Shown here piece by piece: positions 1 through 64,000 of a DNA stretch of 64,000 nucleotides. The position numbers and the translations under genes were made by a program. The notes under the pieces were generated by a model that made no database searches, was not told where the DNA came from, and was given only the letters and a program-made list of their open reading frames with translations. Within the stretch, counting starts at the first letter, position 1. The number at the start of each line of letters is the position of its first letter. Source of the DNA: Nodularia sp. NIES-3585 (GTDB lineage: Bacteria > Cyanobacteriota > Cyanobacteriia > Cyanobacteriales > Nostocaceae); NCBI RefSeq assembly GCF_002218065.1, contig NZ_BDUB01000001.1, positions 3,381,270 to 3,445,269 on the forward strand. Direction: 5' to 3'.

Positions 1-176
1 ATCAAGAGAAAATGCATAATCCGAGTTGCGCTGGCCTCAGTTGCTCCTTGTAAAGCCCGAAAGTGACCGATGAGGGGCAAAAGAAACAATAAGCCACCGA
101 CTAAAGACATAGGAGCGATAAAGCTAAAAAACATAGTCAGCAGTAGAGAGCGGAGAAAATTGGTAAAAATAGACAT
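1..176 (-). CDS. Partial hypothetical membrane protein (N-terminal 58 residues)
   Basis: An open frame starts at an ATG on the complement of 174-176 and runs off the left edge of the window. It begins MSIFTNFLRSLLLTMF and is strongly hydrophobic over about residues 8-38, so it looks like a small membrane protein or a membrane-anchored N-terminus. It is divergent from the MlaE-type permease to its right. I do not recognise the family. The function is unknown and the C-terminus is outside the window. Confidence 0.55.
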   Translation of the reverse strand, partial: MSIFTNFLRSLLLTMFFSFIAPMSLVGGLLFLLPLIGHFRALQGATEASATRIMHFLL

Positions 177-579
177 TTACAGCAGGCTCCGTTGATAAAG
201 TGAACAATCGCTGAAAACTCAGATGTCATCTTCCACAATACGTGCGATCGCTCTTCATCAGACGATATGTCAAAAATCTTAAGTTTCCATTAAAAGAAAC
301 AACCACCTGTTAAATCAAATAATTCGAGCCTTAAAAAGGCTAAAATTATCTAAAACCCATATAAAACAAAGCTTTGACTCGATAATATTTCGTAATAATG
401 CGATAAAAACCGGATTTACACAACTTCACTTTCTGAGATGAGCTTTAATTTAAGTTAAGGTTTCACCCTGCGGAGTAGGAAGCACAGAGCAGGGAGCAGG
501 GGGAAAAGATTGTGACTAATGACCAAAAACCACCGACATCCGCTATTCTTAATGCAGTTACTGAGTTAGCTATAAAACA
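177..579. other. Divergent intergenic region with possible leader ORF
   Basis: This 400-base spacer separates the divergent partial gene from the permease gene. It is AT-rich on the left and has a purine-rich tract (agggagcaggggg) near 491-503. A 23-codon frame starts with GTG at 512, just after that tract, and ends with TGA at 581-583, overlapping the TTG start of the permease. It could be a translated leader. No other structure is evident. Confidence 0.3.
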
Positions 580-1377
580 TTGAGTGAAACTAAATCCAAA
601 TCCAGTTTAGGAGCATGGAGTCAGCGACTCCTGGCGGCGATTTTCCTGGGTGGACAAGTAATAGTTCACCTCTTGAAGGGCAAAATTAATTGGCGCAACA
701 CTTTAGAGCAAATGGCAGCTGTTGGCCCAGACTCCCTATTTATTGCCCTGTTAACGGCTGTCTTTGTGGGCGCAGTGTTTACAATTCAGGTAGCGCGGGA
801 GTTTATTAACTTTGGCGCTGGTAATCTCGTTGGCGGAGTGCTGGCCGTAGCATTGACACGAGAACTATCACCCGTGCTAACCGCAGTGGTTTTGGCGGGG
901 AGAGTTGGTTCTGCCTTTGCAGCCGAAATAGGTACTATGCGGGTGACCGAGCAAATCGATGCTTTATTTATCTTAAAAACTGATCCCATCGATTACCTTG
1001 TTATCCCTCGCCTGCTTGCTTGCTGTTTAATGTTGCCAATTTTAACCCTTCTGTCTTTAATTACAGGGATTTTAGGGGGATTAGTTATTGCGACGAATAT
1101 ATATGGTATTGCCGATACCGTATTTCTAGACTCCGCTCGTAACCTTGTGGGCATTTGGGACATTCTCAGCGCCTTAATTAAGGCGTGCTGCTTTGGCTTA
1201 TTAATAGCCGTCATTGGTTGCAGTTGGGGTCTGACGACTAAGGGAGGAGCTAAAGGGGTGGGACAATCAACCACAACGGCTGTTGTTACTTCTTTGCTGA
1301 TTATATTTACCAGCAACTTCTTTCTTTCATGGTTAATGTTTCAGGGAACGGGTAGTGCAATGTTGCAAGGGTTTTGA
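580..1377 (+). CDS. MlaE-family ABC transporter permease (Slr1045-like)
   Basis: This 265-residue inner-membrane permease belongs to the MlaE/Ycf63 family, the membrane part of ABC systems that move phospholipid or other lipid between the two envelope membranes. The central signature GGVLAVALTRELSPVLTA, followed by GRVGSAFAAEIGTM, is typical of the family and lies at about residues 85-120. Four to five hydrophobic segments follow. The start is a TTG, because an in-frame TGA lies at 562-564 and no earlier ATG exists. The family's usual length supports this start. The ATPase and substrate-binding partners are not next to it here, which is common in cyanobacteria. DUF3119, DUF3086 and plsY follow on the same strand, suggesting an envelope-lipid neighbourhood. 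Confidence 0.9.
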   Translation: MSETKSKSSLGAWSQRLLAAIFLGGQVIVHLLKGKINWRNTLEQMAAVGPDSLFIALLTAVFVGAVFTIQVAREFINFGAGNLVGGVLAVALTRELSPVLTAVVLAGRVGSAFAAEIGTMRVTEQIDALFILKTDPIDYLVIPRLLACCLMLPILTLLSLITGILGGLVIATNIYGIADTVFLDSARNLVGIWDILSALIKACCFGLLIAVIGCSWGLTTKGGAKGVGQSTTTAVVTSLLIIFTSNFFLSWLMFQGTGSAMLQGF

Positions 1378-1434
1378 AAGTGGGGAGTGGGGAGTTAATC
1401 AAACTCAGTACCCTTAACTCCTAAAATAGGATAG

Positions 1435-1848
1435 ATGTCTACTAAAAAAACAGGATTGGAAACTGTGACCAGTTCATTTGCGCCTTCAACATCAACTGTG
1501 GAACTCCAGCCTAGTTACAATATCCCTATTGTGTTGCTGATTTCTGCTATTCCACTAGTGGTAGTACAGCTTTGGGTAGGAATAGTAATCGCATTGTTGG
1601 GCTTATTTCTTTTAATCCAAACTCTGACAATACGGTTACACTTTACTCCTACAGACTTAGATATTTATCGAGGCGAAAAATTACTTCGGAGCTTTCCCTA
1701 CCAGGAATGGCAAAATTGGCGAATCTTCTGGAATGGAATTCCTATCCTGTTTTATTTTAAGGAAGTCAACAGCATTCACTTTTTACCGATTTTGTTTGAC
1801 CCCAAAACCCTGAAATCTTGCCTAGAAGAACGTTGTCCACGGATATGA
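1435..1848 (+). CDS. DUF3119 family protein
   Basis: A 137-residue protein with two adjacent hydrophobic segments at about residues 28-65, then a soluble domain containing YRGEKLLRSFPYQEWQNW and a C-terminal FDPKTLK motif. I recognise this as the cyanobacterial DUF3119 family, which has a PH-like look. Its function is not known. It lies 57 bases after the permease gene and about 100 bases before the DUF3086 gene, so the three may be co-transcribed. The heptamer GGGGAGT occurs in the spacer before it. Confidence 0.8.
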   Translation: MSTKKTGLETVTSSFAPSTSTVELQPSYNIPIVLLISAIPLVVVQLWVGIVIALLGLFLLIQTLTIRLHFTPTDLDIYRGEKLLRSFPYQEWQNWRIFWNGIPILFYFKEVNSIHFLPILFDPKTLKSCLEERCPRI

Positions 1849-1953
1849 GTCTGGTTCTAAGTTCTGTGAGCGTCGCCCTTGCTGAGTTGTTTTGAATTTA
1901 GACTATATTTCTGACAGTTATTTATTTGCATCATAGGAATTGCATTATTGTTT

Positions 1954-3249
1954 ATGAACCCAGAGGAATCTCAAACTCCAGAACAGATTGATGAGTGGTT
2001 GGAACAAATAGAAGCGGAAAACCCGAAGCCAGAAAAGCCAGAAAACTCATCTGTAGAATCATTCCTGGAAGCAGAAGCGCCAACTTCATCAACTGATATA
2101 CAACCAAATAACGTCAAACTTGAGCCAATCATCTCTCATCCAGAAGTGGTGGATTCTGCATCTGAGTCCACAGAAGAGTCAACTGTGGAATTGGGAGTCC
2201 CGTTAGAAATAGAAACTCCTGTACTACTGTCAGACGTAAAATCAGAGTCTCAAGATAATTCACTATACACCGAAGCTGAGGAAAGAGTTGCCGAGTTGCA
2301 ACGGACAGAAGCAGTGCTGAAGGCGGAAATAGCCAATTTAGAAGTGAGTTACAAAACCCTTCAGGAACAACTCAGTGAAACTCAAACTTCTTTAGGACGA
2401 CTTGTACAAGAGTCACTGGTGCAGCTAGAACAACGCAAACAAGCACTACAAATTTCTGTAGAACAGCTAGAACGCCGCCAAGAACGTATTCGGAATGAAA
2501 TGCGAACTACTTTTGCGGGAACATCCCAAGATTTAGCTATTCGGGTACAGGGCTTTAAAGACTATCTCACTGGTAGTTTACAGGATTTGGCTATGTCAGC
2601 AGAGCAATTGCAACTGACACCACCTGTGGTAGCAGAACGAGCTAAACCTGTAGCCCAAGAGGAGAAACCCGTCCAAGAACAGCCGGGAACACCGCAGTTT
2701 GCCCAACAACAGTTTCAAGATACTACAAGTAAAATTCGCCGCCTGATTGACCAATATCGTAGTAAACCTGATTATTATGGCCCGCCTTGGCAACTGCGCC
2801 GCACTTTTGAACCTGTCCACGCGGAACGAGTTTCTGATTGGTTCTTCAACCAAGGGGGACGGGGTGCTTTGCGGAGTATGGGTAGCCGCTTGCAGAATAT
2901 TCTCATTGCTTCGGCTGTGGCTTCGATATTACATAGGTTATATGGGAATCGCATCCGCACTCTGGTTTTAGCTAATACACCAGAACGTTTAGGTGAATGG
3001 CGGCGCGGTTTGCAGGACTGCTTGGGAATTGCTCGCCCTGATTTTGGCCCGGATAGAGGTGTGGCTTTGTTTGAAACGCCGGAAGCTTTAGCTCAAAAGG
3101 CAGACAGATTGGTGAAGGCTAATCAATTACCTTTGATTATCATTGATGATTCGTTTGAGCAAATCAGTTTAGCAATGTTGCAATTTCCTTTGTGGTTGGC
3201 TTTTGCTCCTGACCCTAAAACTGTGAGAAATTATAATGATGATTTTTAG
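1954..3249 (+). CDS. DUF3086 domain-containing protein
   Basis: A 431-residue soluble protein in three parts: an acidic, low-complexity N-terminus (about residues 1-105), a coiled coil (about 106-190, rich in E, L, Q and R) and a C-terminal conserved domain from about residue 255 (motifs YYGPPWQLRRTFEPVHAERV and SDWFFNQGGRGALRSMGSR). The C-terminal domain is the cyanobacterial DUF3086. The ATG at 1954 is preferred over a TTG two codons upstream. Function is unknown. The position between DUF3119 and plsY suggests a link to the envelope, by context only. Confidence 0.8.
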   Translation: MNPEESQTPEQIDEWLEQIEAENPKPEKPENSSVESFLEAEAPTSSTDIQPNNVKLEPIISHPEVVDSASESTEESTVELGVPLEIETPVLLSDVKSESQDNSLYTEAEERVAELQRTEAVLKAEIANLEVSYKTLQEQLSETQTSLGRLVQESLVQLEQRKQALQISVEQLERRQERIRNEMRTTFAGTSQDLAIRVQGFKDYLTGSLQDLAMSAEQLQLTPPVVAERAKPVAQEEKPVQEQPGTPQFAQQQFQDTTSKIRRLIDQYRSKPDYYGPPWQLRRTFEPVHAERVSDWFFNQGGRGALRSMGSRLQNILIASAVASILHRLYGNRIRTLVLANTPERLGEWRRGLQDCLGIARPDFGPDRGVALFETPEALAQKADRLVKANQLPLIIIDDSFEQISLAMLQFPLWLAFAPDPKTVRNYNDDF

Positions 3250-3344
3250 GTAAGTTGGTAGGAATAAATCAAGCTATGTTAAGTAATGTAAAGCTCTAGG
3301 GGTATGGCTGCGCTTAATGCGTAGCTGCGACCATAGGAGATGGA

Positions 3345-3360
3345 GAGGACTAAAGTCCTC
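3345..3360. repeat. Palindromic repeat GAGGAC-TAAA-GTCCTC
   Basis: A six-base-pair inverted repeat with a TAAA loop. A longer perfect version of the same element lies at 43193-43214. It sits immediately upstream of plsY and creates a false upstream ATG in frame with that gene. It is probably one of the short dispersed palindromes of this genome. Confidence 0.5.
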
Positions 3361-3402
3361 ACTACAAGCCTTGAACTATTTATGCTGTTTACTGATTTAA
3401 TT

Positions 3403-4083
3403 ATGGCGATTTGGCTCAGTTTGTGTGGTGTGGCTTTGGTGGTAGCTTATCTGTTGGGTTCTTTTCCCACTGGCTACATTGCAGGGAAGCTGTTAAAGGG
3501 TATTGATATTCGCGAGGTTGGTTCGGGTTCAACGGGCGCGACTAATGTCTTAAGGACTTTGGGGAAGGGGCCGGGAGCTTTTGTTTTAGTGATTGATTGC
3601 TTGAAGGGTGTTTTAGCGATCGCTCTTATTTACTGGTTATTCTCTTTTGCTCTGACTCAAAATCTTATCCCCTCTACGGTAGATATTCCAATTTGGCAAC
3701 CCTGGATAATTACCTTGGTTGGCTTATTGGCCATTTTGGGACACAGTAAATCCATTTTTTTGGGCTTTTCTGGGGGGAAATCTGTGGCTACCAGTTTAGG
3801 CATTTTATTAGCGATGAATTGGCAGGTGGGTTTGGCTACAGCCGCGGTTTTTGCTGTATTTATCGCTATATCCAGGATTGTATCATTGAGTTCGATTAGC
3901 GGTGCGATCGCGGTTCCTATTTTGATGTTCGTTTTACAGCAACCGCTACCTTATATTCTGTTTGGTCTTGCTGGCGGATTATATGTGATTTTACGTCATC
4001 GGACTAATATTGAGCGGATACTTGCTGGTATGGAACCGAAGATTGGTCAGAAGTTAGCCACGGAAGAAGGTGCTGATTGCTGA
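3403..4083 (+). CDS. plsY: Glycerol-3-phosphate acyltransferase PlsY
   Basis: This integral membrane enzyme transfers the acyl group from acyl-phosphate to glycerol-3-phosphate, making lysophosphatidic acid, the first step of phospholipid synthesis. From the ATG at 3403 it has 226 residues. The family motifs are visible: GSFPTGY near the N-terminus, GSGSTGATNVLR, and GHSKSIFLGFSGGKSVATS in the middle. Five or so membrane segments surround them. The frame is open upstream to an ATG at 3340, but that part encodes the palindromic repeat and would add 21 residues absent from typical PlsY. It ends convergently with csaA. Confidence 0.92.
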   Translation: MAIWLSLCGVALVVAYLLGSFPTGYIAGKLLKGIDIREVGSGSTGATNVLRTLGKGPGAFVLVIDCLKGVLAIALIYWLFSFALTQNLIPSTVDIPIWQPWIITLVGLLAILGHSKSIFLGFSGGKSVATSLGILLAMNWQVGLATAAVFAVFIAISRIVSLSSISGAIAVPILMFVLQQPLPYILFGLAGGLYVILRHRTNIERILAGMEPKIGQKLATEEGADC

Positions 4084-4197
4084 TTTTTGGAATATGGAGG
4101 AACGAACCGCCAAGTCGCCAAGAACGCCAAGGGAAGAGAGGAATATTAATTAAGTACGAGTTTAGTTTACCCAGCCTCAGAAGTTCTCTCCAATTCT

Positions 4198-4222
4198 CCC
4201 CTCTCCTTAGTAAGGAGAGGGG
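4198..4222. repeat. 25-bp near-perfect palindrome between convergent genes
   Basis: CCCCTCTCCTTA at 4198-4209 is perfectly complementary to TAAGGAGAGGGG at 4211-4222 around one central base. It lies between the ends of plsY and csaA. It could act as a transcription barrier for both, but neither side has a long T tract. I recall similar palindromes as a dispersed repeat in cyanobacteria. Confidence 0.5.
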
Positions 4223-4243
4223 CAGGGGGTGAGGTTCTATATT

Positions 4244-4579
4244 TTATGATATTCTTTTGCCTAATGGTACATCTCTATCTGGTTGAATTAACACAACTTC
4301 GCCATTTTCCCCAACTATGCCTAAGACTAAAACTTCTGACATGAAATCAGCGATTTGACGAGGTGGGAAGTTAGTTACAGCTAAGATTAATTTGTTTTTT
4401 AAATCTTCGGAATTATACAGTTTAGTAATTTGGGCGCTAGATTTTTTAACGCCCAATTCACCAAAGTCTATCCATAGTTTATAAGCAGGTTTTCGGGCTT
4501 GGGGAAAATCTTTAACGTCGATGATTCTACCCACACAAATTTCTACTTGCTCAAAGTCGTCATAGTTAATTTGTGTCAT
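4244..4579 (-). CDS. csaA: CsaA-like tRNA-binding domain protein
   Basis: A 111-residue protein consisting only of an EMAP/CsaA-type tRNA-binding OB-fold. Visible motifs are [20 protein letters not shown] at the N-terminus, KSSAQIT in the middle and [18 protein letters not shown] towards the end. CsaA proteins have been described as export-related chaperones and bind tRNA through this fold. Its ATG overlaps the stop of tatC by four bases (ATGA), so the two genes are translationally coupled on the minus strand. This pairing with a protein-export gene fits the chaperone idea but does not prove it. Confidence 0.85.
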
Positions 4580-5361
4580 TTACCTGTGAGTTTCACTAGA
4601 CCAATACCACCAAAGTACAGTCCTAATACTGCCCCTGCTAACAAACTTTGGGTGAGGGGGTCAGTGGAAGGGGTGAGGACAGCACCTAGAACTACTGCGC
4701 CCATAATTACATAACGCCAGCCAGCAATCATCCTTTGGGAGGAAACAATTCCTAAATTACCTAATAACACTTGGATAATGGGAATTTGAAATGCTAAACC
4801 AGTACTAAATAACAGTAGCAGCACAAATTCAAAGTATTTGTCAATCGACCACAGTTGGTCTACGACATCTTCACCGTAGCTAATGAAAAAATTCAATGCG
4901 GCGGGAATTAGTAGCAAGTAGGCAAATACTAAACCAGCTAAAAACAGCACACTGGAACCCAAGACTACTGGCCCCAGTAAGCGGCGTTCCCGGCGAGTTA
5001 GTCCTGGAAGCAAGAATTGGATAATTTGGTAAAGAATGAAGGGACTAGAAAGCACTAAGCCACTGTAACCTGCAACTTTGATGGAGACAAAGAAGTATTC
5101 TCCGGGAGCAAGTTGGAGAAATTTGACTCCCTGGGCTGGGACTTCCAGTAACTTGACAATTGGCTTCACGGCAATGAAACAGCCAATAACACCAACTGCG
5201 ACAGCAATTAGAGAATAGAAAATGCGTTGTCGTAACTCTTCTAGGTGGTCGAAAAGGGACATTTCCACTTCATCTGGCAACTCATTGAGAGGATCAATTT
5301 CTGAGTTGCCATATTGCTCTTGGTCAATATCAGGAGTAGTTACATCTTGTGTGGGTGTCAT
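4576..5361 (-). CDS. tatC: Twin-arginine translocase subunit TatC
   Basis: TatC is the membrane receptor of the Tat pathway, which exports folded proteins bearing twin-arginine signals. The 261-residue protein starts with an acidic cytoplasmic N-terminus of about 30 residues, then the conserved [17 protein letters not shown] and six predicted membrane segments. [11 protein letters not shown] and the downstream [20 protein letters not shown] are typical of the family. It overlaps csaA by four bases. The tatA-type partner is not in the window. Confidence 0.93.
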
Positions 5362-5565
5362 TAGTCAGCTCAATAGGCAACATTTGTTAACTATTGTATC
5401 CGGGGAAGCTGCGACCAAACTATATTTTTGGCCGCATGAAGATTTTGGGACTTTTTTCAGACATTCTGAAAACTTAGGCAAAAACCTCTCAAACTCTCAT
5501 AACTCCGTGTCCTCAGTGTCCTCTGTGGTATGCGCTGCGCGCACGCTACGCGAACGTTTTTCTAA

Positions 5566-7761
5566 TTACCTCTGAGGCAATTTTGGATGTGTTTCTGAAT
5601 ATTTCGCTACCTTAGCCGAAATCTCTGGATTGTAAAGTCGCAGATAATTCCAGTAATTCCCAAATACTTGCCGCACGTAATTTTTAGTTTCATTAAAAGG
5701 AATGTCTTCCACAAAATCGTCTGGATCATTTTTACCAATAGTTCGTAGCCATCTGGCGACGTTGCCGGGACCGGCATTATAACTGGCGATCGCTAACATG
5801 GAGTTATTGTTATACTGCCGATGCGTAAAATCTAAATACCATGTCCCCAGATTAATATTTTCGTTGGGATCTTCTAAATTAATGGTTTTGCTATCCAAAT
5901 TTATTTGAGGCGCAATCCATTCACCTGTAGCGGGCATGACCTGCATTAAACCAGTCGCACCGACCACCGATTTAATTTTTGGCTCAAACATGGACTCCTG
6001 ACGCATCAAGCCTGTAACTAGCAAAGGATTTAACTGCCGTTCAGTAGACCATTTTTTAATTTCCTGGCGATAGAGAAAAGGATAACGAGCTTGCCAGTAT
6101 TTTATTTGTTGGCTCAAAGCCTGATACTCGGCTTGTTCTTCTGGTGTTTCTCTGTCTTCTAGTCGAGAAATCAGACCAATTGCTGAGAGATTTTGTCCCC
6201 TAACTAGCCGCATTAACCCTTCAGTAAATTGTTCGGCTACTGTCGGCTGGAGTTTATTCAAAAATTCTGTTTCCCATTGCAACCAAGCATCATTGTCTTC
6301 ACCTAACAAATACAGTTCTTTGAAGGTGTCTGAACCTGCGGGAGGTACTGGACGTGTATTAGGAACTATTTCTGGTTGCAATTGGCGCACGTTGTCAAAG
6401 TTGCCGACATTCAGCCCCAGATTGGCAGCTGAACGCCAAGCATAGTAAGAGTAAGGAAATTGACTCAGCACATACTCATAAGCGGCTTTCGCTTCTTGCT
6501 GTTTTCCTAATCTAATAGCCCATTTGCCCACCCAAAAACCTGCTCTGGGAGCCAAAATACTATTAGGATTGTTGGTAGCAATTGGTTGCGCCCATTGCCA
6601 AGCCCCGGCGTAATTTTGGGCTTTGGCTTGCTCGTTGGCTTTGTTCCAGCGATACTCTGCGGCTTGATTAGAACTGCCGTATTTGCTTAAGAGCAATTCC
6701 CAAGCCTGTTGAGCGGACTTTTGGTCTTTGAGTCCTTGGTAAATTTTGGCTTTTTCTACTACTGCACTACTAGCTTGTTGAGGAAAATTAGCAATTACTC
6801 GGTCAAGATAGGGCAAAGCATCTTTACGGGTTCTAGCCAATTCGGACAAACGTAATAAAGCCAGTCCCGTTTCGCTAGCATCGGGAAACTTTTGGACTAG
6901 TTGATTGTAAGTGGCGATCGCTTTTGGCTGTTCTTTACCTCCTATTTGTATCCCTCTTGCAGCCCGGTAAAGATTGCGGGGTGTTGGGGGTGCTTTAATA
7001 TAGGCATCACCCGCTTTCGCAAATTGATTATTTTCCCAATAAGCTGTACCCACAATTTCCCATTCTTCGGGTTTGAGATTCGGCTCTTTGACTAACTGAT
7101 CTAACACGCCGACGATTCCAGGTTGATTATAGGCGTACTGCGCCAGAATTAACCGCAATTGTGGCTGATTCGGATTTTCTCGTAACCGCTTCTGAATAAT
7201 GTCCCAGGTAAGCGGATGAGAAGGAAACTGCGCGATCGCTGTATCATGATGCTCTGGTAATGCAATCATATATAGAGCTTTGGCTTTTCCAGCTGCTTCA
7301 GGATACTCTCTGAGTACTCTTTGCCTCAGATCGGAAGCCTTACCGCTCTCACCCAGTATGCCCTGTGCCTGTGCCTGTTTCAGTAAAATATAGGGGCCGA
7401 GACTGGGATAGCTTTTTTCTAGCCCTTGGAGATAACTTAAAGCTTGTTCCGCGTCCCTAGTGTCAATTAAATCACTGGCTAATAAATAACGGGCGCGTTC
7501 CCTGTCTGGTGAACTGGAACCATTGGCGATCGCTTCTAGTTTTGTCGCCCGTTCTGTGCGAGACTGTGATACTAGTGGAAATACGGTTGACTGGGCTTGG
7601 TTAGCTGGAGAAATTTGTTCAGGCTGATTTCTCGCCAAGCTGAACCCTTGTCCTAAGAATTTTCCGATTTCAGGTGCTGATACCATTGCGCCTGCTGAAA
7701 AGGCAAACAGTGCCGCAAAAGCAATGAGAGAAATGTGTTTTTTTTGTAGTTTCTTCAGCAT
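5566..7761 (-). CDS. slt: Soluble lytic murein transglycosylase (Slt type)
   Basis: A 731-residue periplasmic enzyme that cleaves the glycan chain of peptidoglycan, leaving 1,6-anhydromuramic acid ends. An N-terminal hydrophobic segment (about residues 9-27) is a signal peptide or anchor. A long TPR-like alpha-helical region covers about residues 60-560. The C-terminal goose-lysozyme-like SLT domain spans about 575-700, with LMRQESMFEP (catalytic Glu 589), GATGLMQVMPATG and ASYNAGPGNVARW. The size fits Slt70-like proteins with an expanded TPR part. It stands alone, about 200 bases from tatC. The spacer carries short palindromic debris (GCGCGCACGCTACGCGAAC). Confidence 0.92.
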   Translation of the reverse strand: MLKKLQKKHISLIAFAALFAFSAGAMVSAPEIGKFLGQGFSLARNQPEQISPANQAQSTVFPLVSQSRTERATKLEAIANGSSSPDRERARYLLASDLIDTRDAEQALSYLQGLEKSYPSLGPYILLKQAQAQGILGESGKASDLRQRVLREYPEAAGKAKALYMIALPEHHDTAIAQFPSHPLTWDIIQKRLRENPNQPQLRLILAQYAYNQPGIVGVLDQLVKEPNLKPEEWEIVGTAYWENNQFAKAGDAYIKAPPTPRNLYRAARGIQIGGKEQPKAIATYNQLVQKFPDASETGLALLRLSELARTRKDALPYLDRVIANFPQQASSAVVEKAKIYQGLKDQKSAQQAWELLLSKYGSSNQAAEYRWNKANEQAKAQNYAGAWQWAQPIATNNPNSILAPRAGFWVGKWAIRLGKQQEAKAAYEYVLSQFPYSYYAWRSAANLGLNVGNFDNVRQLQPEIVPNTRPVPPAGSDTFKELYLLGEDNDAWLQWETEFLNKLQPTVAEQFTEGLMRLVRGQNLSAIGLISRLEDRETPEEQAEYQALSQQIKYWQARYPFLYRQEIKKWSTERQLNPLLVTGLMRQESMFEPKIKSVVGATGLMQVMPATGEWIAPQINLDSKTINLEDPNENINLGTWYLDFTHRQYNNNSMLAIASYNAGPGNVARWLRTIGKNDPDDFVEDIPFNETKNYVRQVFGNYWNYLRLYNPEISAKVAKYSETHPKLPQR

Positions 7762-8263
7762 GAATATTCGCTGAGAAGTTCCGACGATAAATTTATTGAA
7801 ACTCTAGCATTCCTGGCGGTGGGTGTAATCACTTTTTATGTTTTGATTTTTAATTGTTTGGACAATAAAAACTTTTGCCAGTAATGAATTCTACTGCACA
7901 CCCTTGATCCTATAACATCTATCTTGAGTATATGATCTGAAAGTTTTTCGCTATTTTAGCTGAAAGTCGTATACATTGCACTAAGTGCCTGTGCATTGAA
8001 TATTTTACCAATTTGCTGGCAAGGTTAGGATTTATAGGGTTTTGCAATTGGTGGGTAAGACATAACTAACTGTAGTTAATTGATTTTCCACTTTTGTCGA
8101 GACGCGATGAGTCGCGTCTGCATGATGAGGAATGAACGAACCGCATTCGCGAAGCGTCTCCCCTTGGGAGAAGGACGCAAAGTACACAAAGTAAAGAAGG
8201 AAGAAGGAAGAGGGATTTTGTTATCGGTCGATTTTATTCCCCCCTACCTCTTTCGAGTCCCCT
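7762..8263. other. Intergenic region with hairpin repeat
   Basis: No gene is evident in these 500 bases. The left part is AT-rich. At 8101-8118 there is a perfect seven-base-pair hairpin (GACGCGA, loop TGAG, TCGCGTC), a dispersed cyanobacterial repeat with a relative at 35545-35566. It is followed by repeat-like sequence with CGCATTCGCGAAGCG and GCAAAGTACACAAAG. An open frame here of about 100 codons has repeat-derived composition and overlaps the end of the hydroxylase gene, so I do not call it. Confidence 0.5.
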
Positions 8264-9523
8264 TCACCGTCTGGCTAATTCTGGGGTACGTCCTTTTAAC
8301 CCAATCATCAATTTCAGCGCAAACACTTTTAACATGGGTATGCGCCGCATCATCCCCAAACCGAGGCGACGAACTAATACTAGTGGTAAAAAGTTATTAG
8401 AAAATACTCGATCTAATAAATCGGTGAAACCTAATATTGTCAGGTTTTCTAGCTTGCGCCAGCGTTCATAGCGTTTGAGGATTTTGACATTGCCAATATC
8501 TTCACCTGCGGCGAAGGCTGTTTGTAACACTTGCGCTAAAGCGGCTGCGTCTCGAATCCCTAAGTTTAAACCTTGTCCGCCGACGGGATGACAATTGTGG
8601 GCGGCATCACCAATTAAGGCTAATCTGGGTAGTACATAGCGATCGCTTTGCATGAGTTGGACTGGAAAAATAAAGCGATCGCCTAGTAATTCTAACTTAC
8701 CCATTTGATTACCATAGCGGCGGCTGAGTTCTGCCAAAAATTGCTCGTCATCTAAGGCACACAAAGCTTGTGCTTCTGCGTGGGGGGCTGTCCAAACAAT
8801 GCGGCAACGGTTCCCCGGCAGAGGTAATATCGCAAAGGGGCCACTTGTCCAAAATCTTTCGTAAGCAGTGTTATTGTGTGGTTTTTCTGGTTTAACAAAT
8901 GCTACAATACAAGACTGCCAATATTTCCAGCCGTTGGTTTTAATTCCGGCAGCTTCTCGAATACGCGATCGCGAACCATCGGCAGCTACAACTAATTTAC
9001 TGCGGACTGTCTGAATTTGATCAGCAATTTTAATATCTATAGCCACAATATCCTGCTGATATTCTGTCTTTACCACCTCAGCCGGACACAGATAAGTCAC
9101 ATTCGGACAATTGTGGACAAACTCCTGCAAAGGTTGTAACAGCGCTTGATGTTCCGCCACATAACCCAACTCTGAAGTACCTAAATCATCCGTAGCAAAT
9201 TCCACCACATCGGGATAATCGGCATCAGAAAGCCGAACTTGGCAATACTTAGCGATTTGAGGCGATATTTCCTCCCAAATACCAATTCCCTGGTAAATGA
9301 GCGCCGAAAGCATATGAATTGCATAAGCTTGTCCTTTGGCTACTGCTGCTGATGCGACTTTGGCCTCAATTAGCAGCACACTTAAGCCTGAGTCCTTCAA
9401 AGCCGAAGCTAAAGTTAAACCAATAATTCCACCGCCGACAATGACCAAATCATAATCATATCCCCGATGATCTGGCGGTGTTTGTGCAAGGGAAAAGTTT
9501 TGATGTAGCTGTGTGAGCGCCAT
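8264..9523 (-). CDS. UbiH/UbiF-type FAD-dependent hydroxylase
   Basis: A 419-residue flavoprotein monooxygenase of the UbiH/COQ6 group. The N-terminal dinucleotide-binding motif is LVIVGGGIIGLTLASALK at about residues 25-45. The second FAD motif is RLALIGDAAHNCHPVGGQG at about residue 300, with the LNLGIRDAAALAQVL stretch after it. These enzymes hydroxylate aromatic rings of quinone precursors. Cyanobacteria make plastoquinone and tocopherol rather than ubiquinone, so the substrate is uncertain. It is divergent from the metallophosphoesterase, with a spacer of about 110 bases. Confidence 0.82.
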   Translation of the reverse strand: MALTQLHQNFSLAQTPPDHRGYDYDLVIVGGGIIGLTLASALKDSGLSVLLIEAKVASAAVAKGQAYAIHMLSALIYQGIGIWEEISPQIAKYCQVRLSDADYPDVVEFATDDLGTSELGYVAEHQALLQPLQEFVHNCPNVTYLCPAEVVKTEYQQDIVAIDIKIADQIQTVRSKLVVAADGSRSRIREAAGIKTNGWKYWQSCIVAFVKPEKPHNNTAYERFWTSGPFAILPLPGNRCRIVWTAPHAEAQALCALDDEQFLAELSRRYGNQMGKLELLGDRFIFPVQLMQSDRYVLPRLALIGDAAHNCHPVGGQGLNLGIRDAAALAQVLQTAFAAGEDIGNVKILKRYERWRKLENLTILGFTDLLDRVFSNNFLPLVLVRRLGLGMMRRIPMLKVFALKLMIGLKGRTPELARR

Positions 9524-9635
9524 TGTTAAGATAAATTAAGGCATTCTAACTCTTATTGTTACGCAAACTGCCAAAACCGCGCAAGCTATCCGCTAAATCG
9601 AAAGTTGCTGTCATTAAAACTCAGGAAAATTACAG

Positions 9636-11207
9636 ATGAAATTAATTACTGAACCATCCATTTCCGAGAAAATCCACAAAATGAAGCAAAGAGTGCGGTG
9701 GCTTCATCCGCAGATAGTTTCTCAGGGAATCGACCAAACCAGCATGGTAATTGATGATGGTAAAGAAGATCATCCTGAATTTTCCTTTATGGTAATTGGT
9801 GACACTGGTACAACGTCTCATTATGGTCACCATCCCCAACGCAAAGTTGCCGAATTAATGCTCCCCCATAAAGATGATTGCCGTTTTGTCTTACATACTG
9901 GCGATGTTATTTATGCGGTGGGTTCCCATGAGTATTATGGTAAAAATTTTATTCAACCTTATCGGGAGTTTCTCCAAGGCGGGGACAAACCCGATCACAT
10001 TGCTTATGACCACATGGTGTTCAATCTGCCGTTTTTGCCAGTGTTGGGTAATCACGATTACTATGATGTGCCATTCATGTATCGTTTATTTACAGGCAGT
10101 ACGCGGCCGTTGCGTCCATTCCTGCGCTACAAAGACATTGAGATTGGTTGGCATGGATCAAATCAAGGAGATGCTTATGCTAGGGCATTTCTTGACTACA
10201 TAGTAGCGATCGCATCCCCAAAAGAATTACAAAGTCATTTAGATCAACACTACACAGCTATAATTGGCGCGGGGCGCTGTTTGCGCTATCAACCCGGAAA
10301 ATTCACCCGTTTACCCAACCGCTATTACACCTTTCGTTACGGTGGTATCGACTTTTTCGCCTTAGATTCCAACACCTTTAATACACCAGCCCCCTTACCA
10401 GAAACTCCAGAAGGAGAAATGAACCGCCGGGAATTGCAACAGCGTCGCCAAAAGATAGACCAAGAAGAAGAGCAGATTTTAGCAACCTGCGACCAACTCA
10501 ACCCGGAAAAACCAACCGAAGCCGAACAACTCGATTATCTCAATGCCAAATTAGACCAAATCAACGAAATAAAAATTGACATTGAAAAACAACTAGCATC
10601 CAACGCTACAGATATTATTGATTTTGAACAACTTAATTGGCTAAAAAACAGACTCATAGAATCTTGGAACACTTGTGAAGTCCGCGGCAGAATTATCTTC
10701 TTTCACCATCCGCCCTACGTCACAGAAGCCACAAAGTGGAATCAAGCACAAACCTTAGCAGTCCGTCATCGCCTCCGCTGGGTATTGGAACAGGTAGCCC
10801 AAACCCTCGGTTCCCAAACCAAAGACCGTTCCATAGTCGATTTAATTTTCAACGGACACGCCCACTGTTTAGAACATATTTGCACAGTTAATACAGGATA
10901 TGCTGATTCTCATATTAACTGTATCATCTCTGGTGGCAGTGGTCATTTTCCCCGCCGTCAACGTCGAGAAGGCAACGAATTGATAGAAACCTTTACAGAA
11001 CTTCCTGGAAATCCCCAGAAAAAAGTTGCCGATTCCCTACTATTTGTCGGTCGTAAAGGTGAGTATTCTCAGCAGCATCTACCTTACTCCTGTGTCAGAA
11101 TTGACGTTCAAGCAGGTAATCCCCCCAAATTCATCGTCAGACCTTTAATAGCTGAACGTGTAGGCGAACAATGGCACACTCCTCAAATTCCACCATTCAT
11201 AATATAA
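9636..11207 (+). CDS. Calcineurin-like metallophosphoesterase
   Basis: A 523-residue protein with the full set of metallophosphoesterase motifs: GDTG (Asp 56), HTGDVIY (Asp 90), LGNHDYY (about 137-143), FFHHPPY and, after it, NGHAHCLEH. These residues bind two metal ions and hydrolyse phosphomonoesters or diesters. A charged helical insert rich in Q, E and K (about residues 265-325) separates the GNHD half from the FHHPP half and looks like a coiled coil. No signal peptide is seen, so it is probably cytoplasmic. The substrate cannot be told from sequence. A 22-bp tandem repeat follows its stop codon. Confidence 0.85.
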   Translation: MKLITEPSISEKIHKMKQRVRWLHPQIVSQGIDQTSMVIDDGKEDHPEFSFMVIGDTGTTSHYGHHPQRKVAELMLPHKDDCRFVLHTGDVIYAVGSHEYYGKNFIQPYREFLQGGDKPDHIAYDHMVFNLPFLPVLGNHDYYDVPFMYRLFTGSTRPLRPFLRYKDIEIGWHGSNQGDAYARAFLDYIVAIASPKELQSHLDQHYTAIIGAGRCLRYQPGKFTRLPNRYYTFRYGGIDFFALDSNTFNTPAPLPETPEGEMNRRELQQRRQKIDQEEEQILATCDQLNPEKPTEAEQLDYLNAKLDQINEIKIDIEKQLASNATDIIDFEQLNWLKNRLIESWNTCEVRGRIIFFHHPPYVTEATKWNQAQTLAVRHRLRWVLEQVAQTLGSQTKDRSIVDLIFNGHAHCLEHICTVNTGYADSHINCIISGGSGHFPRRQRREGNELIETFTELPGNPQKKVADSLLFVGRKGEYSQQHLPYSCVRIDVQAGNPPKFIVRPLIAERVGEQWHTPQIPPFII

Positions 11208-11251
11208 AACCTCCGCGTACCTTTGCGTTAACCTCCGCGTACCTTTGCGTT
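11208..11251. repeat. Perfect 22-bp tandem duplication
   Basis: The unit AACCTCCGCGTACCTTTGCG plus TT occurs twice head to tail at 11208-11229 and 11230-11251. The unit resembles a dispersed repeat seen in variant form near 37300, 58300 and inside the DUF429 gene. It lies between the phosphoesterase and DUF429 genes. Confidence 0.8.
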
Positions 11252-11281
11252 TATCTCCTAATTCTTCTAATTTTAAAACTA

Positions 11282-12049
11282 ATGAAATTTATCGGCATTG
11301 ACTTAGGCTGGAAATCCCAACCAAGCGGCTTATGCTGCTTAGAATTAACAGCAGGAAAGCTGCAAATACTAGATTTAGATCGGCTAGAACTTATTGCAGA
11401 TATCCTGACATGGATAGATAAAACTGTAGAACCAGAAGAACCAGCTATGATTGCCGTAGACGCGCCCACCTTGATCCCCAACCCCATCGGTAGCCGTCTA
11501 CCCGATAAACTCACACACAAATACTTTGGCAAATATCACGCCGGATGCTACCCCGCCAATCAAAATTTACCCTTTGCAGAACGGACAGTCAACTTTGGTT
11601 TAGAATTAGAATCCCGTGGATTTGCCCATGCACCCACCATTGATCCCCAAAAACTGGGCAGATATCAAATAGAAGTTTTTCCCCATCCAGCAACAATTAA
11701 CTTATTCAACTTAGAACGCATCTTGAAATATAAAAAAGGACGCATCAATGAGCGTCGCTTAGAACTAATTAAACTGCAAAATTATATTTTAGATATTCTC
11801 CCAACACTGACTCCCCCTCTGTGTACTCTGCGCCTCTGTGGTTCCTTCACTTCCGAAATCCCCACCACAGGCGCAGCCCTCAAAGCAGCCGAAGACAAAC
11901 TAGATAGCTTAATTTGTGCGTATGTAGCAGCCCACTGGTGGCATTGGGGAGAACAACGTAACTTAGTATTAGGCGATCGCACCACAGGCTACATAGTCAT
12001 CCCTGGAAAAATGGGGAGTGGGGAGTGGGGAGTGGGGAGTGGGGAATAG
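11282..12049 (+). CDS. DUF429 family protein with repeat-derived insertions
   Basis: A 255-residue protein starting MKFIGIDLGWKSQPSGLCCL, an actin/RNase-H-like start (IDLGW) typical of DUF429. AVDAPTLIPN and EVFPHPATINLF are further family motifs. The biochemical role is unknown. The ATG at 11282 is chosen because the upstream in-frame extension encodes the tandem repeat. Two parts are odd. Residues near TPPLCTLRLCGS come from a dispersed intergenic repeat. The last 12 residues (MGSGEWGVGSGE) come from GGGGAGT heptamers, and the stop codon itself lies in a degenerate heptamer. Both seem to have been added to a functional reading frame. Confidence 0.75.
   Translation: MKFIGIDLGWKSQPSGLCCLELTAGKLQILDLDRLELIADILTWIDKTVEPEEPAMIAVDAPTLIPNPIGSRLPDKLTHKYFGKYHAGCYPANQNLPFAERTVNFGLELESRGFAHAPTIDPQKLGRYQIEVFPHPATINLFNLERILKYKKGRINERRLELIKLQNYILDILPTLTPPLCTLRLCGSFTSEIPTTGAALKAAEDKLDSLICAYVAAHWWHWGEQRNLVLGDRTTGYIVIPGKMGSGEWGVGSGE
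12013..12047. repeat. STRR heptamer array GGGGAGT at a gene end
   Basis: Four perfect GGGGAGT heptamers (12013-12040) and one variant (GGGGAAT) encode the C-terminal tail of the DUF429 protein. The variant heptamer provides part of the TAG stop. The complementary array lies inside cbiA at 43949-43990. Confidence 0.85.
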
Positions 12050-12096
12050 GAGGGAAAATTTTCTTCCCCCTTGCGCCCTGCACCCTGCTCCCCTGC

Positions 12097-14661
12097 TTAT
12101 TCTGCCCAAGCAATCAACCTTGGCTCATAGGGACTAGACAAGTGTTGGTGGTGTGGTAAAACACGCAAAGACAAGCCCTGCAAACCAGAGGCTGTATAAG
12201 TAATGTTAGCCGTGTAAACACTCAAGTTTTGTGGATCTTGTCCCTGGTAATCCATGACTACAGGCACAGCATTGGCAATGTCACCATTGGCATCAATAGT
12301 ACCTTGGTATAGCTCCACCCGGACATCATCATTATTCAAAGTGGCTAAATCAACCTTGGCTTTAACAGCGACAGTTTGATTCACTTCAATATCCGCATCT
12401 GCTGATACATCAATATCTTTGATTTTGATGTTAAACCAATGTTCGCTGAGTTTGGATTTCCAACTAGCTAATTCCTTGGCTGGGGAGTAATTATCGGCAC
12501 TCAGAACAGTAAAGCGATCGCTTGCAGGGAAATAAGCCCGTTGAGCATATTCGCCCACCATCCGCGCCGTATTAAAGAAAGGACAATTCAAACGAATTGC
12601 ATCCTTCATTTTGGCAATCCAAGACCGGGGTAAACCATCAGCATCTTGATGTTCGTAGAATAGAGGCACAACTTCCTTCTCTAACAATTCATAGAGAGCA
12701 TTGGCTTCTACCTCATCCTGGTAATTAGGATCATCATAATCCTCACCATGTCCAATTGACCAACCAGTGCGGACATAATCAGCTTCATCCCACCAGCCAT
12801 CGAGAACACTTAAATTCAGCAATCCATTCATAGCGGCTTTCATCCCGCTAGTACCGGAAGCTTCCCGTGGACGACGGGGTGTGTTTAACCAGACATCACA
12901 ACCAGCTACCATTAACCGAGCAATGTGAATATCGTAATTCGGCACAAACACGACTTGTTTTTCCAAGTGTTGTTCGCGGATAAAGTGATTGATATCGCGG
13001 ATCAGTTCTTTACCTGGGATATCTTTCGGGTGAGCCTTACCAGCAATCACAAACTGCACTTTGCGGTCTTTGTTACTCAACAAAATCTGCTTGATCCTAT
13101 CCAAATCACGCATCCAGAGGGTAGCGCGTTTGTAGGTAGCAAAACGTCGAGCAAAGCCAATGGTTAAAACGTTGGGATCAAGAACTTCTTGGGCTTGGTC
13201 AATTTCTGAAGCCGAAGCACCGCGATCCCGCAAATGTTTCACCAAGTGTTCTCTGACGTATACAACCATGTCTAAGCGACAGCGTTCATGATTGCGCCAC
13301 AATTCTTCATCGGGGATCGTATCAATCCGATCCCACAATATGCTCTCTGGGGCTGCTGATGACCAATTTGGACCTAAGTAGCGATCGTACAACTCTTGAG
13401 TTGATTTAGCCACACAACTCCGAGCATGAACACCGTTGGTAATTGCGGCAATTGGTACTTCTTCCACTGGTACCTTTTTCCACAAACCCTGAAACATTTC
13501 CCGTGATACCACACCGTGTAACTGTGCCACACCGTTAGAAAATGTCGCCATCTTCAAGGCCAACACAGCCATACTGAAAGGTGCAGATAAATCACCTGTA
13601 TTTTCTCGCCCCAGTCCTAAAAATTGCTCTTTAGGCAAGCCAAAAATTTCGGCATAATACCCCAGGTAATGCAAAACCTTATCGGGAGAGAACAAGTCAA
13701 TTCCCGCAGGTACTGGGGTGTGAGTAGTAAAGATATTGCTAGAAGCTACCACCTGTTTAGCTTGGTCATAACTCAATCCCGCTTCCTGAATCAGGATACG
13801 GATACGCTCTAAGGCCGAGAATGCCGCATGACCTTCATTCATGTGGTAAGCAGTCACATCATAACCCAGAGCTTTCAACATCTGTACACCACCGATCCCC
13901 AGCATAATTTCCTGGTGAATCCGCATATCGATGTCGCCACCATACAGCTGATCTGTAATGTCGTGGTCGTAAGGATTATTCGGTTCAATGTTGGTGTCTA
14001 GCATATACAGTGGCACCATTCCCACCTGTACGCGCCACACTCTGGCGTAAACCTTGCGCCCTGGATAATCTACCGCAATCCGTAATTCTGAACCATCAGG
14101 ATTCCGCTCCAGATGCAACGGCATATTATAGAAATCGTTCATGGGGTAGCGTTCTTGCTGCCAGCCATCTGCATTCAGGTATTGAGCAAAGTACCCTTGT
14201 TGATACAATAAGCCAACACCAACCAGAGGTAAACCCAAGTCGCTAGCAGATTTGAGGTGATCCCCCGCTAAAACACCCAAACCGCCAGAATAGACTGGTA
14301 AACAATCTACAAGTCCGAACTCAGCCGAAAAATAGGCGTAGCATTCTTTAGGCTTTTGGCTGCGTTGTTTCTGATACCAAGTCCGCTCGTGTAAATAGTC
14401 TTCTAACTGACGAGCCGCCCGATCCATTTGTGCTAAGAAGCCTTCATCTTCGACAACTTCCAAAAGCCGCGCTTGACTAATTGTACCCAGCATCAACACG
14501 GGGTTGTGGCGGCTAGACTCCCACAAATCGGTATCTAAACGACGAAATAAATCTTTACTCTCAACGTTCCAATCCCAGTGCAAGTTATATGCTAGTTGTC
14601 GCAGAGGTTCGAGTCGCGACGGTAAGCAAGGGGAAACGTTAAATGTGCGAATTGGCTGCAT
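12097..14661 (-). CDS. glgP: Alpha-glucan (glycogen) phosphorylase
   Basis: GlgP releases glucose-1-phosphate from glycogen by phosphorolysis, using pyridoxal phosphate. The 854-residue protein is of the bacterial/archaeal alpha-glucan phosphorylase type (TIGR02094), with the N-terminal LRQLAYNLHWDWN and a C-terminal beta-rich extension. The pyridoxal-phosphate lysine is K608 in EASGTSGMKAAMNG. HMNEGHAAF and TNGVHARSC are further conserved stretches. The ATG at 14661 (MQPIRTFNVSP) is preferred to a TTG six codons upstream. It is monocistronic, with a large AT-rich region upstream. It would supply sugar phosphate for the oxidative pentose-phosphate pathway encoded near 38-43 kb. Confidence 0.93.
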   Translation of the reverse strand: MQPIRTFNVSPCLPSRLEPLRQLAYNLHWDWNVESKDLFRRLDTDLWESSRHNPVLMLGTISQARLLEVVEDEGFLAQMDRAARQLEDYLHERTWYQKQRSQKPKECYAYFSAEFGLVDCLPVYSGGLGVLAGDHLKSASDLGLPLVGVGLLYQQGYFAQYLNADGWQQERYPMNDFYNMPLHLERNPDGSELRIAVDYPGRKVYARVWRVQVGMVPLYMLDTNIEPNNPYDHDITDQLYGGDIDMRIHQEIMLGIGGVQMLKALGYDVTAYHMNEGHAAFSALERIRILIQEAGLSYDQAKQVVASSNIFTTHTPVPAGIDLFSPDKVLHYLGYYAEIFGLPKEQFLGLGRENTGDLSAPFSMAVLALKMATFSNGVAQLHGVVSREMFQGLWKKVPVEEVPIAAITNGVHARSCVAKSTQELYDRYLGPNWSSAAPESILWDRIDTIPDEELWRNHERCRLDMVVYVREHLVKHLRDRGASASEIDQAQEVLDPNVLTIGFARRFATYKRATLWMRDLDRIKQILLSNKDRKVQFVIAGKAHPKDIPGKELIRDINHFIREQHLEKQVVFVPNYDIHIARLMVAGCDVWLNTPRRPREASGTSGMKAAMNGLLNLSVLDGWWDEADYVRTGWSIGHGEDYDDPNYQDEVEANALYELLEKEVVPLFYEHQDADGLPRSWIAKMKDAIRLNCPFFNTARMVGEYAQRAYFPASDRFTVLSADNYSPAKELASWKSKLSEHWFNIKIKDIDVSADADIEVNQTVAVKAKVDLATLNNDDVRVELYQGTIDANGDIANAVPVVMDYQGQDPQNLSVYTANITYTASGLQGLSLRVLPHHQHLSSPYEPRLIAWAE

Positions 14662-16603
14662 AGGTCGGGAAAACTCCAAGTTATATTTTGGCTATTGTTT
14701 ACGTATGTATTACTGTCTCTACCCAATGTTGCCAATTCTTTTTACTGTGTCTGTAAAATGGGTATGACTTTGTTCAGCATTGAGATTTATTCTTGCCATC
14801 GCTGATAAAGTTTACACTAAGGGGATTTCTAAGTCTATGGATCACCCTCAACTATGTACTTAGTATATAAAATTTAATTATTTTCTGTCAGGTAAGACTT
14901 CAGGCAATATTTAATTTTAAGTGCCTTTTGCCACACATCTAATACTGGTAGGGAAATTATCAGAGTATTTATCCCCTTCGATCCGCTCAAATCAAAAGCG
15001 CCAGGAAAGAAGTGAGTTTGTTCGAGGCGATCGCTGGAGGAATAAAATTGAAAGAAATAAGTATCAATCATATCTATATTCAGGAAGATTTGAAGATATA
15101 CTTTTGATTTAGATAAAGTCTTCTGACTATGGGCAGAAAAAGTAATCAGATAATTGAGAAATTGGGATGATTAAGTAGCAGCGAATAAGCATTTTTTAGC
15201 TGCTAGATGATTAGATTGGCAAAAGTATCATACAGATCATCAATCTGAAGTATGAACAATACTTGTGGCAAATAACATCCTTATTGTTTCATCTTAATTG
15301 GCAGTTTGACTTAATAAAACCCAATCTTCTGGATATAATTGGGTTATCCCGCCTGGACGCTCTGCTTAACTCAAGCTACACCTAATGCATCATGTTAAGT
15401 GTTTCATTCCACTACAATACTTAAAATATTTCATAAATCAAACCCGATTGCTATATATCAGTTGTCACTAGAGTAAAATAGCTAACTTTACTGATAATTT
15501 TTTGCCCCTATATTAAAGGTATGATTTTTTTCGTATCCGACGATAGCTTATGCAATATATATAATAAATCTGATCATGTGCAACATATGCACTTGAAAAA
15601 CTGTATTTTTTTGTCTAAGTATGAAAATAGCTATTTGTAATTATTACGCAATCAACAATGTTGTTTTCATTTTCAATAAACCTAGATTAGCCAAATTGGA
15701 ATAAACTTATTTATTAAAAGTGTTTCAAGCAAAAAAAATGTGCTAATGTTGAAAGCAGCCATCACAAAAAATATTTGTGTAATTAAAAATGTGATTTTGT
15801 TCGACTGTAACTCATCGATGTGCAACATGATTAGCGCCACATACTATAAAAATTCGTTGCCAGAAAGTCGTCATCGCAATCGTGGAAGCGCTTATTTGTT
15901 TGCACCGATGGTGAATTTTAATGTGATGTCTGAAGTTGGTGACACTCCACCCTAAATTTGATTGGACTGCATCACAACACTAATAAAAATTCAATGCTAA
16001 TTATATTTGAATGTCTGAGGAAAATTATCTGCCAAATTTCAGATAACCCAGTCAACCAGTAAAAATGTAATTGTGTTGAAAAAAGCTTGTTAAATTTGGT
16101 CGTTGACAGATATCTGCTTCAAGGCGAAAAACTACAGAACAGTAGTGTATCTATTCAAATTCGCCAAAAAAGTAAAGTTCGCATATTTGACAACACCTAA
16201 TTACCCAATTTAATATTCTGATGTTTGGCGTTCTACGTAACTAAGTATTGCCTGCATTAATCAGTCTAGTAAATAGCATCATTTTTGGTTGAACCGATAA
16301 AAACCTCCCAAATAATTGGGATTACCAATTCCAATTGATATGTAGACAAATCGATTATATGTGATCCCTGTCAATCAATATGCCTATATTAAAGTTGGAT
16401 TTTTCTAACTTATAAAAGCTCAGAAATTAGTTTCCTACACAAATAGCAAACTAACTAATAATTGGGAAAATATTTTGTCCACCTGAAAATTGATTTCATG
16501 AATTTAAAAATACCAGTATAAGTGCCACTACCAAAAGACAGTATACATTCTCCATAAGCCTGCAATAGTTTCAGTAACCATCAATATTCAGAGATATTTA
16601 ATC
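14662..16603. other. 1.9-kb AT-rich region without a convincing gene
   Basis: This is the longest gene-free stretch in the window. It is markedly AT-rich, with many short runs of A and T. Open frames up to about 70 codons exist (for example 15740-15955) but show no family motif, no good ribosome-binding site and no coding bias that I can see. No tRNA-like cloverleaf, tandem repeat or insertion-sequence end was found by eye. It must hold the glgP promoter on the left and the acyltransferase promoter on the right. Confidence 0.5.
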
Positions 16604-17296
16604 ATGAATCACAAGCGATACGCATCAAAATTTCAGCGCTTACAAGAATTAATAATTACTACTTTGTTAGGAGATATTCCCACAATTGCCCTTGGTCCTA
16701 AACTGCGAAATCTCGTATATCGGAGAATTTTTTCTCGGCTGGGTAAACCAGTTTATATTCAAAACGATGTGGAATTCCTGGGAGCTTCTGCCATTGAGAT
16801 CGGCAATGGGGTCTATATATTTAAAGGTGTACGCATGGATGCCAAAGGACACCCAAATAATAAAATTTATCTAGGAAATGGAGTGGCGCTTGAGCGCTAC
16901 GTTGATATTGGCTGTTTGGAAGACACGTGCATATCCATTGATGACGAAACTTTTATCGCTCCTAATGTTTGTATTGCTGGACCTGGAAACATTAAGATTG
17001 GTAAGCATTGCATGATTGCATCACATTCGGGAATATATGCCAACAACCACAAATTTGCAGACCCAACACAACCCATCAAATACCAAGGCATAACTCGTAA
17101 GGGAATCGTGATTGAAGATGACTGTTGGTTAGGGCATGGGGTAACGGTATTAGATGGCGTTACTATCGGTAAAGGCAGTGTTATTGGCGCGGGATCAGTT
17201 GTCAATAAAGATATTCCCCCGTACTCTGTGGCCGTAGGTGCGCCTATACGAGTAATTAAAAGTCGCGTCAGCAAGAAGGATTTGGTGACATCATAG
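16604..17296 (+). CDS. Left-handed beta-helix (hexapeptide) acyltransferase
   Basis: A 230-residue acyltransferase of the LbH family (WcaF/NodL/maltose-acetyltransferase group). Hexapeptide repeats run from about residue 45 to 215. The C-terminal part has the classic WLGHGVTVLDGVTIGKG, GAGSVVNKDIPPYSVAVGAP pattern, with the catalytic His probably in HSGIYANNHKF. Such enzymes O-acetylate sugars of exopolysaccharide or lipopolysaccharide and work as trimers. An N-terminal helical part of about 40 residues precedes the helix. It is isolated between a long AT-rich region and psbI, so its polysaccharide target is unknown. Confidence 0.85.
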   Translation: MNHKRYASKFQRLQELIITTLLGDIPTIALGPKLRNLVYRRIFSRLGKPVYIQNDVEFLGASAIEIGNGVYIFKGVRMDAKGHPNNKIYLGNGVALERYVDIGCLEDTCISIDDETFIAPNVCIAGPGNIKIGKHCMIASHSGIYANNHKFADPTQPIKYQGITRKGIVIEDDCWLGHGVTVLDGVTIGKGSVIGAGSVVNKDIPPYSVAVGAPIRVIKSRVSKKDLVTS

Positions 17297-17680
17297 AACC
17301 TCGTGGACGCGGGAAACGAGCGTGGCTTTAGACCTGAGAGTGTCAACGTATTGCTACGCTTGAAGCGCAGGTAGGCCGCAGGCTTTACTTGGTTAGTTGA
17401 CACTGCGCTCTAAGTGTTTCATGGATCAGGAATGATCTGGGTTGCGGTTTGGCGATCAGAGATGGCAGACTGGAGAAAGCAAAAATAGCGATGTCTGACA
17501 ACTGGAAACTTCCCCCCTTGAGTAAACGTCTCCAGGATAACGAGCGAAAAACAGCTTCGGGGCATTGACCAGAGTCATCTCAAAAAGGGACGAGATTTCG
17601 GTAATATAAGGTAGTTATCTTTTCTGTATAGCAAATACTGAGAAAGAAACTTTCTTCTCACACCCTTTGGAGATATTTGT
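17297..17680. promoter_or_regulatory. psbI upstream region with 5' UTR hairpin
   Basis: No gene is evident. Just before psbI there is an imperfect inverted repeat (GAGAAAG, AAA, CTTTC-TTCTC) near 17640-17660 that may fold in the 5' untranslated region. A good ribosome-binding site (GGAG at 17669-17672) lies eight bases before the psbI ATG. AT-rich hexamers such as TATAAG near 17603 could be promoter elements, but this is weak. Confidence 0.35.
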
Positions 17681-17797
17681 ATGGTGACTTTAAAAATCGC
17701 TGTTTATATTGTTGTTGCCTTCTTCGTGGCTATCTTTGTCTTTGGATTTTTGTCGAACGATCCATCTCGTAACCCCGGCGGCCGGGATTCAGATTAG
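17681..17797 (+). CDS. psbI: Photosystem II reaction centre protein PsbI
   Basis: A 38-residue single-span thylakoid protein that binds next to D1 in the photosystem II reaction centre and helps assembly and stability. The sequence starts [20 protein letters not shown] and ends [17 protein letters not shown], matching PsbI closely. The transmembrane helix covers about residues 4-24. The ATG at 17681 is preceded by GGAG. Most PsbI proteins begin M-L-T-L; here residue 2 is Val. A hairpin lies about 95 bases downstream. This gene identifies the host as an oxygenic phototroph. Confidence 0.97.
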
Positions 17798-17890
17798 GAT
17801 TCTCACAAACTATCCACAACTGCCAGAAGACGGAAAACACCAAACCTCCTTCTCTTGGCAGCTTGCTATATTTAGGCAAAAAGCAAAAGT

Positions 17891-17921
17891 CGGAAGGAAA
17901 AAGGTGTAATTCATCCTTCCG
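17891..17921 (+). terminator. Hairpin downstream of psbI
   Basis: CGGAAGGA (17891-17898) pairs with TCCTTCCG (17914-17921). A run of six T follows only at about 17936-17942, so it is not a textbook intrinsic terminator. It may stabilise the short psbI transcript or separate it from the next gene. Confidence 0.4.
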
Positions 17922-17960
17922 GCAACTAATTGGCTATTTTTTAGCTTGATTTGCCCAGAT

Positions 17961-20447
17961 ATGCTTCATTCAGTTCCGCCACCTGCAACACATCCCATTC
18001 TCAAACCAGTACCATCAGCAAATACTATTCTCTATGCTAGTGATACTCAATTTCCCTCGGTTGTAATTAATCAGACTGATACCCCAGAAGACAAAGAAGA
18101 ATCCCCGCCACTACAGGAAATTCCACAAATATCAAATGTGGAAGACCCTGATGTTGCTTTGCATTGGTCAACTCCCATCAATGTCAGTAGGGATAATTTA
18201 CCGGCTACAACTTTAGCTACACCCAATGCACCAGAAACTTTCCCGCCAGAATTTTCTCCTTTCACGGCTTCTAAAAGTGCGGAAAATTTAGGTCAACCCC
18301 AGGGAGTTAGTTCTTCCAGGCAACAATTTGATGCGCCCAGCACTACGCCCCAGGCGCAAGTTATAGCGGAAACAGCTACTCCACAAGAGCAGGAAAGTAA
18401 TCTTCCTGTGCAACAATTTCCCGATAGCATAAATATTTCTGTTGATCAACCCGATGGTATATCGAGTTCTCAACCAGTAGAAAATATTCTAGAGTTTAAA
18501 TCTCGTCAGCTTAACAGCGAAAGCTCTACTCCCTCAACTATAGAATTTAAGTCACCGACTGAGGAAGCTCCAGAATTTACACCTAGCCCGCCAGCCAGAC
18601 AAAGAACTGTAGAAGTGATCTCAGATAGGCAGGAGTATGATGAAAAACGGCGAATTATCACTGCTGAAGGTGATGTAATAGTGCGATTTGATGGGGCTGT
18701 AGTGGATGCCGATCGCCTGCAAGTAAATTTAGATAACTTGGTGGCCGTGGGGTCAGGTAATGTGGCTTTAACACGAGGGGAGCAAGTATTGCGGGGAGAA
18801 CGTTTTAGCTATAATTTCATCCAAGACAATGGACAAATAGAAAACGGCAGTGGGGAAATATTCGTACCCTCATCCGAAACAGACTTAGCTTTTTCACCCA
18901 CCGATATCACAGGCAGAGAATTTCAGCGTCCTCTAAGCGATCGCGTCAGAAGAAATCAGCCTCTTTCTGGTATCAGCAGCCCAGGCGGGATTGACTTTAC
19001 ATTAGGTGGTAGAGAAGCGAGTAATCTTCCTCCGCCAGCAGCAGGGGGTACAGTGAGACGATTGCGGTTTGAAGCTAAACGCATTGAGTTTTATCCGCGA
19101 GGTTGGCAAGCTGAGGATGTGCGGATTACTAACGACCCGTTTTCACCTCCAGAATTAGAGTTGCGGGCATCGCAAGTTACTTCGATACAAGAATCCCCTT
19201 TAGTAGAAACCATCACTACACGGGGACAGCGTTTAGTCTTTGACCAAACAGTTTCTGTACCCATTCCTGTAGATAGACAGACCCTTGACCGTTTTGAACG
19301 GGATGCTTCACCATTTATAGTTTCTCCCGGCTTTGATGGCGGTAAGCGTGGTGGTTTTTATGTGGAACGGGGTTTCAACCCAGTGGATAACGAGCAAACG
19401 CGTTTGAGAATCACGCCCCAATTTTTTGTGCAAAAAGCCTTAGAAGAAGGCACAGATGATTTGGCTTCATTATTTGGTGTGACGGGGAGTTTAAATGCTG
19501 TTTTAAGCCCAAGGGCAACAATTCAAGGTTCTGGTGAATTAACCAGTTTTGACTTAAACAAAGTAGAAGACAATTTGCGGGCGAGTCTACGAATGCGCCA
19601 AGAATTAGGCGATGTCAATCCCCACATATTAAATTTAGAATATAGCTACCGCGATCGCCTGTTTAATGACAGCCTTGGCTTTCAAACTGTACAGAGTAGT
19701 ATTGGTGGTCTAATTAGCTCTCCTGTAATTCCTTTAGGTAATAGTGGCATTAACCTTAACTATCAGGCAGGCGTACAATATATTAATGCCAATACTGATC
19801 GCCTAGACTTACTAGAAGCAGACCGGACAAATGATCGAATTTCTCTCGGTCGCTTCCAAGGTAGTGCTATTCTTAGTAGAGGTTTTTTACTATGGCAGGG
19901 TAAACCATTACCACCTACCGTCACTGAGGGGTTAAGATATACACCCAATCCTGTCGTTCCTTATATACAGACAGTTACCAGTGTCAGAGGTACTACTAGT
20001 TATTACACTAATAACGAAAATCAAAGTACCCTAACTGGTACAGTTGGTTTAATAGGTCAATTTGGTAATTTCTCTCGCCCCTATTTAGACTATACAGCTT
20101 TTAATTTAACTTATTCTCAGGGCTTAAACAACGGATTATCACCCTTTTTGTTTGACCGTTCAGTTGATAACAAAGTGCTAGGTGCTGGAATTTCACAGCA
20201 AATCTATGGGCCATTTCGTTTAGGCTTTCAAACAACAATTAACTTAGACACTGGTAAAGAAACTAGCACCGATTATATTGCAGAATATAGCCGCCGTACC
20301 TATGGAATCACTTTGCGTTATAACCCAATACTGGAATTAGGCGGTTTCAGCATCCGCATTAGTGACTTTAACTGGACTGGTGGTACAAATCCATTTTCTG
20401 GTGGTCAAGTTAAAACTGTTGTAGATGGTGTGCGACAAGAGAATTAA
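17961..20447 (+). CDS. DUF3769 protein, LptD/OstA-like outer-membrane assembly factor
   Basis: An 828-residue protein. The first 200 residues are low in complexity and rich in P, S, T and Q. From about residue 210 there is an OstA/LptA-like domain (DRQEYDEKRRIITAEGDVIV, DADRLQVNLDNLVAVGSG), followed by a long beta-rich region typical of LptD-type barrels and ending in GGFSIRISDFNW. I recognise it as the cyanobacterial DUF3769 family. By analogy it helps place lipopolysaccharide, or a related lipid, in the outer membrane. The ATG at 17961 is chosen over a TTG five codons earlier. A clear signal peptide is not seen at this start, so the true N-terminus deserves caution. Confidence 0.75.
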   Translation: MLHSVPPPATHPILKPVPSANTILYASDTQFPSVVINQTDTPEDKEESPPLQEIPQISNVEDPDVALHWSTPINVSRDNLPATTLATPNAPETFPPEFSPFTASKSAENLGQPQGVSSSRQQFDAPSTTPQAQVIAETATPQEQESNLPVQQFPDSINISVDQPDGISSSQPVENILEFKSRQLNSESSTPSTIEFKSPTEEAPEFTPSPPARQRTVEVISDRQEYDEKRRIITAEGDVIVRFDGAVVDADRLQVNLDNLVAVGSGNVALTRGEQVLRGERFSYNFIQDNGQIENGSGEIFVPSSETDLAFSPTDITGREFQRPLSDRVRRNQPLSGISSPGGIDFTLGGREASNLPPPAAGGTVRRLRFEAKRIEFYPRGWQAEDVRITNDPFSPPELELRASQVTSIQESPLVETITTRGQRLVFDQTVSVPIPVDRQTLDRFERDASPFIVSPGFDGGKRGGFYVERGFNPVDNEQTRLRITPQFFVQKALEEGTDDLASLFGVTGSLNAVLSPRATIQGSGELTSFDLNKVEDNLRASLRMRQELGDVNPHILNLEYSYRDRLFNDSLGFQTVQSSIGGLISSPVIPLGNSGINLNYQAGVQYINANTDRLDLLEADRTNDRISLGRFQGSAILSRGFLLWQGKPLPPTVTEGLRYTPNPVVPYIQTVTSVRGTTSYYTNNENQSTLTGTVGLIGQFGNFSRPYLDYTAFNLTYSQGLNNGLSPFLFDRSVDNKVLGAGISQQIYGPFRLGFQTTINLDTGKETSTDYIAEYSRRTYGITLRYNPILELGGFSIRISDFNWTGGTNPFSGGQVKTVVDGVRQEN

Positions 20448-20561
20448 TTAGGGACTAGCACCGCAGGGCGTTCGTCAAAACTTCGGCTTTTTGTGTCAAC
20501 AATTCACGGTGCGTTAGCCTCCGGCGTAACACACCCTACGAAAAATTTATATTTCTTGATG

Positions 20562-20673
20562 TATAGCAACCGCCAAGGAGGTTAAGACATAGACGGATAA
20601 TCAAACTGAGACACCAAAAGGGTTTTAACCCAATCCCCACTCCCCACTCCCTACTCCCTACTCCCCAGCTATA
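20562..20673. repeat. MITE-like element, copy A (TATAGC...GCTATA)
   Basis: This 112-bp segment begins TATAGCAACCGCCAAGG and ends in GCTATA. It contains CCCCACT-type heptamers near its right end. Copies with the same ends and left arm lie at 58384-58474 (same strand) and 35388-35492 (inverted). It contains no gene. The inverted termini suggest a miniature mobile element or a folded RNA. Confidence 0.6.
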
Positions 20674-20694
20674 TATTGAATTTTTCTCCCTGAG

Positions 20695-22212
20695 TTACTC
20701 AGCACTTTCTTGTACAGAGACGATATTAAGCGGCAAAATTACTGTGAAAGTTGTACCGACACCAACTTGACTAGTGACGCTGATTTTACCCTGGTGAGCT
20801 TCAACACACCTTTTGACAATCACTAACCCCAGTCCTGTACCCTGAATTGATTGGACATTTGAGGCGCGATAAAATGATTCAAACAGTCGCCTCTGGTCAA
20901 CTTCAGGAATGCCAATTCCTTGATCTTGAATCTGCAATATGGCTACTTTTTCTATGGAATCACAGGTTAAATCAACCTGAATATTTTTAATTTTAGGAGA
21001 ATACTTAACTGCATTAGAAAGTAAATTAATGACTATGTAATGTAAGAGTTTTTCATCTATAAAAGCATCTGTAGATTCACTATGACAGGTAAACATAATT
21101 TGATGTCCATCATTAGTAACAAGAGAAAATTCTTCAATAAATTCTCTACATACTTGTTCCAAATTTACTGCATAGGGATGACACTCAAGTTTTCCTACAT
21201 CTGACTTACCCATGAACAGCACATCTTCCATTAACTGTTTCATGGATTCCACAGCACCTTTAATTCGCTGTATATAGCTGCTTTTTTTTGCTGCTGGTAA
21301 ATTATCTCCTTGGATTTCTATCAGTTCAACTGCTGTTTGAATTACAGTCAGGGGATTACGAAAATCATGAGAAACTGTAGAGATAAATAGGGATTTAAGA
21401 TTGTTAAGTTCGCGCTCTTGATTCAATGCTTTCTCTAGCAATTCTGTTTGACGACGTTCACTGAGATCCCAGAAAACAATCACTACACCATCTATCTGAT
21501 TAGGTCTTCGCATAATAGGTGAAGCACTATCACCAATAGGAACTTTTTTACCTTTTTTGGTAATCAGAGATGTGAATTCATCCAAATACACAACTTTTTG
21601 GTCTCGTAAAACTTTTATTACTGGGTTTTCTAGTGTAGCTTCTGTAATTTCATCAACAAGATTAAAAATAGTTGATATATCTTTTCCCCTAGCATCTACT
21701 TGTTTCCAGCCAGTGATCAACTCAGCCGCTGGATTCATAAAAGTTACTTTTGCCTGATCGTTAGTAGCAATTACCGCATCGCTCATTGAGTTTAAAAGCG
21801 TGGCTAGTCGGTCTCGATTTTCCCGCAGATCCTGTTCTAATTGGTGTTTTAATAAACCAATTTCCACAGCTATTTTTAAATCTTTAGAAGTAAATGGTTT
21901 AACTACATATCCAAAGGGTTGAGTGAGTTTCGCACGTTGTAAAGTTTTGTCGTCACCATAAGCAGTGAGGAAAATGATGGGAATATCTAACTGCTCACGA
22001 ATACTCGCAGCAGCTGTAATTCCATCCATATCACCTTTAAGGATAATATCCATTAAAACCAGTTGTGGCTTAGACTCTAAGGCCTTAGCGATCGCAACTT
22101 TGCCCGAAGAAGCTTTACCAGTAACCATGTACCCTAACTGATTTAGTTGATTGGCAATGGTTCTAGCTACAATCACTTCATCTTCAACGACTAAAATTCT
22201 CACTTGATCCAT
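20695..22212 (-). CDS. Response regulator/PAS/histidine kinase hybrid
   Basis: A 505-residue cytoplasmic signalling protein with domains in the order REC (residues 5-120, phospho-acceptor Asp 55, Thr 83, Lys 105), PAS (about 135-250), HisKA (about 270-340, phospho-His 282 in SHDFRNP) and HATPase (about 385-497, N box around Asn 396-400, DQGIGIP and GTGLGL). It has no membrane segment. It lies seven bases downstream of the photoreceptor-like kinase on the same strand, so the two form an operon. Its N-terminal receiver is a natural phosphorylation target for that kinase (inference). The output partner is unknown. Confidence 0.9.
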   Translation of the reverse strand: MDQVRILVVEDEVIVARTIANQLNQLGYMVTGKASSGKVAIAKALESKPQLVLMDIILKGDMDGITAAASIREQLDIPIIFLTAYGDDKTLQRAKLTQPFGYVVKPFTSKDLKIAVEIGLLKHQLEQDLRENRDRLATLLNSMSDAVIATNDQAKVTFMNPAAELITGWKQVDARGKDISTIFNLVDEITEATLENPVIKVLRDQKVVYLDEFTSLITKKGKKVPIGDSASPIMRRPNQIDGVVIVFWDLSERRQTELLEKALNQERELNNLKSLFISTVSHDFRNPLTVIQTAVELIEIQGDNLPAAKKSSYIQRIKGAVESMKQLMEDVLFMGKSDVGKLECHPYAVNLEQVCREFIEEFSLVTNDGHQIMFTCHSESTDAFIDEKLLHYIVINLLSNAVKYSPKIKNIQVDLTCDSIEKVAILQIQDQGIGIPEVDQRRLFESFYRASNVQSIQGTGLGLVIVKRCVEAHQGKISVTSQVGVGTTFTVILPLNIVSVQESAE

Positions 22213-22219
22213 TGGAAAT

Positions 22220-24160
22220 TTATTGATGAGAAGTTAAATGGGGAAACTGGATTTTGAATACTGTGCCATGATCACGTTCGACAGTAATACTGCCTTCTAT
22301 TTGTTCTGTCACCAAGTCATAAACTAATGAAAGACCTAAAGAATCAGTATTACTCCAATCTAAGTTATCTGGTAAACCAACGCCATTATCTTGAATAATC
22401 ATTTCAATGTTGTTACCAATATTATGTAAATCAATAGTAATTTTGCCCAGTCTTTGATCAGGAAAAGCGTGTTTGAGTGAATTGGATAATAATTCATTGA
22501 TCACCAGCCCACAGGCAATAGCTTGATCAACATTCAAGTTAACTGCATCTATATTAGTTTCTAGGGAAATCCTACCTGGTTCTACCTGATAAGAAATTAG
22601 GATACTGGTTACCAGATTTTCTATATAGTCAACAACATCCAGTTTACCGATATTGGGTGAAATATATAAGTTCTTGTGAATTAGAGAGATAGAGTCAATA
22701 CGGTTTTGGCTCTCTTGAAAAACTCTGATAATTTCCGGATCTTTAAGAGTTTGAGATTGGAGTTGTAACAGACTTGACACAATTTGTAAATTATTTTTTA
22801 CTCGATGATGAATTTCTTTTAATAAAACTTCTTTTTCTACTAATGCAGCTCTTAAGTCCATTTCAGCTTTTTGTCGTTCAGCCAGTTGATTCTGAGCTTG
22901 TTGAAATATGGTCGATTGTTGAATCGCGATCGCAATCTGCACTGTCAATTGATCAAGCAAATCTAATTGATGGTCTTCCCAATCGCGACTACTAGAGCAT
23001 TGGTGAGCCACCAATAAACCCCACAAACACGAGCCAGTCTTGTCTTCATCTATTTTGACTAAAATTGGCACGACTAAATTAGCTTTGACTTCAAACCGTT
23101 CTAACAAGTGAAGATGACAATCACTCAATCCAGCTTCGTAAATATTAGCGATCGCCAGTTTCCGTCCTTGATGATACTTTACACCGCCACCTGTCTCAAA
23201 ACACGTATCTTCAACTTTTACCCCTAAAGCTACTGTCCATCCTTCTCCGACAGATTCGGCGACAATAGTACCGCTCATATCTGGAGCGAACTGATAAACT
23301 ACAACTCGATCAACCCTGAGCAAATCCCGCACTTCTTCAACTGTAGTATTGAGAATATCTTGAAGATTTAAAGATTGCCGAATTCGTTGCGCTACAGTTC
23401 GCATCAACTGTTCTCGTTCAGCCTGAGCTTTCAGCGCTAGTTCAGTTTGCTTACGTTCTGTAATGTCCGAGAACACAGCTAATATTGCCGATTCACCATT
23501 AAAAGTTAAAGATTGCAGTGAAGCGATCGCCCAGAAACAACTTTTGTCTACTCTCTTTAATAGCAATTCAAAATTATGAACTGATTCATTTTGGGTAAGC
23601 GCTGCTAAAATTGCTGCTGTCTCAGCCGGATCATAGTATAAATCTGAAACTGAGCGATTGACTAAATCTTCCGCCGAAAACCGAAATATTTGCAGCAATT
23701 CTAAATTAGCATATAAGATTAACCCGTCAGAGAAGCGGGAAATAATTAATGGTACCGGAATAGCTTGATAAATTCCTCGAAATTTCGCCTCACTTTCCTG
23801 AAGTTTTTTATCTATTTGCTTCCGCTTGGTGATATTTCTTATATCTACTAAATGAGCATCATATTCACCATATTTTATATTGTGTGTAACCACTTCAACA
23901 TAAATTATTTCTCCATTCTTTTGGCGATGTTTCCATTCAGTACATAAGGTTAAATCAGGATTTTCTTGGGTTAAAAATTCCTGCATAATCAGGGCATCTT
24001 CTGGAGGATGAATATCAGTTATTTGCATTTGCAAAAACTCTTCTCGCGAGTAGCCATATTGAAGAACAGCAGCATCATTTACGTCTAAAAACTGCCCACT
24101 TTTTTGGTCATATAGCCACATGATATGAGGATAATTTGCAAAAATGAAACTAAAATTCAT
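22220..24160 (-). CDS. Cyanobacteriochrome-like PAS/GAF histidine kinase (HisKA_2)
   Basis: A 646-residue soluble sensor kinase. Two PAS domains occupy about residues 5-115 and 125-240. A GAF domain (about 265-420) has the phytochrome-like LRVDRVVVYQFAPD and VVPILV plus LWGLLVAHQCSSSRDW. Within it lie a DTCF motif (318-321, Cys 320) and a Cys-His pair (348-349), the two chromophore-linked positions of DXCF cyanobacteriochromes. The kinase core is HisKA_2/LytS-like, with EIHHRVKNNLQ (His 451/452), then an HATPase with INELLSNSLKHAFP. It is the first gene of a two-gene operon with the REC-PAS-kinase. The likely role is light-colour sensing through a covalently bound bilin; the colour cannot be told from sequence. 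Confidence 0.85.
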   Translation of the reverse strand: MNFSFIFANYPHIMWLYDQKSGQFLDVNDAAVLQYGYSREEFLQMQITDIHPPEDALIMQEFLTQENPDLTLCTEWKHRQKNGEIIYVEVVTHNIKYGEYDAHLVDIRNITKRKQIDKKLQESEAKFRGIYQAIPVPLIISRFSDGLILYANLELLQIFRFSAEDLVNRSVSDLYYDPAETAAILAALTQNESVHNFELLLKRVDKSCFWAIASLQSLTFNGESAILAVFSDITERKQTELALKAQAEREQLMRTVAQRIRQSLNLQDILNTTVEEVRDLLRVDRVVVYQFAPDMSGTIVAESVGEGWTVALGVKVEDTCFETGGGVKYHQGRKLAIANIYEAGLSDCHLHLLERFEVKANLVVPILVKIDEDKTGSCLWGLLVAHQCSSSRDWEDHQLDLLDQLTVQIAIAIQQSTIFQQAQNQLAERQKAEMDLRAALVEKEVLLKEIHHRVKNNLQIVSSLLQLQSQTLKDPEIIRVFQESQNRIDSISLIHKNLYISPNIGKLDVVDYIENLVTSILISYQVEPGRISLETNIDAVNLNVDQAIACGLVINELLSNSLKHAFPDQRLGKITIDLHNIGNNIEMIIQDNGVGLPDNLDWSNTDSLGLSLVYDLVTEQIEGSITVERDHGTVFKIQFPHLTSHQ

Positions 24161-24771
24161 ACACTCCTATTCAAGAAATTATTCCCTGGGTACAATTTTT
24201 TTAATTAGGACATTTACATTAGCTACCAAATTCATATTAATTAATTCAAGTAGTTGTTTAAGGGTATATCTCAGTGATAACAAAAGTATCCATAACCTGT
24301 AATTTTACATATTTGCATTAGCGTCATCGAGATATTAAATTAGCATTACACCTGAAGCCCAGCGTGACCTGATTAACTTAGATAATAATTTCAAATATAA
24401 ATCATCAAAAAACTTGTCACCAATGACTATGTAATTTTCAATTCTAGTTTATGTACTTAGGCCGCTTGGTTAGGGCATGATAGTATATCTGACTAGAATT
24501 ATTCAAGTCTTACCATGCCAAGATAGGCAAAATCAATCGATTTTTCCATGTTACTTATCGGAAAACAGCATTACAGAACATATTTTTATACGTTTGGATT
24601 ATAACTCAGTATAGAACCCACAACCAGAGTCAAACGACATTATACATTAAAGATTTAAGCTGTAATTAGTACACCAGCAGGAGTAGCGCAAAGTGGAAAA
24701 TTTGGCAATCTTTAATCCTCAATCTAGTTAGCGTATAGTCATAATCTGTTCGCAAGCAACAAGACTTGATT
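24161..24771. promoter_or_regulatory. Divergent spacer upstream of nrdJ
   Basis: These 611 AT-rich bases lie between the sensor-kinase operon and nrdJ and hold both promoters. I looked for a cobalamin riboswitch, expected for a B12-dependent enzyme, and did not find the B12-box consensus. No other gene or repeat is evident. Confidence 0.4.
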
Positions 24772-25029
24772 ATGGTTCGAGAGTTAGAAAGAAAACGTCA
24801 GAGTGCAGAATTTCCAGAAACAGCGCCAGCTGCGAATCCTGTATTTTTTAGAACCTACAGCCGCCGCACAAAGGCAGGGTTGAGGGAAACATGGGATGAG
24901 GTATGCGATCGCACTATTCAAGGCATCATCGAACTAGGGAAGCTCACCCCAGCCGAAATTGCCATCCTAGAGAATATGCAACGCAACCTCAAAGCCTTAC
25001 CCAGTGGCCGCTGGTTATGGGTAGGTGGT
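24772..25029 (+). CDS. nrdJ: nrdJ exon 1 (class II ribonucleotide reductase)
   Basis: Exon 1 encodes residues 1-86 of the adenosylcobalamin-dependent ribonucleotide reductase, which turns ribonucleotides into deoxyribonucleotides without needing oxygen. It starts MVRELERKRQSAEFPETAP and ends SGRWLWVGG. The ATG at 24772 is preferred to a TTG two codons upstream. Reading on into the intron meets a stop at once. The 3' end at 25029 is supported by three things: the frame of exon 2, the conserved joined sequence WVGG-TEW, and TGGGT at 25018-25022 (-12 to -8), which pairs with ACCCA at 25381-25385 in the intron exactly as the equivalent bases of exon 2 pair with intron 2. Confidence 0.88.
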
Positions 25030-25697
25030 GTGTGATTCGTTGAGTCGAAACTGGCTAAAGGAAAGGCTTTTAGCTAATTCTTAGCCTGGAGATGACTCAC
25101 TTGGTTCGTAAAAAATCCTTTACAAAACTCATAACGGATACCCGAATAAGTAATGTATGGATAACCGAACCTTGACAACTGTATAACCTTATAGGTGATG
25201 TGATCATCCATCACAAAGTCCTATCCTCCAAGCGTGGGAGTGAAAGCATTTCCCCTACTTAGCGACTGGTTATCAAAGGGTAAAGCGGGGAAAAACGCTG
25301 GTAAAACCAAACCATGAGGTGAATCCCAGCAAGCAAGAGTGCATGGACAACGAAAGTGAAGGTACGTCTGAACAGTCGTAACCCAGTAAGCAGCGAAAAG
25401 AATGGTTGATACGCTGCGGTCAAAAGACACTGAGACACATAGGAACCCGAAAGTACCACCATAAAGGTCACGCTTTCCTGTCTCCGGCTGAGTAGTACCG
25501 TCCTAAACACTCAAACAAAAGGTTATACGGAACGAAGTAATCCTGTCTGCGGTTCTCTAAAAGTCGATTTTTGGAGTAGGAACCAATCCGCAAGCCCTGA
25601 CAGGAAGAGATGGAATCAGAAGCAAATGCCTATCTGTAATGGGTATGGATACGCTGATAGATTCCCGATGATTTGGAAGATAGAGTTTTAACAAGCA

Positions 25698-27497
25698 ATG
25701 AAAATGACTAAAACACGGAAAAATCCGATGGTGGTATGGACACAAGTGAACTGGCGCAAGCTAGAACGCACAGTGTTTAAGTTGCAAAAAAGAATCTATC
25801 AAGCCTCTGGTCGGGGAGATGTCAAAGCAGTGCGTAAATTGCAAAAGACTCTTCTGAATTCCTGGTCTGCCAAAATGCTTGCAGTTCGTAAAGTGACCCA
25901 AGATAACCAAGGCAAAAACACTGCGGGAATAGATGGGAAAAAGGCATTAATGCCTAAAGCCCGGATTGAGCTAGTGGAAACACTAGAACTAAATCATAAA
26001 TCCGCACCTACCCGTAGAGTATGGATTCCCCAGCCTGGGAAAACAGAAAAACGACCCTTGGGCATCCCCACGATTAGCGAACGAGCTAAACAAGCACTTG
26101 TGAAATTAGCTTTGGAACCCGAATGGGAAGCCAAGTTTGAGCCTAACAGTTATGGATTCCGCCCTGGCAGAAGTTGTATGGATGCTATTGAGGGTGTCAA
26201 AGTGGCAATTAAGCAAAAGAGCAAATATGTCCTAGATGCTGACATTGCAAAATGCTTTGGCAAAATTAACCACAAGAAACTGTTGAACAAAATCAATACG
26301 TTTCCAAAACTCCGCAGACAGATTAAAGCATGGCTTAAATCTGGTGCTTACGAAAACGGAACATGGTTTTCAACTGAAGAAGGAACCCCTCAAGGTGGTG
26401 TAATCTCGCCACTATTAGCAAACATCGCTTTACATGGAATGGAAAAGACTGTCAAGGAGTTTGCTCGAACCCTTCCAGGGAAAAAGGACAACAACGAGAA
26501 GGAAATCACCTTAGTCAGATATGCCGATGATTTTGTCATCTTACATCCCAATCTGGATGTACTCATGAAGGCTAAAGCACTGATTGAGGAATTTCTTAAT
26601 GATATTGGTTTAGAACTTAAACCAGAAAAAACTCGTATAACCCACACTTTGGAAACAATCAGCGAAGAAACCCCTGGTTTCGACTTCCTTGGCTTTAATA
26701 TCCGTCAATATCCAGTAGGAAAGTATGCAACAGGCAAAAACACACATGGAAAACCACTAGGCTACAAAACATACATCAAGCCAAGTAAAGAGGCTGTTAA
26801 AGCTCACTACCAAAGATTAGCCAACGAAATTGATCATCTAAAATCTTGTCAATCGCAAGTTGAGCTAATCAAGCGGCTAAACCCAATCATCACTGGATGG
26901 AGTAACTATTACTCCAAAGTCAACAGTGCTGAAATCTTTAAAGAGCTAGACCATCTTCTGACACGCAAGCTAATTGCATGGACTAAAGCTAGACATCTTC
27001 ACAAATCGACAAAACGGTGGATTAGGAAATATTTTGGCACTAAAGATGGGTCATCTTGGGTATTCCGGGCAATTACAGATGACAAGAACTTATATCTTCT
27101 GTATCACGGTGATTTCCATATCCAGAAATTCGTCAAAGTAAAAGGGGAAGTAAGTCCGTATAATGGCGACTTAACCTATTGGGCTACCCGCATGGGTAAA
27201 AGTGCCGAATTACCTACTAGAGTCTCCAAACTGCTGAAAAAGCAGAATGGAAAATGCACAGAATGTAGTCTTCACTTCAGAGATGGAGATGTAATGGAAG
27301 TAGATCATATTCTCCCCCGAACTAAAGGTGGAAAGGATGTTTACGGAAATTACCAACTACTACATAGACACTGCCATGACATCAAAACCAAACGGGATGG
27401 TACTCATGACAAGAGCCAAATTATTGAGGAGCCGTGTGATGCGAAAGTATCATGCACGGTTCTGAAGCCGAGTCACGTTGGCGACAGCGTGGCTTAG
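25698..27497 (+). CDS. Group II intron reverse transcriptase/maturase with HNH endonuclease (intron 1)
   Basis: A 599-residue intron-encoded protein that helps splicing and moves the intron by target-primed reverse transcription. Domains in order are an N-terminal RT0-like region, the reverse transcriptase (about 60-330, active-site YADD at 275-278), maturase domain X (about 380-450, LNPIITGWSNYYSKVNSA) and a C-terminal HNH nuclease (CTECSLHF, VDHILPRTKGG, HRHCHD). One oddity is KCFGKINH in RT motif A, with Gly 188 where intron 2 and most relatives have Asp; the preceding metal-binding Asp is kept. The frame continues through domains V and VI and stops six bases before the intron end. Identity to the intron 2 protein is roughly 60 percent by eye. 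Confidence 0.92.
   Translation: MKMTKTRKNPMVVWTQVNWRKLERTVFKLQKRIYQASGRGDVKAVRKLQKTLLNSWSAKMLAVRKVTQDNQGKNTAGIDGKKALMPKARIELVETLELNHKSAPTRRVWIPQPGKTEKRPLGIPTISERAKQALVKLALEPEWEAKFEPNSYGFRPGRSCMDAIEGVKVAIKQKSKYVLDADIAKCFGKINHKKLLNKINTFPKLRRQIKAWLKSGAYENGTWFSTEEGTPQGGVISPLLANIALHGMEKTVKEFARTLPGKKDNNEKEITLVRYADDFVILHPNLDVLMKAKALIEEFLNDIGLELKPEKTRITHTLETISEETPGFDFLGFNIRQYPVGKYATGKNTHGKPLGYKTYIKPSKEAVKAHYQRLANEIDHLKSCQSQVELIKRLNPIITGWSNYYSKVNSAEIFKELDHLLTRKLIAWTKARHLHKSTKRWIRKYFGTKDGSSWVFRAITDDKNLYLLYHGDFHIQKFVKVKGEVSPYNGDLTYWATRMGKSAELPTRVSKLLKKQNGKCTECSLHFRDGDVMEVDHILPRTKGGKDVYGNYQLLHRHCHDIKTKRDGTHDKSQIIEEPCDAKVSCTVLKPSHVGDSVA
27429..27462 (+). ncRNA. Group II intron 1, domain V
   Basis: A 34-nt hairpin with the AGC catalytic triad near its 5' end (GAGCCGTG), a GAAA tetraloop (GCGAAAGT) and the closing strand CACGGTTC. 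It is the catalytic core of the ribozyme. It overlaps the 3' part of the intron-encoded protein frame. Confidence 0.88.
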
Positions 27498-27503
27498 GGT
27501 AAT

Positions 27504-27617
27504 ACAGAATGGGTGAGCAAACCCAAAAACTTTTCTGGGGCTTATAACTGCACCTCCACCAACCTGCAAGACTGGAGCGCTTTCGGGTTGATGATGGATT
27601 TAGCCATGATGGGCTGT
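27504..27617 (+). CDS. nrdJ: nrdJ exon 2, a 38-codon micro-exon with an active-site cysteine
   Basis: This 114-nt exon lies between the two group II introns and encodes residues 87-124, from TEWVSKPKNFSGAYNCTSTN to DLAMMGC. The NCTSTN motif carries one of the redox-active cysteines of the reductase active site (Cys 102 of the spliced protein). Its frame joins exon 1 and exon 3 without gaps, giving VGG-TEW and MMGC-GTGAVIEP. ATGAT at 27606-27610 is the IBS2 for intron 2. Automatic gene callers will probably miss this exon. Confidence 0.9.
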
Positions 27618-28281
27618 GTGCGATTCGTTGGCTAGAAACCAATGCTATTAAGGCTTTGGAGGATTAGCCGCAAGGTAAATCTACCCTAACAGGTAAGAAC
27701 CTTGACAACTTGATAGTCATGTTGGTGACATCGAAACGTTTGAAAGTTAGTACAGAAAAATCATAGAAATATCTAATGGTAAAACTGGAAAGCATAATAA
27801 AAAACGCGATGAAGTCCAACCCCCTAAGTGCAAGGGTGAAAGCACTTTCCCCACGGTAGCGACTAGCCATCAATCCGTGAAGCGGGAATGAACGGTGGTA
27901 AGAAGCCAGTCCAGGCTTCGACTCCAACTAGCAGGAGAATATGGTTAGCGAAAGCGAATCTACGTTTGAATCATCGTGATCATTTAAAACAGCTTAGTGG
28001 ACTAACAGGCTGTGCCAAAAGGCAAGGGTAGAGTGACCGGATTTACATCCGTCTGGTCTGCACCACTCGTAACCCCGGTGAACAGTAGAAACCTAAACTC
28101 TCGACCAATGACTATCAGGAACGAAGTAACCATATAGATTCTCTCAGGAAGGTCGATCCCTGAGTAGGTGCTAACCGGATGAACTATGTGGCGAGATTGA
28201 GTCAGAAGCTAACGCCTACGGTAATGCGTAGGATACGCTGACGGACTCACGGAAAACAGATATATGTAAGTACAACTAGCA

Positions 28282-30111
28282 ATGAAGACGACTAAAACGA
28301 GTTTTAAGACTACGGTGGTATGGAACAACATCAACTGGAAGAAAATCCAGAGGATAGTGTTCAAGTTGCAAAAGCGCATACATAAAGCTGCTCAACGTGG
28401 GGATGTCAAAGCAATGCGACGACTCCAGAAAACCTTGATGAAATCCTGGTACGCCAAGCTACTAGCAACGCGAACTGTTACCCAAGACAACAAAGGCAAG
28501 AAAACACCAGGGATAGACGGGGTTAAATCACTCGGATACACACAACGTCTGGAACTAGCTAAAAATCTAGGAACTACAAGGAAGGTAAAACCTACCCGTA
28601 GAATCTGGATACCAAAGCCAGGAACAGACGAAAAACGACCTCTGGGGATTCCTACAATGGCAGATAGGGCTAATCAGGCACTCGCCAAAATAACTCTAGA
28701 ACCAGAATGGGAAGCAAAATTCGAGCCAAATAGTTACGGGTTCAGACCAGGAAGAGCGACACACGATGCCATCGAAGCTATATATTTGGCAATACATTGT
28801 AAAGCCAAGTATGTGTTAGATGCTGATATATCTAAGTGCTTTGACAACATTGACCATCAAAAGCTATTGAACAAATTAAACACATACCCCTCCATGAGAC
28901 GTTTAATCCGTAATTGGTTAAAAGCAGGCTTCATGGATGGAGGCGATATGTTCTCGACTGAAACGGGAACGCCACAGGGCGGAGTTCTCTCCCCACTGTT
29001 GTCAAATATCGCACTTCACGGTATTGAAGAGGTAATTAAGGAATATGCCAATACCCTACCTACTTATCGGAATTATGGGAAAAAGCACAACCGTAATGCC
29101 CTCAGTTTGATTCGTTACGCAGACGATTTTGTGATTATTCACGAAGATATCAATGTTGTGTTAGGGGCAAAAGCTGTAATCGAAGGTTACTTAAAAGACA
29201 TCGGCTGGGAACTCAAACCAAGCCAGACCAGAATTTGTCACACTTTTGAAGAATATGAAGGGGAACAACCTGGATTTGACTTCTTAGGTTTTAATATTCG
29301 ACAATTCCCGGTAAATGATGGGATGAGAGCAAAAGCACCAAAATCAGGTAAAATCCTGGGGTTGCAAACAATCATCCAACCCAGCAAGAAAGCAGCACAG
29401 CGTCACTATCAGGTTATATCAAAAATCATCGACTCCCACAAAGCAGCACCACAGAAGGTGCTAATCCAGAAACTCAACCCTATTATCCAAGGATGGGCTA
29501 ATTACTACTCATCTGTTTGCTCAATGGATGTTTTTCGAGATTTAAATCATCAGATTTACACCAAATTAATATCAGTGGCTCAATACAGACATCCGAGTAA
29601 AGGTAGTAAGTGGGTGGTAGAGAAATACTGGACAACTGTGGGCGGTGATAACTGGGTATTTGGTTACATAAACCCAGACACTGATGAAAGATATATCCTC
29701 TCAAAGCATACTTGGACAAAAATTGTCCGCCACACCAAGGTTAAAGGCGATCGCTCACCGTATAATGGTGACTTCGTTTACTGGGGAACAAGAACTGGAA
29801 AGAGCAAAGAGATTCCCTCTTTACTCGCAAAAACTCTTCACAAGCAAAAAGGTAGATGTGCCTATTGTGGTCTAACGTTGACAACAGAAGACCAAATAGA
29901 ACTTGACCACATTACACCAACTAGCTTGAGAGGAAAGAGAAAGTTCGATAATTTACAAGCATTGCACAGACATTGCCATGACAAAAAGACAGCCACAGAT
30001 GGTAGTCTGAGTAGTTCCCATGACAAGGGTATGTTTTCTGAGGAGCCGGATGAGGTGAAAGTCTCATGTCCGGTTCTGGAGACGAGTAGCACTCGTGAGG
30101 GTGTTGCTTAG
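28282..30111 (+). CDS. Group II intron reverse transcriptase/maturase with HNH endonuclease (intron 2)
   Basis: A 609-residue intron-encoded protein with the same domain order as its neighbour: reverse transcriptase (about 60-335, motif A DADISKCFDNIDH, active-site YADD at 279-282), maturase domain X (LNPIIQGWANYYSSVCSM) and HNH nuclease (CAYCGLTL, LDHITPTSLRGK, HRHCHD). All key residues look intact, so the protein is probably active. It lies inside domain IV and its frame runs through domains V and VI to six bases before the 3' splice site. The RT resembles the chloroplast-like class common in cyanobacteria, but the class was not tested by phylogeny. Confidence 0.93.
   Translation: MKTTKTSFKTTVVWNNINWKKIQRIVFKLQKRIHKAAQRGDVKAMRRLQKTLMKSWYAKLLATRTVTQDNKGKKTPGIDGVKSLGYTQRLELAKNLGTTRKVKPTRRIWIPKPGTDEKRPLGIPTMADRANQALAKITLEPEWEAKFEPNSYGFRPGRATHDAIEAIYLAIHCKAKYVLDADISKCFDNIDHQKLLNKLNTYPSMRRLIRNWLKAGFMDGGDMFSTETGTPQGGVLSPLLSNIALHGIEEVIKEYANTLPTYRNYGKKHNRNALSLIRYADDFVIIHEDINVVLGAKAVIEGYLKDIGWELKPSQTRICHTFEEYEGEQPGFDFLGFNIRQFPVNDGMRAKAPKSGKILGLQTIIQPSKKAAQRHYQVISKIIDSHKAAPQKVLIQKLNPIIQGWANYYSSVCSMDVFRDLNHQIYTKLISVAQYRHPSKGSKWVVEKYWTTVGGDNWVFGYINPDTDERYILSKHTWTKIVRHTKVKGDRSPYNGDFVYWGTRTGKSKEIPSLLAKTLHKQKGRCAYCGLTLTTEDQIELDHITPTSLRGKRKFDNLQALHRHCHDKKTATDGSLSSSHDKGMFSEEPDEVKVSCPVLETSSTREGVA
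30043..30076 (+). ncRNA. Group II intron 2, domain V
   Basis: A 34-nt hairpin starting GAGCCGGATGAG, with a GAAA tetraloop (GTGAAAGT) and the closing strand CTCATGTCCGGTTC. The AGC triad is present. It has the same size and fold as domain V of intron 1, with compensated stem changes. Confidence 0.9.
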
Positions 30112-30117
30112 TTTAAT

Positions 30118-33100
30118 GGTACGGGAGCCGTTATAGAACCGCAATATATTAATCAATTACCTCCCATCCGCAATTACTTAAATGTGACGGTAAACGGAGA
30201 AATTGGTAGCACAGATCCAGAATTACGCCGTGAATATACACAAACCCAGATAGAAGGTAACAACGTTATCATCCATGTGGGAGATAGCCGGGAAGGTTGG
30301 GTAGAATCCTATAAAAGCTTATTGGAACTTTCCACAGATGAACGATTTACAGCAGAAGTGCAAGTAGTCGTTGATCTGAGTGATGTTCGTCAGTCGGGAG
30401 AAACTCTCAAGGGCTTTGGCGGGGTAGCTAATCCTGTCAAGTTGCCAGGACTCTATCAGCGTTGTGTATCCATCCTCAATAAAGCCAGAGGACGACAATT
30501 AAATTCAGTGGAATGCTGTTTGTTAATCGATCAGGCTGCTGTCACAATTGTTGCAGGTAATATTCGGCGCTGTCTACCTGAAGATGCTTTGGTGCATACG
30601 AACAAAGGACTTGTTCCCATTCGTGATGTCCAAGTAGGCGACTTAGTGCAGACACCTCTGGGATTTCGGCGAGTTGTGGATAAATTTGACCAGGGGTTTC
30701 AGGATGTCTACGAAATTGAAACCAATGCTACTTACCCCAGGGCAACTTTAAATCATCGGCAAGCAGTGCTGGCAGATGCTAAAGGTAGTGTTGCGTGGAA
30801 ATCTATTGCTAGTTTAGTACCAGGCGATCGCTTGCTGCACAACACCCAAGTTTTACCAGGTACACTCACCCATTTACCCCCGGATTTTACAGCCTCCAGA
30901 CCGACACAAAGCCACACAGCTAAGTCATTAATTATTCCTGATCTCACACCTGAAGTAGCTTGGCTGATTGGGTTGACTCATGGTGATGGCTATGTTGCAC
31001 TCGGTCGAAATAAGCATGACAAGTCCTATGGCCGGGTTGAATGGACAATGAACAGTTTGGATTCAGAAATCACCGCTAGAATTCAAAGGAAAATAGATAC
31101 TGCTTTAGCTTTATTTGGATTGACTGCTACTCATGGTGTCATCAATCGTGAAAACACAGCTAAGTCAATATGTTCATCCATTCGCCTAGCTGAATACTTC
31201 CATCACTACATCAAGCAACCTCGTATTCCCTTAACCGTGCCTAATTTCATTTTGCAGGGTTCAGTAGATATTAGAGCCGCTTACCTAGCTGGATTAATGG
31301 ATAGTGATGGTGGAGTTAATAACCGACCCCCTCATTTAGTAACATCGATTTATCAGTCATTTATCAGACAAGTTGGTGCAGTTTTATCCAGCTTGGGTAT
31401 TGCGGGTAGACTCACCACTACTCGTCCCCAACAAGCCGGATGGCAACTGAAATACAACTTGACAATTCCTGCCCTCAAAGGGCGTTATAACAGTCTGATA
31501 GCGCTGCACTCTGTGAAAGGCGAACTACGTCAAGGGTTAAAAATGTATGGTTTTACCGTTCCTGGTGCAGTCATGCGGGAGGCTTACAGCTACAGCGAAA
31601 TGCGAGAAATGGGATTCCAAGGTTCTCGCACTGTTGATGCCAATTATGAGCGCTGTATCACCGAAACTGATATCTCATTAGATATTCCAGTCACAGTCAA
31701 AGGACTGGGAAGCTACGATCATGTCCACACTTATGACATTGAAGTTGAAGAAGCTCATTGTTTCTACTGCGATGGCTATTTGACACACAACAGTGCCGGT
31801 ATGCGCCAGTTCAAGGCAGACGATGAACAAGGCGCAACTGCCAAAGATAACCTCTGGCAACAGGATGAAAATGGCAACTGGCGTATTGATCCTGAGCGTG
31901 ACGCTTTACGGATGGCCAACCATACCCGTGTGTTTCACCGTAAGCCCACATTAGAAGAATGTGTTGATGCTGTTCGTAAACAATACTACAGTGGCGAAGG
32001 AGCGATTCAATGGGCAGGAGAAGCAGTCGCTCGATCCAATTGTGATTTGCTACCAACACAAGAGTTAAAAGTTGATTTCTTGAAATCTTATGAACAAGGA
32101 ACAGCAAAAGAGTGGTTACAAGCAAACTATCCTGATTTAGATGCCAAAGAACTAGAACATCGTTTAGGTCGTTACGGTTTAAATCCTTGTATTACTGCTG
32201 ACACTTGGATTCACACTGAATTAGGTGCGCGACAAGTCAAAGACTTGATAGGCAAACAATTGAGTGTATATGTCAATGGCGAATTATTCAGCACTACAAC
32301 CGATGGCTTTTGGTTGACAGGAGTCAAACCTGTATTTAAAGTGATCACTCAAGAAGGCTATGAATTGCGTTTAACAGGCAATCATCAGCTACTGAAAGTA
32401 ACAGCCCAAACCCAGAAAAAGCAATACACCGAGTGGGTAGAAACTCAAGATTTGCACCCTGGCGATTCTATTTTGGTTCATAACCATCGTGGAGTTCAAC
32501 CTTGGGAAAGCTTTGGTACTTTTGAGCAGGGTTGGTTGCTGGGTAGTCTGATTGGCGATGGTAGCCTTGCGGCAACACAATGGGGTAAAACAGCCTATCT
32601 CCGATATTGGGAAGACACCCAAGACGAAATGGGCAGATATGCTGTAACTTTACTCAAAAATGCGGTTGATTTTTCAGGTTCCACAGAATCCGGGTGCTAC
32701 CATGAACAGCTAAAGCATCGAGTCATCAATTCATCAAGCTTGGCTCGATTGGCAGCAGATTATGATGTTACCTTAGAGAATAAAATACCCACAGATAAAA
32801 TTGAGCAAGCCAGCTATGAGTTTTATCGTGGCTTTTTGCGTGGCTTGTTTGATGCTGATGGCAGTGTTCAAGGTAATCAAGAAAAAGGTGTTAGTGTCAG
32901 ACTGGCACAAAGCAATCTTGAAACTTTGAAGAGAGTTCAAAGAATGCTGTCCCGCTTGGGGATTATTTCCACCATTTATCAAGAACGTCGTCCTGAAAGC
33001 TATCGTCATCTTCCTGATAGTAATCGTGAACCAGCTTTATATCTCTGTCAGGCACAGCATGAACTGGTGATTGCTAATGATAATATCTCTTCTTTCCTAA

Positions 33101-35343
33101 CAATCGTGGGATTTCAGGAGCCGAAAAAAGCTGCACGCTTAGAAGAATTATGCGGTCAATACAAACGACAGCTAAATCGTGAGCGTTTCTCAGTTAAAAT
33201 CACAGAAATTGTGCCAGATGGTGTAGAAGCAGTTTATGACTGTACGGTGCCTGGAGTTTCTCGATTTGATGCTAACGGCATTGTGGCACACAATTGTGGT
33301 GAAATTATCGGCTCTAACTTCCATTGTGTCAGTGGTGATACCTTACTAATCACTAGAGATGGAATCCACAAAATTCAAGATGTTGTGGGCTGTGAAGTTG
33401 AAATTTGGAATGGTGAAAAATGGAGTCAAGTCAAACCATTTCAAACAAGTAGCGATTCTCCCCTGTATCGTGTGCGGTTTGGAGACGGTACATATTTAGA
33501 TGTGACTGAGTATCACCGCTTCTTTGTTAAAGATAGGTTTGGCAAGACTTACAAAGAAGTACAAACAAAAGATTTGATGGATACTAGCCAATATAGTATT
33601 CACACTGAGCCGTTTACGATTCAGTACGATGATGGATTGAGTATTGATGTCAGCTATGCTTACACTCTAGGCGCAGCTGTCGGAGATGGTACAACAGATA
33701 AAAATGACAATGCCAAAATTAGGTTATATGGCAAAAAAACAGCTTTATCTGTTGCAGGAAATAAATCTGCAACCAGAGAGTATGACTACTTACCTAGTTT
33801 TACAGATGCTACAAATTTAGGTTTTTCTGGGGAATTCCTCAAAAGCCTGAAAACAAATCCAGAAGCCTTAAATGTCATTGCTAGTTGGAATCGTACCGCA
33901 ATTTTACATTTTCTGGCTGGTTTAGCTGATACAGATGGCTCCAATACTCACAGCAATGGGATCAGAATTTATATCTCTGACTATGAGCGAGCATACCGAG
34001 TTCAGTTACTACTAACTAAGTGTGGTATTCGTTCATCTTTGAATCTTTGCGCTCATCAAGGGGCTGTGACTAACTATGGTGTTAGAAGCAAAGATTTATA
34101 CTACTTGCAAATAACTGATTGTGGCGAGATTCCTTGTCAGCGATTGGATGTGAGTAAAGGTACAAATGCCAAGTGCAAAGGTAAATGGCAAGTTGTCAAG
34201 GGTGTTGAACAATTGCCAGGATTACATAATACTTACTGCTTTAATGAGCCGGAGTATCATAAGGGCGTTTTTGGTAATACACTCACCGGCAACTGTAATT
34301 TGGCGGAGATACACTTAAATCAAATTGATCCAAAGAACTATAAAGAACAAGAGGAGGCTTTCACGGCTGGGGCATTATCTGTAGCAGCACTTTTAAATCA
34401 TCAATTTTTAGAACCCCGCTATCAAGAAAGCCGGGAATTAGATCCGATTGTTGGGGTTTCTTTCACAGGTTTATTTGATTTCTTTGTTCATGCTTTTGGT
34501 GTTGACTGGCTCCATTGGTGGGAGGAAGGAAGACCGGAAACTCCCCAAGGATTAGCCTTTAAGCAGGAGGAACAGAAATATTTAACCTTCTGGAAAGATA
34601 CGGTGCATCGAGTTGTGTGGGAATATTGCGATCGCCATCAAATAAAACGACCCAATCGCTGTACCACAGTCCAACCCAGTGGCACTAAATCCCTGCTCAC
34701 AGGCGCTAGTTCTGGCTGGCATCCCCCCAAAGCCCAAAGATTTATTCGCCGGATCACTTTTGGCAAAAATGACCCCGTAGCCCTAGCCTGCATTGACTAC
34801 GGTTACAGCGTTATCCCCTCCCAATCTGACAAAGATGAACAGGGTAACTTGTTAAATGATCCCTTTGACCCCCGTGTTAGTGAATGGCTGGTAGAAATCC
34901 CCGTAGCTGTATCTTGGGCTGATGTCCCAGGAGCCGACCAAATTGATGTTTCTCAGTTTTCTGTACTAGCTCAATTTGATTTTGTCCTGCAAGTTCAGCG
35001 CTGGTATGTGACTCACAACACATCAGCAACTTTGGAATTGCGGTCTGAAGAAGTTGAAGGATTGGGACAGAAGATTTACGAAACCATCCAAAATGATCAA
35101 GGCTATATTTCCGCCGCACTTTTAGCTCGCTTTGACGATTTGCAATCATTCCCCCGACTACCATTTGAGCCAATAGACAAACTCACCTATGAGCGCTTAA
35201 ATCAAGAAGTGAAAGGGCGACGCAACACAGATGATTTCTGTGCAGTTCTCAGCCGCTATGATTCCGGCGAATTAACAGAAGCTGGACCAAGTGGCTGTGA
35301 CTCAGACAAGTGTATGTTTCCCGACCAGGGACCAATGTCCTAA
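30118..35343 (+). CDS. nrdJ: nrdJ exon 3, encoding the rest of the reductase plus three inteins
   Basis: One open frame of 1741 codons that starts GTGAVIEPQYINQL and ends in the C-terminal redox pair GCDSDKC. It encodes extein residues 125-766, interrupted by inteins at 30571-31791, 32188-33294 and 33325-34293. The extein pieces are 151, 132, 10 and 349 residues. The thiyl-radical motif NPCGEI straddles the intein 2 site (Cys 408 of the spliced protein). After removal of all introns and inteins the product is about 766 residues, a normal class II size. The gene has no neighbour of obvious related function. Confidence 0.93.
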   Translation, partial: GTGAVIEPQYINQLPPIRNYLNVTVNGEIGSTDPELRREYTQTQIEGNNVIIHVGDSREGWVESYKSLLELSTDERFTAEVQVVVDLSDVRQSGETLKGFGGVANPVKLPGLYQRCVSILNKARGRQLNSVECCLLIDQAAVTIVAGNIRRCLPEDALVHTNKGLVPIRDVQVGDLVQTPLGFRRVVDKFDQGFQDVYEIETNATYPRATLNHRQAVLADAKGSVAWKSIASLVPGDRLLHNTQVLPGTLTHLPPDFTASRPTQSHTAKSLIIPDLTPEVAWLIGLTHGDGYVALGRNKHDKSYGRVEWTMNSLDSEITARIQRKIDTALALFGLTATHGVINRENTAKSICSSIRLAEYFHHYIKQPRIPLTVPNFILQGSVDIRAAYLAGLMDSDGGVNNRPPHLVTSIYQSFIRQVGAVLSSLGIAGRLTTTRPQQAGWQLKYNLTIPALKGRYNSLIALHSVKGELRQGLKMYGFTVPGAVMREAYSYSEMREMGFQGSRTVDANYERCITETDISLDIPVTVKGLGSYDHVHTYDIEVEEAHCFYCDGYLTHNSAGMRQFKADDEQGATAKDNLWQQDENGNWRIDPERDALRMANHTRVFHRKPTLEECVDAVRKQYYSGEGAIQWAGEAVARSNCDLLPTQELKVDFLKSYEQGTAKEWLQANYPDLDAKELEHRLGRYGLNPCITADTWIHTELGARQVKDLIGKQLSVYVNGELFSTTTDGFWLTGVKPVFKVITQEGYELRLTGNHQLLKVTAQTQKKQYTEWVETQDLHPGDSILVHNHRGVQPWESFGTFEQGWLLGSLIGDGSLAATQWGKTAYLRYWEDTQDEMGRYAVTLLKNAVDFSGSTESGCYHEQLKHRVINSSSLARLAADYDVTLENKIPTDKIEQASYEFYRGFLRGLFDADGSVQGNQEKGVSVRLAQSNLETLKRVQRMLSRLGIISTIYQERRPESYRHLPDSNREPALYLCQAQHELVIANDNISSFLTIVGFQEPKKAARLEELCGQYKRQLNRERFSVKITEIVPDGVEAVYDCTVPGVSRFDANGIVAHNCGEIIGSNFHCVSGDTLLITRDGIHKIQDVVGCEVEIWNGEKWSQVKPFQTSSDSPLYRVRFGDGTYLDVTEYHRFFVKDRFGKTYKEVQTKDLMDTSQYSIHTEPFTIQYDDGLSIDVSYAYTLGAAVGDGTTDKNDNAKIRLYGKKTALSVAGNKSATREYDYLPSFTDATNLGFSGEFLKSLKTNPEALNVIASWNRTAILHFLAGLADTDGSNTHSNGIRIYISDYERAYRVQLLLTKCGIRSSLNLCAHQGAVTNYGVRSKDLYYLQITDCGEIPCQRLDVSKGTNAKCKGKWQVVKGVEQLPGLHNTYCFNEPEYHKGVFGNTLTGNCNLAEIHLNQIDPKNYKEQEEAFTAGALSVAALLNHQFLEPRYQESRELDPIVGVSFTGLFDFFVHAFGVDWLHWWEEGRPETPQGLAFKQEEQKYLTFWKDTVHRVVWEYCDRHQIKRPNRCTTVQPSGTKSLLTGASSGWHPPKAQRFIRRITFGKNDPVALACIDYGYSVIPSQSDKDEQGNLLNDPFDPRVSEWLVEIPVAVSWADVPGADQIDVSQFSVLAQFDFVLQVQRWYVTHNTSATLELRSEEVEGLGQKIYETIQNDQGYISAALLARFDDLQSFPRLPFEPIDKLTYERLNQEVKGRRNTDDFCAVLSRYDSGELTEAGPSGCDSDKCMFPDQGPMS
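30571..31791 (+). other. Intein 1 in NrdJ (407 residues, LAGLIDADG type)
   Basis: This self-excising element lies between extein ...AGNIRR and SAGMRQF. It starts with Cys (CLPEDALVHT) and ends His-Asn, with Ser as +1 residue. Block B has TLNH, and block F contains HTYDIEVEEAHCFYCDGY. The homing-endonuclease part has two dodecapeptide motifs, LIGLTHGDG and LAGLMDSDG, each with its acidic residue, so it may still be active. Confidence 0.92.
32188..33294 (+). other. Intein 2 in NrdJ (369 residues) at the catalytic NP|CGEI site
   Basis: It is inserted between Pro and the thiyl-radical Cys of NPCGEI. It starts CITADTWIHTELGARQVKDL and ends AHN, and the +1 residue is the catalytic Cys itself. Block B contains TGNH. 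Dodecapeptide motifs are LLGSLIGDG and LRGLFDADG, both with acidic residues. The enzyme cannot be active before this intein leaves. Confidence 0.92.
33325..34293 (+). other. Intein 3 in NrdJ (323 residues)
   Basis: It is inserted between SNFH and CNLAEIHLN, ten extein residues after intein 2. It starts CVSGDTLLITRDG and ends LTGN with Cys as +1 residue. The residue before the terminal Asn is Gly instead of the usual His. Block B has TEYH. Dodecapeptide motifs are LGAAVGDG and LAGLADTDG. It is the smallest of the three but still carries an endonuclease-type domain. Confidence 0.9.
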
Positions 35344-35387
35344 ACAGACACAAACCAGAGGAAAGATGCAGGGGAGCAGGGGGGAGT

Positions 35388-35492
35388 TATAGCAAAAGTC
35401 AAAAGTCAAAAGTCAAAAGTCAAAATTGAAAGGCTTGTTGTGGCTGGGTTTTAGACTTTTGCCATGTCCTAACTACCTTGGCGGTTGCTATA
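35388..35492. repeat. MITE-like element, copy C (inverted), with AAAAGTC heptamers
   Basis: A 105-bp segment with eight-base inverted ends (TATAGCAA and TTGCTATA). Read on the minus strand it begins TATAGCAACCGCCAAGG like copies A and B. Its interior holds tandem AAAAGTC heptamers (35394-35422) instead of the CCCCACT heptamers of copy A. It follows the nrdJ stop by 45 bases. Confidence 0.6.
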
Positions 35493-35544
35493 GTTAATTT
35501 ACACTCCCAGCTGCTTCACAAACTTTCCTCCCCATTGACTTGTA

Positions 35545-35566
35545 GAGACGCGATGAATCGCGTCTC
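35545..35566. repeat. Palindromic repeat GAGACGCGAT...ATCGCGTCTC
   Basis: A perfect ten-base-pair inverted repeat with a two-base loop, related to the hairpin at 8101-8118 and to a degenerate copy near 40054-40076. It lies upstream of the small conserved gene at 35614. Confidence 0.7.
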
Positions 35567-35613
35567 CGACTTTCCAAGTTAGGATCAATTCAAATAACAG
35601 GAGATGTTGAAAT

Positions 35614-35829
35614 ATGTTCATTGATGAATTGTCACCAATATTTAAAGAATTGACCAAGCACCCAGTTTCATTTATGGGGGGATTTGTCTCTGGCGTGCTG
35701 CGACTCAACCTCAAGGATGACCCCGTAAAAAGCTGGCTAGATAAACAAATCAACTCAACTGGTTATACTACCCCAAGCAATGGCCACAATGGCAAAGCTA
35801 CCGGGCCACAGCAAATTTCCATTGATTGA
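35614..35829 (+). CDS. Small conserved cyanobacterial protein of unknown function
   Basis: A 71-residue protein beginning MFIDELSPIFKELTKHPVSF, with the mildly hydrophobic FMGGFVSGVLRLNL and the motif DDPVKSWLDKQ. The C-terminal 20 residues are polar and flexible. A good ribosome-binding site (ACAGGAGAT) lies 11-12 bases upstream of the ATG. I believe related short proteins occur across filamentous cyanobacteria, but no function is known to me. It stands alone between nrdJ and the RNA-binding protein gene. Confidence 0.7.
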   Translation: MFIDELSPIFKELTKHPVSFMGGFVSGVLRLNLKDDPVKSWLDKQINSTGYTTPSNGHNGKATGPQQISID

Positions 35830-36362
35830 AATTTCGGCACATTTCAAAATAGACTAACCCAGATTAACAAAGAAAAACTGTAGGGTGGGTAGAGCCAAGG
35901 AGACATGGCTACGCTAAAGCGACAGCGTAACCCACCTTGAAACGTTGACGGTGCATTGCGCGGCGCGACAACACACCCTACATTTATTACGCCTTTACAT
36001 AGTTATAAATATTCTTGCCTATTACTCATCTTAATTGAGCAAAATACTTATAGAGACAATTGTAACTTGTTATATAGAACCCAAAAAATGTATAACAGCA
36101 AACATATAAGTACGTTTAATTTAATGTTATTAAATATTGTAAAATCTCATACTTTCAAAAATGTCATAATCAGTTATTATGTGAGCGTATGCCTAAGTTC
36201 AGCCCATTGGCATCTTTAGTTGAAGCAAAAGCCAGCATGAAATCGCTGTCCTACAACATTCGCCATCGGTGAGTCAAAGCAGACTATGCAATATTTGCAG
36301 TTTGTTTATATCTGTTTGCCTAGCTGAACTAATCGCTTTTTGTTGAAAATTACGTTACCCAC
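35830..36362. promoter_or_regulatory. Intergenic region upstream of the RNA-binding protein gene
   Basis: The left third holds dispersed repeat sequence of the 'gtgcattgcgcggcgcgacaac...accctac' kind. The rest is AT-rich and must carry the promoter and 5' untranslated region of the rbp gene. Cyanobacterial rbp genes are known to be cold-regulated through such leaders. No gene was found; a frame at 35956-36219 has no support. Confidence 0.4.
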
Positions 36363-36662
36363 ATGACTATTTACGTTGGAAACCTCTCTTACCGCGCTAC
36401 TGAAGAAGACTTAAAGTCTGTATTTGCAGACTACGGCGAAGTCAAAAGAGTAGTTTTACCCACTGACCGCGAAACAGGACGGATGCGTGGCTTTGCATTT
36501 GTGGAAATGAACGAAGATGCCCAAGAAGACGCTGCTATTACCGAGTTAGATGGTGCAGAATGGATGGGTCGTCAACTTAGAGTCAATAAAGCCAAACCCA
36601 GAGAGGATAACCGACGGGAAGATAGTCGGGGAGGGAGTTGGAGTAAAAAACAAGATTTTTAA
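36363..36662 (+). CDS. RRM-type RNA-binding protein (Rbp)
   Basis: A 99-residue protein with a single RNA-recognition motif and a charged, Gly/Arg-containing tail. RNP2 is IYVGNL (residues 3-8) and RNP1 is RGFAFVEM (42-49). The tail REDNRREDSRGGSW is typical of the cyanobacterial Rbp family, several members of which are cold-induced and bind mRNA. The ATG at 36363 is the only sensible start. Downstream lie two inverted-repeat structures, the second a likely terminator, so the gene is monocistronic. Confidence 0.95.
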   Translation: MTIYVGNLSYRATEEDLKSVFADYGEVKRVVLPTDRETGRMRGFAFVEMNEDAQEDAAITELDGAEWMGRQLRVNKAKPREDNRREDSRGGSWSKKQDF

Positions 36663-36675
36663 TCAAGCAATTAAG

Positions 36676-36736
36676 TTATTATAGCAAATTGTTTACTAGT
36701 TAGGCAAAATAAATTTGCTCAAAGTCGCTATAATAA
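36676..36736. repeat. Nested inverted repeat TTATTATAGC...GCTATAATAA
   Basis: A 61-bp element with perfect ten-base inverted ends and a second inner pair (AGCAAATT...AATTTGCT). Its termini share TATAGC...GCTATA with the three MITE-like copies, but the interior is different. It starts 13 bases after the rbp stop. Confidence 0.6.
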
Positions 36737-36750
36737 ATAGTACCTATATA

Positions 36751-36801
36751 CCCGGCTAGTTGTGAACATTTAGTAAATTTCCAGACTAGTCGGGAATTTT
36801 T
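36751..36801 (+). terminator. Probable rho-independent terminator after rbp
   Basis: CCCGGCTAGT (36751-36760) pairs with ACTAGTCGGG (36785-36794), with one G-U pair and a 24-base loop. AATTTTT follows directly. It lies between the rbp gene and the DUF29 gene. Confidence 0.55.
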
Positions 36802-36846
36802 ATAAATTCTAGAATACCTGGGTTTTGTGTAGCAGGTTAAGTCCCG

Positions 36847-37284
36847 ATGGAAGAACTTATTGAATTACGCGAATTATTAAAAAAAGGCAACATATCCAGT
36901 GCGCTATTAATGCTTGATGAAATGGAAGAGATGAGCAAAAAGGATATTCTGAATAAAATTCGTAGTTATGGCATCATCCTGCTTTTGCACTTGATCAAGC
37001 AAGAAATAGAAAAACGCACAACCAGATTTTGGGATGTATCGATCCGAAATGCGATTTTAGAAATTCAAGACTTGAACGCTCGTCCCAAATTTAAAGCTAC
37101 ATACCTTGATGATTGCGAACTCCGCGAATCTCTAGAAAGCGCATATCGTCAAGCAATTAACCAAGCTTCTTTAGAGATTAATGAAGGTGAATACGAATCA
37201 TCTGAGCTTCAACAGATGGTAAACAAACAAGATATTTGCCACAGAGCAATGGCTGCGCTCTCAGTATTTCCCGATGATCAATAG
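36847..37284 (+). CDS. DUF29 family protein
   Basis: A 145-residue helical protein. The central part, LLLHLIKQEIEKRTTRFWDV, followed by a conserved YRQAINQAS-type stretch, matches DUF29, a family expanded in cyanobacteria with no defined function. The ATG follows a long AT-rich leader. It precedes fbp on the same strand by 176 bases but is not known to be part of that cluster. Confidence 0.7.
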   Translation: MEELIELRELLKKGNISSALLMLDEMEEMSKKDILNKIRSYGIILLLHLIKQEIEKRTTRFWDVSIRNAILEIQDLNARPKFKATYLDDCELRESLESAYRQAINQASLEINEGEYESSELQQMVNKQDICHRAMAALSVFPDDQ

Positions 37285-37460
37285 GGCGGGAAATCGTCGT
37301 ACCTTTGCGGTTAATGGAACAGTTGCCCTAGAACTTCAATTCTTTAGTTTATCTAAAATCATATTTAAGTTATCAAAATACCTTTCTAAGATAGAGGCAG
37401 CAACTAAAAATTGCCATTGATAAACCTGACCCACAAGCAAAAAGCTAGGGAATAACAAAA

Positions 37461-38510
37461 ATGACTCAAGCACCAGAATCTCTAGATTTGTCTATGAATG
37501 ATGCCGCAGATAAAAACTTAGATCGTGATTGTACAACGTTATCGCGTCACGTACTCCAGCAAATGCAAAGTTTTGGAGCAGATGCACAAGACTTGAGTAT
37601 GCTGATGAATCGCATCGGTTTGGCGGGTAAGCTGGTGGCTCGTCGTCTCAGCCGTGCTGGTTTAATGGAAGGTGTGCTGGGATTTTCAGGAGATGTAAAT
37701 GTCCAAGGCGAATCCGTCAAAAAGATGGATGTCTATGCCAATGACGTATTTATCTCGGTGTTTAAGCAAAGTGGCTTAGTCTGTCGCCTAGCTTCTGAGG
37801 AAATGGAAGAACCCTACTACATCCCAGAAAACTGCCCCATTGGTCGCTATACCTTGCTCTATGACCCCATTGATGGCTCATCGAACACCGATACTAATTT
37901 GAGTTTGGGTTCTATTTTCGCGATTCGTCAACAACAAGGTGATGATGTCGATCACAAAGCCACTGACCTCTTGACCAACGGACGCAAGCAAATCGCCGCC
38001 GGATATATACTGTACGGCCCTAGCACAATGCTGGTCTATAGTATGGGTAATGGCGTTCATTCTTTTACCCTTGACCCCAGCTTGGGAGAGTTTATCCTCT
38101 CGGAAGAAAATATCCAAATTCCTAAGCACGGTTCTGTTTATAGCGTCAACGAAGGGAATTTTTGGCAGTGGGAAGAATCAATGCGGGAGTATATCCGCTA
38201 CGTCCATCGGACTGAAGGCTATACGGCTCGTTATAGTGGCGCGATGGTGAGTGATATCCATCGAATTTTAGTTCAAGGTGGCGTATTTCTCTATCCAGGT
38301 ACAATTCAGAACCCAGAAGGTAAATTACGCTTGCTTTATGAATCTGCTCCTTTGGCTATGTTGATTGAACAAGCAGGTGGTCGCGCGACTACAGGTTTAG
38401 TAGATATTTTGGACGTAGTACCCAAGAAACTGCATCAACGCACACCTTTGATTATTGGTAGTAAAGAAGATGTAGCTAAAGTGGAGTCTTTTATTCAAAA
38501 CGGACACTAA
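37461..38510 (+). CDS. fbp: Fructose-1,6-bisphosphatase class I
   Basis: This 349-residue enzyme removes the 1-phosphate of fructose-1,6-bisphosphate in the Calvin cycle and gluconeogenesis. The metal- and substrate-binding [20 protein letters not shown] at about 134-153 is diagnostic. SEEMEEPY carries metal-binding acidic residues, and [10 protein letters not shown] near the C-terminus closes the active site. The ATG at 37461 has AGGGA upstream. It is the first gene of the fbp-tal-zwf-opcA group, the cluster known as the opc operon in Nostoc. Confidence 0.96.
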
Positions 38511-38840
38511 CCGCCGCTGCGCGGAAGTCAAAAGGGAGCCTCCGGCACGCTACGCGAACAAAAGTCAATTTTTTGACTTGTAATGTGTCGTTTATTTACA
38601 CGGTGCTGTATGAGATTGGATAAACCTCTACCAGTAATGAGAAGTGAATTTTGGCTGTGTGTTTGGATAATATCTGGGATTGGGGATGCACAATAGCCCT
38701 AGTGATGAATTAAAAATTACCTCAGCAGGTCGATGTCATAAGTGATTGCTAACGCCACAATTCAACAGTAAGCATCAATATCAGATGTATTTTGCGTTTT
38801 CTCACTTAGAAACATCATTAACAGGAGTAAAACTAGAGCT
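38511..38840. other. fbp-tal spacer with REP-like debris
   Basis: The left part has GC-rich repeat debris (CCGCTGCGCGG and CCTCCGGCACGCTACGCGAAC). The right part is AT-rich and ends with a ribosome-binding site (ACAGGAG) before tal. At 330 bases it is long enough to carry its own promoter for tal. No gene is evident. Confidence 0.45.
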
Positions 38841-40007
38841 ATGGCTACCAACCATTTACTAGAAATTAAACAACATGGTCAAAGTATCTGGATGGATAAC
38901 TTGAACCGTGAAGTTATTCAATCAGGTGAACTCAAGGACTTGATAGAAAATCAGGGTGTTTCTGGGATTACCTCTAATCCAGCCATTTTTGAAAAGGCCA
39001 TATCTAACAATGCGATGTATGATGCCGATATCGAAGCTGGTATTCGCGCTGGATTACCCATATACAAAATTTACGAATCCCTCGTTTTTGCAGATATTCG
39101 CAATGCTTGTGATATTTTGCGCCCCGTATATGAAGCCTCAAATAGACTGGATGGTTACGTTAGTATAGAAGTACCACCAACCATCGCCCATGATACTGAA
39201 GCATCAATAGCTGAAGCCCGTCGCTATTTCCAAGAAATTGGGCGGGAAAATTTGATGGTAAAAATTCCTGGTACAGTAGCTGGTTTACCAGCAGTGGAAC
39301 AGGCGATCGCTGAAGGTATTAATATTAATACCACGCTGTTATTTTCAGTCGATAGCTACATCAACACGGCAGAGGCTTATATGTGTGGCTTAGAAAAACG
39401 GGCAGCACAGGGTCAAGATATTAGCAAAATTTCTTCCGTGGCTAGCTTCTTTCTTAGTCGCATTGATAGCAACGTTGATGCCAAAATTGATGCCAAATTG
39501 AAGCGTGGTATTGATGATATCTCCCATGAGGCAAAACTGCAAGTTGTTAGGGGGAAGGTGGCTTCAGCGAAGCTCTCCGTAGCGATCGCTAACGCTAAAA
39601 TTGCGTACCAGGAATACAAAAAAATTATTCAAAGCGATAGATGGCAATCCTTAGCAGCCAAAGGAGCTAAAGTACAACGGTTACTTTGGGCTAGCACCAG
39701 CACCAAAGACCCAAAATACAAAGATGTCATGTATGTCGAAGAGTTAATTGGCCCTGACACCGTTAACACCTTACCACCGGCGACAATTGCTGCTTGTGCT
39801 GACCATTGCGATGTCGCTAATCGCCTAGAAACAGACGTTGAAGAAGCTTACCATCTGATGGCAAGCCTCAAAGATCCAGACATTAACATTGATCTAAATG
39901 TCGTCATGGACGAACTATTAGTTGAAGGTATTGACAAATTCGTTAAACCTTACGAGTCCTTGATGAACTCTTTAGAAAACAAAGTCAAGTTATTGTCGCC
40001 AGTGTAG
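38841..40007 (+). CDS. tal: Transaldolase
   Basis: A 388-residue enzyme of the long bacterial transaldolase type that moves a dihydroxyacetone unit between sugar phosphates in the non-oxidative pentose-phosphate pathway. The N-terminal SIWMDNLNREVI and GVSGITSNPAIFEKAI and the active-site stretch NLMVKIPGTVAG (Schiff-base Lys) are clear. It lies between fbp and zwf. The start at 38841 is supported by ACAGGAG upstream. A HIP1-related octamer interrupts the coding region harmlessly. Confidence 0.95.
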   Translation: MATNHLLEIKQHGQSIWMDNLNREVIQSGELKDLIENQGVSGITSNPAIFEKAISNNAMYDADIEAGIRAGLPIYKIYESLVFADIRNACDILRPVYEASNRLDGYVSIEVPPTIAHDTEASIAEARRYFQEIGRENLMVKIPGTVAGLPAVEQAIAEGININTTLLFSVDSYINTAEAYMCGLEKRAAQGQDISKISSVASFFLSRIDSNVDAKIDAKLKRGIDDISHEAKLQVVRGKVASAKLSVAIANAKIAYQEYKKIIQSDRWQSLAAKGAKVQRLLWASTSTKDPKYKDVMYVEELIGPDTVNTLPPATIAACADHCDVANRLETDVEEAYHLMASLKDPDINIDLNVVMDELLVEGIDKFVKPYESLMNSLENKVKLLSPV

Positions 40008-40112
40008 ACCTTAAACGTTTATCCTGAGCCTGCCGAAGGACACAACTCCTTTGTAGACGCGATTTTGCAGCGTCTAATTAACACACCACTCAACACCCCA
40101 CTGAAAACTTCT

Positions 40113-41642
40113 ATGGTTAGTTTGCTAGAAAATCCCTTGCGCGTTGGTCTGCAACAGCAAGGGATGCCCGAACCCCAGATTATAGTCATCTTTGGCGCTT
40201 CTGGCGACCTTACCTGGCGTAAATTAGTGCCAGCACTTTACAAATTGCGGCGAGAAGGACGCATCCCACCAGAGACAACTATCGTCGGCGTGGCGCGTCG
40301 AGAGTGGACTCATGAATATTTTCGGGAACAAATGCAAAAGGGCATGGAAGAAGCTCATGCTAGTGTCCCTTTAGGAGAACTTTGGCAAGACTTCTCCCAA
40401 GGTTTATTCTACTGTCCTGGGGACATAGACAAACCCGAAAGCTATCAAAAGCTAAAAACCCTCTTAAGCGAATTAGACGAAAAACGGAACACACGGGGAA
40501 ACCGGATGTTCTACCTCTCCGTCGCGCCTAACTTCTTTCCCGAAGCCATTCGGCAACTAGGGGGAGGCGGAATGCTAGACGACCCCTACAAGCATCGTCT
40601 GGTGATTGAAAAACCCTTTGGTCGGGACTTGGCATCAGCTCAAAGTCTTAACCAAATAGTGCAAAAATATTGCAAAGAAAATCAAGTCTACCGCATTGAC
40701 CACTACTTAGGTAAAGAAACCGTCCAGAATCTGCTAGTATTCCGCTTCGCCAATGCCATATTTGAGCCATTGTGGAATCGTCAATTTGTTGACCACGTGC
40801 AAATTACCGTAGCCGAAACCGTAGGCGTAGAAGACCGGGCTGGTTACTATGAACAAGCCGGCGCACTCAGGGATATGTTGCAAAATCACCTCATGCAACT
40901 TTATTGCTTGACGGCAATGGAAGCACCTAACTCAATGGATGCCGATAGCATCCGCACGGAAAAAGTTAAGGTACTGCAAGCTACCCGTTTGGCTGATGTT
41001 CCCAATCTGTCACGTTCAGCAGTGCGCGGACAGTATAGTGGTGGCTGGATGAAGGGTCAACAAGTGCCAGGGTATCACGAAGAACCAGGCGTTGACCCCA
41101 AATCCGGGACACCCACCTATGTGGCTATGAAGTTTATGGTTGACAACTGGCGCTGGCAGGGTGTTCCTTTTTACCTCCGCACAGGGAAGCGGATGCCGAA
41201 AAAAGTCAGTGAAATTTCCATTCACTTCCGCGATGTTCCTTCTCGGATGTTTCAATCCGCTTCTCAACAGCGAAATGCCAACATTTTAGCAATGCGGATT
41301 CAGCCGAATGAAGGAATTTCTTTGCGTTTTGATGTGAAAATGCCAGGGGCAGAATTCCGCACCCGTTCTGTGGATATGGACTTTAGTTATGGTTCCTTTG
41401 GCATTCAAGCAACTTCTGATGCCTATGACCGCCTGTTTCTCGATTGTATGATGGGCGACCAAACTTTGTTTACACGGGCAGATGAAGTTGAAGCAGCTTG
41501 GCAGGTAGTAACTCCCGCTCTTTCTGTTTGGGATACACCTACAGACCCAGCTACCATTCCTCGCTATGAAGCCGGTACTTGGGAACCCGCAGAGGCGGAA
41601 TTGTTAATTAACCAAGATGGTCGTAACTGGCGCAGACTGTAG
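40113..41642 (+). CDS. zwf: Glucose-6-phosphate dehydrogenase
   Basis: This 509-residue enzyme oxidises glucose-6-phosphate to the lactone and makes NADPH, the entry step of the oxidative pentose-phosphate pathway and the main reductant source in heterocysts and at night. The NADP-binding [11 protein letters not shown] is at about residues 28-38 and the active-site RIDHYLGKE at 194-202. The ATG at 40113 ([12 protein letters not shown]) is chosen. A TTG 16 codons upstream lies in a degenerate copy of a dispersed palindrome and is unlikely. opcA follows after 100 bases that contain AGTCATT heptamers. Confidence 0.96.
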
Positions 41643-41742
41643 AAAGGAGTCATTAGTTATTAGTCATTAGTCATTAGTAAAAATCAATGACCAATGGCTA
41701 ACGACCAATGAGCAATAACTAAACTGACAACTCAAAACTACT

Positions 41743-43104
41743 ATGATTTCCCAAGCACCTACAATTTTTTCACTTCAGGCACCAAAGGATATTTCGCTGA
41801 CCGAAATAGAAACGGAACTGAATCAAATTTGGCAAAGTTACGGTATTACTGGTGATGACGGTGGGCTTCCTGCTGCTACTAGGGCGACAACTTTTACTTT
41901 GGTGGTTTACGAACCAGAAGAAACTCAGTATCTGTTAGCTGCTTTGGGGTTTTATGAAGGACCAATTGATGGCATCGTTGGTCCACAAATGGCGGCGGCG
42001 TTACGGCAAGTACAAGTTAAATATGGGCTGCCGGAAACTGGTACAACTTCACCAGAAACCCTGGCTGTATTGCGGGAAGAGTTCGCTAAACGTCAGGGAA
42101 TGGGAGGCGCGGGAGACGGTGCTTCCTATAACTTCAGTCCCGCTAGTCCCACAATTGCGGATGAAATTGCCCTGCGTAACCCCTGCCGGATTATTGCTTT
42201 GTTCCCAATTGCTGGGGAAGATGAAGGTGTGAAAGCTCAAGTTTCTGCCTACTGCCCAATTCAAAAGCAATCCTCAAGTACACTGATATGCTGTGAATAC
42301 ATCACCTTGAGTGGAACCGCCGCCGCTTTGGAACGTGTGGGTGGCATGATTCCAGCCCTATTAATTGGTGGCTTGCCGAAGTTTCTTTGGTGGAAGGCGA
42401 CACCAGACCCCAACAACAATCTATTCAAGCGATTGGCGGGAATCTGCAATAATGTGATTGTTGATTCTTGCGATTTTAACGAGCCAGAAACTGATTTACT
42501 GAGTCTGCAAGAGTTGGTAAAAGCTGGTATCCCCTTAGCTGATTTGAATTGGCGACGGCTATCAGCATGGCAAGAATTGACGGCTCAAGCTTACGACTCA
42601 CCCCATCGTCGCGCTGCACTCAAAGAAATTGACCGGGTGACGATAGACTATGAAAAAGGCAATCCCGCCCAAGCTTTGCTGTTTTTGGGTTGGCTAGCGA
42701 GTCGGTTGGAATGGTCGCCAGTTTCTTATAAGAAGGAAACCGGAGATTATGAAATCACTCAAATTCGCTTTGTTTCCCAAGACCAGCGACAAGTAGAAGC
42801 TGAGTTAGCCGGTGTTCCAGTGGCTGATGTGGGTGAAGTGCTGGGTGATGTGATTGCTCTGCGCCTGAGTTCGACAAATTTGGAAGCAGATTGTGGTACG
42901 GTAATTTGTTCAGAAACTGGCGGTTGTATGCGAATGGAAACACACGGTGGCGCTCAAGCCGCAGGTCTGTTTCAACAGGTGGGTTCACTTTCTGAACAAA
43001 AAGCTGAAGCGTTGCTGAGTCAGCAGGTGCAACGTTGGGGTCGGGAGTCACTTTTTGAAGAAAGTCTGGCAATTATCGCCAAGACTCTTAATTTGGGTAA
43101 TTGA
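41743..43104 (+). CDS. opcA: Glucose-6-phosphate dehydrogenase assembly protein OpcA
   Basis: A 453-residue protein that activates and helps assemble Zwf; in Nostoc it is the docking point for redox control. The C-terminal two thirds match OpcA (for example IPALLIGGLPKFLWWKATPD and RLSAWQELTAQAYDSPHRR). At about residues 65-120 there is an inserted peptidoglycan-binding-like domain (LLAALGFYEGPIDGIVGPQM), whose role in a cytoplasmic protein is unclear. It is the last gene of the cluster and is followed by a clear intrinsic terminator. Confidence 0.95.
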   Translation: MISQAPTIFSLQAPKDISLTEIETELNQIWQSYGITGDDGGLPAATRATTFTLVVYEPEETQYLLAALGFYEGPIDGIVGPQMAAALRQVQVKYGLPETGTTSPETLAVLREEFAKRQGMGGAGDGASYNFSPASPTIADEIALRNPCRIIALFPIAGEDEGVKAQVSAYCPIQKQSSSTLICCEYITLSGTAAALERVGGMIPALLIGGLPKFLWWKATPDPNNNLFKRLAGICNNVIVDSCDFNEPETDLLSLQELVKAGIPLADLNWRRLSAWQELTAQAYDSPHRRAALKEIDRVTIDYEKGNPAQALLFLGWLASRLEWSPVSYKKETGDYEITQIRFVSQDQRQVEAELAGVPVADVGEVLGDVIALRLSSTNLEADCGTVICSETGGCMRMETHGGAQAAGLFQQVGSLSEQKAEALLSQQVQRWGRESLFEESLAIIAKTLNLGN

Positions 43105-43147
43105 CTTCTGTTTGTCTGAATAACGATAGGGATAATTTTTACTCGGA

Positions 43148-43171
43148 GGGATGGCTTGAGCATCCCTTTTT
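43148..43171 (+). terminator. Rho-independent terminator after opcA
   Basis: GGGATG (43148-43153) pairs with CATCCC (43161-43166) around a seven-base loop, and TTTTT follows at 43167-43171. It ends the fbp-tal-zwf-opcA transcription unit. Confidence 0.75.
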
Positions 43172-43192
43172 GTGTATTGCGTAGGGTATCTT

Positions 43193-43214
43193 AGAGAGGA
43201 CTTAAGTCCTCTCT
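43193..43214. repeat. Perfect 22-bp palindrome AGAGAGGACTT/AAGTCCTCTCT
   Basis: A fully symmetric palindrome just upstream of cbiA. A shorter form (GAGGAC, TAAA, GTCCTC) precedes plsY at 3345-3360. Both copies are followed by CTAC or ACTACAA, so the flank is shared too. Confidence 0.75.
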
Positions 43215-43239
43215 ACAAACTTTTAATTACCCCAAGCCT

Positions 43240-44643
43240 ATGACTTTAGTCATTGCCGGAGAACGTAGTGGGGTGGGCAAGACAACGGTCACGCTCACCC
43301 TTTTAGCATCTTTACGCCGTCGTGGTGTGGCGATACAATCTTTCAAGGTCGGCCCAGACTTCATTGATCCGATGTTCCACGGACACGTGACTGGTCGTGC
43401 TTGTCGGAATTTAGATCCGGTGTTGACTTCTGAGGCTTACGTTCAAAAATGTTTTGCTGATCATAGCCAAGAGTGTGAATATTCCCTCGTTGAAGGGGTT
43501 ATGGGGCTATTTGATGGTGTAAAAGATGTTAAAAATCCGGAAGATTGTTTAATTAGTACTGATTTTGCTAGTACGGCACACGTTGCAAGGCTTTTAGATT
43601 TACCTGTGGTGTTGGTGATTGATTGCAGTCGTTTGTCTGGTTCTGTGGCGGCGATCGCACACGGTTATTGTACCTTTGATTCGAGAATTAAAATTGCTGG
43701 GGTGGTACTAAATCGGGTGGGAAGCGATCGCCACTTATCCTTACTCAAAGATTCCCTAGAAGCATTACAATTAAACATTCTCGGCGTATTGCGTCGTCAA
43801 GATAATATCACCATACCTGATCGCCATCTGGGTTTAGTCCCCACCGCCGAACTCCCCGAATTGGATGCGGTAATTAATCGTCTGGCTGATTTAGGAGATA
43901 CCTGCTTTGACTGGCAAAAGTTATTACCACTATTGAAATCCCCTCGTTCCCCACTCCCCACTCCCCACTCCCCACTCCCCACTCCCCACTCCCCCGTAAA
44001 AATTGCCGTTGCACGCGATCGCGCTTTTAATTTTTACTATCAAGATAATCTCGACTTACTGCAAAACTTAGGTGCAGAATTAGTATTCTGGAGTCCTTTG
44101 GAAGATGGGGAACTGCCGCAAGATGTACAAGGAATGTATTTTGGTGGAGGGTTCCCAGAAGTCTGTGCAAAGAGGCTTGCCGCCAACACCAGCGCCCTTC
44201 AAGCCGTAAAAACGGCAATTTTAGCCGGAATGCCCACAATTGCCGAATGTGGGGGCTTAATGTATTTATGTGAGCAAATTATTGATTTTGACGCTAAATC
44301 TTGGCCTATGGTGGGAGTCTTACCCACATCTGCTGTCATGGGTGGAAGTTTAACTTTAGGATATCGTCGCGCTGTCGCTTTGCAAGATCATCTCCTAGTA
44401 CCAGCAGGTAAGAACATTTACGGACATGAATTTCATCGTTCTTGTTTAAGTGTCAATCCTCATCAAGCTCTGTTTGAAACTTATCGCTACGATTGTGACG
44501 AACACATGGGAACTGAAGGCTGGGCTTTACCCTTGAGGAACCTTCACGCCTCGTATATTCACTTACACTGGGGCGAGACTGTAGAGATCCCACAGAAGTT
44601 TATTAAAAAATGTATTGAAAGACTCTCTAATTTTACACTGTGA
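43240..44643 (+). CDS. cbiA: Cobyrinic acid a,c-diamide synthase
   Basis: CbiA amidates the a and c side chains of cobyrinic acid with glutamine and ATP, a step in vitamin B12 synthesis. The 467-residue protein has an N-terminal dethiobiotin-synthetase-like ATPase domain (GERSGVGKTTV at 6-16, SFKVGPDFIDPMFH, VEGVMGLFDG) and a C-terminal glutaminase-like domain (MYFGGGFPE, catalytic Cys 337 in AECGGLMYL, EFHRS). The linker between them, about residues 236-251, is SPLPTPHSPLPTPHSP, encoded by six tandem CCCCACT heptamers. This is a repeat invasion in frame. The product fits the B12-dependent nrdJ in the same window. Confidence 0.93.
   Translation: MTLVIAGERSGVGKTTVTLTLLASLRRRGVAIQSFKVGPDFIDPMFHGHVTGRACRNLDPVLTSEAYVQKCFADHSQECEYSLVEGVMGLFDGVKDVKNPEDCLISTDFASTAHVARLLDLPVVLVIDCSRLSGSVAAIAHGYCTFDSRIKIAGVVLNRVGSDRHLSLLKDSLEALQLNILGVLRRQDNITIPDRHLGLVPTAELPELDAVINRLADLGDTCFDWQKLLPLLKSPRSPLPTPHSPLPTPHSPVKIAVARDRAFNFYYQDNLDLLQNLGAELVFWSPLEDGELPQDVQGMYFGGGFPEVCAKRLAANTSALQAVKTAILAGMPTIAECGGLMYLCEQIIDFDAKSWPMVGVLPTSAVMGGSLTLGYRRAVALQDHLLVPAGKNIYGHEFHRSCLSVNPHQALFETYRYDCDEHMGTEGWALPLRNLHASYIHLHWGETVEIPQKFIKKCIERLSNFTL
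43949..43990. repeat. In-frame STRR array (6 x CCCCACT) inside cbiA
   Basis: Six perfect heptamers make 42 nt, so the frame is kept. Three heptamers (21 nt) give the seven-residue unit SPLPTPH, repeated twice. The array sits in the inter-domain linker, where extra length should be tolerated. Confidence 0.92.
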
Positions 44644-44961
44644 TGCTGAATTTAATTCATGATCTTGTAAGATATTAAGACATAAAGTTTACGTAGTGTG
44701 CCGAAGGCATAACCCAACACCAACAATCCCTGGGAGCAAAAATCCTAAATCTTGGACAAATCTCGGAGTCATAGGCAGAATTTCGATAAATTCTTTTAAA
44801 CGCCGTCGGGCAGTCGGTGTATGCTTGCTGAGGGTAAAGTCATCTGGGATGTTGCGGTATGGATTCGTCTTTGGGGCGTTTTGGATATCCCGTTGAAGCA
44901 AGAATCCCCGAAATTTAATTTCGGGGAGTGTAAATGCTAGAGTAAGAGTATAAAATTACCC
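44644..44961. other. Intergenic region with IS605-like end hairpin
   Basis: CCCCGAAAT (44906-44914) pairs perfectly with ATTTCGGGG (44918-44926). The context AGAATCCCCG...CGGGGAGTGTAAA resembles the right end of IS200/IS605-type elements in cyanobacteria. No transposase is present. Frames of about 65-70 codons on both strands at 44689-44901 overlap each other and match nothing I know; they may be remnants. Confidence 0.45.
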
Positions 44962-45801
44962 ATGTCTAATGACTTTTTAATTGATCCTGAAACAGTAGCG
45001 GTTGAATCTACTGAAGTAGTGATAAAGACTGCGAATTGTAGTGAGGTAAATCCACCAGAAGCTGCGGAAAGTAGTTATTCCTACGTACCAAAGGTGATTG
45101 ATCCAGACACTTTAGCTAAAACCCGTAAGGTTTTAAATAGTGCAATAGTATCTGCTTGGCACGCAGTAAAATCAGAACGCAGACCACCAGCCCTGACTCC
45201 TACACGTTGGGTATGGCGGCTGACAGCTTTTTATCATTTGTGCCACTCTACGCCGCGACTAATGGAGGAAGCGCGCGAGCGTTTCGCTTCAGCAAATCGT
45301 CAAATTTTGGCGGATTGGGCTGCACAGAAAGGCAGAGAAGAAGCGGGTCACGACCTACTCGCCCTACGGGATATTGAGTCAATGGGATATAGAGCAGAAG
45401 CAGTTGTGGAAGTGCTGTTTCCTCCGGCTGCCAAGGCTTTGATGTCTTACTTCAACCAAAGCGTGCAAGACTCAGATCCTATTGATTGCGTGGGCTATTC
45501 CTATACGGCGGAACGCCTGGGGATATGTATAGGAGAAGGTTATATCCAAACTGTGGAGGGACTACTACCAGAAGGGATCAACGCCACCCGTTGCTTACGC
45601 GCACACAGTGCTGTTAGCACTACGGAGATGCATCACGTCAAGGAAACGCTAGCAATGGTTGCAGGGCTGACTACCCAGGAGCGCGATCGCGTGGCAAAGG
45701 CCTGTCACGAAGCCGCATTGTTGCGTTTTAGCCCCCCCAAGGAAGCTTATATATCGGATGAGGAAATTCAGAATGTCTTGAACCCATTAAAGCTGAGATA
45801 A
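44962..45801 (+). CDS. Heme-oxygenase-like (iron-dependent redox, HDO/TenA-fold) protein
   Basis: A 279-residue helical protein. The first 50 residues are polar. The rest looks like the heme-oxygenase-like diiron group: REEAGHDLLALRDIESMGY (Glu 126/127, His 130, Asp 131), SYTAERLG (Glu 184) and AHSAVSTTEMHHVKE (His 215, His 224/225). Such residues usually bind one or two iron atoms, and members carry out varied oxidations. I cannot name the substrate. A 61-codon peptide gene follows after about 110 bases, and the pair lies between two inverted IS605-like hairpins. It could instead be a plain TenA/PqqC relative. Confidence 0.6.
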   Translation: MSNDFLIDPETVAVESTEVVIKTANCSEVNPPEAAESSYSYVPKVIDPDTLAKTRKVLNSAIVSAWHAVKSERRPPALTPTRWVWRLTAFYHLCHSTPRLMEEARERFASANRQILADWAAQKGREEAGHDLLALRDIESMGYRAEAVVEVLFPPAAKALMSYFNQSVQDSDPIDCVGYSYTAERLGICIGEGYIQTVEGLLPEGINATRCLRAHSAVSTTEMHHVKETLAMVAGLTTQERDRVAKACHEAALLRFSPPKEAYISDEEIQNVLNPLKLR

Positions 45802-45910
45802 CCACAACTGATGCTTGATGAGCAAATGCTCAAGCCCTGACTCAAGATCCAATGTTACTTGTTGAAAATAGCCCTAACAGTATACAATTCAGAAAAAATT
45901 GTCATATATC

Positions 45911-46096
45911 ATGAAAACACCAACAACAAAAACGACACCTATCAAGCAGCAATCTTTGAAACCTAATGATTCTGCTAGTACCCCCAAAGAGAGCAACTTA
46001 GAGACCCTGGATAACACAGACTTTGAGTTGGAAAGAATCATGTTTGAAGAATTCGCACATGGATTACCAAGCGATATTCCTATGGCTGATCTTTAG
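45911..46096 (+). CDS. Small peptide of unknown function
   Basis: A 61-residue polar peptide, MKTPTTKTTPIKQQSLKPND followed by a Ser/Thr-rich part and an acidic end with FELERIMFEEFAHGLP and DIPMADL. The ATG at 45911 is preferred to a TTG four codons upstream. It has no cysteine and no membrane segment. The acidic helical end after a disordered start resembles a leader peptide, but there is no obvious core. Its only neighbour on this strand is the heme-oxygenase-like gene. Confidence 0.5.
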   Translation: MKTPTTKTTPIKQQSLKPNDSASTPKESNLETLDNTDFELERIMFEEFAHGLPSDIPMADL

Positions 46097-46140
46097 ATTT
46101 TTTGTCTTGTTCAACTGTGCGTTGAGGCATCTCGTGCAGT

Positions 46141-46175
46141 TTGACGCTCCCGGCTCTAAAGATACGGGGATTCTT
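46141..46175 (-). repeat. IS605-like end hairpin, inverted relative to the one at 44906
   Basis: Read on the minus strand the sequence is AAGAATCCCCGTATC, then a loop, then CCGGGAGCGTCAA, the usual appearance of an IS200/IS605 right end. No transposase accompanies it. Together with 44901-44932 it brackets the heme-oxygenase-like gene and the small peptide gene. Confidence 0.45.
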
Positions 46176-46448
46176 TGGTACAGGGGAGCCAACGCTTAAC
46201 CCCTGGCCCCTGGCCAAGCATCTTGACCCTATGCCCTACGGCAGCGGTATGTGTTTAAAAAATATCTTTTGCCCATGTCTTGAAGTTCAAAAGGGGAGCA
46301 TATTGATATACAAATGAGTTGAAAGCCGTCGTTCTACAACGGGGCTTTAAACACAATTTTTCGGTAAGGATACGAGCCAAATAAATCTGCTGTTATTGAC
46401 CCCGTATTTCCCAAAAGTTTTATTTGGAAATCCCTAAAGTGTGTTTTT
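46176..46448. other. Short spacer before the STAND gene end
   Basis: This convergent spacer has a CCCCTGGCCCCTGGCC repeat near 46200 and CGTTCTACAACGGGGCTTTAAA near 46330. No gene and no clear terminator were found. Confidence 0.35.
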
Positions 46449-49400
46449 CTACGCAATTGCCCCCAAGCCTTTGAGAGTAACAATAGTCGCAGCCGTAAAA
46501 CCTTTAACCCCTCTGATATTCATTCCCTCATAAAATTTTTTAGCCTTCAAAGTTTTTAAGCACTCACCCGTGCTGATATCCCAAATTCTAATCGTCTCAT
46601 CAGCGCCACTACTAGCCAGCGTTTGATTATCTGGGCTAAAGGCAATTGACCAAACCCAAGCTGAATGTCCAAATAAAGTTCTTTTGCATTCACCTGTATT
46701 AATATCCCATAACTTTACTGTGTAATCGGGACTGCTACTAGCTAGAATCTGACCATCCCGACTAAAAATCACTGCTTTGACGATACCATTGGCATAAACC
46801 TCGAAAGTTTGGAGACAAGCACCAGTGCTAATACTCCACAACCGGACTTTTCCATCATAACTAGCACTGGCGAGCAGTTCACCTTTGGGACTAAAAGCGA
46901 TTGACCAAACCCAATTATTATGTCCTTCCAGCGTTCTTTTGCACACACCAGTGCTGACATCCCACAACTTGACCGTTTGATCCCAAGCACCACTGGCCAA
47001 AGTCTGACCATCCGGACTAAAGGCCACCGACTGGACAGCAGCACGATGTCCCTGGAAAACTTGTAAGCCTTGACCCGTATTAATATCCCATAACCTCACC
47101 GTGTGGTCGTCACTACCACTTGCCAGTTTTTGCCCATCTGGACTGAAGACAACTGACTGGATGGCAGCAGAATGTCCTTGAAAATTTTGCCAGGATTGAC
47201 CTGTATTCACATCCCACAACTTAATTATGCGGTCGTCACTACTACTGGCTAATATTTTTCCATTTGGGCTGAAGGCAACTGATCGAACTACAGCACAATG
47301 TCCCTGAAAACTTTGCCGGGATTGACCCGTATTCACATCCCATAACCGGACAATTTGGTCATGACCGCCACTTGCCAAGATTTGTCCATCTTGACTGTAA
47401 GCAACTGACCAAGATTGGCTGGTGTATCCACTGAGAGTTTTGAGACATTGACCAGTGCTAACATCCCATAGTTTCACAGTTTGGTCATCACTGCTAGTGG
47501 CGAGAATATTCCCTTGCAAATTAAAGGTAACAGAAAGTACCCAACCAGAATGTCCCTGAAGAATTTTGAGACATTGACCAGTGCTAACGTTCCATAGTCT
47601 CACCGTCTGATCAAGGCTACCACTAGCTATGATATTGCCTTGAGGATTCATCGCAACTGACCAAACCGCAGCATTATGCCCCTGTAGAGTTTTAATGCAT
47701 TCACCAGTGCCAATATTCCACAACTTTACTGTTTGGTCATCACTGCTACTAACTATTGTCCGACCTTCAGGACTGATAGTGATTGATCGTATGCCATCAC
47801 CATGACCGCGCAAAATTTTGAGGCATTTACCAGTGCTGATATCCCATAATCTAATAGTGTCGTCATCACTACCGCTCACTAAGATGTGACCATCCAGAGT
47901 AAAAACTGCACAGATGATCCAACTTGTATGTCCATGAAAAGTTTTGAGGCATTTAGCAGTACGAACACTCCATAGTTTCATCGTGCGGTCATTACTGCCA
48001 CTGACTAGTGTATTACCATCGGGACTAAAGGCAATTGTCCATACTTCATGTTCATGTTCTCGTAAGGTTTGAAGGCATTGACCTGTATTCGTATCCCACA
48101 ACTTCACAGTGTGGTCACTACTACTGCTAGCAAGGATACTACCATCAGGACTAAAGGCCAGTGATGGAACCCAGTTAATATGTCCTTGACAAATTTGAAG
48201 TTGTTTCCAATCCGCAACTTGGTACAAGCGAATCTCACCATTGGTATCCCCGGTAGCCAAAAGTTCGCCATTAGGACTAAAGGCTACTGAGGCAATCCCA
48301 CCAAAGGTTTCAGTAAAAACTGACTTAGCTAAATCAGCATTTTGGAAATTGACATTGTGCAACTTCACATTTCGTAAGTCTGCTTGCCAAACGGTCATTT
48401 CAGAAAAATCATAGCCACTGAAATTTGTCTGGAGTTGACAAAGCAAATTAAGAATATTTCCAGCTGTGTACCCTGGTTCTTGTGGCGATTCTTCTCGGAG
48501 CCTGACTAAAATTTTATTTAATCTGTTTTCAATGCCTTTATTGCTTTTTAATACAGTGAGTAGCCCATCGATAACTGGTTTGAGGATGAGGCGAATTTGA
48601 ACTTCCCTAATGTAGTCTTTTGTACTAGCCTTGATCAGAGCGTGGCATCTAAAAAGCTGAATATTCTCAGTTGCAATCTCTTCACAGACTCGCTCTATTA
48701 ATACCTGAGTCATAAATTCCATGACTACAGGTTGTAGGGTGAAAGCTGCTGTAGTTTTCTCCACTAGTTTAGGGGTAGTCTTCTCAATTAGCGATCGCCT
48801 ACCTAAAGATTCTAAAGCCTCTAGTAATTTTGCCTGTGGTACTAGTGATACAATATCATCTCGCAATTCTGAGAGTGTAATCGACTCACGATTAATTGCT
48901 AGCCAGTACATGACATCCTTTTCTAAATCTGACAACCGCTCAAAATGCTGGTCTAGAATATCACGAATGTCACCAAAAACAGCCGTGTCTTGTTGTAAAA
49001 ATTCAGTTATATTACCATCAAATATATCTTGAATAGTCGTGGCAACTATTTTCAGGGCTAAGGGATTACCTGCATAGCGTTCAATCATTGCTTTCCATTC
49101 ATCTTCTGCTGCTGATAGCCCCTTGAGTTTTAAGATTTCTTGCCCTTCTGCTACCTTCAAGCCGCTCAATGGTAAAGAGCGCACAGGTAGTGTTTCTCCT
49201 TCGAGTAAAGCGACTTCTTTAGGTTTTTCGCGACTAGTTAGCACTAAGCAGCTTTGGTGAGTTGCTTCTCCTACGCGTCTTAAAAGCTGACCATATTCCT
49301 CATGTCCTTCTCGATAAACCCCGGCTCGACTACCACTGCGAAGAATTGACTCGGCATTATCAAGTATCAGCAGACAACGATGATTTTGTAAATAATCAAG

Positions 49401-49991
49401 TAATCTTGATATCCTCCCACTGACATTTTCCGGTAAGTTACTTTCTATTTCCTGTTCGTCAGATAGAAATTGGATCAGGTTAGCAATAATAATTTTAATC
49501 GGCGGAGCTTCTCTTAGCGATCGCCAGATCACATACTCAAAGTTTTCCTGAATCTGTTGAGCTAGCATTACAGAAAGTGACGTTTTACCAATACCTCCTA
49601 TTCCCAATAGTGTGACTAATCGGCATTGATCATCCAGAATCCATTGCTCTAAAGTAATCAGTTCTTCTTTCCGTCCATAAAAAACTGATGGGAAAATAGC
49701 TTCTCCCCAATACAGACGGTTATTTGCGGTAGAATAATCACTTTTCTCTATTTTTAAACCAAAAGCTGAAAAAAGCTTTTCAATAGTGTGTTTATCTACT
49801 CCGCCTTCACGATTTAGAACTTTTGAGATCGTACCGGGATATAATCCAGAACTGGCGCTCATTTCTTCGAGAGTGTACCTGTTACCAAAATTTTCCTTTG
49901 CTTCGGAGTTACGCTTCGCGTCCTGAATTTTTTGCAACCCTTTAGTAGTAAGTAAAACACCACGCTTACGTGTTTTATTTTGTAAAGTCAT
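46449..49991 (-). CDS. STAND protein: HTH - NB-ARC - 14 WD40 repeats
   Basis: A large 1180-residue regulator of the STAND class. A helix-turn-helix (about 38-82, [21 protein letters not shown]) is followed by an NB-ARC ATPase (about 100-430) with Walker [10 protein letters not shown] (131-138, Lys 136) and Walker [10 protein letters not shown] (206-214), and then a helical linker to about 570. Fourteen WD40 repeats (about 575-1140) fit two seven-bladed propellers. The C-terminal tail [12 protein letters not shown] is usual for such cyanobacterial proteins. STAND proteins are ATP-dependent switches, and several are antiphage or programmed-death sensors. Here the N-terminal HTH suggests DNA binding or a signalling adaptor, and no effector enzyme is fused. 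The role is unknown. Confidence 0.88.
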
Positions 49992-50373
49992 GTATTAACT
50001 CGCTTGAATATTTTCAGGATTTTCCAATAAAAGCTATAAAAAGCACACGCTAACTGTTAGGCACTTAAGTATATAGATAGAGTTTTAAATTTTCAAGCTA
50101 TCACCCATACAACCCTCTTGTTCTGACTAATCAGCTGGTCATTTCTGGAGTGGTTTTCAACTGCTCTTGATTTTTTTTTGATTTGCTGGCTTACACGTTA
50201 AACTATTTTCATACAGCTAATAGCTGTGATTAAAGCTTACACTTGATGTATGAATAATAAAAAACTTAAAAACAGCTTAAGTTCACTATTAAAATCCCGA
50301 TGTTCACTGGTAAAAAAAGTTCTACATTGAGAGACTTGATTCGGCAAGTTTGTAAATAATTCGCTGATTATCA
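49992..50373. promoter_or_regulatory. Divergent promoter region between the STAND and RHH genes
   Basis: An AT-rich 380-base spacer from which the STAND gene is read leftwards and the ribbon-helix-helix gene rightwards. Several A/T runs are present. No gene or repeat was recognised. Confidence 0.35.
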
Positions 50374-50559
50374 ATGAATCAGACTAATGTGTATACATCT
50401 CCCACTGCTACAACTTCCAGTAAAGAACCTAACATCCAGCAACTTACCTTAACGTTGACACCAGAAGAAGCCCAGATTCTGGAACAATATTGTCAACAAA
50501 CCGGAAAATCTGAAATGGATATGATCCGGGAATTGATTCAAGGGTTACCCGTGAATTAA
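50374..50559 (+). CDS. Ribbon-helix-helix (CopG-like) small protein
   Basis: A 61-residue protein with a disordered Thr/Ser-rich start and a ribbon-helix-helix fold: beta strand QQLTLTLT, then EEAQILEQYCQQTGKSEMDM and IRELIQGLP. Such dimers bind DNA, often as antitoxins or repressors. A close relative is encoded convergently at 50991-51143. No toxin gene adjoins either one. It is divergent from the STAND gene and might regulate it (inference). Confidence 0.65.
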   Translation: MNQTNVYTSPTATTSSKEPNIQQLTLTLTPEEAQILEQYCQQTGKSEMDMIRELIQGLPVN

Positions 50560-50990
50560 TTTTTTAGACTTATCCTTAACAGCCAGCATTTAGAAGGGCA
50601 GACCTTTCAACAAAAACTCATGATTGATTTGCTAATGCAAAAACTGAAAGGCTTGCCTCTATTTGTGGAAATTTAATTGAATACAGTCTCATAAGGACAA
50701 TAGCCCAAGAATCGATGACGTTAGTATTTTGGAGTCAAACTCATACTCCGAATCAACGCATTGCCATAAATGAATAGCACAAAATTAAGATGTCACCCCT
50801 GCTATAACTAAGTGTAGGTTATGGATAAAAAAACAAAAAAATAAGTGGGGACACCAGTAAACCTCTCCCTCACTATACTCCATAGCCCACACCCAGTAAT
50901 CTGTTAGCTTAAGGATTTTCCTTATTGTTAATGCTGTTCAAAATCATAGCTAAATTAGAATCTGCTGCATCAAGCTTAAATCAAGCCAAT
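50560..50990. other. Spacer between the two RHH genes
   Basis: AT-rich sequence of 430 bases. Frames here are short and lack motifs; no repeat or toxin-like gene was recognised. Confidence 0.35.
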
Positions 50991-51143
50991 CTACTCTTGT
51001 TTAGTGATTGATAATGCTCGAATCAGTTCTCTGATCACATCAGTTGCTGGTCGGCCTGTCTGTTCACAATACTTTTCCAGGTTTTTGGCTTCATTTGATG
51101 CCAGATTTATGGTCATGCGCTTAACCGCCCATTTTTTGTTCAT
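50991..51143 (-). CDS. Ribbon-helix-helix (CopG-like) small protein, 50 residues
   Basis: A 50-codon gene on the minus strand starting with ATG at the complement of 51141-51143. It reads MNKKWAVKRMTINLASNEAK, then NLEKYCEQTGRPATDVIREL and IRALSITKQE. The second half matches the protein at 50374 (YCQQTGKSEMDMIRELI against YCEQTGRPATDVIRELI), so the two are paralogues. The basic start followed by the strand MTINLA is the DNA-contacting ribbon. It is easily missed because of its length. Confidence 0.7.
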   Translation of the reverse strand: MNKKWAVKRMTINLASNEAKNLEKYCEQTGRPATDVIRELIRALSITKQE

Positions 51144-51388
51144 ACTGAAACACTTAAAATTTTGTAAACTTAGTTTTAAACTCTGATTTGACCTTTTGTC
51201 CTGGGCAGTAATATAACATTAGCTAGGCTATGTTGCAAAAATTTTTAACTTGATAACTGGTTGTGATGAAGTTAAATTTGAGACTGCTATTTATTATTTT
51301 TACACTTAGCAATTATAAATTGCGTGAATTTACTTAGATTATTTGCATTGACTTCAGTTAAAAAGCGAACTGGGGAAATATCTGATAA

Positions 51389-51832
51389 CTAATGACTCCG
51401 AGAAGTGGTGACATTCATATCGTCATTCAGTCTACGAATCAGACGAGATAACTCTCTAATTATATTCACTGCAATTTCAGGAGTTTCTTCAATGGCATCA
51501 TAGAGTTGCTCTTGAGTCAGTTCCAAAAATTCGCAAGGTTCTAAAGTTGTCGCTGAAGCCGAACGAGGTTGAGTATCAAATACTGCCATCTCACCAAAGT
51601 ATTTTCCCTGTTCTACTTCTGCGAGTTTTTTATCTCCAATGTGGACTTTAACTTTACCTGAAATCACAATATAAAGCGATCGCCCTTCTTCTCCCTGCCT
51701 AAAAATAGTATAATTGGCCGGAAAGTGCAGCTCGTGCATCACTGAAGTCAGCCGCACAATAAAATCATCTCGCAATTCCTTAAAAATCGGCACTCGCCGG
51801 ACAAATAATAAACGGTCAACGCTACTGAGCAT
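51389..51832 (-). CDS. Cyclic nucleotide-binding domain protein
   Basis: A 147-residue protein made of one cNMP-binding beta-barrel without a DNA-binding domain. The phosphate-binding cassette FGEMAVFDTQPRSAS is at 79-93, with Glu 81 and Arg 90 in the usual ligand positions. A C-terminal helix (about 115-140) follows. Proteins of this form act as cAMP or cGMP sensors working on a partner. The partner is unknown here. The gene is divergent from the P-type ATPase gene. Confidence 0.88.
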   Translation of the reverse strand: MLSSVDRLLFVRRVPIFKELRDDFIVRLTSVMHELHFPANYTIFRQGEEGRSLYIVISGKVKVHIGDKKLAEVEQGKYFGEMAVFDTQPRSASATTLEPCEFLELTQEQLYDAIEETPEIAVNIIRELSRLIRRLNDDMNVTTSRSH

Positions 51833-52134
51833 AATTAAAAGTTACAACTTATACATTAAAAATAACAGGAATAGATCAATCAGGGAATGGGGCTCAGGAG
51901 TGGGAAAGAATTTGATCAAACACAAGCTCTCGCCTAGGGAAGAAGAAAGCCGAACACAAAAATAGTAGTATATAGAAAAAACCTTGCCCTCGAAAGTTGT
52001 TGACAAATTATTGAAACCACATAACTGACAATCTGTCAGTAAAAGTAAAGTGATGAGCGTCTGAGTGTTGGGAGCATCGCACTTGATTCAGCACTAACCA
52101 GATTTTGACCACTTTTAGTACTTCGGAAAATTTT

Positions 52135-54885
52135 ATGTCTGCAACTGCAATGGGTGGCCGACAGTCACATGAATATCATGCAATACCAGCACAAGAAGCT
52201 GCACAAACCCTCAATAGCGACCCAGAGAAGGGTTTAACTTCAGGAGAAGTTAACAATCGACTGCAAGAATTTGGCAAGAATGAACTCAAGGGTAAACCCG
52301 GAAAGCCTGCTTGGTTGAGATTCTTATTACAATTTAATCAAGCACTTCTCTACATTCTGCTAGTCGCTGGACTAATTAAAGCACTGTTGAGTCAATGGAC
52401 AAATGCCGCAGTGATTTGGGGCGTAGCATTGGTTAATGCCATTATCGGCTTTGTCCAGGAATCAAAGGCAGAAGGCGCGATCGCAGCTTTAGCCCAAGCC
52501 GTAACCACAGAAGCAATGGTGATCCGCAACGGGCAAAAATCTCGCATTGCTTCCCAAGAATTAGTCCCTGGGGATATAGTGTTGCTGACTTCTGGTGACA
52601 AGGTTCCGGCTGATTTGCGTTTGCTGAATACGCGCAATTTACAGGTAGATGAGTCAGCTTTAACTGGTGAATCTGTGCCTGTAGAAAAATCTACTACAAC
52701 TGTCAGTGCAGATACTCCCTTAGCAGAACGGGTGAATATCGCCTATGCAGGTAGTTTTGTCACCTTTGGCCAAGGAACTGGGGTTGTAGTAGCTACAGCT
52801 AATGCTACAGAAATGGGGCGAATATCCCAGTCCCTAGAACGGCAGACTAACCTGAGTACACCCCTAACTCGCAAGTTCGATAAATTTAGTCACCAATTGC
52901 TCTACATTATTTTGGCACTAGCGGCAATGACTTTTGCCCTAGGCTTAGGTCAAGGACAATCCTGGCCAGCAATGTTTGAAGCAGCTGTGGCTTTAGCTGT
53001 GAGCGCAATTCCTGAAGGATTACCGGCAGTGGTGACAGTGACAATGGCCATTGGGGTAGATCGGATGGCACGCCGTCACGCCATTATTCGTAAATTACCA
53101 GCGGTGGAAACTTTAGGCGGTGCAACGGTAATTTGTTCTGATAAAACTGGCACTTTGACAGAAAATCAGATGACAGTCCAGGGAATTTATGCCGGAGGAG
53201 ATAATTTTTCTGTGAGTGGTACAGGTTATAATCGGGATGGGGAGATTCTATTTAAACAGCAACCTGTGGATTTAGAATCAGAGAATTTCCCCACACTCAA
53301 AGCTTGTTTGATGGCTGGGTTACTCTGCACTGATTCTCATTTAGAACAAACGAATGGTAATTGGATTGTAGTTGGTGATCCCACTGAAGGTGCTTTAATT
53401 ACAGTTGCGAATAAAGCAGGGTGGAATCAGTCTCAGATGGCTGAGTTAATTCCCCGAATCGATGGTATTCCCTTTGAATCTCAGTTTCAATATATGGCTA
53501 CCCTACATGATAGCCATGAGTCATTAGAACAAGCCGGTGACGGTGCTAGAACTATTTACGTTAAAGGTTCTGTCGAGGCAATTTTGAGCCGTTGTCAGGA
53601 AATGCTCGATGCCAATGCTGAACCAGAACCAGTTAACCCAGAATTAATAGAACAGCAAGTAGAAGCTTTGGCTACCCAAGGGATGCGGGTATTGGCTTTT
53701 GCGAAGAAAGTTGTGCCAGATAACCAAAATTCGGTAGATCATGAAGATATTGCTACCGGGCTGATTTTCTTAGGCTTACAGGGGATGATTGACCCACCAC
53801 GACCAGAAGTCATCGCTGCGGTGCGTGCCTGTAAAACTGCTGGGATTCAGGTGAAGATGATTACAGGTGACCACATTACCACAGCTAAAGCGATCGCTGA
53901 ACGAATTGGTTTAGAAAGAGATGGCAAAGTGCGCGCCTTTGAGGGTAGACATCTCACCCAAATGGATGACAACGAACTCACCCTAGCCGCAGAACATGGT
54001 GTAGTATTTGCCAGAGTTGCTCCAGAGCAAAAATTTCGGTTAGTAGAAGCATTGCAATCTCAAGGCGAAATTGTCGCCATGACTGGAGATGGTGTCAATG
54101 ATGCGCCAGCACTCAGACAAGCTGATATTGGCATAGCAATGGGTGGCGCAGGTACAGATGTGGCTAGAGAAGCCTCTGATATGTTGCTCACCGATGATAA
54201 CTTTGCCTCTATTGAAGCCGCAGTGGAAGAAGGGCGGACAGTTTATCAGAACTTACGCAAAGCGATCGCCTTTATTCTACCAGTCAACGGTGGCGAATCG
54301 ATGACAATTCTGATTAGTGCCTTAATTGCCGCACCGTTACCCATTTTATCACTGCAAGTCCTGTGGTTAAACATGGTTAACTCAGTAGCCATGACCGTAC
54401 CTTTGGCATTTGAACCCAAATCTGACCGAGTAATGAAACGCAAACCCCGCAACCCACGGGAACCATTACTTTCCGGTACACTATTCCAGCGTATTGCCGC
54501 AGTGTCACTATTTAACTGGATACTAATTTTTGGGATGTTTGAATGGGTGCGTCAAGACACAAATAATCTTGAACTAGCGCGAACAATGGCAATTCAAGCT
54601 TTAGTTGCTGGGCGAATTGTTTATTTATTGAGCATCAGCCACTTAGGAAATGCCATATTCCGAACACTCAGAGGTCAGAAAGCCAGCATCCGCGATGGTA
54701 AATCAATGGCTTTTGCTATACTCGGCACAATAGTCCTACAAATCATCTTTAGTCAATGGGGTGTGATGAATACTTTGTTTAGAACTGCTCCATTGAATTT
54801 AGAGCAATGGCTAATTTGTTTAATTCCAGCTTTACCAATGTTACCTCTGGCTTTATTTGTAAATCACATTGATCCTGCGGAATAA
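52135..54885 (+). CDS. P-type cation-transporting ATPase (P2-like)
   Basis: A 916-residue membrane pump that moves cations at the cost of ATP. Visible parts are the N-terminal cation-ATPase domain, the actuator TGES motif (LTGESVPVEKS), the membrane motif SAIPEGLPAVVTVTMAIG, the phosphorylated Asp 336 in ICSDKTGTLTENQ, KGSVEAIL, MITGDHITTAKAIA and VAMTGDGVNDAPAL. A C-terminal cluster of membrane helices ends the protein. The PEGLP motif places it with the Ca/Na/K type (PacL/Pma1-like); the ion is not certain. The ATG at 52135 is preferred to a TTG ten codons upstream. AATTCGT heptamers overlap its stop. Confidence 0.92.
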   Translation: MSATAMGGRQSHEYHAIPAQEAAQTLNSDPEKGLTSGEVNNRLQEFGKNELKGKPGKPAWLRFLLQFNQALLYILLVAGLIKALLSQWTNAAVIWGVALVNAIIGFVQESKAEGAIAALAQAVTTEAMVIRNGQKSRIASQELVPGDIVLLTSGDKVPADLRLLNTRNLQVDESALTGESVPVEKSTTTVSADTPLAERVNIAYAGSFVTFGQGTGVVVATANATEMGRISQSLERQTNLSTPLTRKFDKFSHQLLYIILALAAMTFALGLGQGQSWPAMFEAAVALAVSAIPEGLPAVVTVTMAIGVDRMARRHAIIRKLPAVETLGGATVICSDKTGTLTENQMTVQGIYAGGDNFSVSGTGYNRDGEILFKQQPVDLESENFPTLKACLMAGLLCTDSHLEQTNGNWIVVGDPTEGALITVANKAGWNQSQMAELIPRIDGIPFESQFQYMATLHDSHESLEQAGDGARTIYVKGSVEAILSRCQEMLDANAEPEPVNPELIEQQVEALATQGMRVLAFAKKVVPDNQNSVDHEDIATGLIFLGLQGMIDPPRPEVIAAVRACKTAGIQVKMITGDHITTAKAIAERIGLERDGKVRAFEGRHLTQMDDNELTLAAEHGVVFARVAPEQKFRLVEALQSQGEIVAMTGDGVNDAPALRQADIGIAMGGAGTDVAREASDMLLTDDNFASIEAAVEEGRTVYQNLRKAIAFILPVNGGESMTILISALIAAPLPILSLQVLWLNMVNSVAMTVPLAFEPKSDRVMKRKPRNPREPLLSGTLFQRIAAVSLFNWILIFGMFEWVRQDTNNLELARTMAIQALVAGRIVYLLSISHLGNAIFRTLRGQKASIRDGKSMAFAILGTIVLQIIFSQWGVMNTLFRTAPLNLEQWLICLIPALPMLPLALFVNHIDPAE

Positions 54886-54904
54886 TTCGTAATTCGTAAT
54901 TCGT
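54884..54904. repeat. STRR heptamers AATTCGT (x3) at the ATPase stop codon
   Basis: Three perfect AATTCGT heptamers start inside the TAA stop codon of the ATPase and continue into the short spacer before the UPF0182 gene, followed by a degenerate unit. Confidence 0.8.
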
Positions 54905-54934
54905 AGTTTGTAATTCCCACTCCCCAAATATGTC

Positions 54935-57900
54935 ATGTTATGGAAATGGTTTTTTAGATTATTAATAATATTCTTGGGAATTTGGCTATTCCTAGATTTA
55001 GTTTCGCGTCTGGGAGCAGAAATTTTCTGGTTTCAAAATGTGGGCTATCTGCAAGTATTTTTGTTGCGGATAATCACAAAAGGTGGTTTGTGGATACTTG
55101 TAGCTGGTGTAACGACTACCTTTCTCATCGGAAATCTGAGGTTAGCACAACAGCTAAAGTATCCCGATTCTTTGAAGATTAAGGAAGTCCGGCGTGAGGA
55201 AGCCGCAATTGACAGCGATTTACAAAACTTTCTCAGTCCTCGCTATCTCAGAACCGATGAAACACAAACACCTAAATCCCGGACTAAACCATTAAGATTA
55301 GTCTGGTTGCTACCCATAGCCTTGGGATTGAGCCTATTAGTGGGATTAATGCTGGCTCATTACGGCGAAATAGCCGTTAGTTATTGGCATTCTCCAATGA
55401 TTAGGACTATTCCACCAGTTCCCCCCTTATTTCGAGCTGAGAGAATTTGGCAACTAATGAGCGTGCAAATTGTCTCTCAGGGTTGGTATATTGCCTTAGT
55501 TGCAGGAATTGCGATCGCCATCATAACTTATCCTGGTTTTTTCTTGAATGCGATCGCACTTGCTTTTAGTGTCCTATTTGCCTGGGTGCTATCTCACAAC
55601 TGGGCCAGGGTACTGCAATATTTTAGCCCCACCTCCTTCAACGCTTCCGAGCCTTTATTTGGTTTGGATATTAGCTTCTATATATTTTCCCTGCCATTTT
55701 GGGAACTGTTTGAACTATGGCTAATGGGATTATTCTTGTATGCTTTTGTCGCTGTCAGCCTGACTTATCTCCTCTGTGCAGATAGTCTCAGTCAAGGGAT
55801 TTTTCCTGGGTTATCGTCTCAACAACAGCGTCATTTATACGGCTTGGGTGGCTTATTTATGCTCGTTGTCGCCCTGAGTTATTGGCTAAGTCGTTATGAG
55901 CTAGTTTATTCTCAACGTGGGGTAACTTACGGTGCTAGTTATACCGATGTTTCGGCAGTTTTGCCAGCTTATACTATTTTGTGCTTCTTTGCCTTAGTAG
56001 TTGCCTTTTACCTGCTATGGCGGACATTTTCCTGGAAACCCCAGTCGCGGTATCGCCAATTTATATTTTATGGGTTGGGGCTGTATCTGGTGCTAGTTGT
56101 AGCAGCTGATTTTGTCGTACCTAACGTAGTGCAGTATTTAATTGTTCAGCCCAACGAATTACAACGAGAGCAACCATACATTGAGCGTACTATTGCTTTA
56201 ACTAGGCAAGCATTTGATTTAGATGTCATCGACGCTCAAACCTTCAACCCCACAGGAGACTTAACCGAAACCGATATCCAAAATAATGATTTAACAATTC
56301 GTAATATTCGCCTTTGGGATCAACAACCCCTCTTAGAAACTAACCGTCAACTGCAACAAATTAGACTTTACTATCGGTTCCCCGATGCGGATATTGACCG
56401 CTACAGACTTTTTAAAGAAGTACCCGCAAAAAAACCCACAGCAACAGAAGCCGTTACAGAAGCTAACCAAGAACAGAATGAAGTCACAGAACGGCGACAG
56501 GTGTTAATTGCTGCCAGGGAATTAGACTATACTGCCGTACCCCAACAAGCTCAAACTTGGGTGAACCGCCATTTAATTTATACTCATGGTTTCGGTTTTA
56601 CCATGAGTCCAGTGAACACTGTAGGGCCAGGTGGGCTACCAGAATATTTTGTGAAAGATATTGCTGGTAACGACGAAAGTCCCCTGACCACCTCCAGTGA
56701 AGCTATTCGTGATAGCGTTCCCATTGGAGAACCCCGGATTTATTTTGGTGAAATCACTAATACTCATGTCATGACTGGCACAAGAGTCAGAGAGTTAGAT
56801 TTTCCCAGTGGTAGTGATAATGTTTACAACATTTATGATGGAGTAGGGGGCATTGGCATTGGTACAGGGTGGAGAAGATTACTATTTGCCATGTATTTAA
56901 AAGATTGGCAGATGTTATTTACACGGGACTTTTTACCAGATACCAAGGTATTATTTCGGCGGAATATTAAGGAACGTATTCAAGCGATCGCACCTTTTCT
57001 ACAATTCGATAGTGACCCTTATTTAGTCGCCGCCGATGGTAGCCCCGATAATGGTGATGGTGATTTCCCTAGTAATGGCAATTATCTTTACTGGATTGTA
57101 GATGCTTATACTACAAGCGATCGCTATCCCTACTCCGACACCACCAGCGCTGAAATCAACTACATTCGTAACTCAGTCAAAATAGTCATTGATGCTTACC
57201 ACGGGACTGTTAATTTTTACATAGCCGATACCCGTGACCCGATTATTAACACCTGGTCTAAAATATTTCCTCACACCTTCAAACCTCTCAGTGATTTACC
57301 TGCTACCCTCCTGAGTCATATTCGTTATCCAGTGGACTACTTCAAAATTCAATCTGAGCGATTGATGACCTACCACATGACAGACCCCCAGGTTTTTTAT
57401 AACCGGGAAGACCAATGGCAAATACCCAACGAAATTTATGGTAGTGAAGCCCGTCCAGTAGACCCCTACTATTTAATTACCAGCCTCCCCACAGTCCCCT
57501 TTGTGGACGCAGCCTCTGCTAGAGAGGAATTTATCTTACTTTTGCCCTACACACCCAGACAACGCTCTAATTTAATTGCTTGGTTAGCAGCGCGGTCAGA
57601 CGGTGAAAATTACGGTAAGCTACTACTATATGTATTTCCTAAAGAACGCTTAGTTTTCGGACCAGAGCAAATAGAGGCACGAATTAACCAAGACCCAGTA
57701 ATTTCGCAGCAAATATCCCTATGGAATCGCCAGGGGTCAAGAGCAGTTCAGGGTAATCTGTTAATTATTCCCATTGAACAATCCTTATTGTACGTTGAGC
57801 CGATTTATTTAGAAGCCACGCAAAACAGACTACCGACTCTAGTCCGAGTAATTGTAGCCTTTGAAAACCGGATTGTCATGGCTCCAACACTAGAACAAGC

Positions 57901-57982
57901 ATTACAGGGAATATTCCAGCCAGAAGTCACACCAGCCCCAGCGATTATTCGTCCTGTAGAGGAGCCAGCACCCTCTGAATAG
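54935..57982 (+). CDS. UPF0182 family large membrane protein
   Basis: A 1015-residue protein of the UPF0182 (DUF955-independent) membrane family. About seven hydrophobic segments lie in the first 390 residues (from [20 protein letters not shown]), followed by a large soluble domain with family motifs such as [28 protein letters not shown] and [10 protein letters not shown]. The C-terminus is Pro/Glu-rich. The function of this family is unknown. The ATG at 54935 lies only 49 bases after the ATPase stop, so the two may be co-transcribed. Confidence 0.9.
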
Positions 57983-58383
57983 CCAGCATTTTTAATTTAG
58001 TCACATTTTTAGCCAGTTGTAATGAAGCGATGATTTCATGCGGCGAATTGACTGGTTCACCCATTTATAGCCGTTCTACAGCACAAAATCAACAACTGGC
58101 ATAGGGATGGGAGGATTGAAAACAAGGCTTGACCCTATACTGCGTAGAGTTTTCGCGTTCCCGTTATCCCTGTTGATATCTTATTTAAACTGCTATCGAA
58201 AGATTTGTCATGCCAAATTGCCGAATCTTTAGCAACCCAAAACAAGCATTTCAATTTTGACTTTTAACTTTTGCCATACCTTCTTCCTTTTTTCCTTCTT
58301 TCTCTGCGTCCTTAGCGTACTTTGCGGTTCGTTTTAATTCCCCACATCTACACCACACAAGCCATCATCAAAAAATAGTATTG
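57983..58383. other. Intergenic region with dispersed repeat fragments
   Basis: No gene is evident. A pyrimidine-rich repeat (TTCCTTCTTTCTCTGCGTCC followed by TTTGCGGTTCG) near 58290-58335 is another form of the dispersed repeat seen at 11208. Confidence 0.4.
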
Positions 58384-58474
58384 TATAGCAACCGCCAAGG
58401 AAGTTAAGACATAAACGGATAATCAAACTTAGACACCACTCGGGTTTTAACCCAGTCCCTACTCCCCAGCTATA
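58384..58474. repeat. MITE-like element, copy B
   Basis: A 91-bp segment starting TATAGCAACCGCCAAGG and ending GCTATA. It is closely similar to copy A at 20562-20673 over the left 80 bases, but has fewer heptamers at the right end. Copy C lies inverted at 35388-35492. Confidence 0.65.
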
Positions 58475-58500
58475 AAACTTCCCCCCAGCCACAACCGAGG

Positions 58501-58525
58501 AAAAACCCCCGAAGATATCCGGGGG
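58501..58525 (-). terminator. Rho-independent terminator of the ndh-nadK operon
   Basis: On the minus strand CCCCCG (complement of 58520-58525) pairs with CGGGGG (complement of 58506-58511) around an eight-base loop, followed directly by TTTTT (58505-58501). It is the best intrinsic terminator in the window and lies 55 bases after the nadK stop. Confidence 0.85.
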
Positions 58526-58580
58526 CTGGTATATTTCACAGACAACTGGCAGTAAAAGCGCTCCGTAGACACCTAATCAA

Positions 58581-59501
58581 TCAATTACGGTGATTATTAC
58601 TGTAGCGAACCCTTGTACCTGCCCAAAGCAGCTTCTCACGCAGCGTCTGATAATATGAATTGTTCTCTCGCAAAATAATAAACTTCGCCCGACAATCAGC
58701 CATCCGCACATCAACCCGATGTCCTGGCCAAATCGACGTAGATAACACCCCATCCATCCACAGCTTTGTACTCAAATCATAGTCCCCCAAAGGCCAGATG
58801 CTGACCACAGAACCAGGAGGTAAAACTAGAGGGCGACTAGAAAGACTCATGGGACAAATGGGAGTGATGGTAACCGCCTCCATACCATCGTGCATAATCG
58901 GGCCATTGGCAGAAACGGTATAACCAGTAGAACCAGTGGGAGTGGAAATAATCAAACCATCCCCCACATATTGATCGATTACCTCACTATCAATTTCCAT
59001 TTCTAGAATTGAGGTAATCATCCGGTCAGCAGAAGCGGGTTTCACACAAAATTCGTTCAAAGCCAGGTAGAGCTCAGTCACAGGTTCCAAATTTGTGCGT
59101 TGACCCTCATACACTGCCGCTTGTAGCATCATCCGCCGCTGGATGGCATAGCGATCCTCAAATAGCCGATCCCAAACCTTCTCTGTATCTTCAAACTCAT
59201 CTACTGACTCGGTTAAAAAGCCCAGATGACCCCCAATATTTACACCAAGAATGGGTATACCAGCTGGGGCTAAATGTCTGGCACTAGTCAAAACAGTACC
59301 ATCACCACCGAGTACCAAAGCCAAATCGATGGGTTGAGTGGCAGAAGCCAAAAACACCGGGTAAGGGTTATCTTTAGGCCCACTAGGCCCCATCAATACC
59401 TGACAATGGCGGTTTTCCAGTTGTTTAGCACAGAGTTCTGCCCAGCGTTTACTCTGAGAATCTCGTGCTTTATAAGCAATGATTACCTGCTTGAGTTGCA
59501 C
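58581..59501 (-). CDS. nadK: NAD(+) kinase
   Basis: NadK phosphorylates NAD to NADP with ATP, setting the NADP pool for photosynthesis and the pentose-phosphate pathway. The 306-residue protein has the GGDGT motif at 65-69 (LALVLGGDGTVL), GVNIGGHLGFLTE and the GDGLIISTPTGSTGY nucleotide-binding stretch. The start is a GTG six bases after the ndhE stop, so nadK is the last gene of the ndh operon. The strong terminator follows. Confidence 0.94.
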   Translation of the reverse strand: MQLKQVIIAYKARDSQSKRWAELCAKQLENRHCQVLMGPSGPKDNPYPVFLASATQPIDLALVLGGDGTVLTSARHLAPAGIPILGVNIGGHLGFLTESVDEFEDTEKVWDRLFEDRYAIQRRMMLQAAVYEGQRTNLEPVTELYLALNEFCVKPASADRMITSILEMEIDSEVIDQYVGDGLIISTPTGSTGYTVSANGPIMHDGMEAVTITPICPMSLSSRPLVLPPGSVVSIWPLGDYDLSTKLWMDGVLSTSIWPGHRVDVRMADCRAKFIILRENNSYYQTLREKLLWAGTRVRYSNNHRN

Positions 59502-59507
59502 GCAAAT

Positions 59508-59813
59508 TTACCACTTCAGGAGATTAAACTGCTCCATATCGACGGTATCGCGGTTGCGATAAATGGCCAGCACAATGGCTAAACCCACCGCCGCTTCAGC
59601 AGCTGCCACGGTAATCACAAACACGGTGAATACCTGACCCTTAATTAAAGTTGAATCGAGAAAGTTGGAAAATGCCATTAAATTCAGATTAACAGCATTC
59701 AGCAGTAACTCAATTGACATTAACACCCGCACGGCATTACGACTGGTAATTAAACCATAAATGCCAATACAAAACAAAGCTGCTGCTAGTAATAAAAAGT
59801 ACTGGAGTTGCAT
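59508..59813 (-). CDS. ndhE: NDH-1 subunit NdhE (NuoK)
   Basis: A 101-residue membrane subunit of the NDH-1 complex, with three transmembrane helices and the conserved [17 protein letters not shown], which carries a glutamate used in proton pumping. In cyanobacteria NDH-1 takes electrons from ferredoxin and serves respiration, cyclic electron flow and CO2 uptake. The gene lies about 80 bases after ndhG and six bases before nadK. Confidence 0.96.
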
Positions 59814-59894
59814 GGATTATCGTATCCTTTCTGTTAGCTTGCGTGGCGTAGCCATCAAAATCTGGCTTTTTACCTGCGATATAATTCGCAAATC

Positions 59895-60509
59895 TTACTC
59901 TTTGGTTTCGCTGCCAGCAGATACCAAGTCTCTGGGGCGTTCTGGCAAAGTCAAAACACTTTGTTGCAACTTTGACGCTGTTGGTTCTTCAGGCAAATAC
60001 TCGCGACGTGCCAAAATAATTGCTCCCACCATCGCTATCAGCAACAATATTGAAGCCAGTTCAAAAGGTAGTAAAAAGTCAGTGAAGAAATGCTCACCAA
60101 TCACAACTATAGAACTTTCTGGAGCTACAAGAGCAGGTGTTGAGTATTTCCAAGGGGTCCCCAATACCATCACACTCAACAGCCCAAATAATCCCAGGCT
60201 GACTACCCCTGTAAGAACTTTCCGCAACCCAGCACTGGGAAATGGCGCAAAATCTTCCCGCTTGTTCACCAACATAATGGCAAACAAAATCAGCACGTTA
60301 ACCGCCCCAACATAAACTAACACTTGTGCTGCTGCTACAAAGTCACCATTCAGCAACAGGTAGATTCCCGCCATGCTGATAAACACACCCCCCAGCATAA
60401 AGGCAGAATAGACAACGTTAGAGAACAGCACTACTCCTAAAGCTGCTCCAATCATCATCGCGCCCAGTATGCATAACGCAACAAACTGTACTCCTTCGGC
60501 TAGATTCAC
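59895..60509 (-). CDS. ndhG: NDH-1 subunit NdhG (NuoJ)
   Basis: A 204-residue membrane subunit with five helices. Characteristic are FMLGGVFISMAGIYLLLNGD and VLVYVGAVNVLILFAIMLVN. A GTG at the complement of 60507-60509 (VNLAEGVQF) is chosen because AGGA lies about ten bases upstream and most NdhG proteins begin M-N-L-A-E-G. An ATG 18 codons upstream would add an atypical extension. The spacer to ndhI contains AAAAGTC heptamers. Confidence 0.93.
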   Translation of the reverse strand: MNLAEGVQFVALCILGAMMIGAALGVVLFSNVVYSAFMLGGVFISMAGIYLLLNGDFVAAAQVLVYVGAVNVLILFAIMLVNKREDFAPFPSAGLRKVLTGVVSLGLFGLLSVMVLGTPWKYSTPALVAPESSIVVIGEHFFTDFLLPFELASILLLIAMVGAIILARREYLPEEPTASKLQQSVLTLPERPRDLVSAGSETKE

Positions 60510-60594
60510 TTTTTCCGATCCTTTTTGATTTCCAATAAATGGTAACTGGTAATCGGTAATCACGATTACCCACTAGCACCGCAAGGCGGAAGTT

Positions 60595-60629
60595 AAAAGT
60601 CAAAAGTCAAAAGTCAAAAGTCAAAAGTT
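60595..60629. repeat. STRR heptamers AAAAGTC between ndhI and ndhG
   Basis: Four perfect AAAAGTC units and one variant (AAAAGTT). The same heptamer fills the MITE-like copy C at 35394-35422. It lies within an operon spacer, so it is transcribed. Confidence 0.85.
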
Positions 60630-60679
60630 TATATAATCGGCTTTTGATTGATTTGAAGTCCAAATTCCGCGTAGCGGCG

Positions 60680-61273
60680 CTAGGCATTCGTTTTTTCTGT
60701 TTGTTCTAACAGGTCTTCTGGACGAGAACCAGCACGAGGGGCATCAGCAGGTAGGTCGTGAGGTTCCATGACACCCTTGGGCAAGTAAGCTAGTTCGCGC
60801 AGTGGCGTAACCATGGGGTCATTTGTGACTTTGTAAGGCAGACGACCTAGGGCTACGTTGTCAAAGTTCAATTCATGGCGATCGTAAGTGGATAGCTCAT
60901 ACTCTTCTGTCATCGATAGACAGTTAGTTGGGCAATATTCCACACAGTTACCGCAGAAGATACAAACTCCAAAGTCAATGCTGTAGTGTTTGAGCTTTTT
61001 CTTTTTGTTGGCTTTCTCAAATTCCCAATCCACTACTGGCAAATTGATTGGACAAACTCTGACACAGACTTCACAGGCGATACATTTATCAAACTCAAAG
61101 TGAATCCGGCCGCGAAACCTTTCGCCAGGAATCAGTTTTTCGTAGGGGTACTGTACTGTAACTGGTCGCCGCTGCATATGGTCGAAAGTTACAGCTAACC
61201 CTTGACCAATGTAACGTCCAGCTTGTACTGCTTCTTTGGCGTAATCACCAACTTGTTTGAGGAACTTGAGCAT
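60680..61273 (-). CDS. ndhI: NDH-1 subunit NdhI (two 4Fe-4S clusters)
   Basis: A 197-residue peripheral subunit that passes electrons through two 4Fe-4S clusters, bound by [12 protein letters not shown] and [12 protein letters not shown]. The N-terminus [20 protein letters not shown] is an amphipathic membrane-contact helix. The ATG at 61273 is preferred to an in-frame start 20 codons upstream, which falls in spacer sequence. The C-terminal 45 residues, rich in P and E, are typical of cyanobacterial NdhI. Confidence 0.96.
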
Positions 61274-61352
61274 TTTTAGTGTTTTTCTCTCTCTTTTCAA
61301 TTCTGGATCTGGGATTTGAGATTTCAGAGTCAATCTAAAATCTCAAATTGGT

Positions 61353-62471
61353 TTATCCACCAAAGGCGAAGGGAAAGGCCAGTTTCAGTGCTGCGGTGAC
61401 TAAAAGATTAACCAAAGCCAGTGGCAACAAAAACTTCCATCCTAAATCTAACAATTGGTCAATCCGCACCCGTGGTACTGTCCAACGTAACAAGATGGCG
61501 ATAAATACTAGCAAATAGGCTTTGATTAGGGTCATGACGATACCCAAAGAAGCCGTTGCTACCTGCAAGACGGGATTGAATTCACTGATTCCCAGCCAAT
61601 TAGCTATGACATTCACAGGAATGGGAAAGTCCCAACCACCTAAGTATAAAACTGCTACCAGTAAAGCAGAAAGCACTAGGTTGACATAGGAACTAAGGTA
61701 AAACAGCGCGAATTTCATCCCTGAGTATTCGGTCTGATAACCAGCTACGATTTCTTCCTCGGCTTCTGGTAAGTCAAAGGGCAAGCGTTCGCATTCAGCC
61801 AGGGCTGCTATCCAAAAAATCAGAAACCCTACTGGTTGCCGCCAAATGTTCCAACCGAGGATGCCATAGCCAGATTGCTGGTTGACAATATCAATGGTGC
61901 TGAGACTGTTAGACATCATGACAACGGCTAACACGCTCAACGATAGCGGAATTTCGTAGCTAATAGACTGAGCCGCAGCCCGCAAGCCACCGATGAGGGA
62001 ATACTTGTTATTGGATGCGTAACCAGCCATTAACAACCCAATGGGGGCAATGCTAGAAAACGCAATCCACAGGAATATTCCCATGCCTACGTTTGTAATT
62101 ACAATATTCTGTCCAAAGGGGACAATTAAATAGGACAGAAATACTGGGAGTACGACTAAAATGGGACCGATGGTGAATAGCCAAGCATCAGCTTTAGCTG
62201 GTACGATATCTTCTTTAAATACCAGCTTGAGACCATCGGCGACTGGAGCTAGTAAACCAAAAGGACCAATAAATTCTGGGCCAATGCGCTGCTGTACTGA
62301 TGCCGAAATCTTACGTTCTAACCAAACACAGACTAGTACCCCCACTGTTGCTCCAATCAGCATCAGTATCATTGGCAAGGGCATCCAAATGGCTTTGGCT
62401 GTCCCTGCTGGTATTCCTAAATCCATGACGGATTGAATAAACGTTCCTTGGAGGTCAATTCCTGAGTTCAT
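61353..62471 (-). CDS. ndhA: NDH-1 subunit NdhA (NuoH)
   Basis: A 372-residue membrane subunit with eight to nine helices that forms the quinone-binding site and connects the peripheral and membrane arms. Conserved stretches are [39 protein letters not shown] and [18 protein letters not shown]. The ATG at 62471 ([11 protein letters not shown]) is chosen over an ATG 23 codons upstream. It starts the ndhA-ndhI-ndhG-ndhE-nadK operon. Confidence 0.96.
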
Positions 62472-63092
62472 GTTTCTGCTCTTTAAGTCAACTGAAGTAT
62501 GAAGTGTGAAGTTATAAAGTATAAAATTCGGCTCCTTCATCCTTCATCATTCATACTTTTATGCTTTGATGAAGACGCTTGATTGATAGATAGCTGGCGT
62601 GGCGAAGCCAGAGATTTGTGCCAATTCCCATGCCTAGTATATCGTCCAATGGTTTTCAGCCCTTGAAGCTATACAAGAACTTCTACTTATGGTCAGCATT
62701 GGGATTTCTTTTGCTTGGCCAGAAGAGGATGTAGGGGCGGGTTGACAGATATCATTCATCATGTACGGGGATATTGGTAAACTCCCCCCTACTCATGCCA
62801 ACTCCTGCCCGTTCTTAGTAATTAGCGGGCATATTTGGCTCTTCCTTCTGTCCCCAGGCAAAACCTCCGCCGACCTTGTGGCAAGGGTGATCTAGTTAAT
62901 AACTGGGGATGAGTGTCAAAAGAAGCAGGGGAGAAGACTGAAACGGAGCTTGTTCTCCGCCTCAGTTCAAGCGCCCCAAAAGGGCAGGGCTTTGTACCCC
63001 TACTCCGCAATGCTTGGCGCAGAGGCTTCGGGCTTATTGCCCCCTGCCCCCTGCCCCTCTGCCTCTTCGGTGACTAACAATCCAACAGCCAG
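62472..63092. promoter_or_regulatory. gltA-ndhA spacer
   Basis: A 620-base spacer that must carry the ndh operon promoter. It has repeat-like GC-rich parts (CTCCCCCCTACTCATGCC, CCCCTGCCCCCTGCCCCTCTG). A frame at 62822-63010 has repeat-like composition and is not called. No clear terminator for gltA was found. Confidence 0.4.
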
Positions 63093-64000
63093 TTAACGTT
63101 GCTCTATGGGGAGATAAGTAACCTCATGCTTACCGTTATAAATCTGGGTGGGTCGGAATATGCGGTTTTCTGCTAGTTGTTCTTTCCAATGAGCTAGCCA
63201 ACCTGCAACACGAGCGATCGCAAATATTGGTGTAAATAGGTCTGTGGGAATTCCCATTTTCCTGTACACCAAACCTGAATAAAAGTCAACATTGGGATAA
63301 ATCCCTTTGCCAGCCAGTTTTTCTGCTACAACTCGTTCCATTTCTTGGGCAATGTCATAGTACTTATCATGCCCAAACTTGGCAAACAATTGCTCTGCTA
63401 GATTTTGTAAGACCGTAGCTCGTGGATCTTTGACTTTATACACACGGTGTCCAAAGCCCATGATCTTGGCTTTGCGTTGCAGCAGGTCTTCTACATAGGG
63501 ACGCACATTTTCTACTGTGCCAATGTCTTCCAACATCTGAATCACTTCTTCGTTGGCTCCGCCGTGTAGGGGACCTCCGAGGGTTCCTACGGCACTAGCA
63601 ACCACAGCGTAGGGATCAGTTAAGGTTGAAGCCGTTACCCTGGCACTGAAGGTAGAGGCATTCATTGTATGCTCGACGTGAAGAATCAAGCAGATGTCAA
63701 AAATTTTAGCCGCCAAAGGATCTGGTTCTTTCTCGTTAAGCATATAGAGAAAGTTGGCGGCGTAGTCTAAGTCATCGCGAGGCTTTACGGGGTCGTTACC
63801 TTTTCGCATTAACTGGAATGCCGCTACCATTGTGGGAATGGTCGCTAACAAGCGCACTACGGCATCCCGAATGTAGGCAGGATTGTGTAAGTCTCGGCGC
63901 GAATAAAACAAGCCTAGAGCCGCAGCTGAGGCTTGCAGAGCATCCATCGGGTGACCGCTTTCTGGAAAGCATTTCATCATATCCCGAATGCGGTATTTTA
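63093..64000 (-). CDS. gltA: Citrate synthase (C-terminal part; continues beyond the window)
   Basis: Citrate synthase condenses acetyl-CoA and oxaloacetate, the entry to the cyanobacterial TCA pathway that feeds 2-oxoglutarate to nitrogen assimilation. About 302 residues are present; the usual length is about 380, and the frame is open to the window edge (KYRIRDMMKCFPESG), so the N-terminus lies outside. Catalytic regions are visible: HVEHTMNASTF, GGPLHGGANEE, FGHRVYKVKDPRA and NVDFYSGLVY. It is upstream of ndhA on the same strand. Confidence 0.96.
   Translation of the reverse strand, partial: KYRIRDMMKCFPESGHPMDALQASAAALGLFYSRRDLHNPAYIRDAVVRLLATIPTMVAAFQLMRKGNDPVKPRDDLDYAANFLYMLNEKEPDPLAAKIFDICLILHVEHTMNASTFSARVTASTLTDPYAVVASAVGTLGGPLHGGANEEVIQMLEDIGTVENVRPYVEDLLQRKAKIMGFGHRVYKVKDPRATVLQNLAEQLFAKFGHDKYYDIAQEMERVVAEKLAGKGIYPNVDFYSGLVYRKMGIPTDLFTPIFAIARVAGWLAHWKEQLAENRIFRPTQIYNGKHEVTYLPIEQR

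What the first reader, a model, noticed from the sequence alone, without database searches (positions are those of the whole stretch)
24772..35343. One ribonucleotide reductase gene carrying two group II introns and three inteins
Sequence: five intervening elements, removed at two levels (RNA and protein), occupy about 8.3 kb of a 10.6-kb gene, leaving a 766-residue extein of normal class II size. All junctions rejoin in frame. Established knowledge: a comparable mosaic (four inteins and three group II introns) was described in the RIR gene of Trichodesmium erythraeum, so the principle is known. The combination and positions here appear to differ. Inference: nrdJ is a hotspot because each element targets a highly conserved active-site codon stretch.
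Basis: partly seen in the sequence, partly recalled or inferred. Interest (0 to 1): 0.9.

Follow-up and report, generated by a model that had tools for sequence, protein, structure and literature searches.

The report
Cyanobacterial ribonucleotide reductase gene, five inserts
A cyanobacterium's only detected gene for making DNA building blocks is interrupted by two self-splicing RNA introns and three self-splicing protein inserts; each sits at a site that similar mobile elements also use in other cyanobacteria, and the whole is a close counterpart of a known Trichodesmium gene.

Summary
Confirmed. The gene at 24772-35343 is a class II ribonucleotide reductase (nrdJ). It has three exons, two group II introns (2474 and 2500 nt, each encoding an RT-maturase-HNH protein) and three LAGLIDADG inteins (407, 369, 323 aa), leaving an in-frame 766-aa extein. 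Searches for other RNR classes in the genome found none.

Against a named Trichodesmium erythraeum MAG, intron A and inteins C, D, E occupy the same sites. Intron B does not: the Trichodesmium intron lies 9 codons further on. Its third intron and fourth intein are absent here, and its C and D inteins are distant alleles (34% and 28% identity). So this is a new member of a known kind.

Added here: A- and B-site intron proteins each form one supported clade. Each of the five elements has 2.2 to 7.7 times fewer silent changes to its best partner than the host gene has, which fits recent horizontal homing; two of the B comparisons show no excess. Among 125 fully scored family genomes only this one carries five elements. 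Intein D and a group I intron 6 nt away never co-occur (0; 8.4 expected, not corrected for phylogeny). RNA and protein splicing are inferred, not shown.

The parts
24772..25029 (+). exon 1 of nrdJ (extein residues 1-86)
25030..27503 (+). group II intron A (2474 nt), inserted between extein codons 86 and 87
   Evidence: full-length or near full-length relatives at the same site in 13 of 80 named loci
25698..27497 (+). intron A-encoded protein, 599 aa: RVT_N, RVT_1, GIIM, HNH
25455..25460 (+). candidate EBS1 of intron A (ACCACC), pairing with the exon 1 end GGTGGT
   Evidence: the pairing score is tied with one other column, so tentative
27426..27466 (+). domain 5 of intron A
   Evidence: RF04357, 55.4 bits; fold z -4.29
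27464..27503 (+). domain 6 of intron A; the A at 27496, 8 nt from the 3' end, lies in the bulge and in the maturase stop codon TAG 27495-27497
27504..27617 (+). exon 2 (extein residues 87-124), a 38-codon exon between the two introns
27618..30117 (+). group II intron B (2500 nt), inserted between extein codons 124 and 125
   Evidence: same-site relatives
28282..30111 (+). intron B-encoded protein, 609 aa: RVT_N, RVT_1, GIIM, HNH; 55% identical to that of intron A
27989..27994 (+). candidate EBS1 of intron B (ACAGCT), pairing with the exon 2 end GGCTGT
   Evidence: the pairing score is tied with two other columns, so tentative
30040..30080 (+). domain 5 of intron B
   Evidence: RF04357, 65.9 bits; fold z -2.60
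30078..30117 (+). domain 6 of intron B; bulged A at 30110, inside the maturase stop codon TAG 30109-30111
30118..35343 (+). exon 3 (extein residues 125-766 plus three inteins)
30571..31791 (+). intein C, 407 aa, between extein residues 275 and 276; starts Cys, ends HN before Ser; two LAGLIDADG motifs
32188..33294 (+). intein D, 369 aa, between extein residues 407 and 408; starts Cys, ends HN before Cys; two LAGLIDADG motifs
33295..33324 (+). 10-residue extein CGEIIGSNFH between inteins D and E; its first Cys aligns with Cys408 of 1l1l
33325..34293 (+). intein E, 323 aa, between extein residues 417 and 418; starts Cys, ends GN before Cys (no penultimate His); two LAGLIDADG motifs

Best explanation
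A functional, apparently single-copy nrdJ gene of a Nostocaceae-type cyanobacterium has been entered at five conserved points by five separate mobile elements. Two class CL-like group II introns are removed from the mRNA (ribozyme plus own maturase) and reach empty nrdJ alleles by retrohoming at one fixed site each. Three LAGLIDADG inteins excise themselves from the 1865-aa precursor and spread by double-strand-break homing with co-conversion. The product is a normal 766-aa B12-dependent ribonucleotide reductase. The intact intron and intein reading frames suggest that the elements are, or recently were, mobile, and that the gene is kept in function by splicing. Shown: boundaries, frames, domains, same-site relatives, empty sites, lower silent divergence, purifying selection. 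Inferred: splicing, mobility and endonuclease activity.
For: Clean frames and boundaries; group II domains and D5/D6 folds; intact RT, maturase and HNH domains and YADD motif. All 13 loci with an intron protein 64% or more identical to A's lie at nrdJ site A, and the next best (61% or less) lie elsewhere. A (14 rows) and B (10 rows, 9 genomes) are each one side of a branch with support 100, with families mixed inside A. dS of intron protein A to Nostoc sp. JL34 0.166 against 1.277 for the extein; B to G033 0.38 against 0.967; intein C to G040 0.052 against 0.240; D 0.046 and E 0.086 to G103 against 0.186. dN/dS of the extein 0.067, each of five exon pieces 0.036-0.116; intron proteins 0.10-0.17. 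Congeners lack A and B. Two congeners carry another D allele (29% identity) beside about 144 nt of diverged flank, a co-conversion footprint. No NrdA-type, NrdB or NrdD found, and extein matches only at this locus.
Against: No transcript or protein data. Intein E lacks the usual penultimate His (its same-site homologues share GN or were not tested for activity here). For intron B some partners show no excess over the host gene: IEP dS 1.06 against 1.409 (L119), and DNA identity 80.1 against 79.9% (L200) and 85.2 against 84.3% (L120). Lower dS in inserts could partly reflect constraint on RNA structure in the introns or codon effects. The family PF02867 does not hit this gene itself, so a very different RNR could have been missed.
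Confidence: 0.92

Rival explanations
1. Vertical inheritance: all five elements were in an ancestral cyanobacterial nrdJ and have been lost in most lineages.
For: Sites are identical across several families, and many genomes have none or few (22 of 125 have none).
Against: Silent divergence of the elements to their best partners is 2.2-7.7 times below that of the host gene; the A clade mixes Nostoc, Microseira, Calothrix and Scytonema and pairs T. erythraeum with Richelia; close congeners have clean empty A and B sites.
Confidence: 0.06
2. The gene is a decaying pseudogene or an assembly artefact.
For: 83-element-rich genes such as this are long and could be misassembled in principle; no expression data.
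Against: Open frames, dN/dS 0.067, apparently the only RNR, genome in 4 contigs at 100% completeness, and the same elements at the same sites in independently assembled genomes.
Confidence: 0.01
3. Only one of the two intron proteins is needed: the A and B introns are similar enough that one maturase splices both, the other being kept for mobility.
For: The two proteins are 55% identical and the intron ends are alike; trans action of a cyanobacterial maturase on several introns is cited in PMC4424553 and PMC4649490 (passages seen).
Against: Both reading frames are intact and under purifying selection (dN/dS 0.10-0.17), and each lineage keeps to its own site.
Confidence: 0.15

Closest known systems
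[quoted passage not shown] Liu, Yang and Meng 2003, recalled; only the title seen in a reference list), compared here through the MAG record JAGGDU010000146.1 (L136/L163)
   Same: Intron at site A and inteins at sites C, D and E, introns all 5' of the inteins; A intron protein 75% identical; intein E 69% identical.
   Different: Its second intron is at extein 133/134, not 124/125; it has a third intron at 233/234 and a fourth intein near 545, both absent here. Its C and D inteins are distant alleles, 34% and 28% identical. Its A maturase frame is broken.
Plectonema radiosum NIES-515 nrdJ (G070, L119/L204)
   Same: Intron B and inteins C, D, E: four of the five.
   Different: No intron A.
Scytonema sp. 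RU_4_4 (L159) and Cyanobacteria bacterium UBA8803 (L161) nrdJ
   Same: Both intron A and intron B.
   Different: L159 has the short insert type of the group I site and no intein; L161 has no further insert.
Group I intron of the Nostoc punctiforme RIR gene (Meng et al. 2007, described in PMC12702839, passages seen)
   Same: Same gene; here a group I element (RF00028, 31.5 bits, below the gathering score of 50) lies at extein 409/410 in 50 of 125 scored genomes.
   Different: Absent from the window, where intein D occupies a site 6 nt upstream.

Membership tests
Group II intron (mobile, CL-like) | Domain 5 and domain 6 with bulged branch A | tested here: met
Group II intron (mobile, CL-like) | GUGYG at the 5' end and AY at the 3' end | tested here: met
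   (consensus as given in PMC4028801)
Group II intron (mobile, CL-like) | RT, maturase (X) and endonuclease domains in the intron protein | tested here: met
   (group_II_RT_mat above its cut-off for both: 328.6 and 311.8 against 300)
Group II intron (mobile, CL-like) | EBS1-IBS1 pairing with the 5' exon | tested here: inconclusive
   best or joint best columns (5.29 and 5.6 of 6), but tied with others
Group II intron (mobile, CL-like) | Splicing and retrohoming activity; assignment to class CL2 by an IEP tree with reference classes | not tested
   no expression data; no reference classes were put in the tree
Intein with LAGLIDADG endonuclease | Cys at position 1, TxxH block B, terminal Asn followed by Ser, Thr or Cys | tested here: met
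Intein with LAGLIDADG endonuclease | Penultimate His | tested here: not met
   met for C and D (HN), not for E (GN). Not an absolute requirement in known inteins (recalled)
Intein with LAGLIDADG endonuclease | Two LAGLIDADG motifs | tested here: met
   (three LAGLIDADG_3 stretches) and the sequences
Intein with LAGLIDADG endonuclease | Protein splicing and cleavage activity | not testable with these tools
   needs expression
Class II (B12-dependent) ribonucleotide reductase, NrdJ | RTPR family match and the catalytic cysteines | tested here: met
   TIGR02505 548 bits; alignment to 1l1l with Cys408 and Cys419 in place; Cys119 not resolved by that alignment
Trichodesmium-type RIR mosaic | Several group II introns in the 5' part and several inteins in the 3' part of one RNR gene | tested here: met
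Trichodesmium-type RIR mosaic | Identical set of sites | tested here: not met
   4 of 5 window sites shared, B not; 2 further Trichodesmium intron sites and intein site F absent

The most novel reading that the evidence does not exclude
In the nrdJ introns the maturase reading frame runs through the catalytic core (domains 5 and 6) and ends on a TAG whose A is the predicted branch point. Ribosome passage and termination there could couple maturase translation to lariat formation, so that an intron copy is not spliced while it is still serving as maturase mRNA.
Probability: 0.1. Interest if true: 0.7.

Novelty: new member of a known kind. Interest (0 to 1): 0.45.

Why it matters
It shows that the Trichodesmium gene is not a one-off. 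Cyanobacterial nrdJ has a set of recurrent entry points: three group II intron sites (A, B, and the Trichodesmium-type ones), a group I site and at least four intein sites. They can be watched filling and competing among close relatives. The window and its congeners (none, D, D+E, C+group I, and A+B+C+D+E) make a natural series for measuring what each splicing layer costs an essential gene. The adjacency of D, the group I intron and E within 30 nt makes competition between three element types for one catalytic segment testable.

Tried and rejected
Rejected: that window and Trichodesmium share intron site B. An automatic gap call suggested it, but reading the junction put that intron at extein 133/134. 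Rejected: G072 as an A+B genome; it has a tandem copy of the gene's 5' part. Rejected: my first figure of 48% DNA identity for the other D allele, because it compared D with D+E; the protein comparison gives 29%. The EBS1 search gave plausible but tied columns. Reading-through of D5/D6 as selected protein sequence: the last 29 codons have dN/dS 0.40-0.51 over very few changes and the frame is expected to persist because the RNA is conserved, so no claim is made. Paper searches for that overlap gave listings in which I saw no report of it; passages only of PMC4424553 and PMC4028801 were seen, so absence from print is not claimed. A search for the catalytic cysteine numbers in papers returned unrelated work. 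The order-wide search listed only part of its matches and was used only to find heavily split genes. About 16 of the 142 family genomes with a match were not fetched because their places were cut from the list, and G017 was left out as incomplete.
Full report
What is there. The gene runs from 24772 to 35343 on the + strand. Exons 24772-25029, 27504-27617 and 30118-35343 (258, 114, 5226 nt) join in frame to an 1865-aa precursor. Leaving out three inteins of 407, 369 and 323 aa gives a 766-aa extein. Domain 5 and RF00029 matches lie at the 3' end of both introns. Both intron proteins carry RVT_N, RVT_1, GIIM and HNH and pass the cut-off of the NCBIfam group II RT-maturase model. The exon 3 frame matches TIGR02505, the adenosylcobalamin-dependent enzyme. 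No match for PF02867, PF13597 or PF00268 was found in the genome, and the extein matched only this locus. PF02867 does not see this gene either, so that one search is weak.

Sites compared with Trichodesmium. A genome with a heavily split nrdJ proved to be the named record Trichodesmium erythraeum GBRTRLIN201 (contig of 21340 bases). Its introns lie at extein 86/87 (site A), 133/134 and 233/234; its inteins at 275/276 (C), 407/408 (D), 417/418 (E) and about 545 (F). The window shares A, C, D and E and has its own B at 124/125. Sharing a site is not sharing an allele: the T. erythraeum inteins at C and D are 34% and 28% identical to those here, E is 69% identical, and the A intron protein is 75% identical.

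Site loyalty and origin of the introns. A scan of genome contigs with an alignment of A and B intron proteins gave 309 relatives, of which the best 80 were kept. Sixteen of the 80 lie in nrdJ: 13 at A (two of these also have B) and three at B. All loci at 64% identity or more to the A protein are the 13 at site A. In a tree of 89 rows (84 distinct, quick method, SH-aLRT only) the 14 A rows and the 10 B rows (nine genomes) are each one side of a branch with support 100. Host families are mixed within A: the window pairs with Nostoc sp. JL34, near Microseira and Calothrix, and T. erythraeum pairs with Richelia.

Silent divergence. Intron protein A against Nostoc sp. JL34: dS 0.166, extein 1.277; against Microseira 0.432 and 2.428; against Calothrix 0.701 and 2.868. 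Intron protein B against G033: 0.38 and 0.967; L118 0.539 and 1.892; L142 0.776 and 3.15; L144 0.41 and 0.976; but L119 1.06 and 1.409. At the DNA level two B partners show no excess over the extein (L200 80.1 against 79.9%, L120 85.2 against 84.3%). Intein C against G040: 0.052 and 0.240. D 0.046 and E 0.086 against G103, extein 0.186. The extein has dN/dS 0.067, with 0.036-0.116 for the five pieces, so the gene is kept in function; the intron proteins have 0.10-0.17.

Family survey. Of 145 family genomes drawn, 142 had a match. I scored 126; 125 were complete, the window included. Counts: A 3, B 6, C 32, D 21, group I 50, E 23, F 2; 22 have none; 117 have neither A nor B. The window is the only one with five elements; G070 has four. 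The four congeners hold D only (two), D+E (one) and C plus the group I intron (one). Two of them (G080, G117) have a D intein only 29% identical to the window's, and the last 144 nt of the upstream extein there match the window at 23-29 of 36 bases per block, against 32-36 in nearly all other blocks; the first block is also low, 24-27, in these two. This looks like co-conversion during homing.

Competition. D (407/408), the group I intron (409/410) and E (417/418) lie within 30 nt. D and the group I intron are never together in 125 genomes (21 and 50; 8.4 expected; Fisher p = 9.5e-6, not corrected for relatedness). E and the group I intron co-occur in three of 125, so the exclusion is specific to D. 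The group I assignment rests on one locus: RF00028 at 31.5 bits, E = 2.1e-6, below the gathering score of 50. It was not found at the gathering threshold.

Why these sites. In the alignment with 1l1l, D and E sit directly before the residues aligned with Cys408 and Cys419. The radical and redox roles of these cysteines are recalled, not looked up. Each of these cysteines is also the +1 residue that protein splicing needs, so the host cannot mutate the splicing nucleophile without losing the enzyme; that is an inference. The five sites are more conserved than random places (p = 0.0034), site A alone not remarkably so (68th percentile), and part of the D and E windows was not scored.

A detail of the introns. 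In 14 of 23 nrdJ intron inserts examined (three of the 23 are an artefact, a differently placed intron, or a third-site intron) the maturase frame runs through domains 5 and 6 and stops 6 nt before the intron end. The A of that TAG is the bulged branch-site candidate in the folds of both window introns. In all 16 nrdJ loci the terminal frame ends on the same TAG, 66 nt after the start of domain 5, although several of these maturases are broken further upstream. Among 64 related introns elsewhere, domain 5 was recognised in 42; 27 read through it and 15 stop before it, and five show the same spacing of 66. The last 29 codons show weak constraint, so function is not claimed.

Literature. Liu et al. 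2003 (recalled; only its title seen) and Meng et al. 2007 (through passages of a review) are the precedents. Searches with RNR, intein, intron and cyanobacterial terms listed no paper in the held library describing this gene. Most subscription papers are not held, so nothing is said about absence from print in general.

Noticed in passing
L296 (G000:C1:4089500-4096500), about 2253-3044, minus strand: A further related group II intron copy of the same genome, with a truncated 191-aa intron protein, lies downstream of a psaB-like gene.
   Followed up: partly
L037 and L039 (congeners G080, G117), nrdJ upstream of site D: A different intein D allele (29% identity to the window's) with about 144 nt of diverged flanking extein, a likely co-conversion footprint.
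   Followed up: partly
L045 (G072), about 6445-7643 oriented: The 5' part of nrdJ is present twice in tandem, mimicking intron gaps.
   Followed up: partly
L172, L182, L214 and others: In some related introns outside nrdJ the maturase frame stays open hundreds of bases past domain 5, possibly into the 3' exon.
   Followed up: no
L130 (G121), group I site of nrdJ: The group I insert is enlarged to about 1.15 kb and holds a 330-codon open frame of unknown kind with no intein D or E match.
   Followed up: no
L138 (Okeania sp. SIO3I5), nrdJ: Intron A plus inserts at C, D, E, F and a further in-frame site near extein 656-662: six elements.
   Followed up: partly
window 37461-41642: FBPase, transaldolase and glucose-6-phosphate dehydrogenase genes in a row downstream of nrdJ.
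   Followed up: no
window 46449-49991, minus strand: A 1180-aa protein with many WD40 repeats.
   Followed up: no
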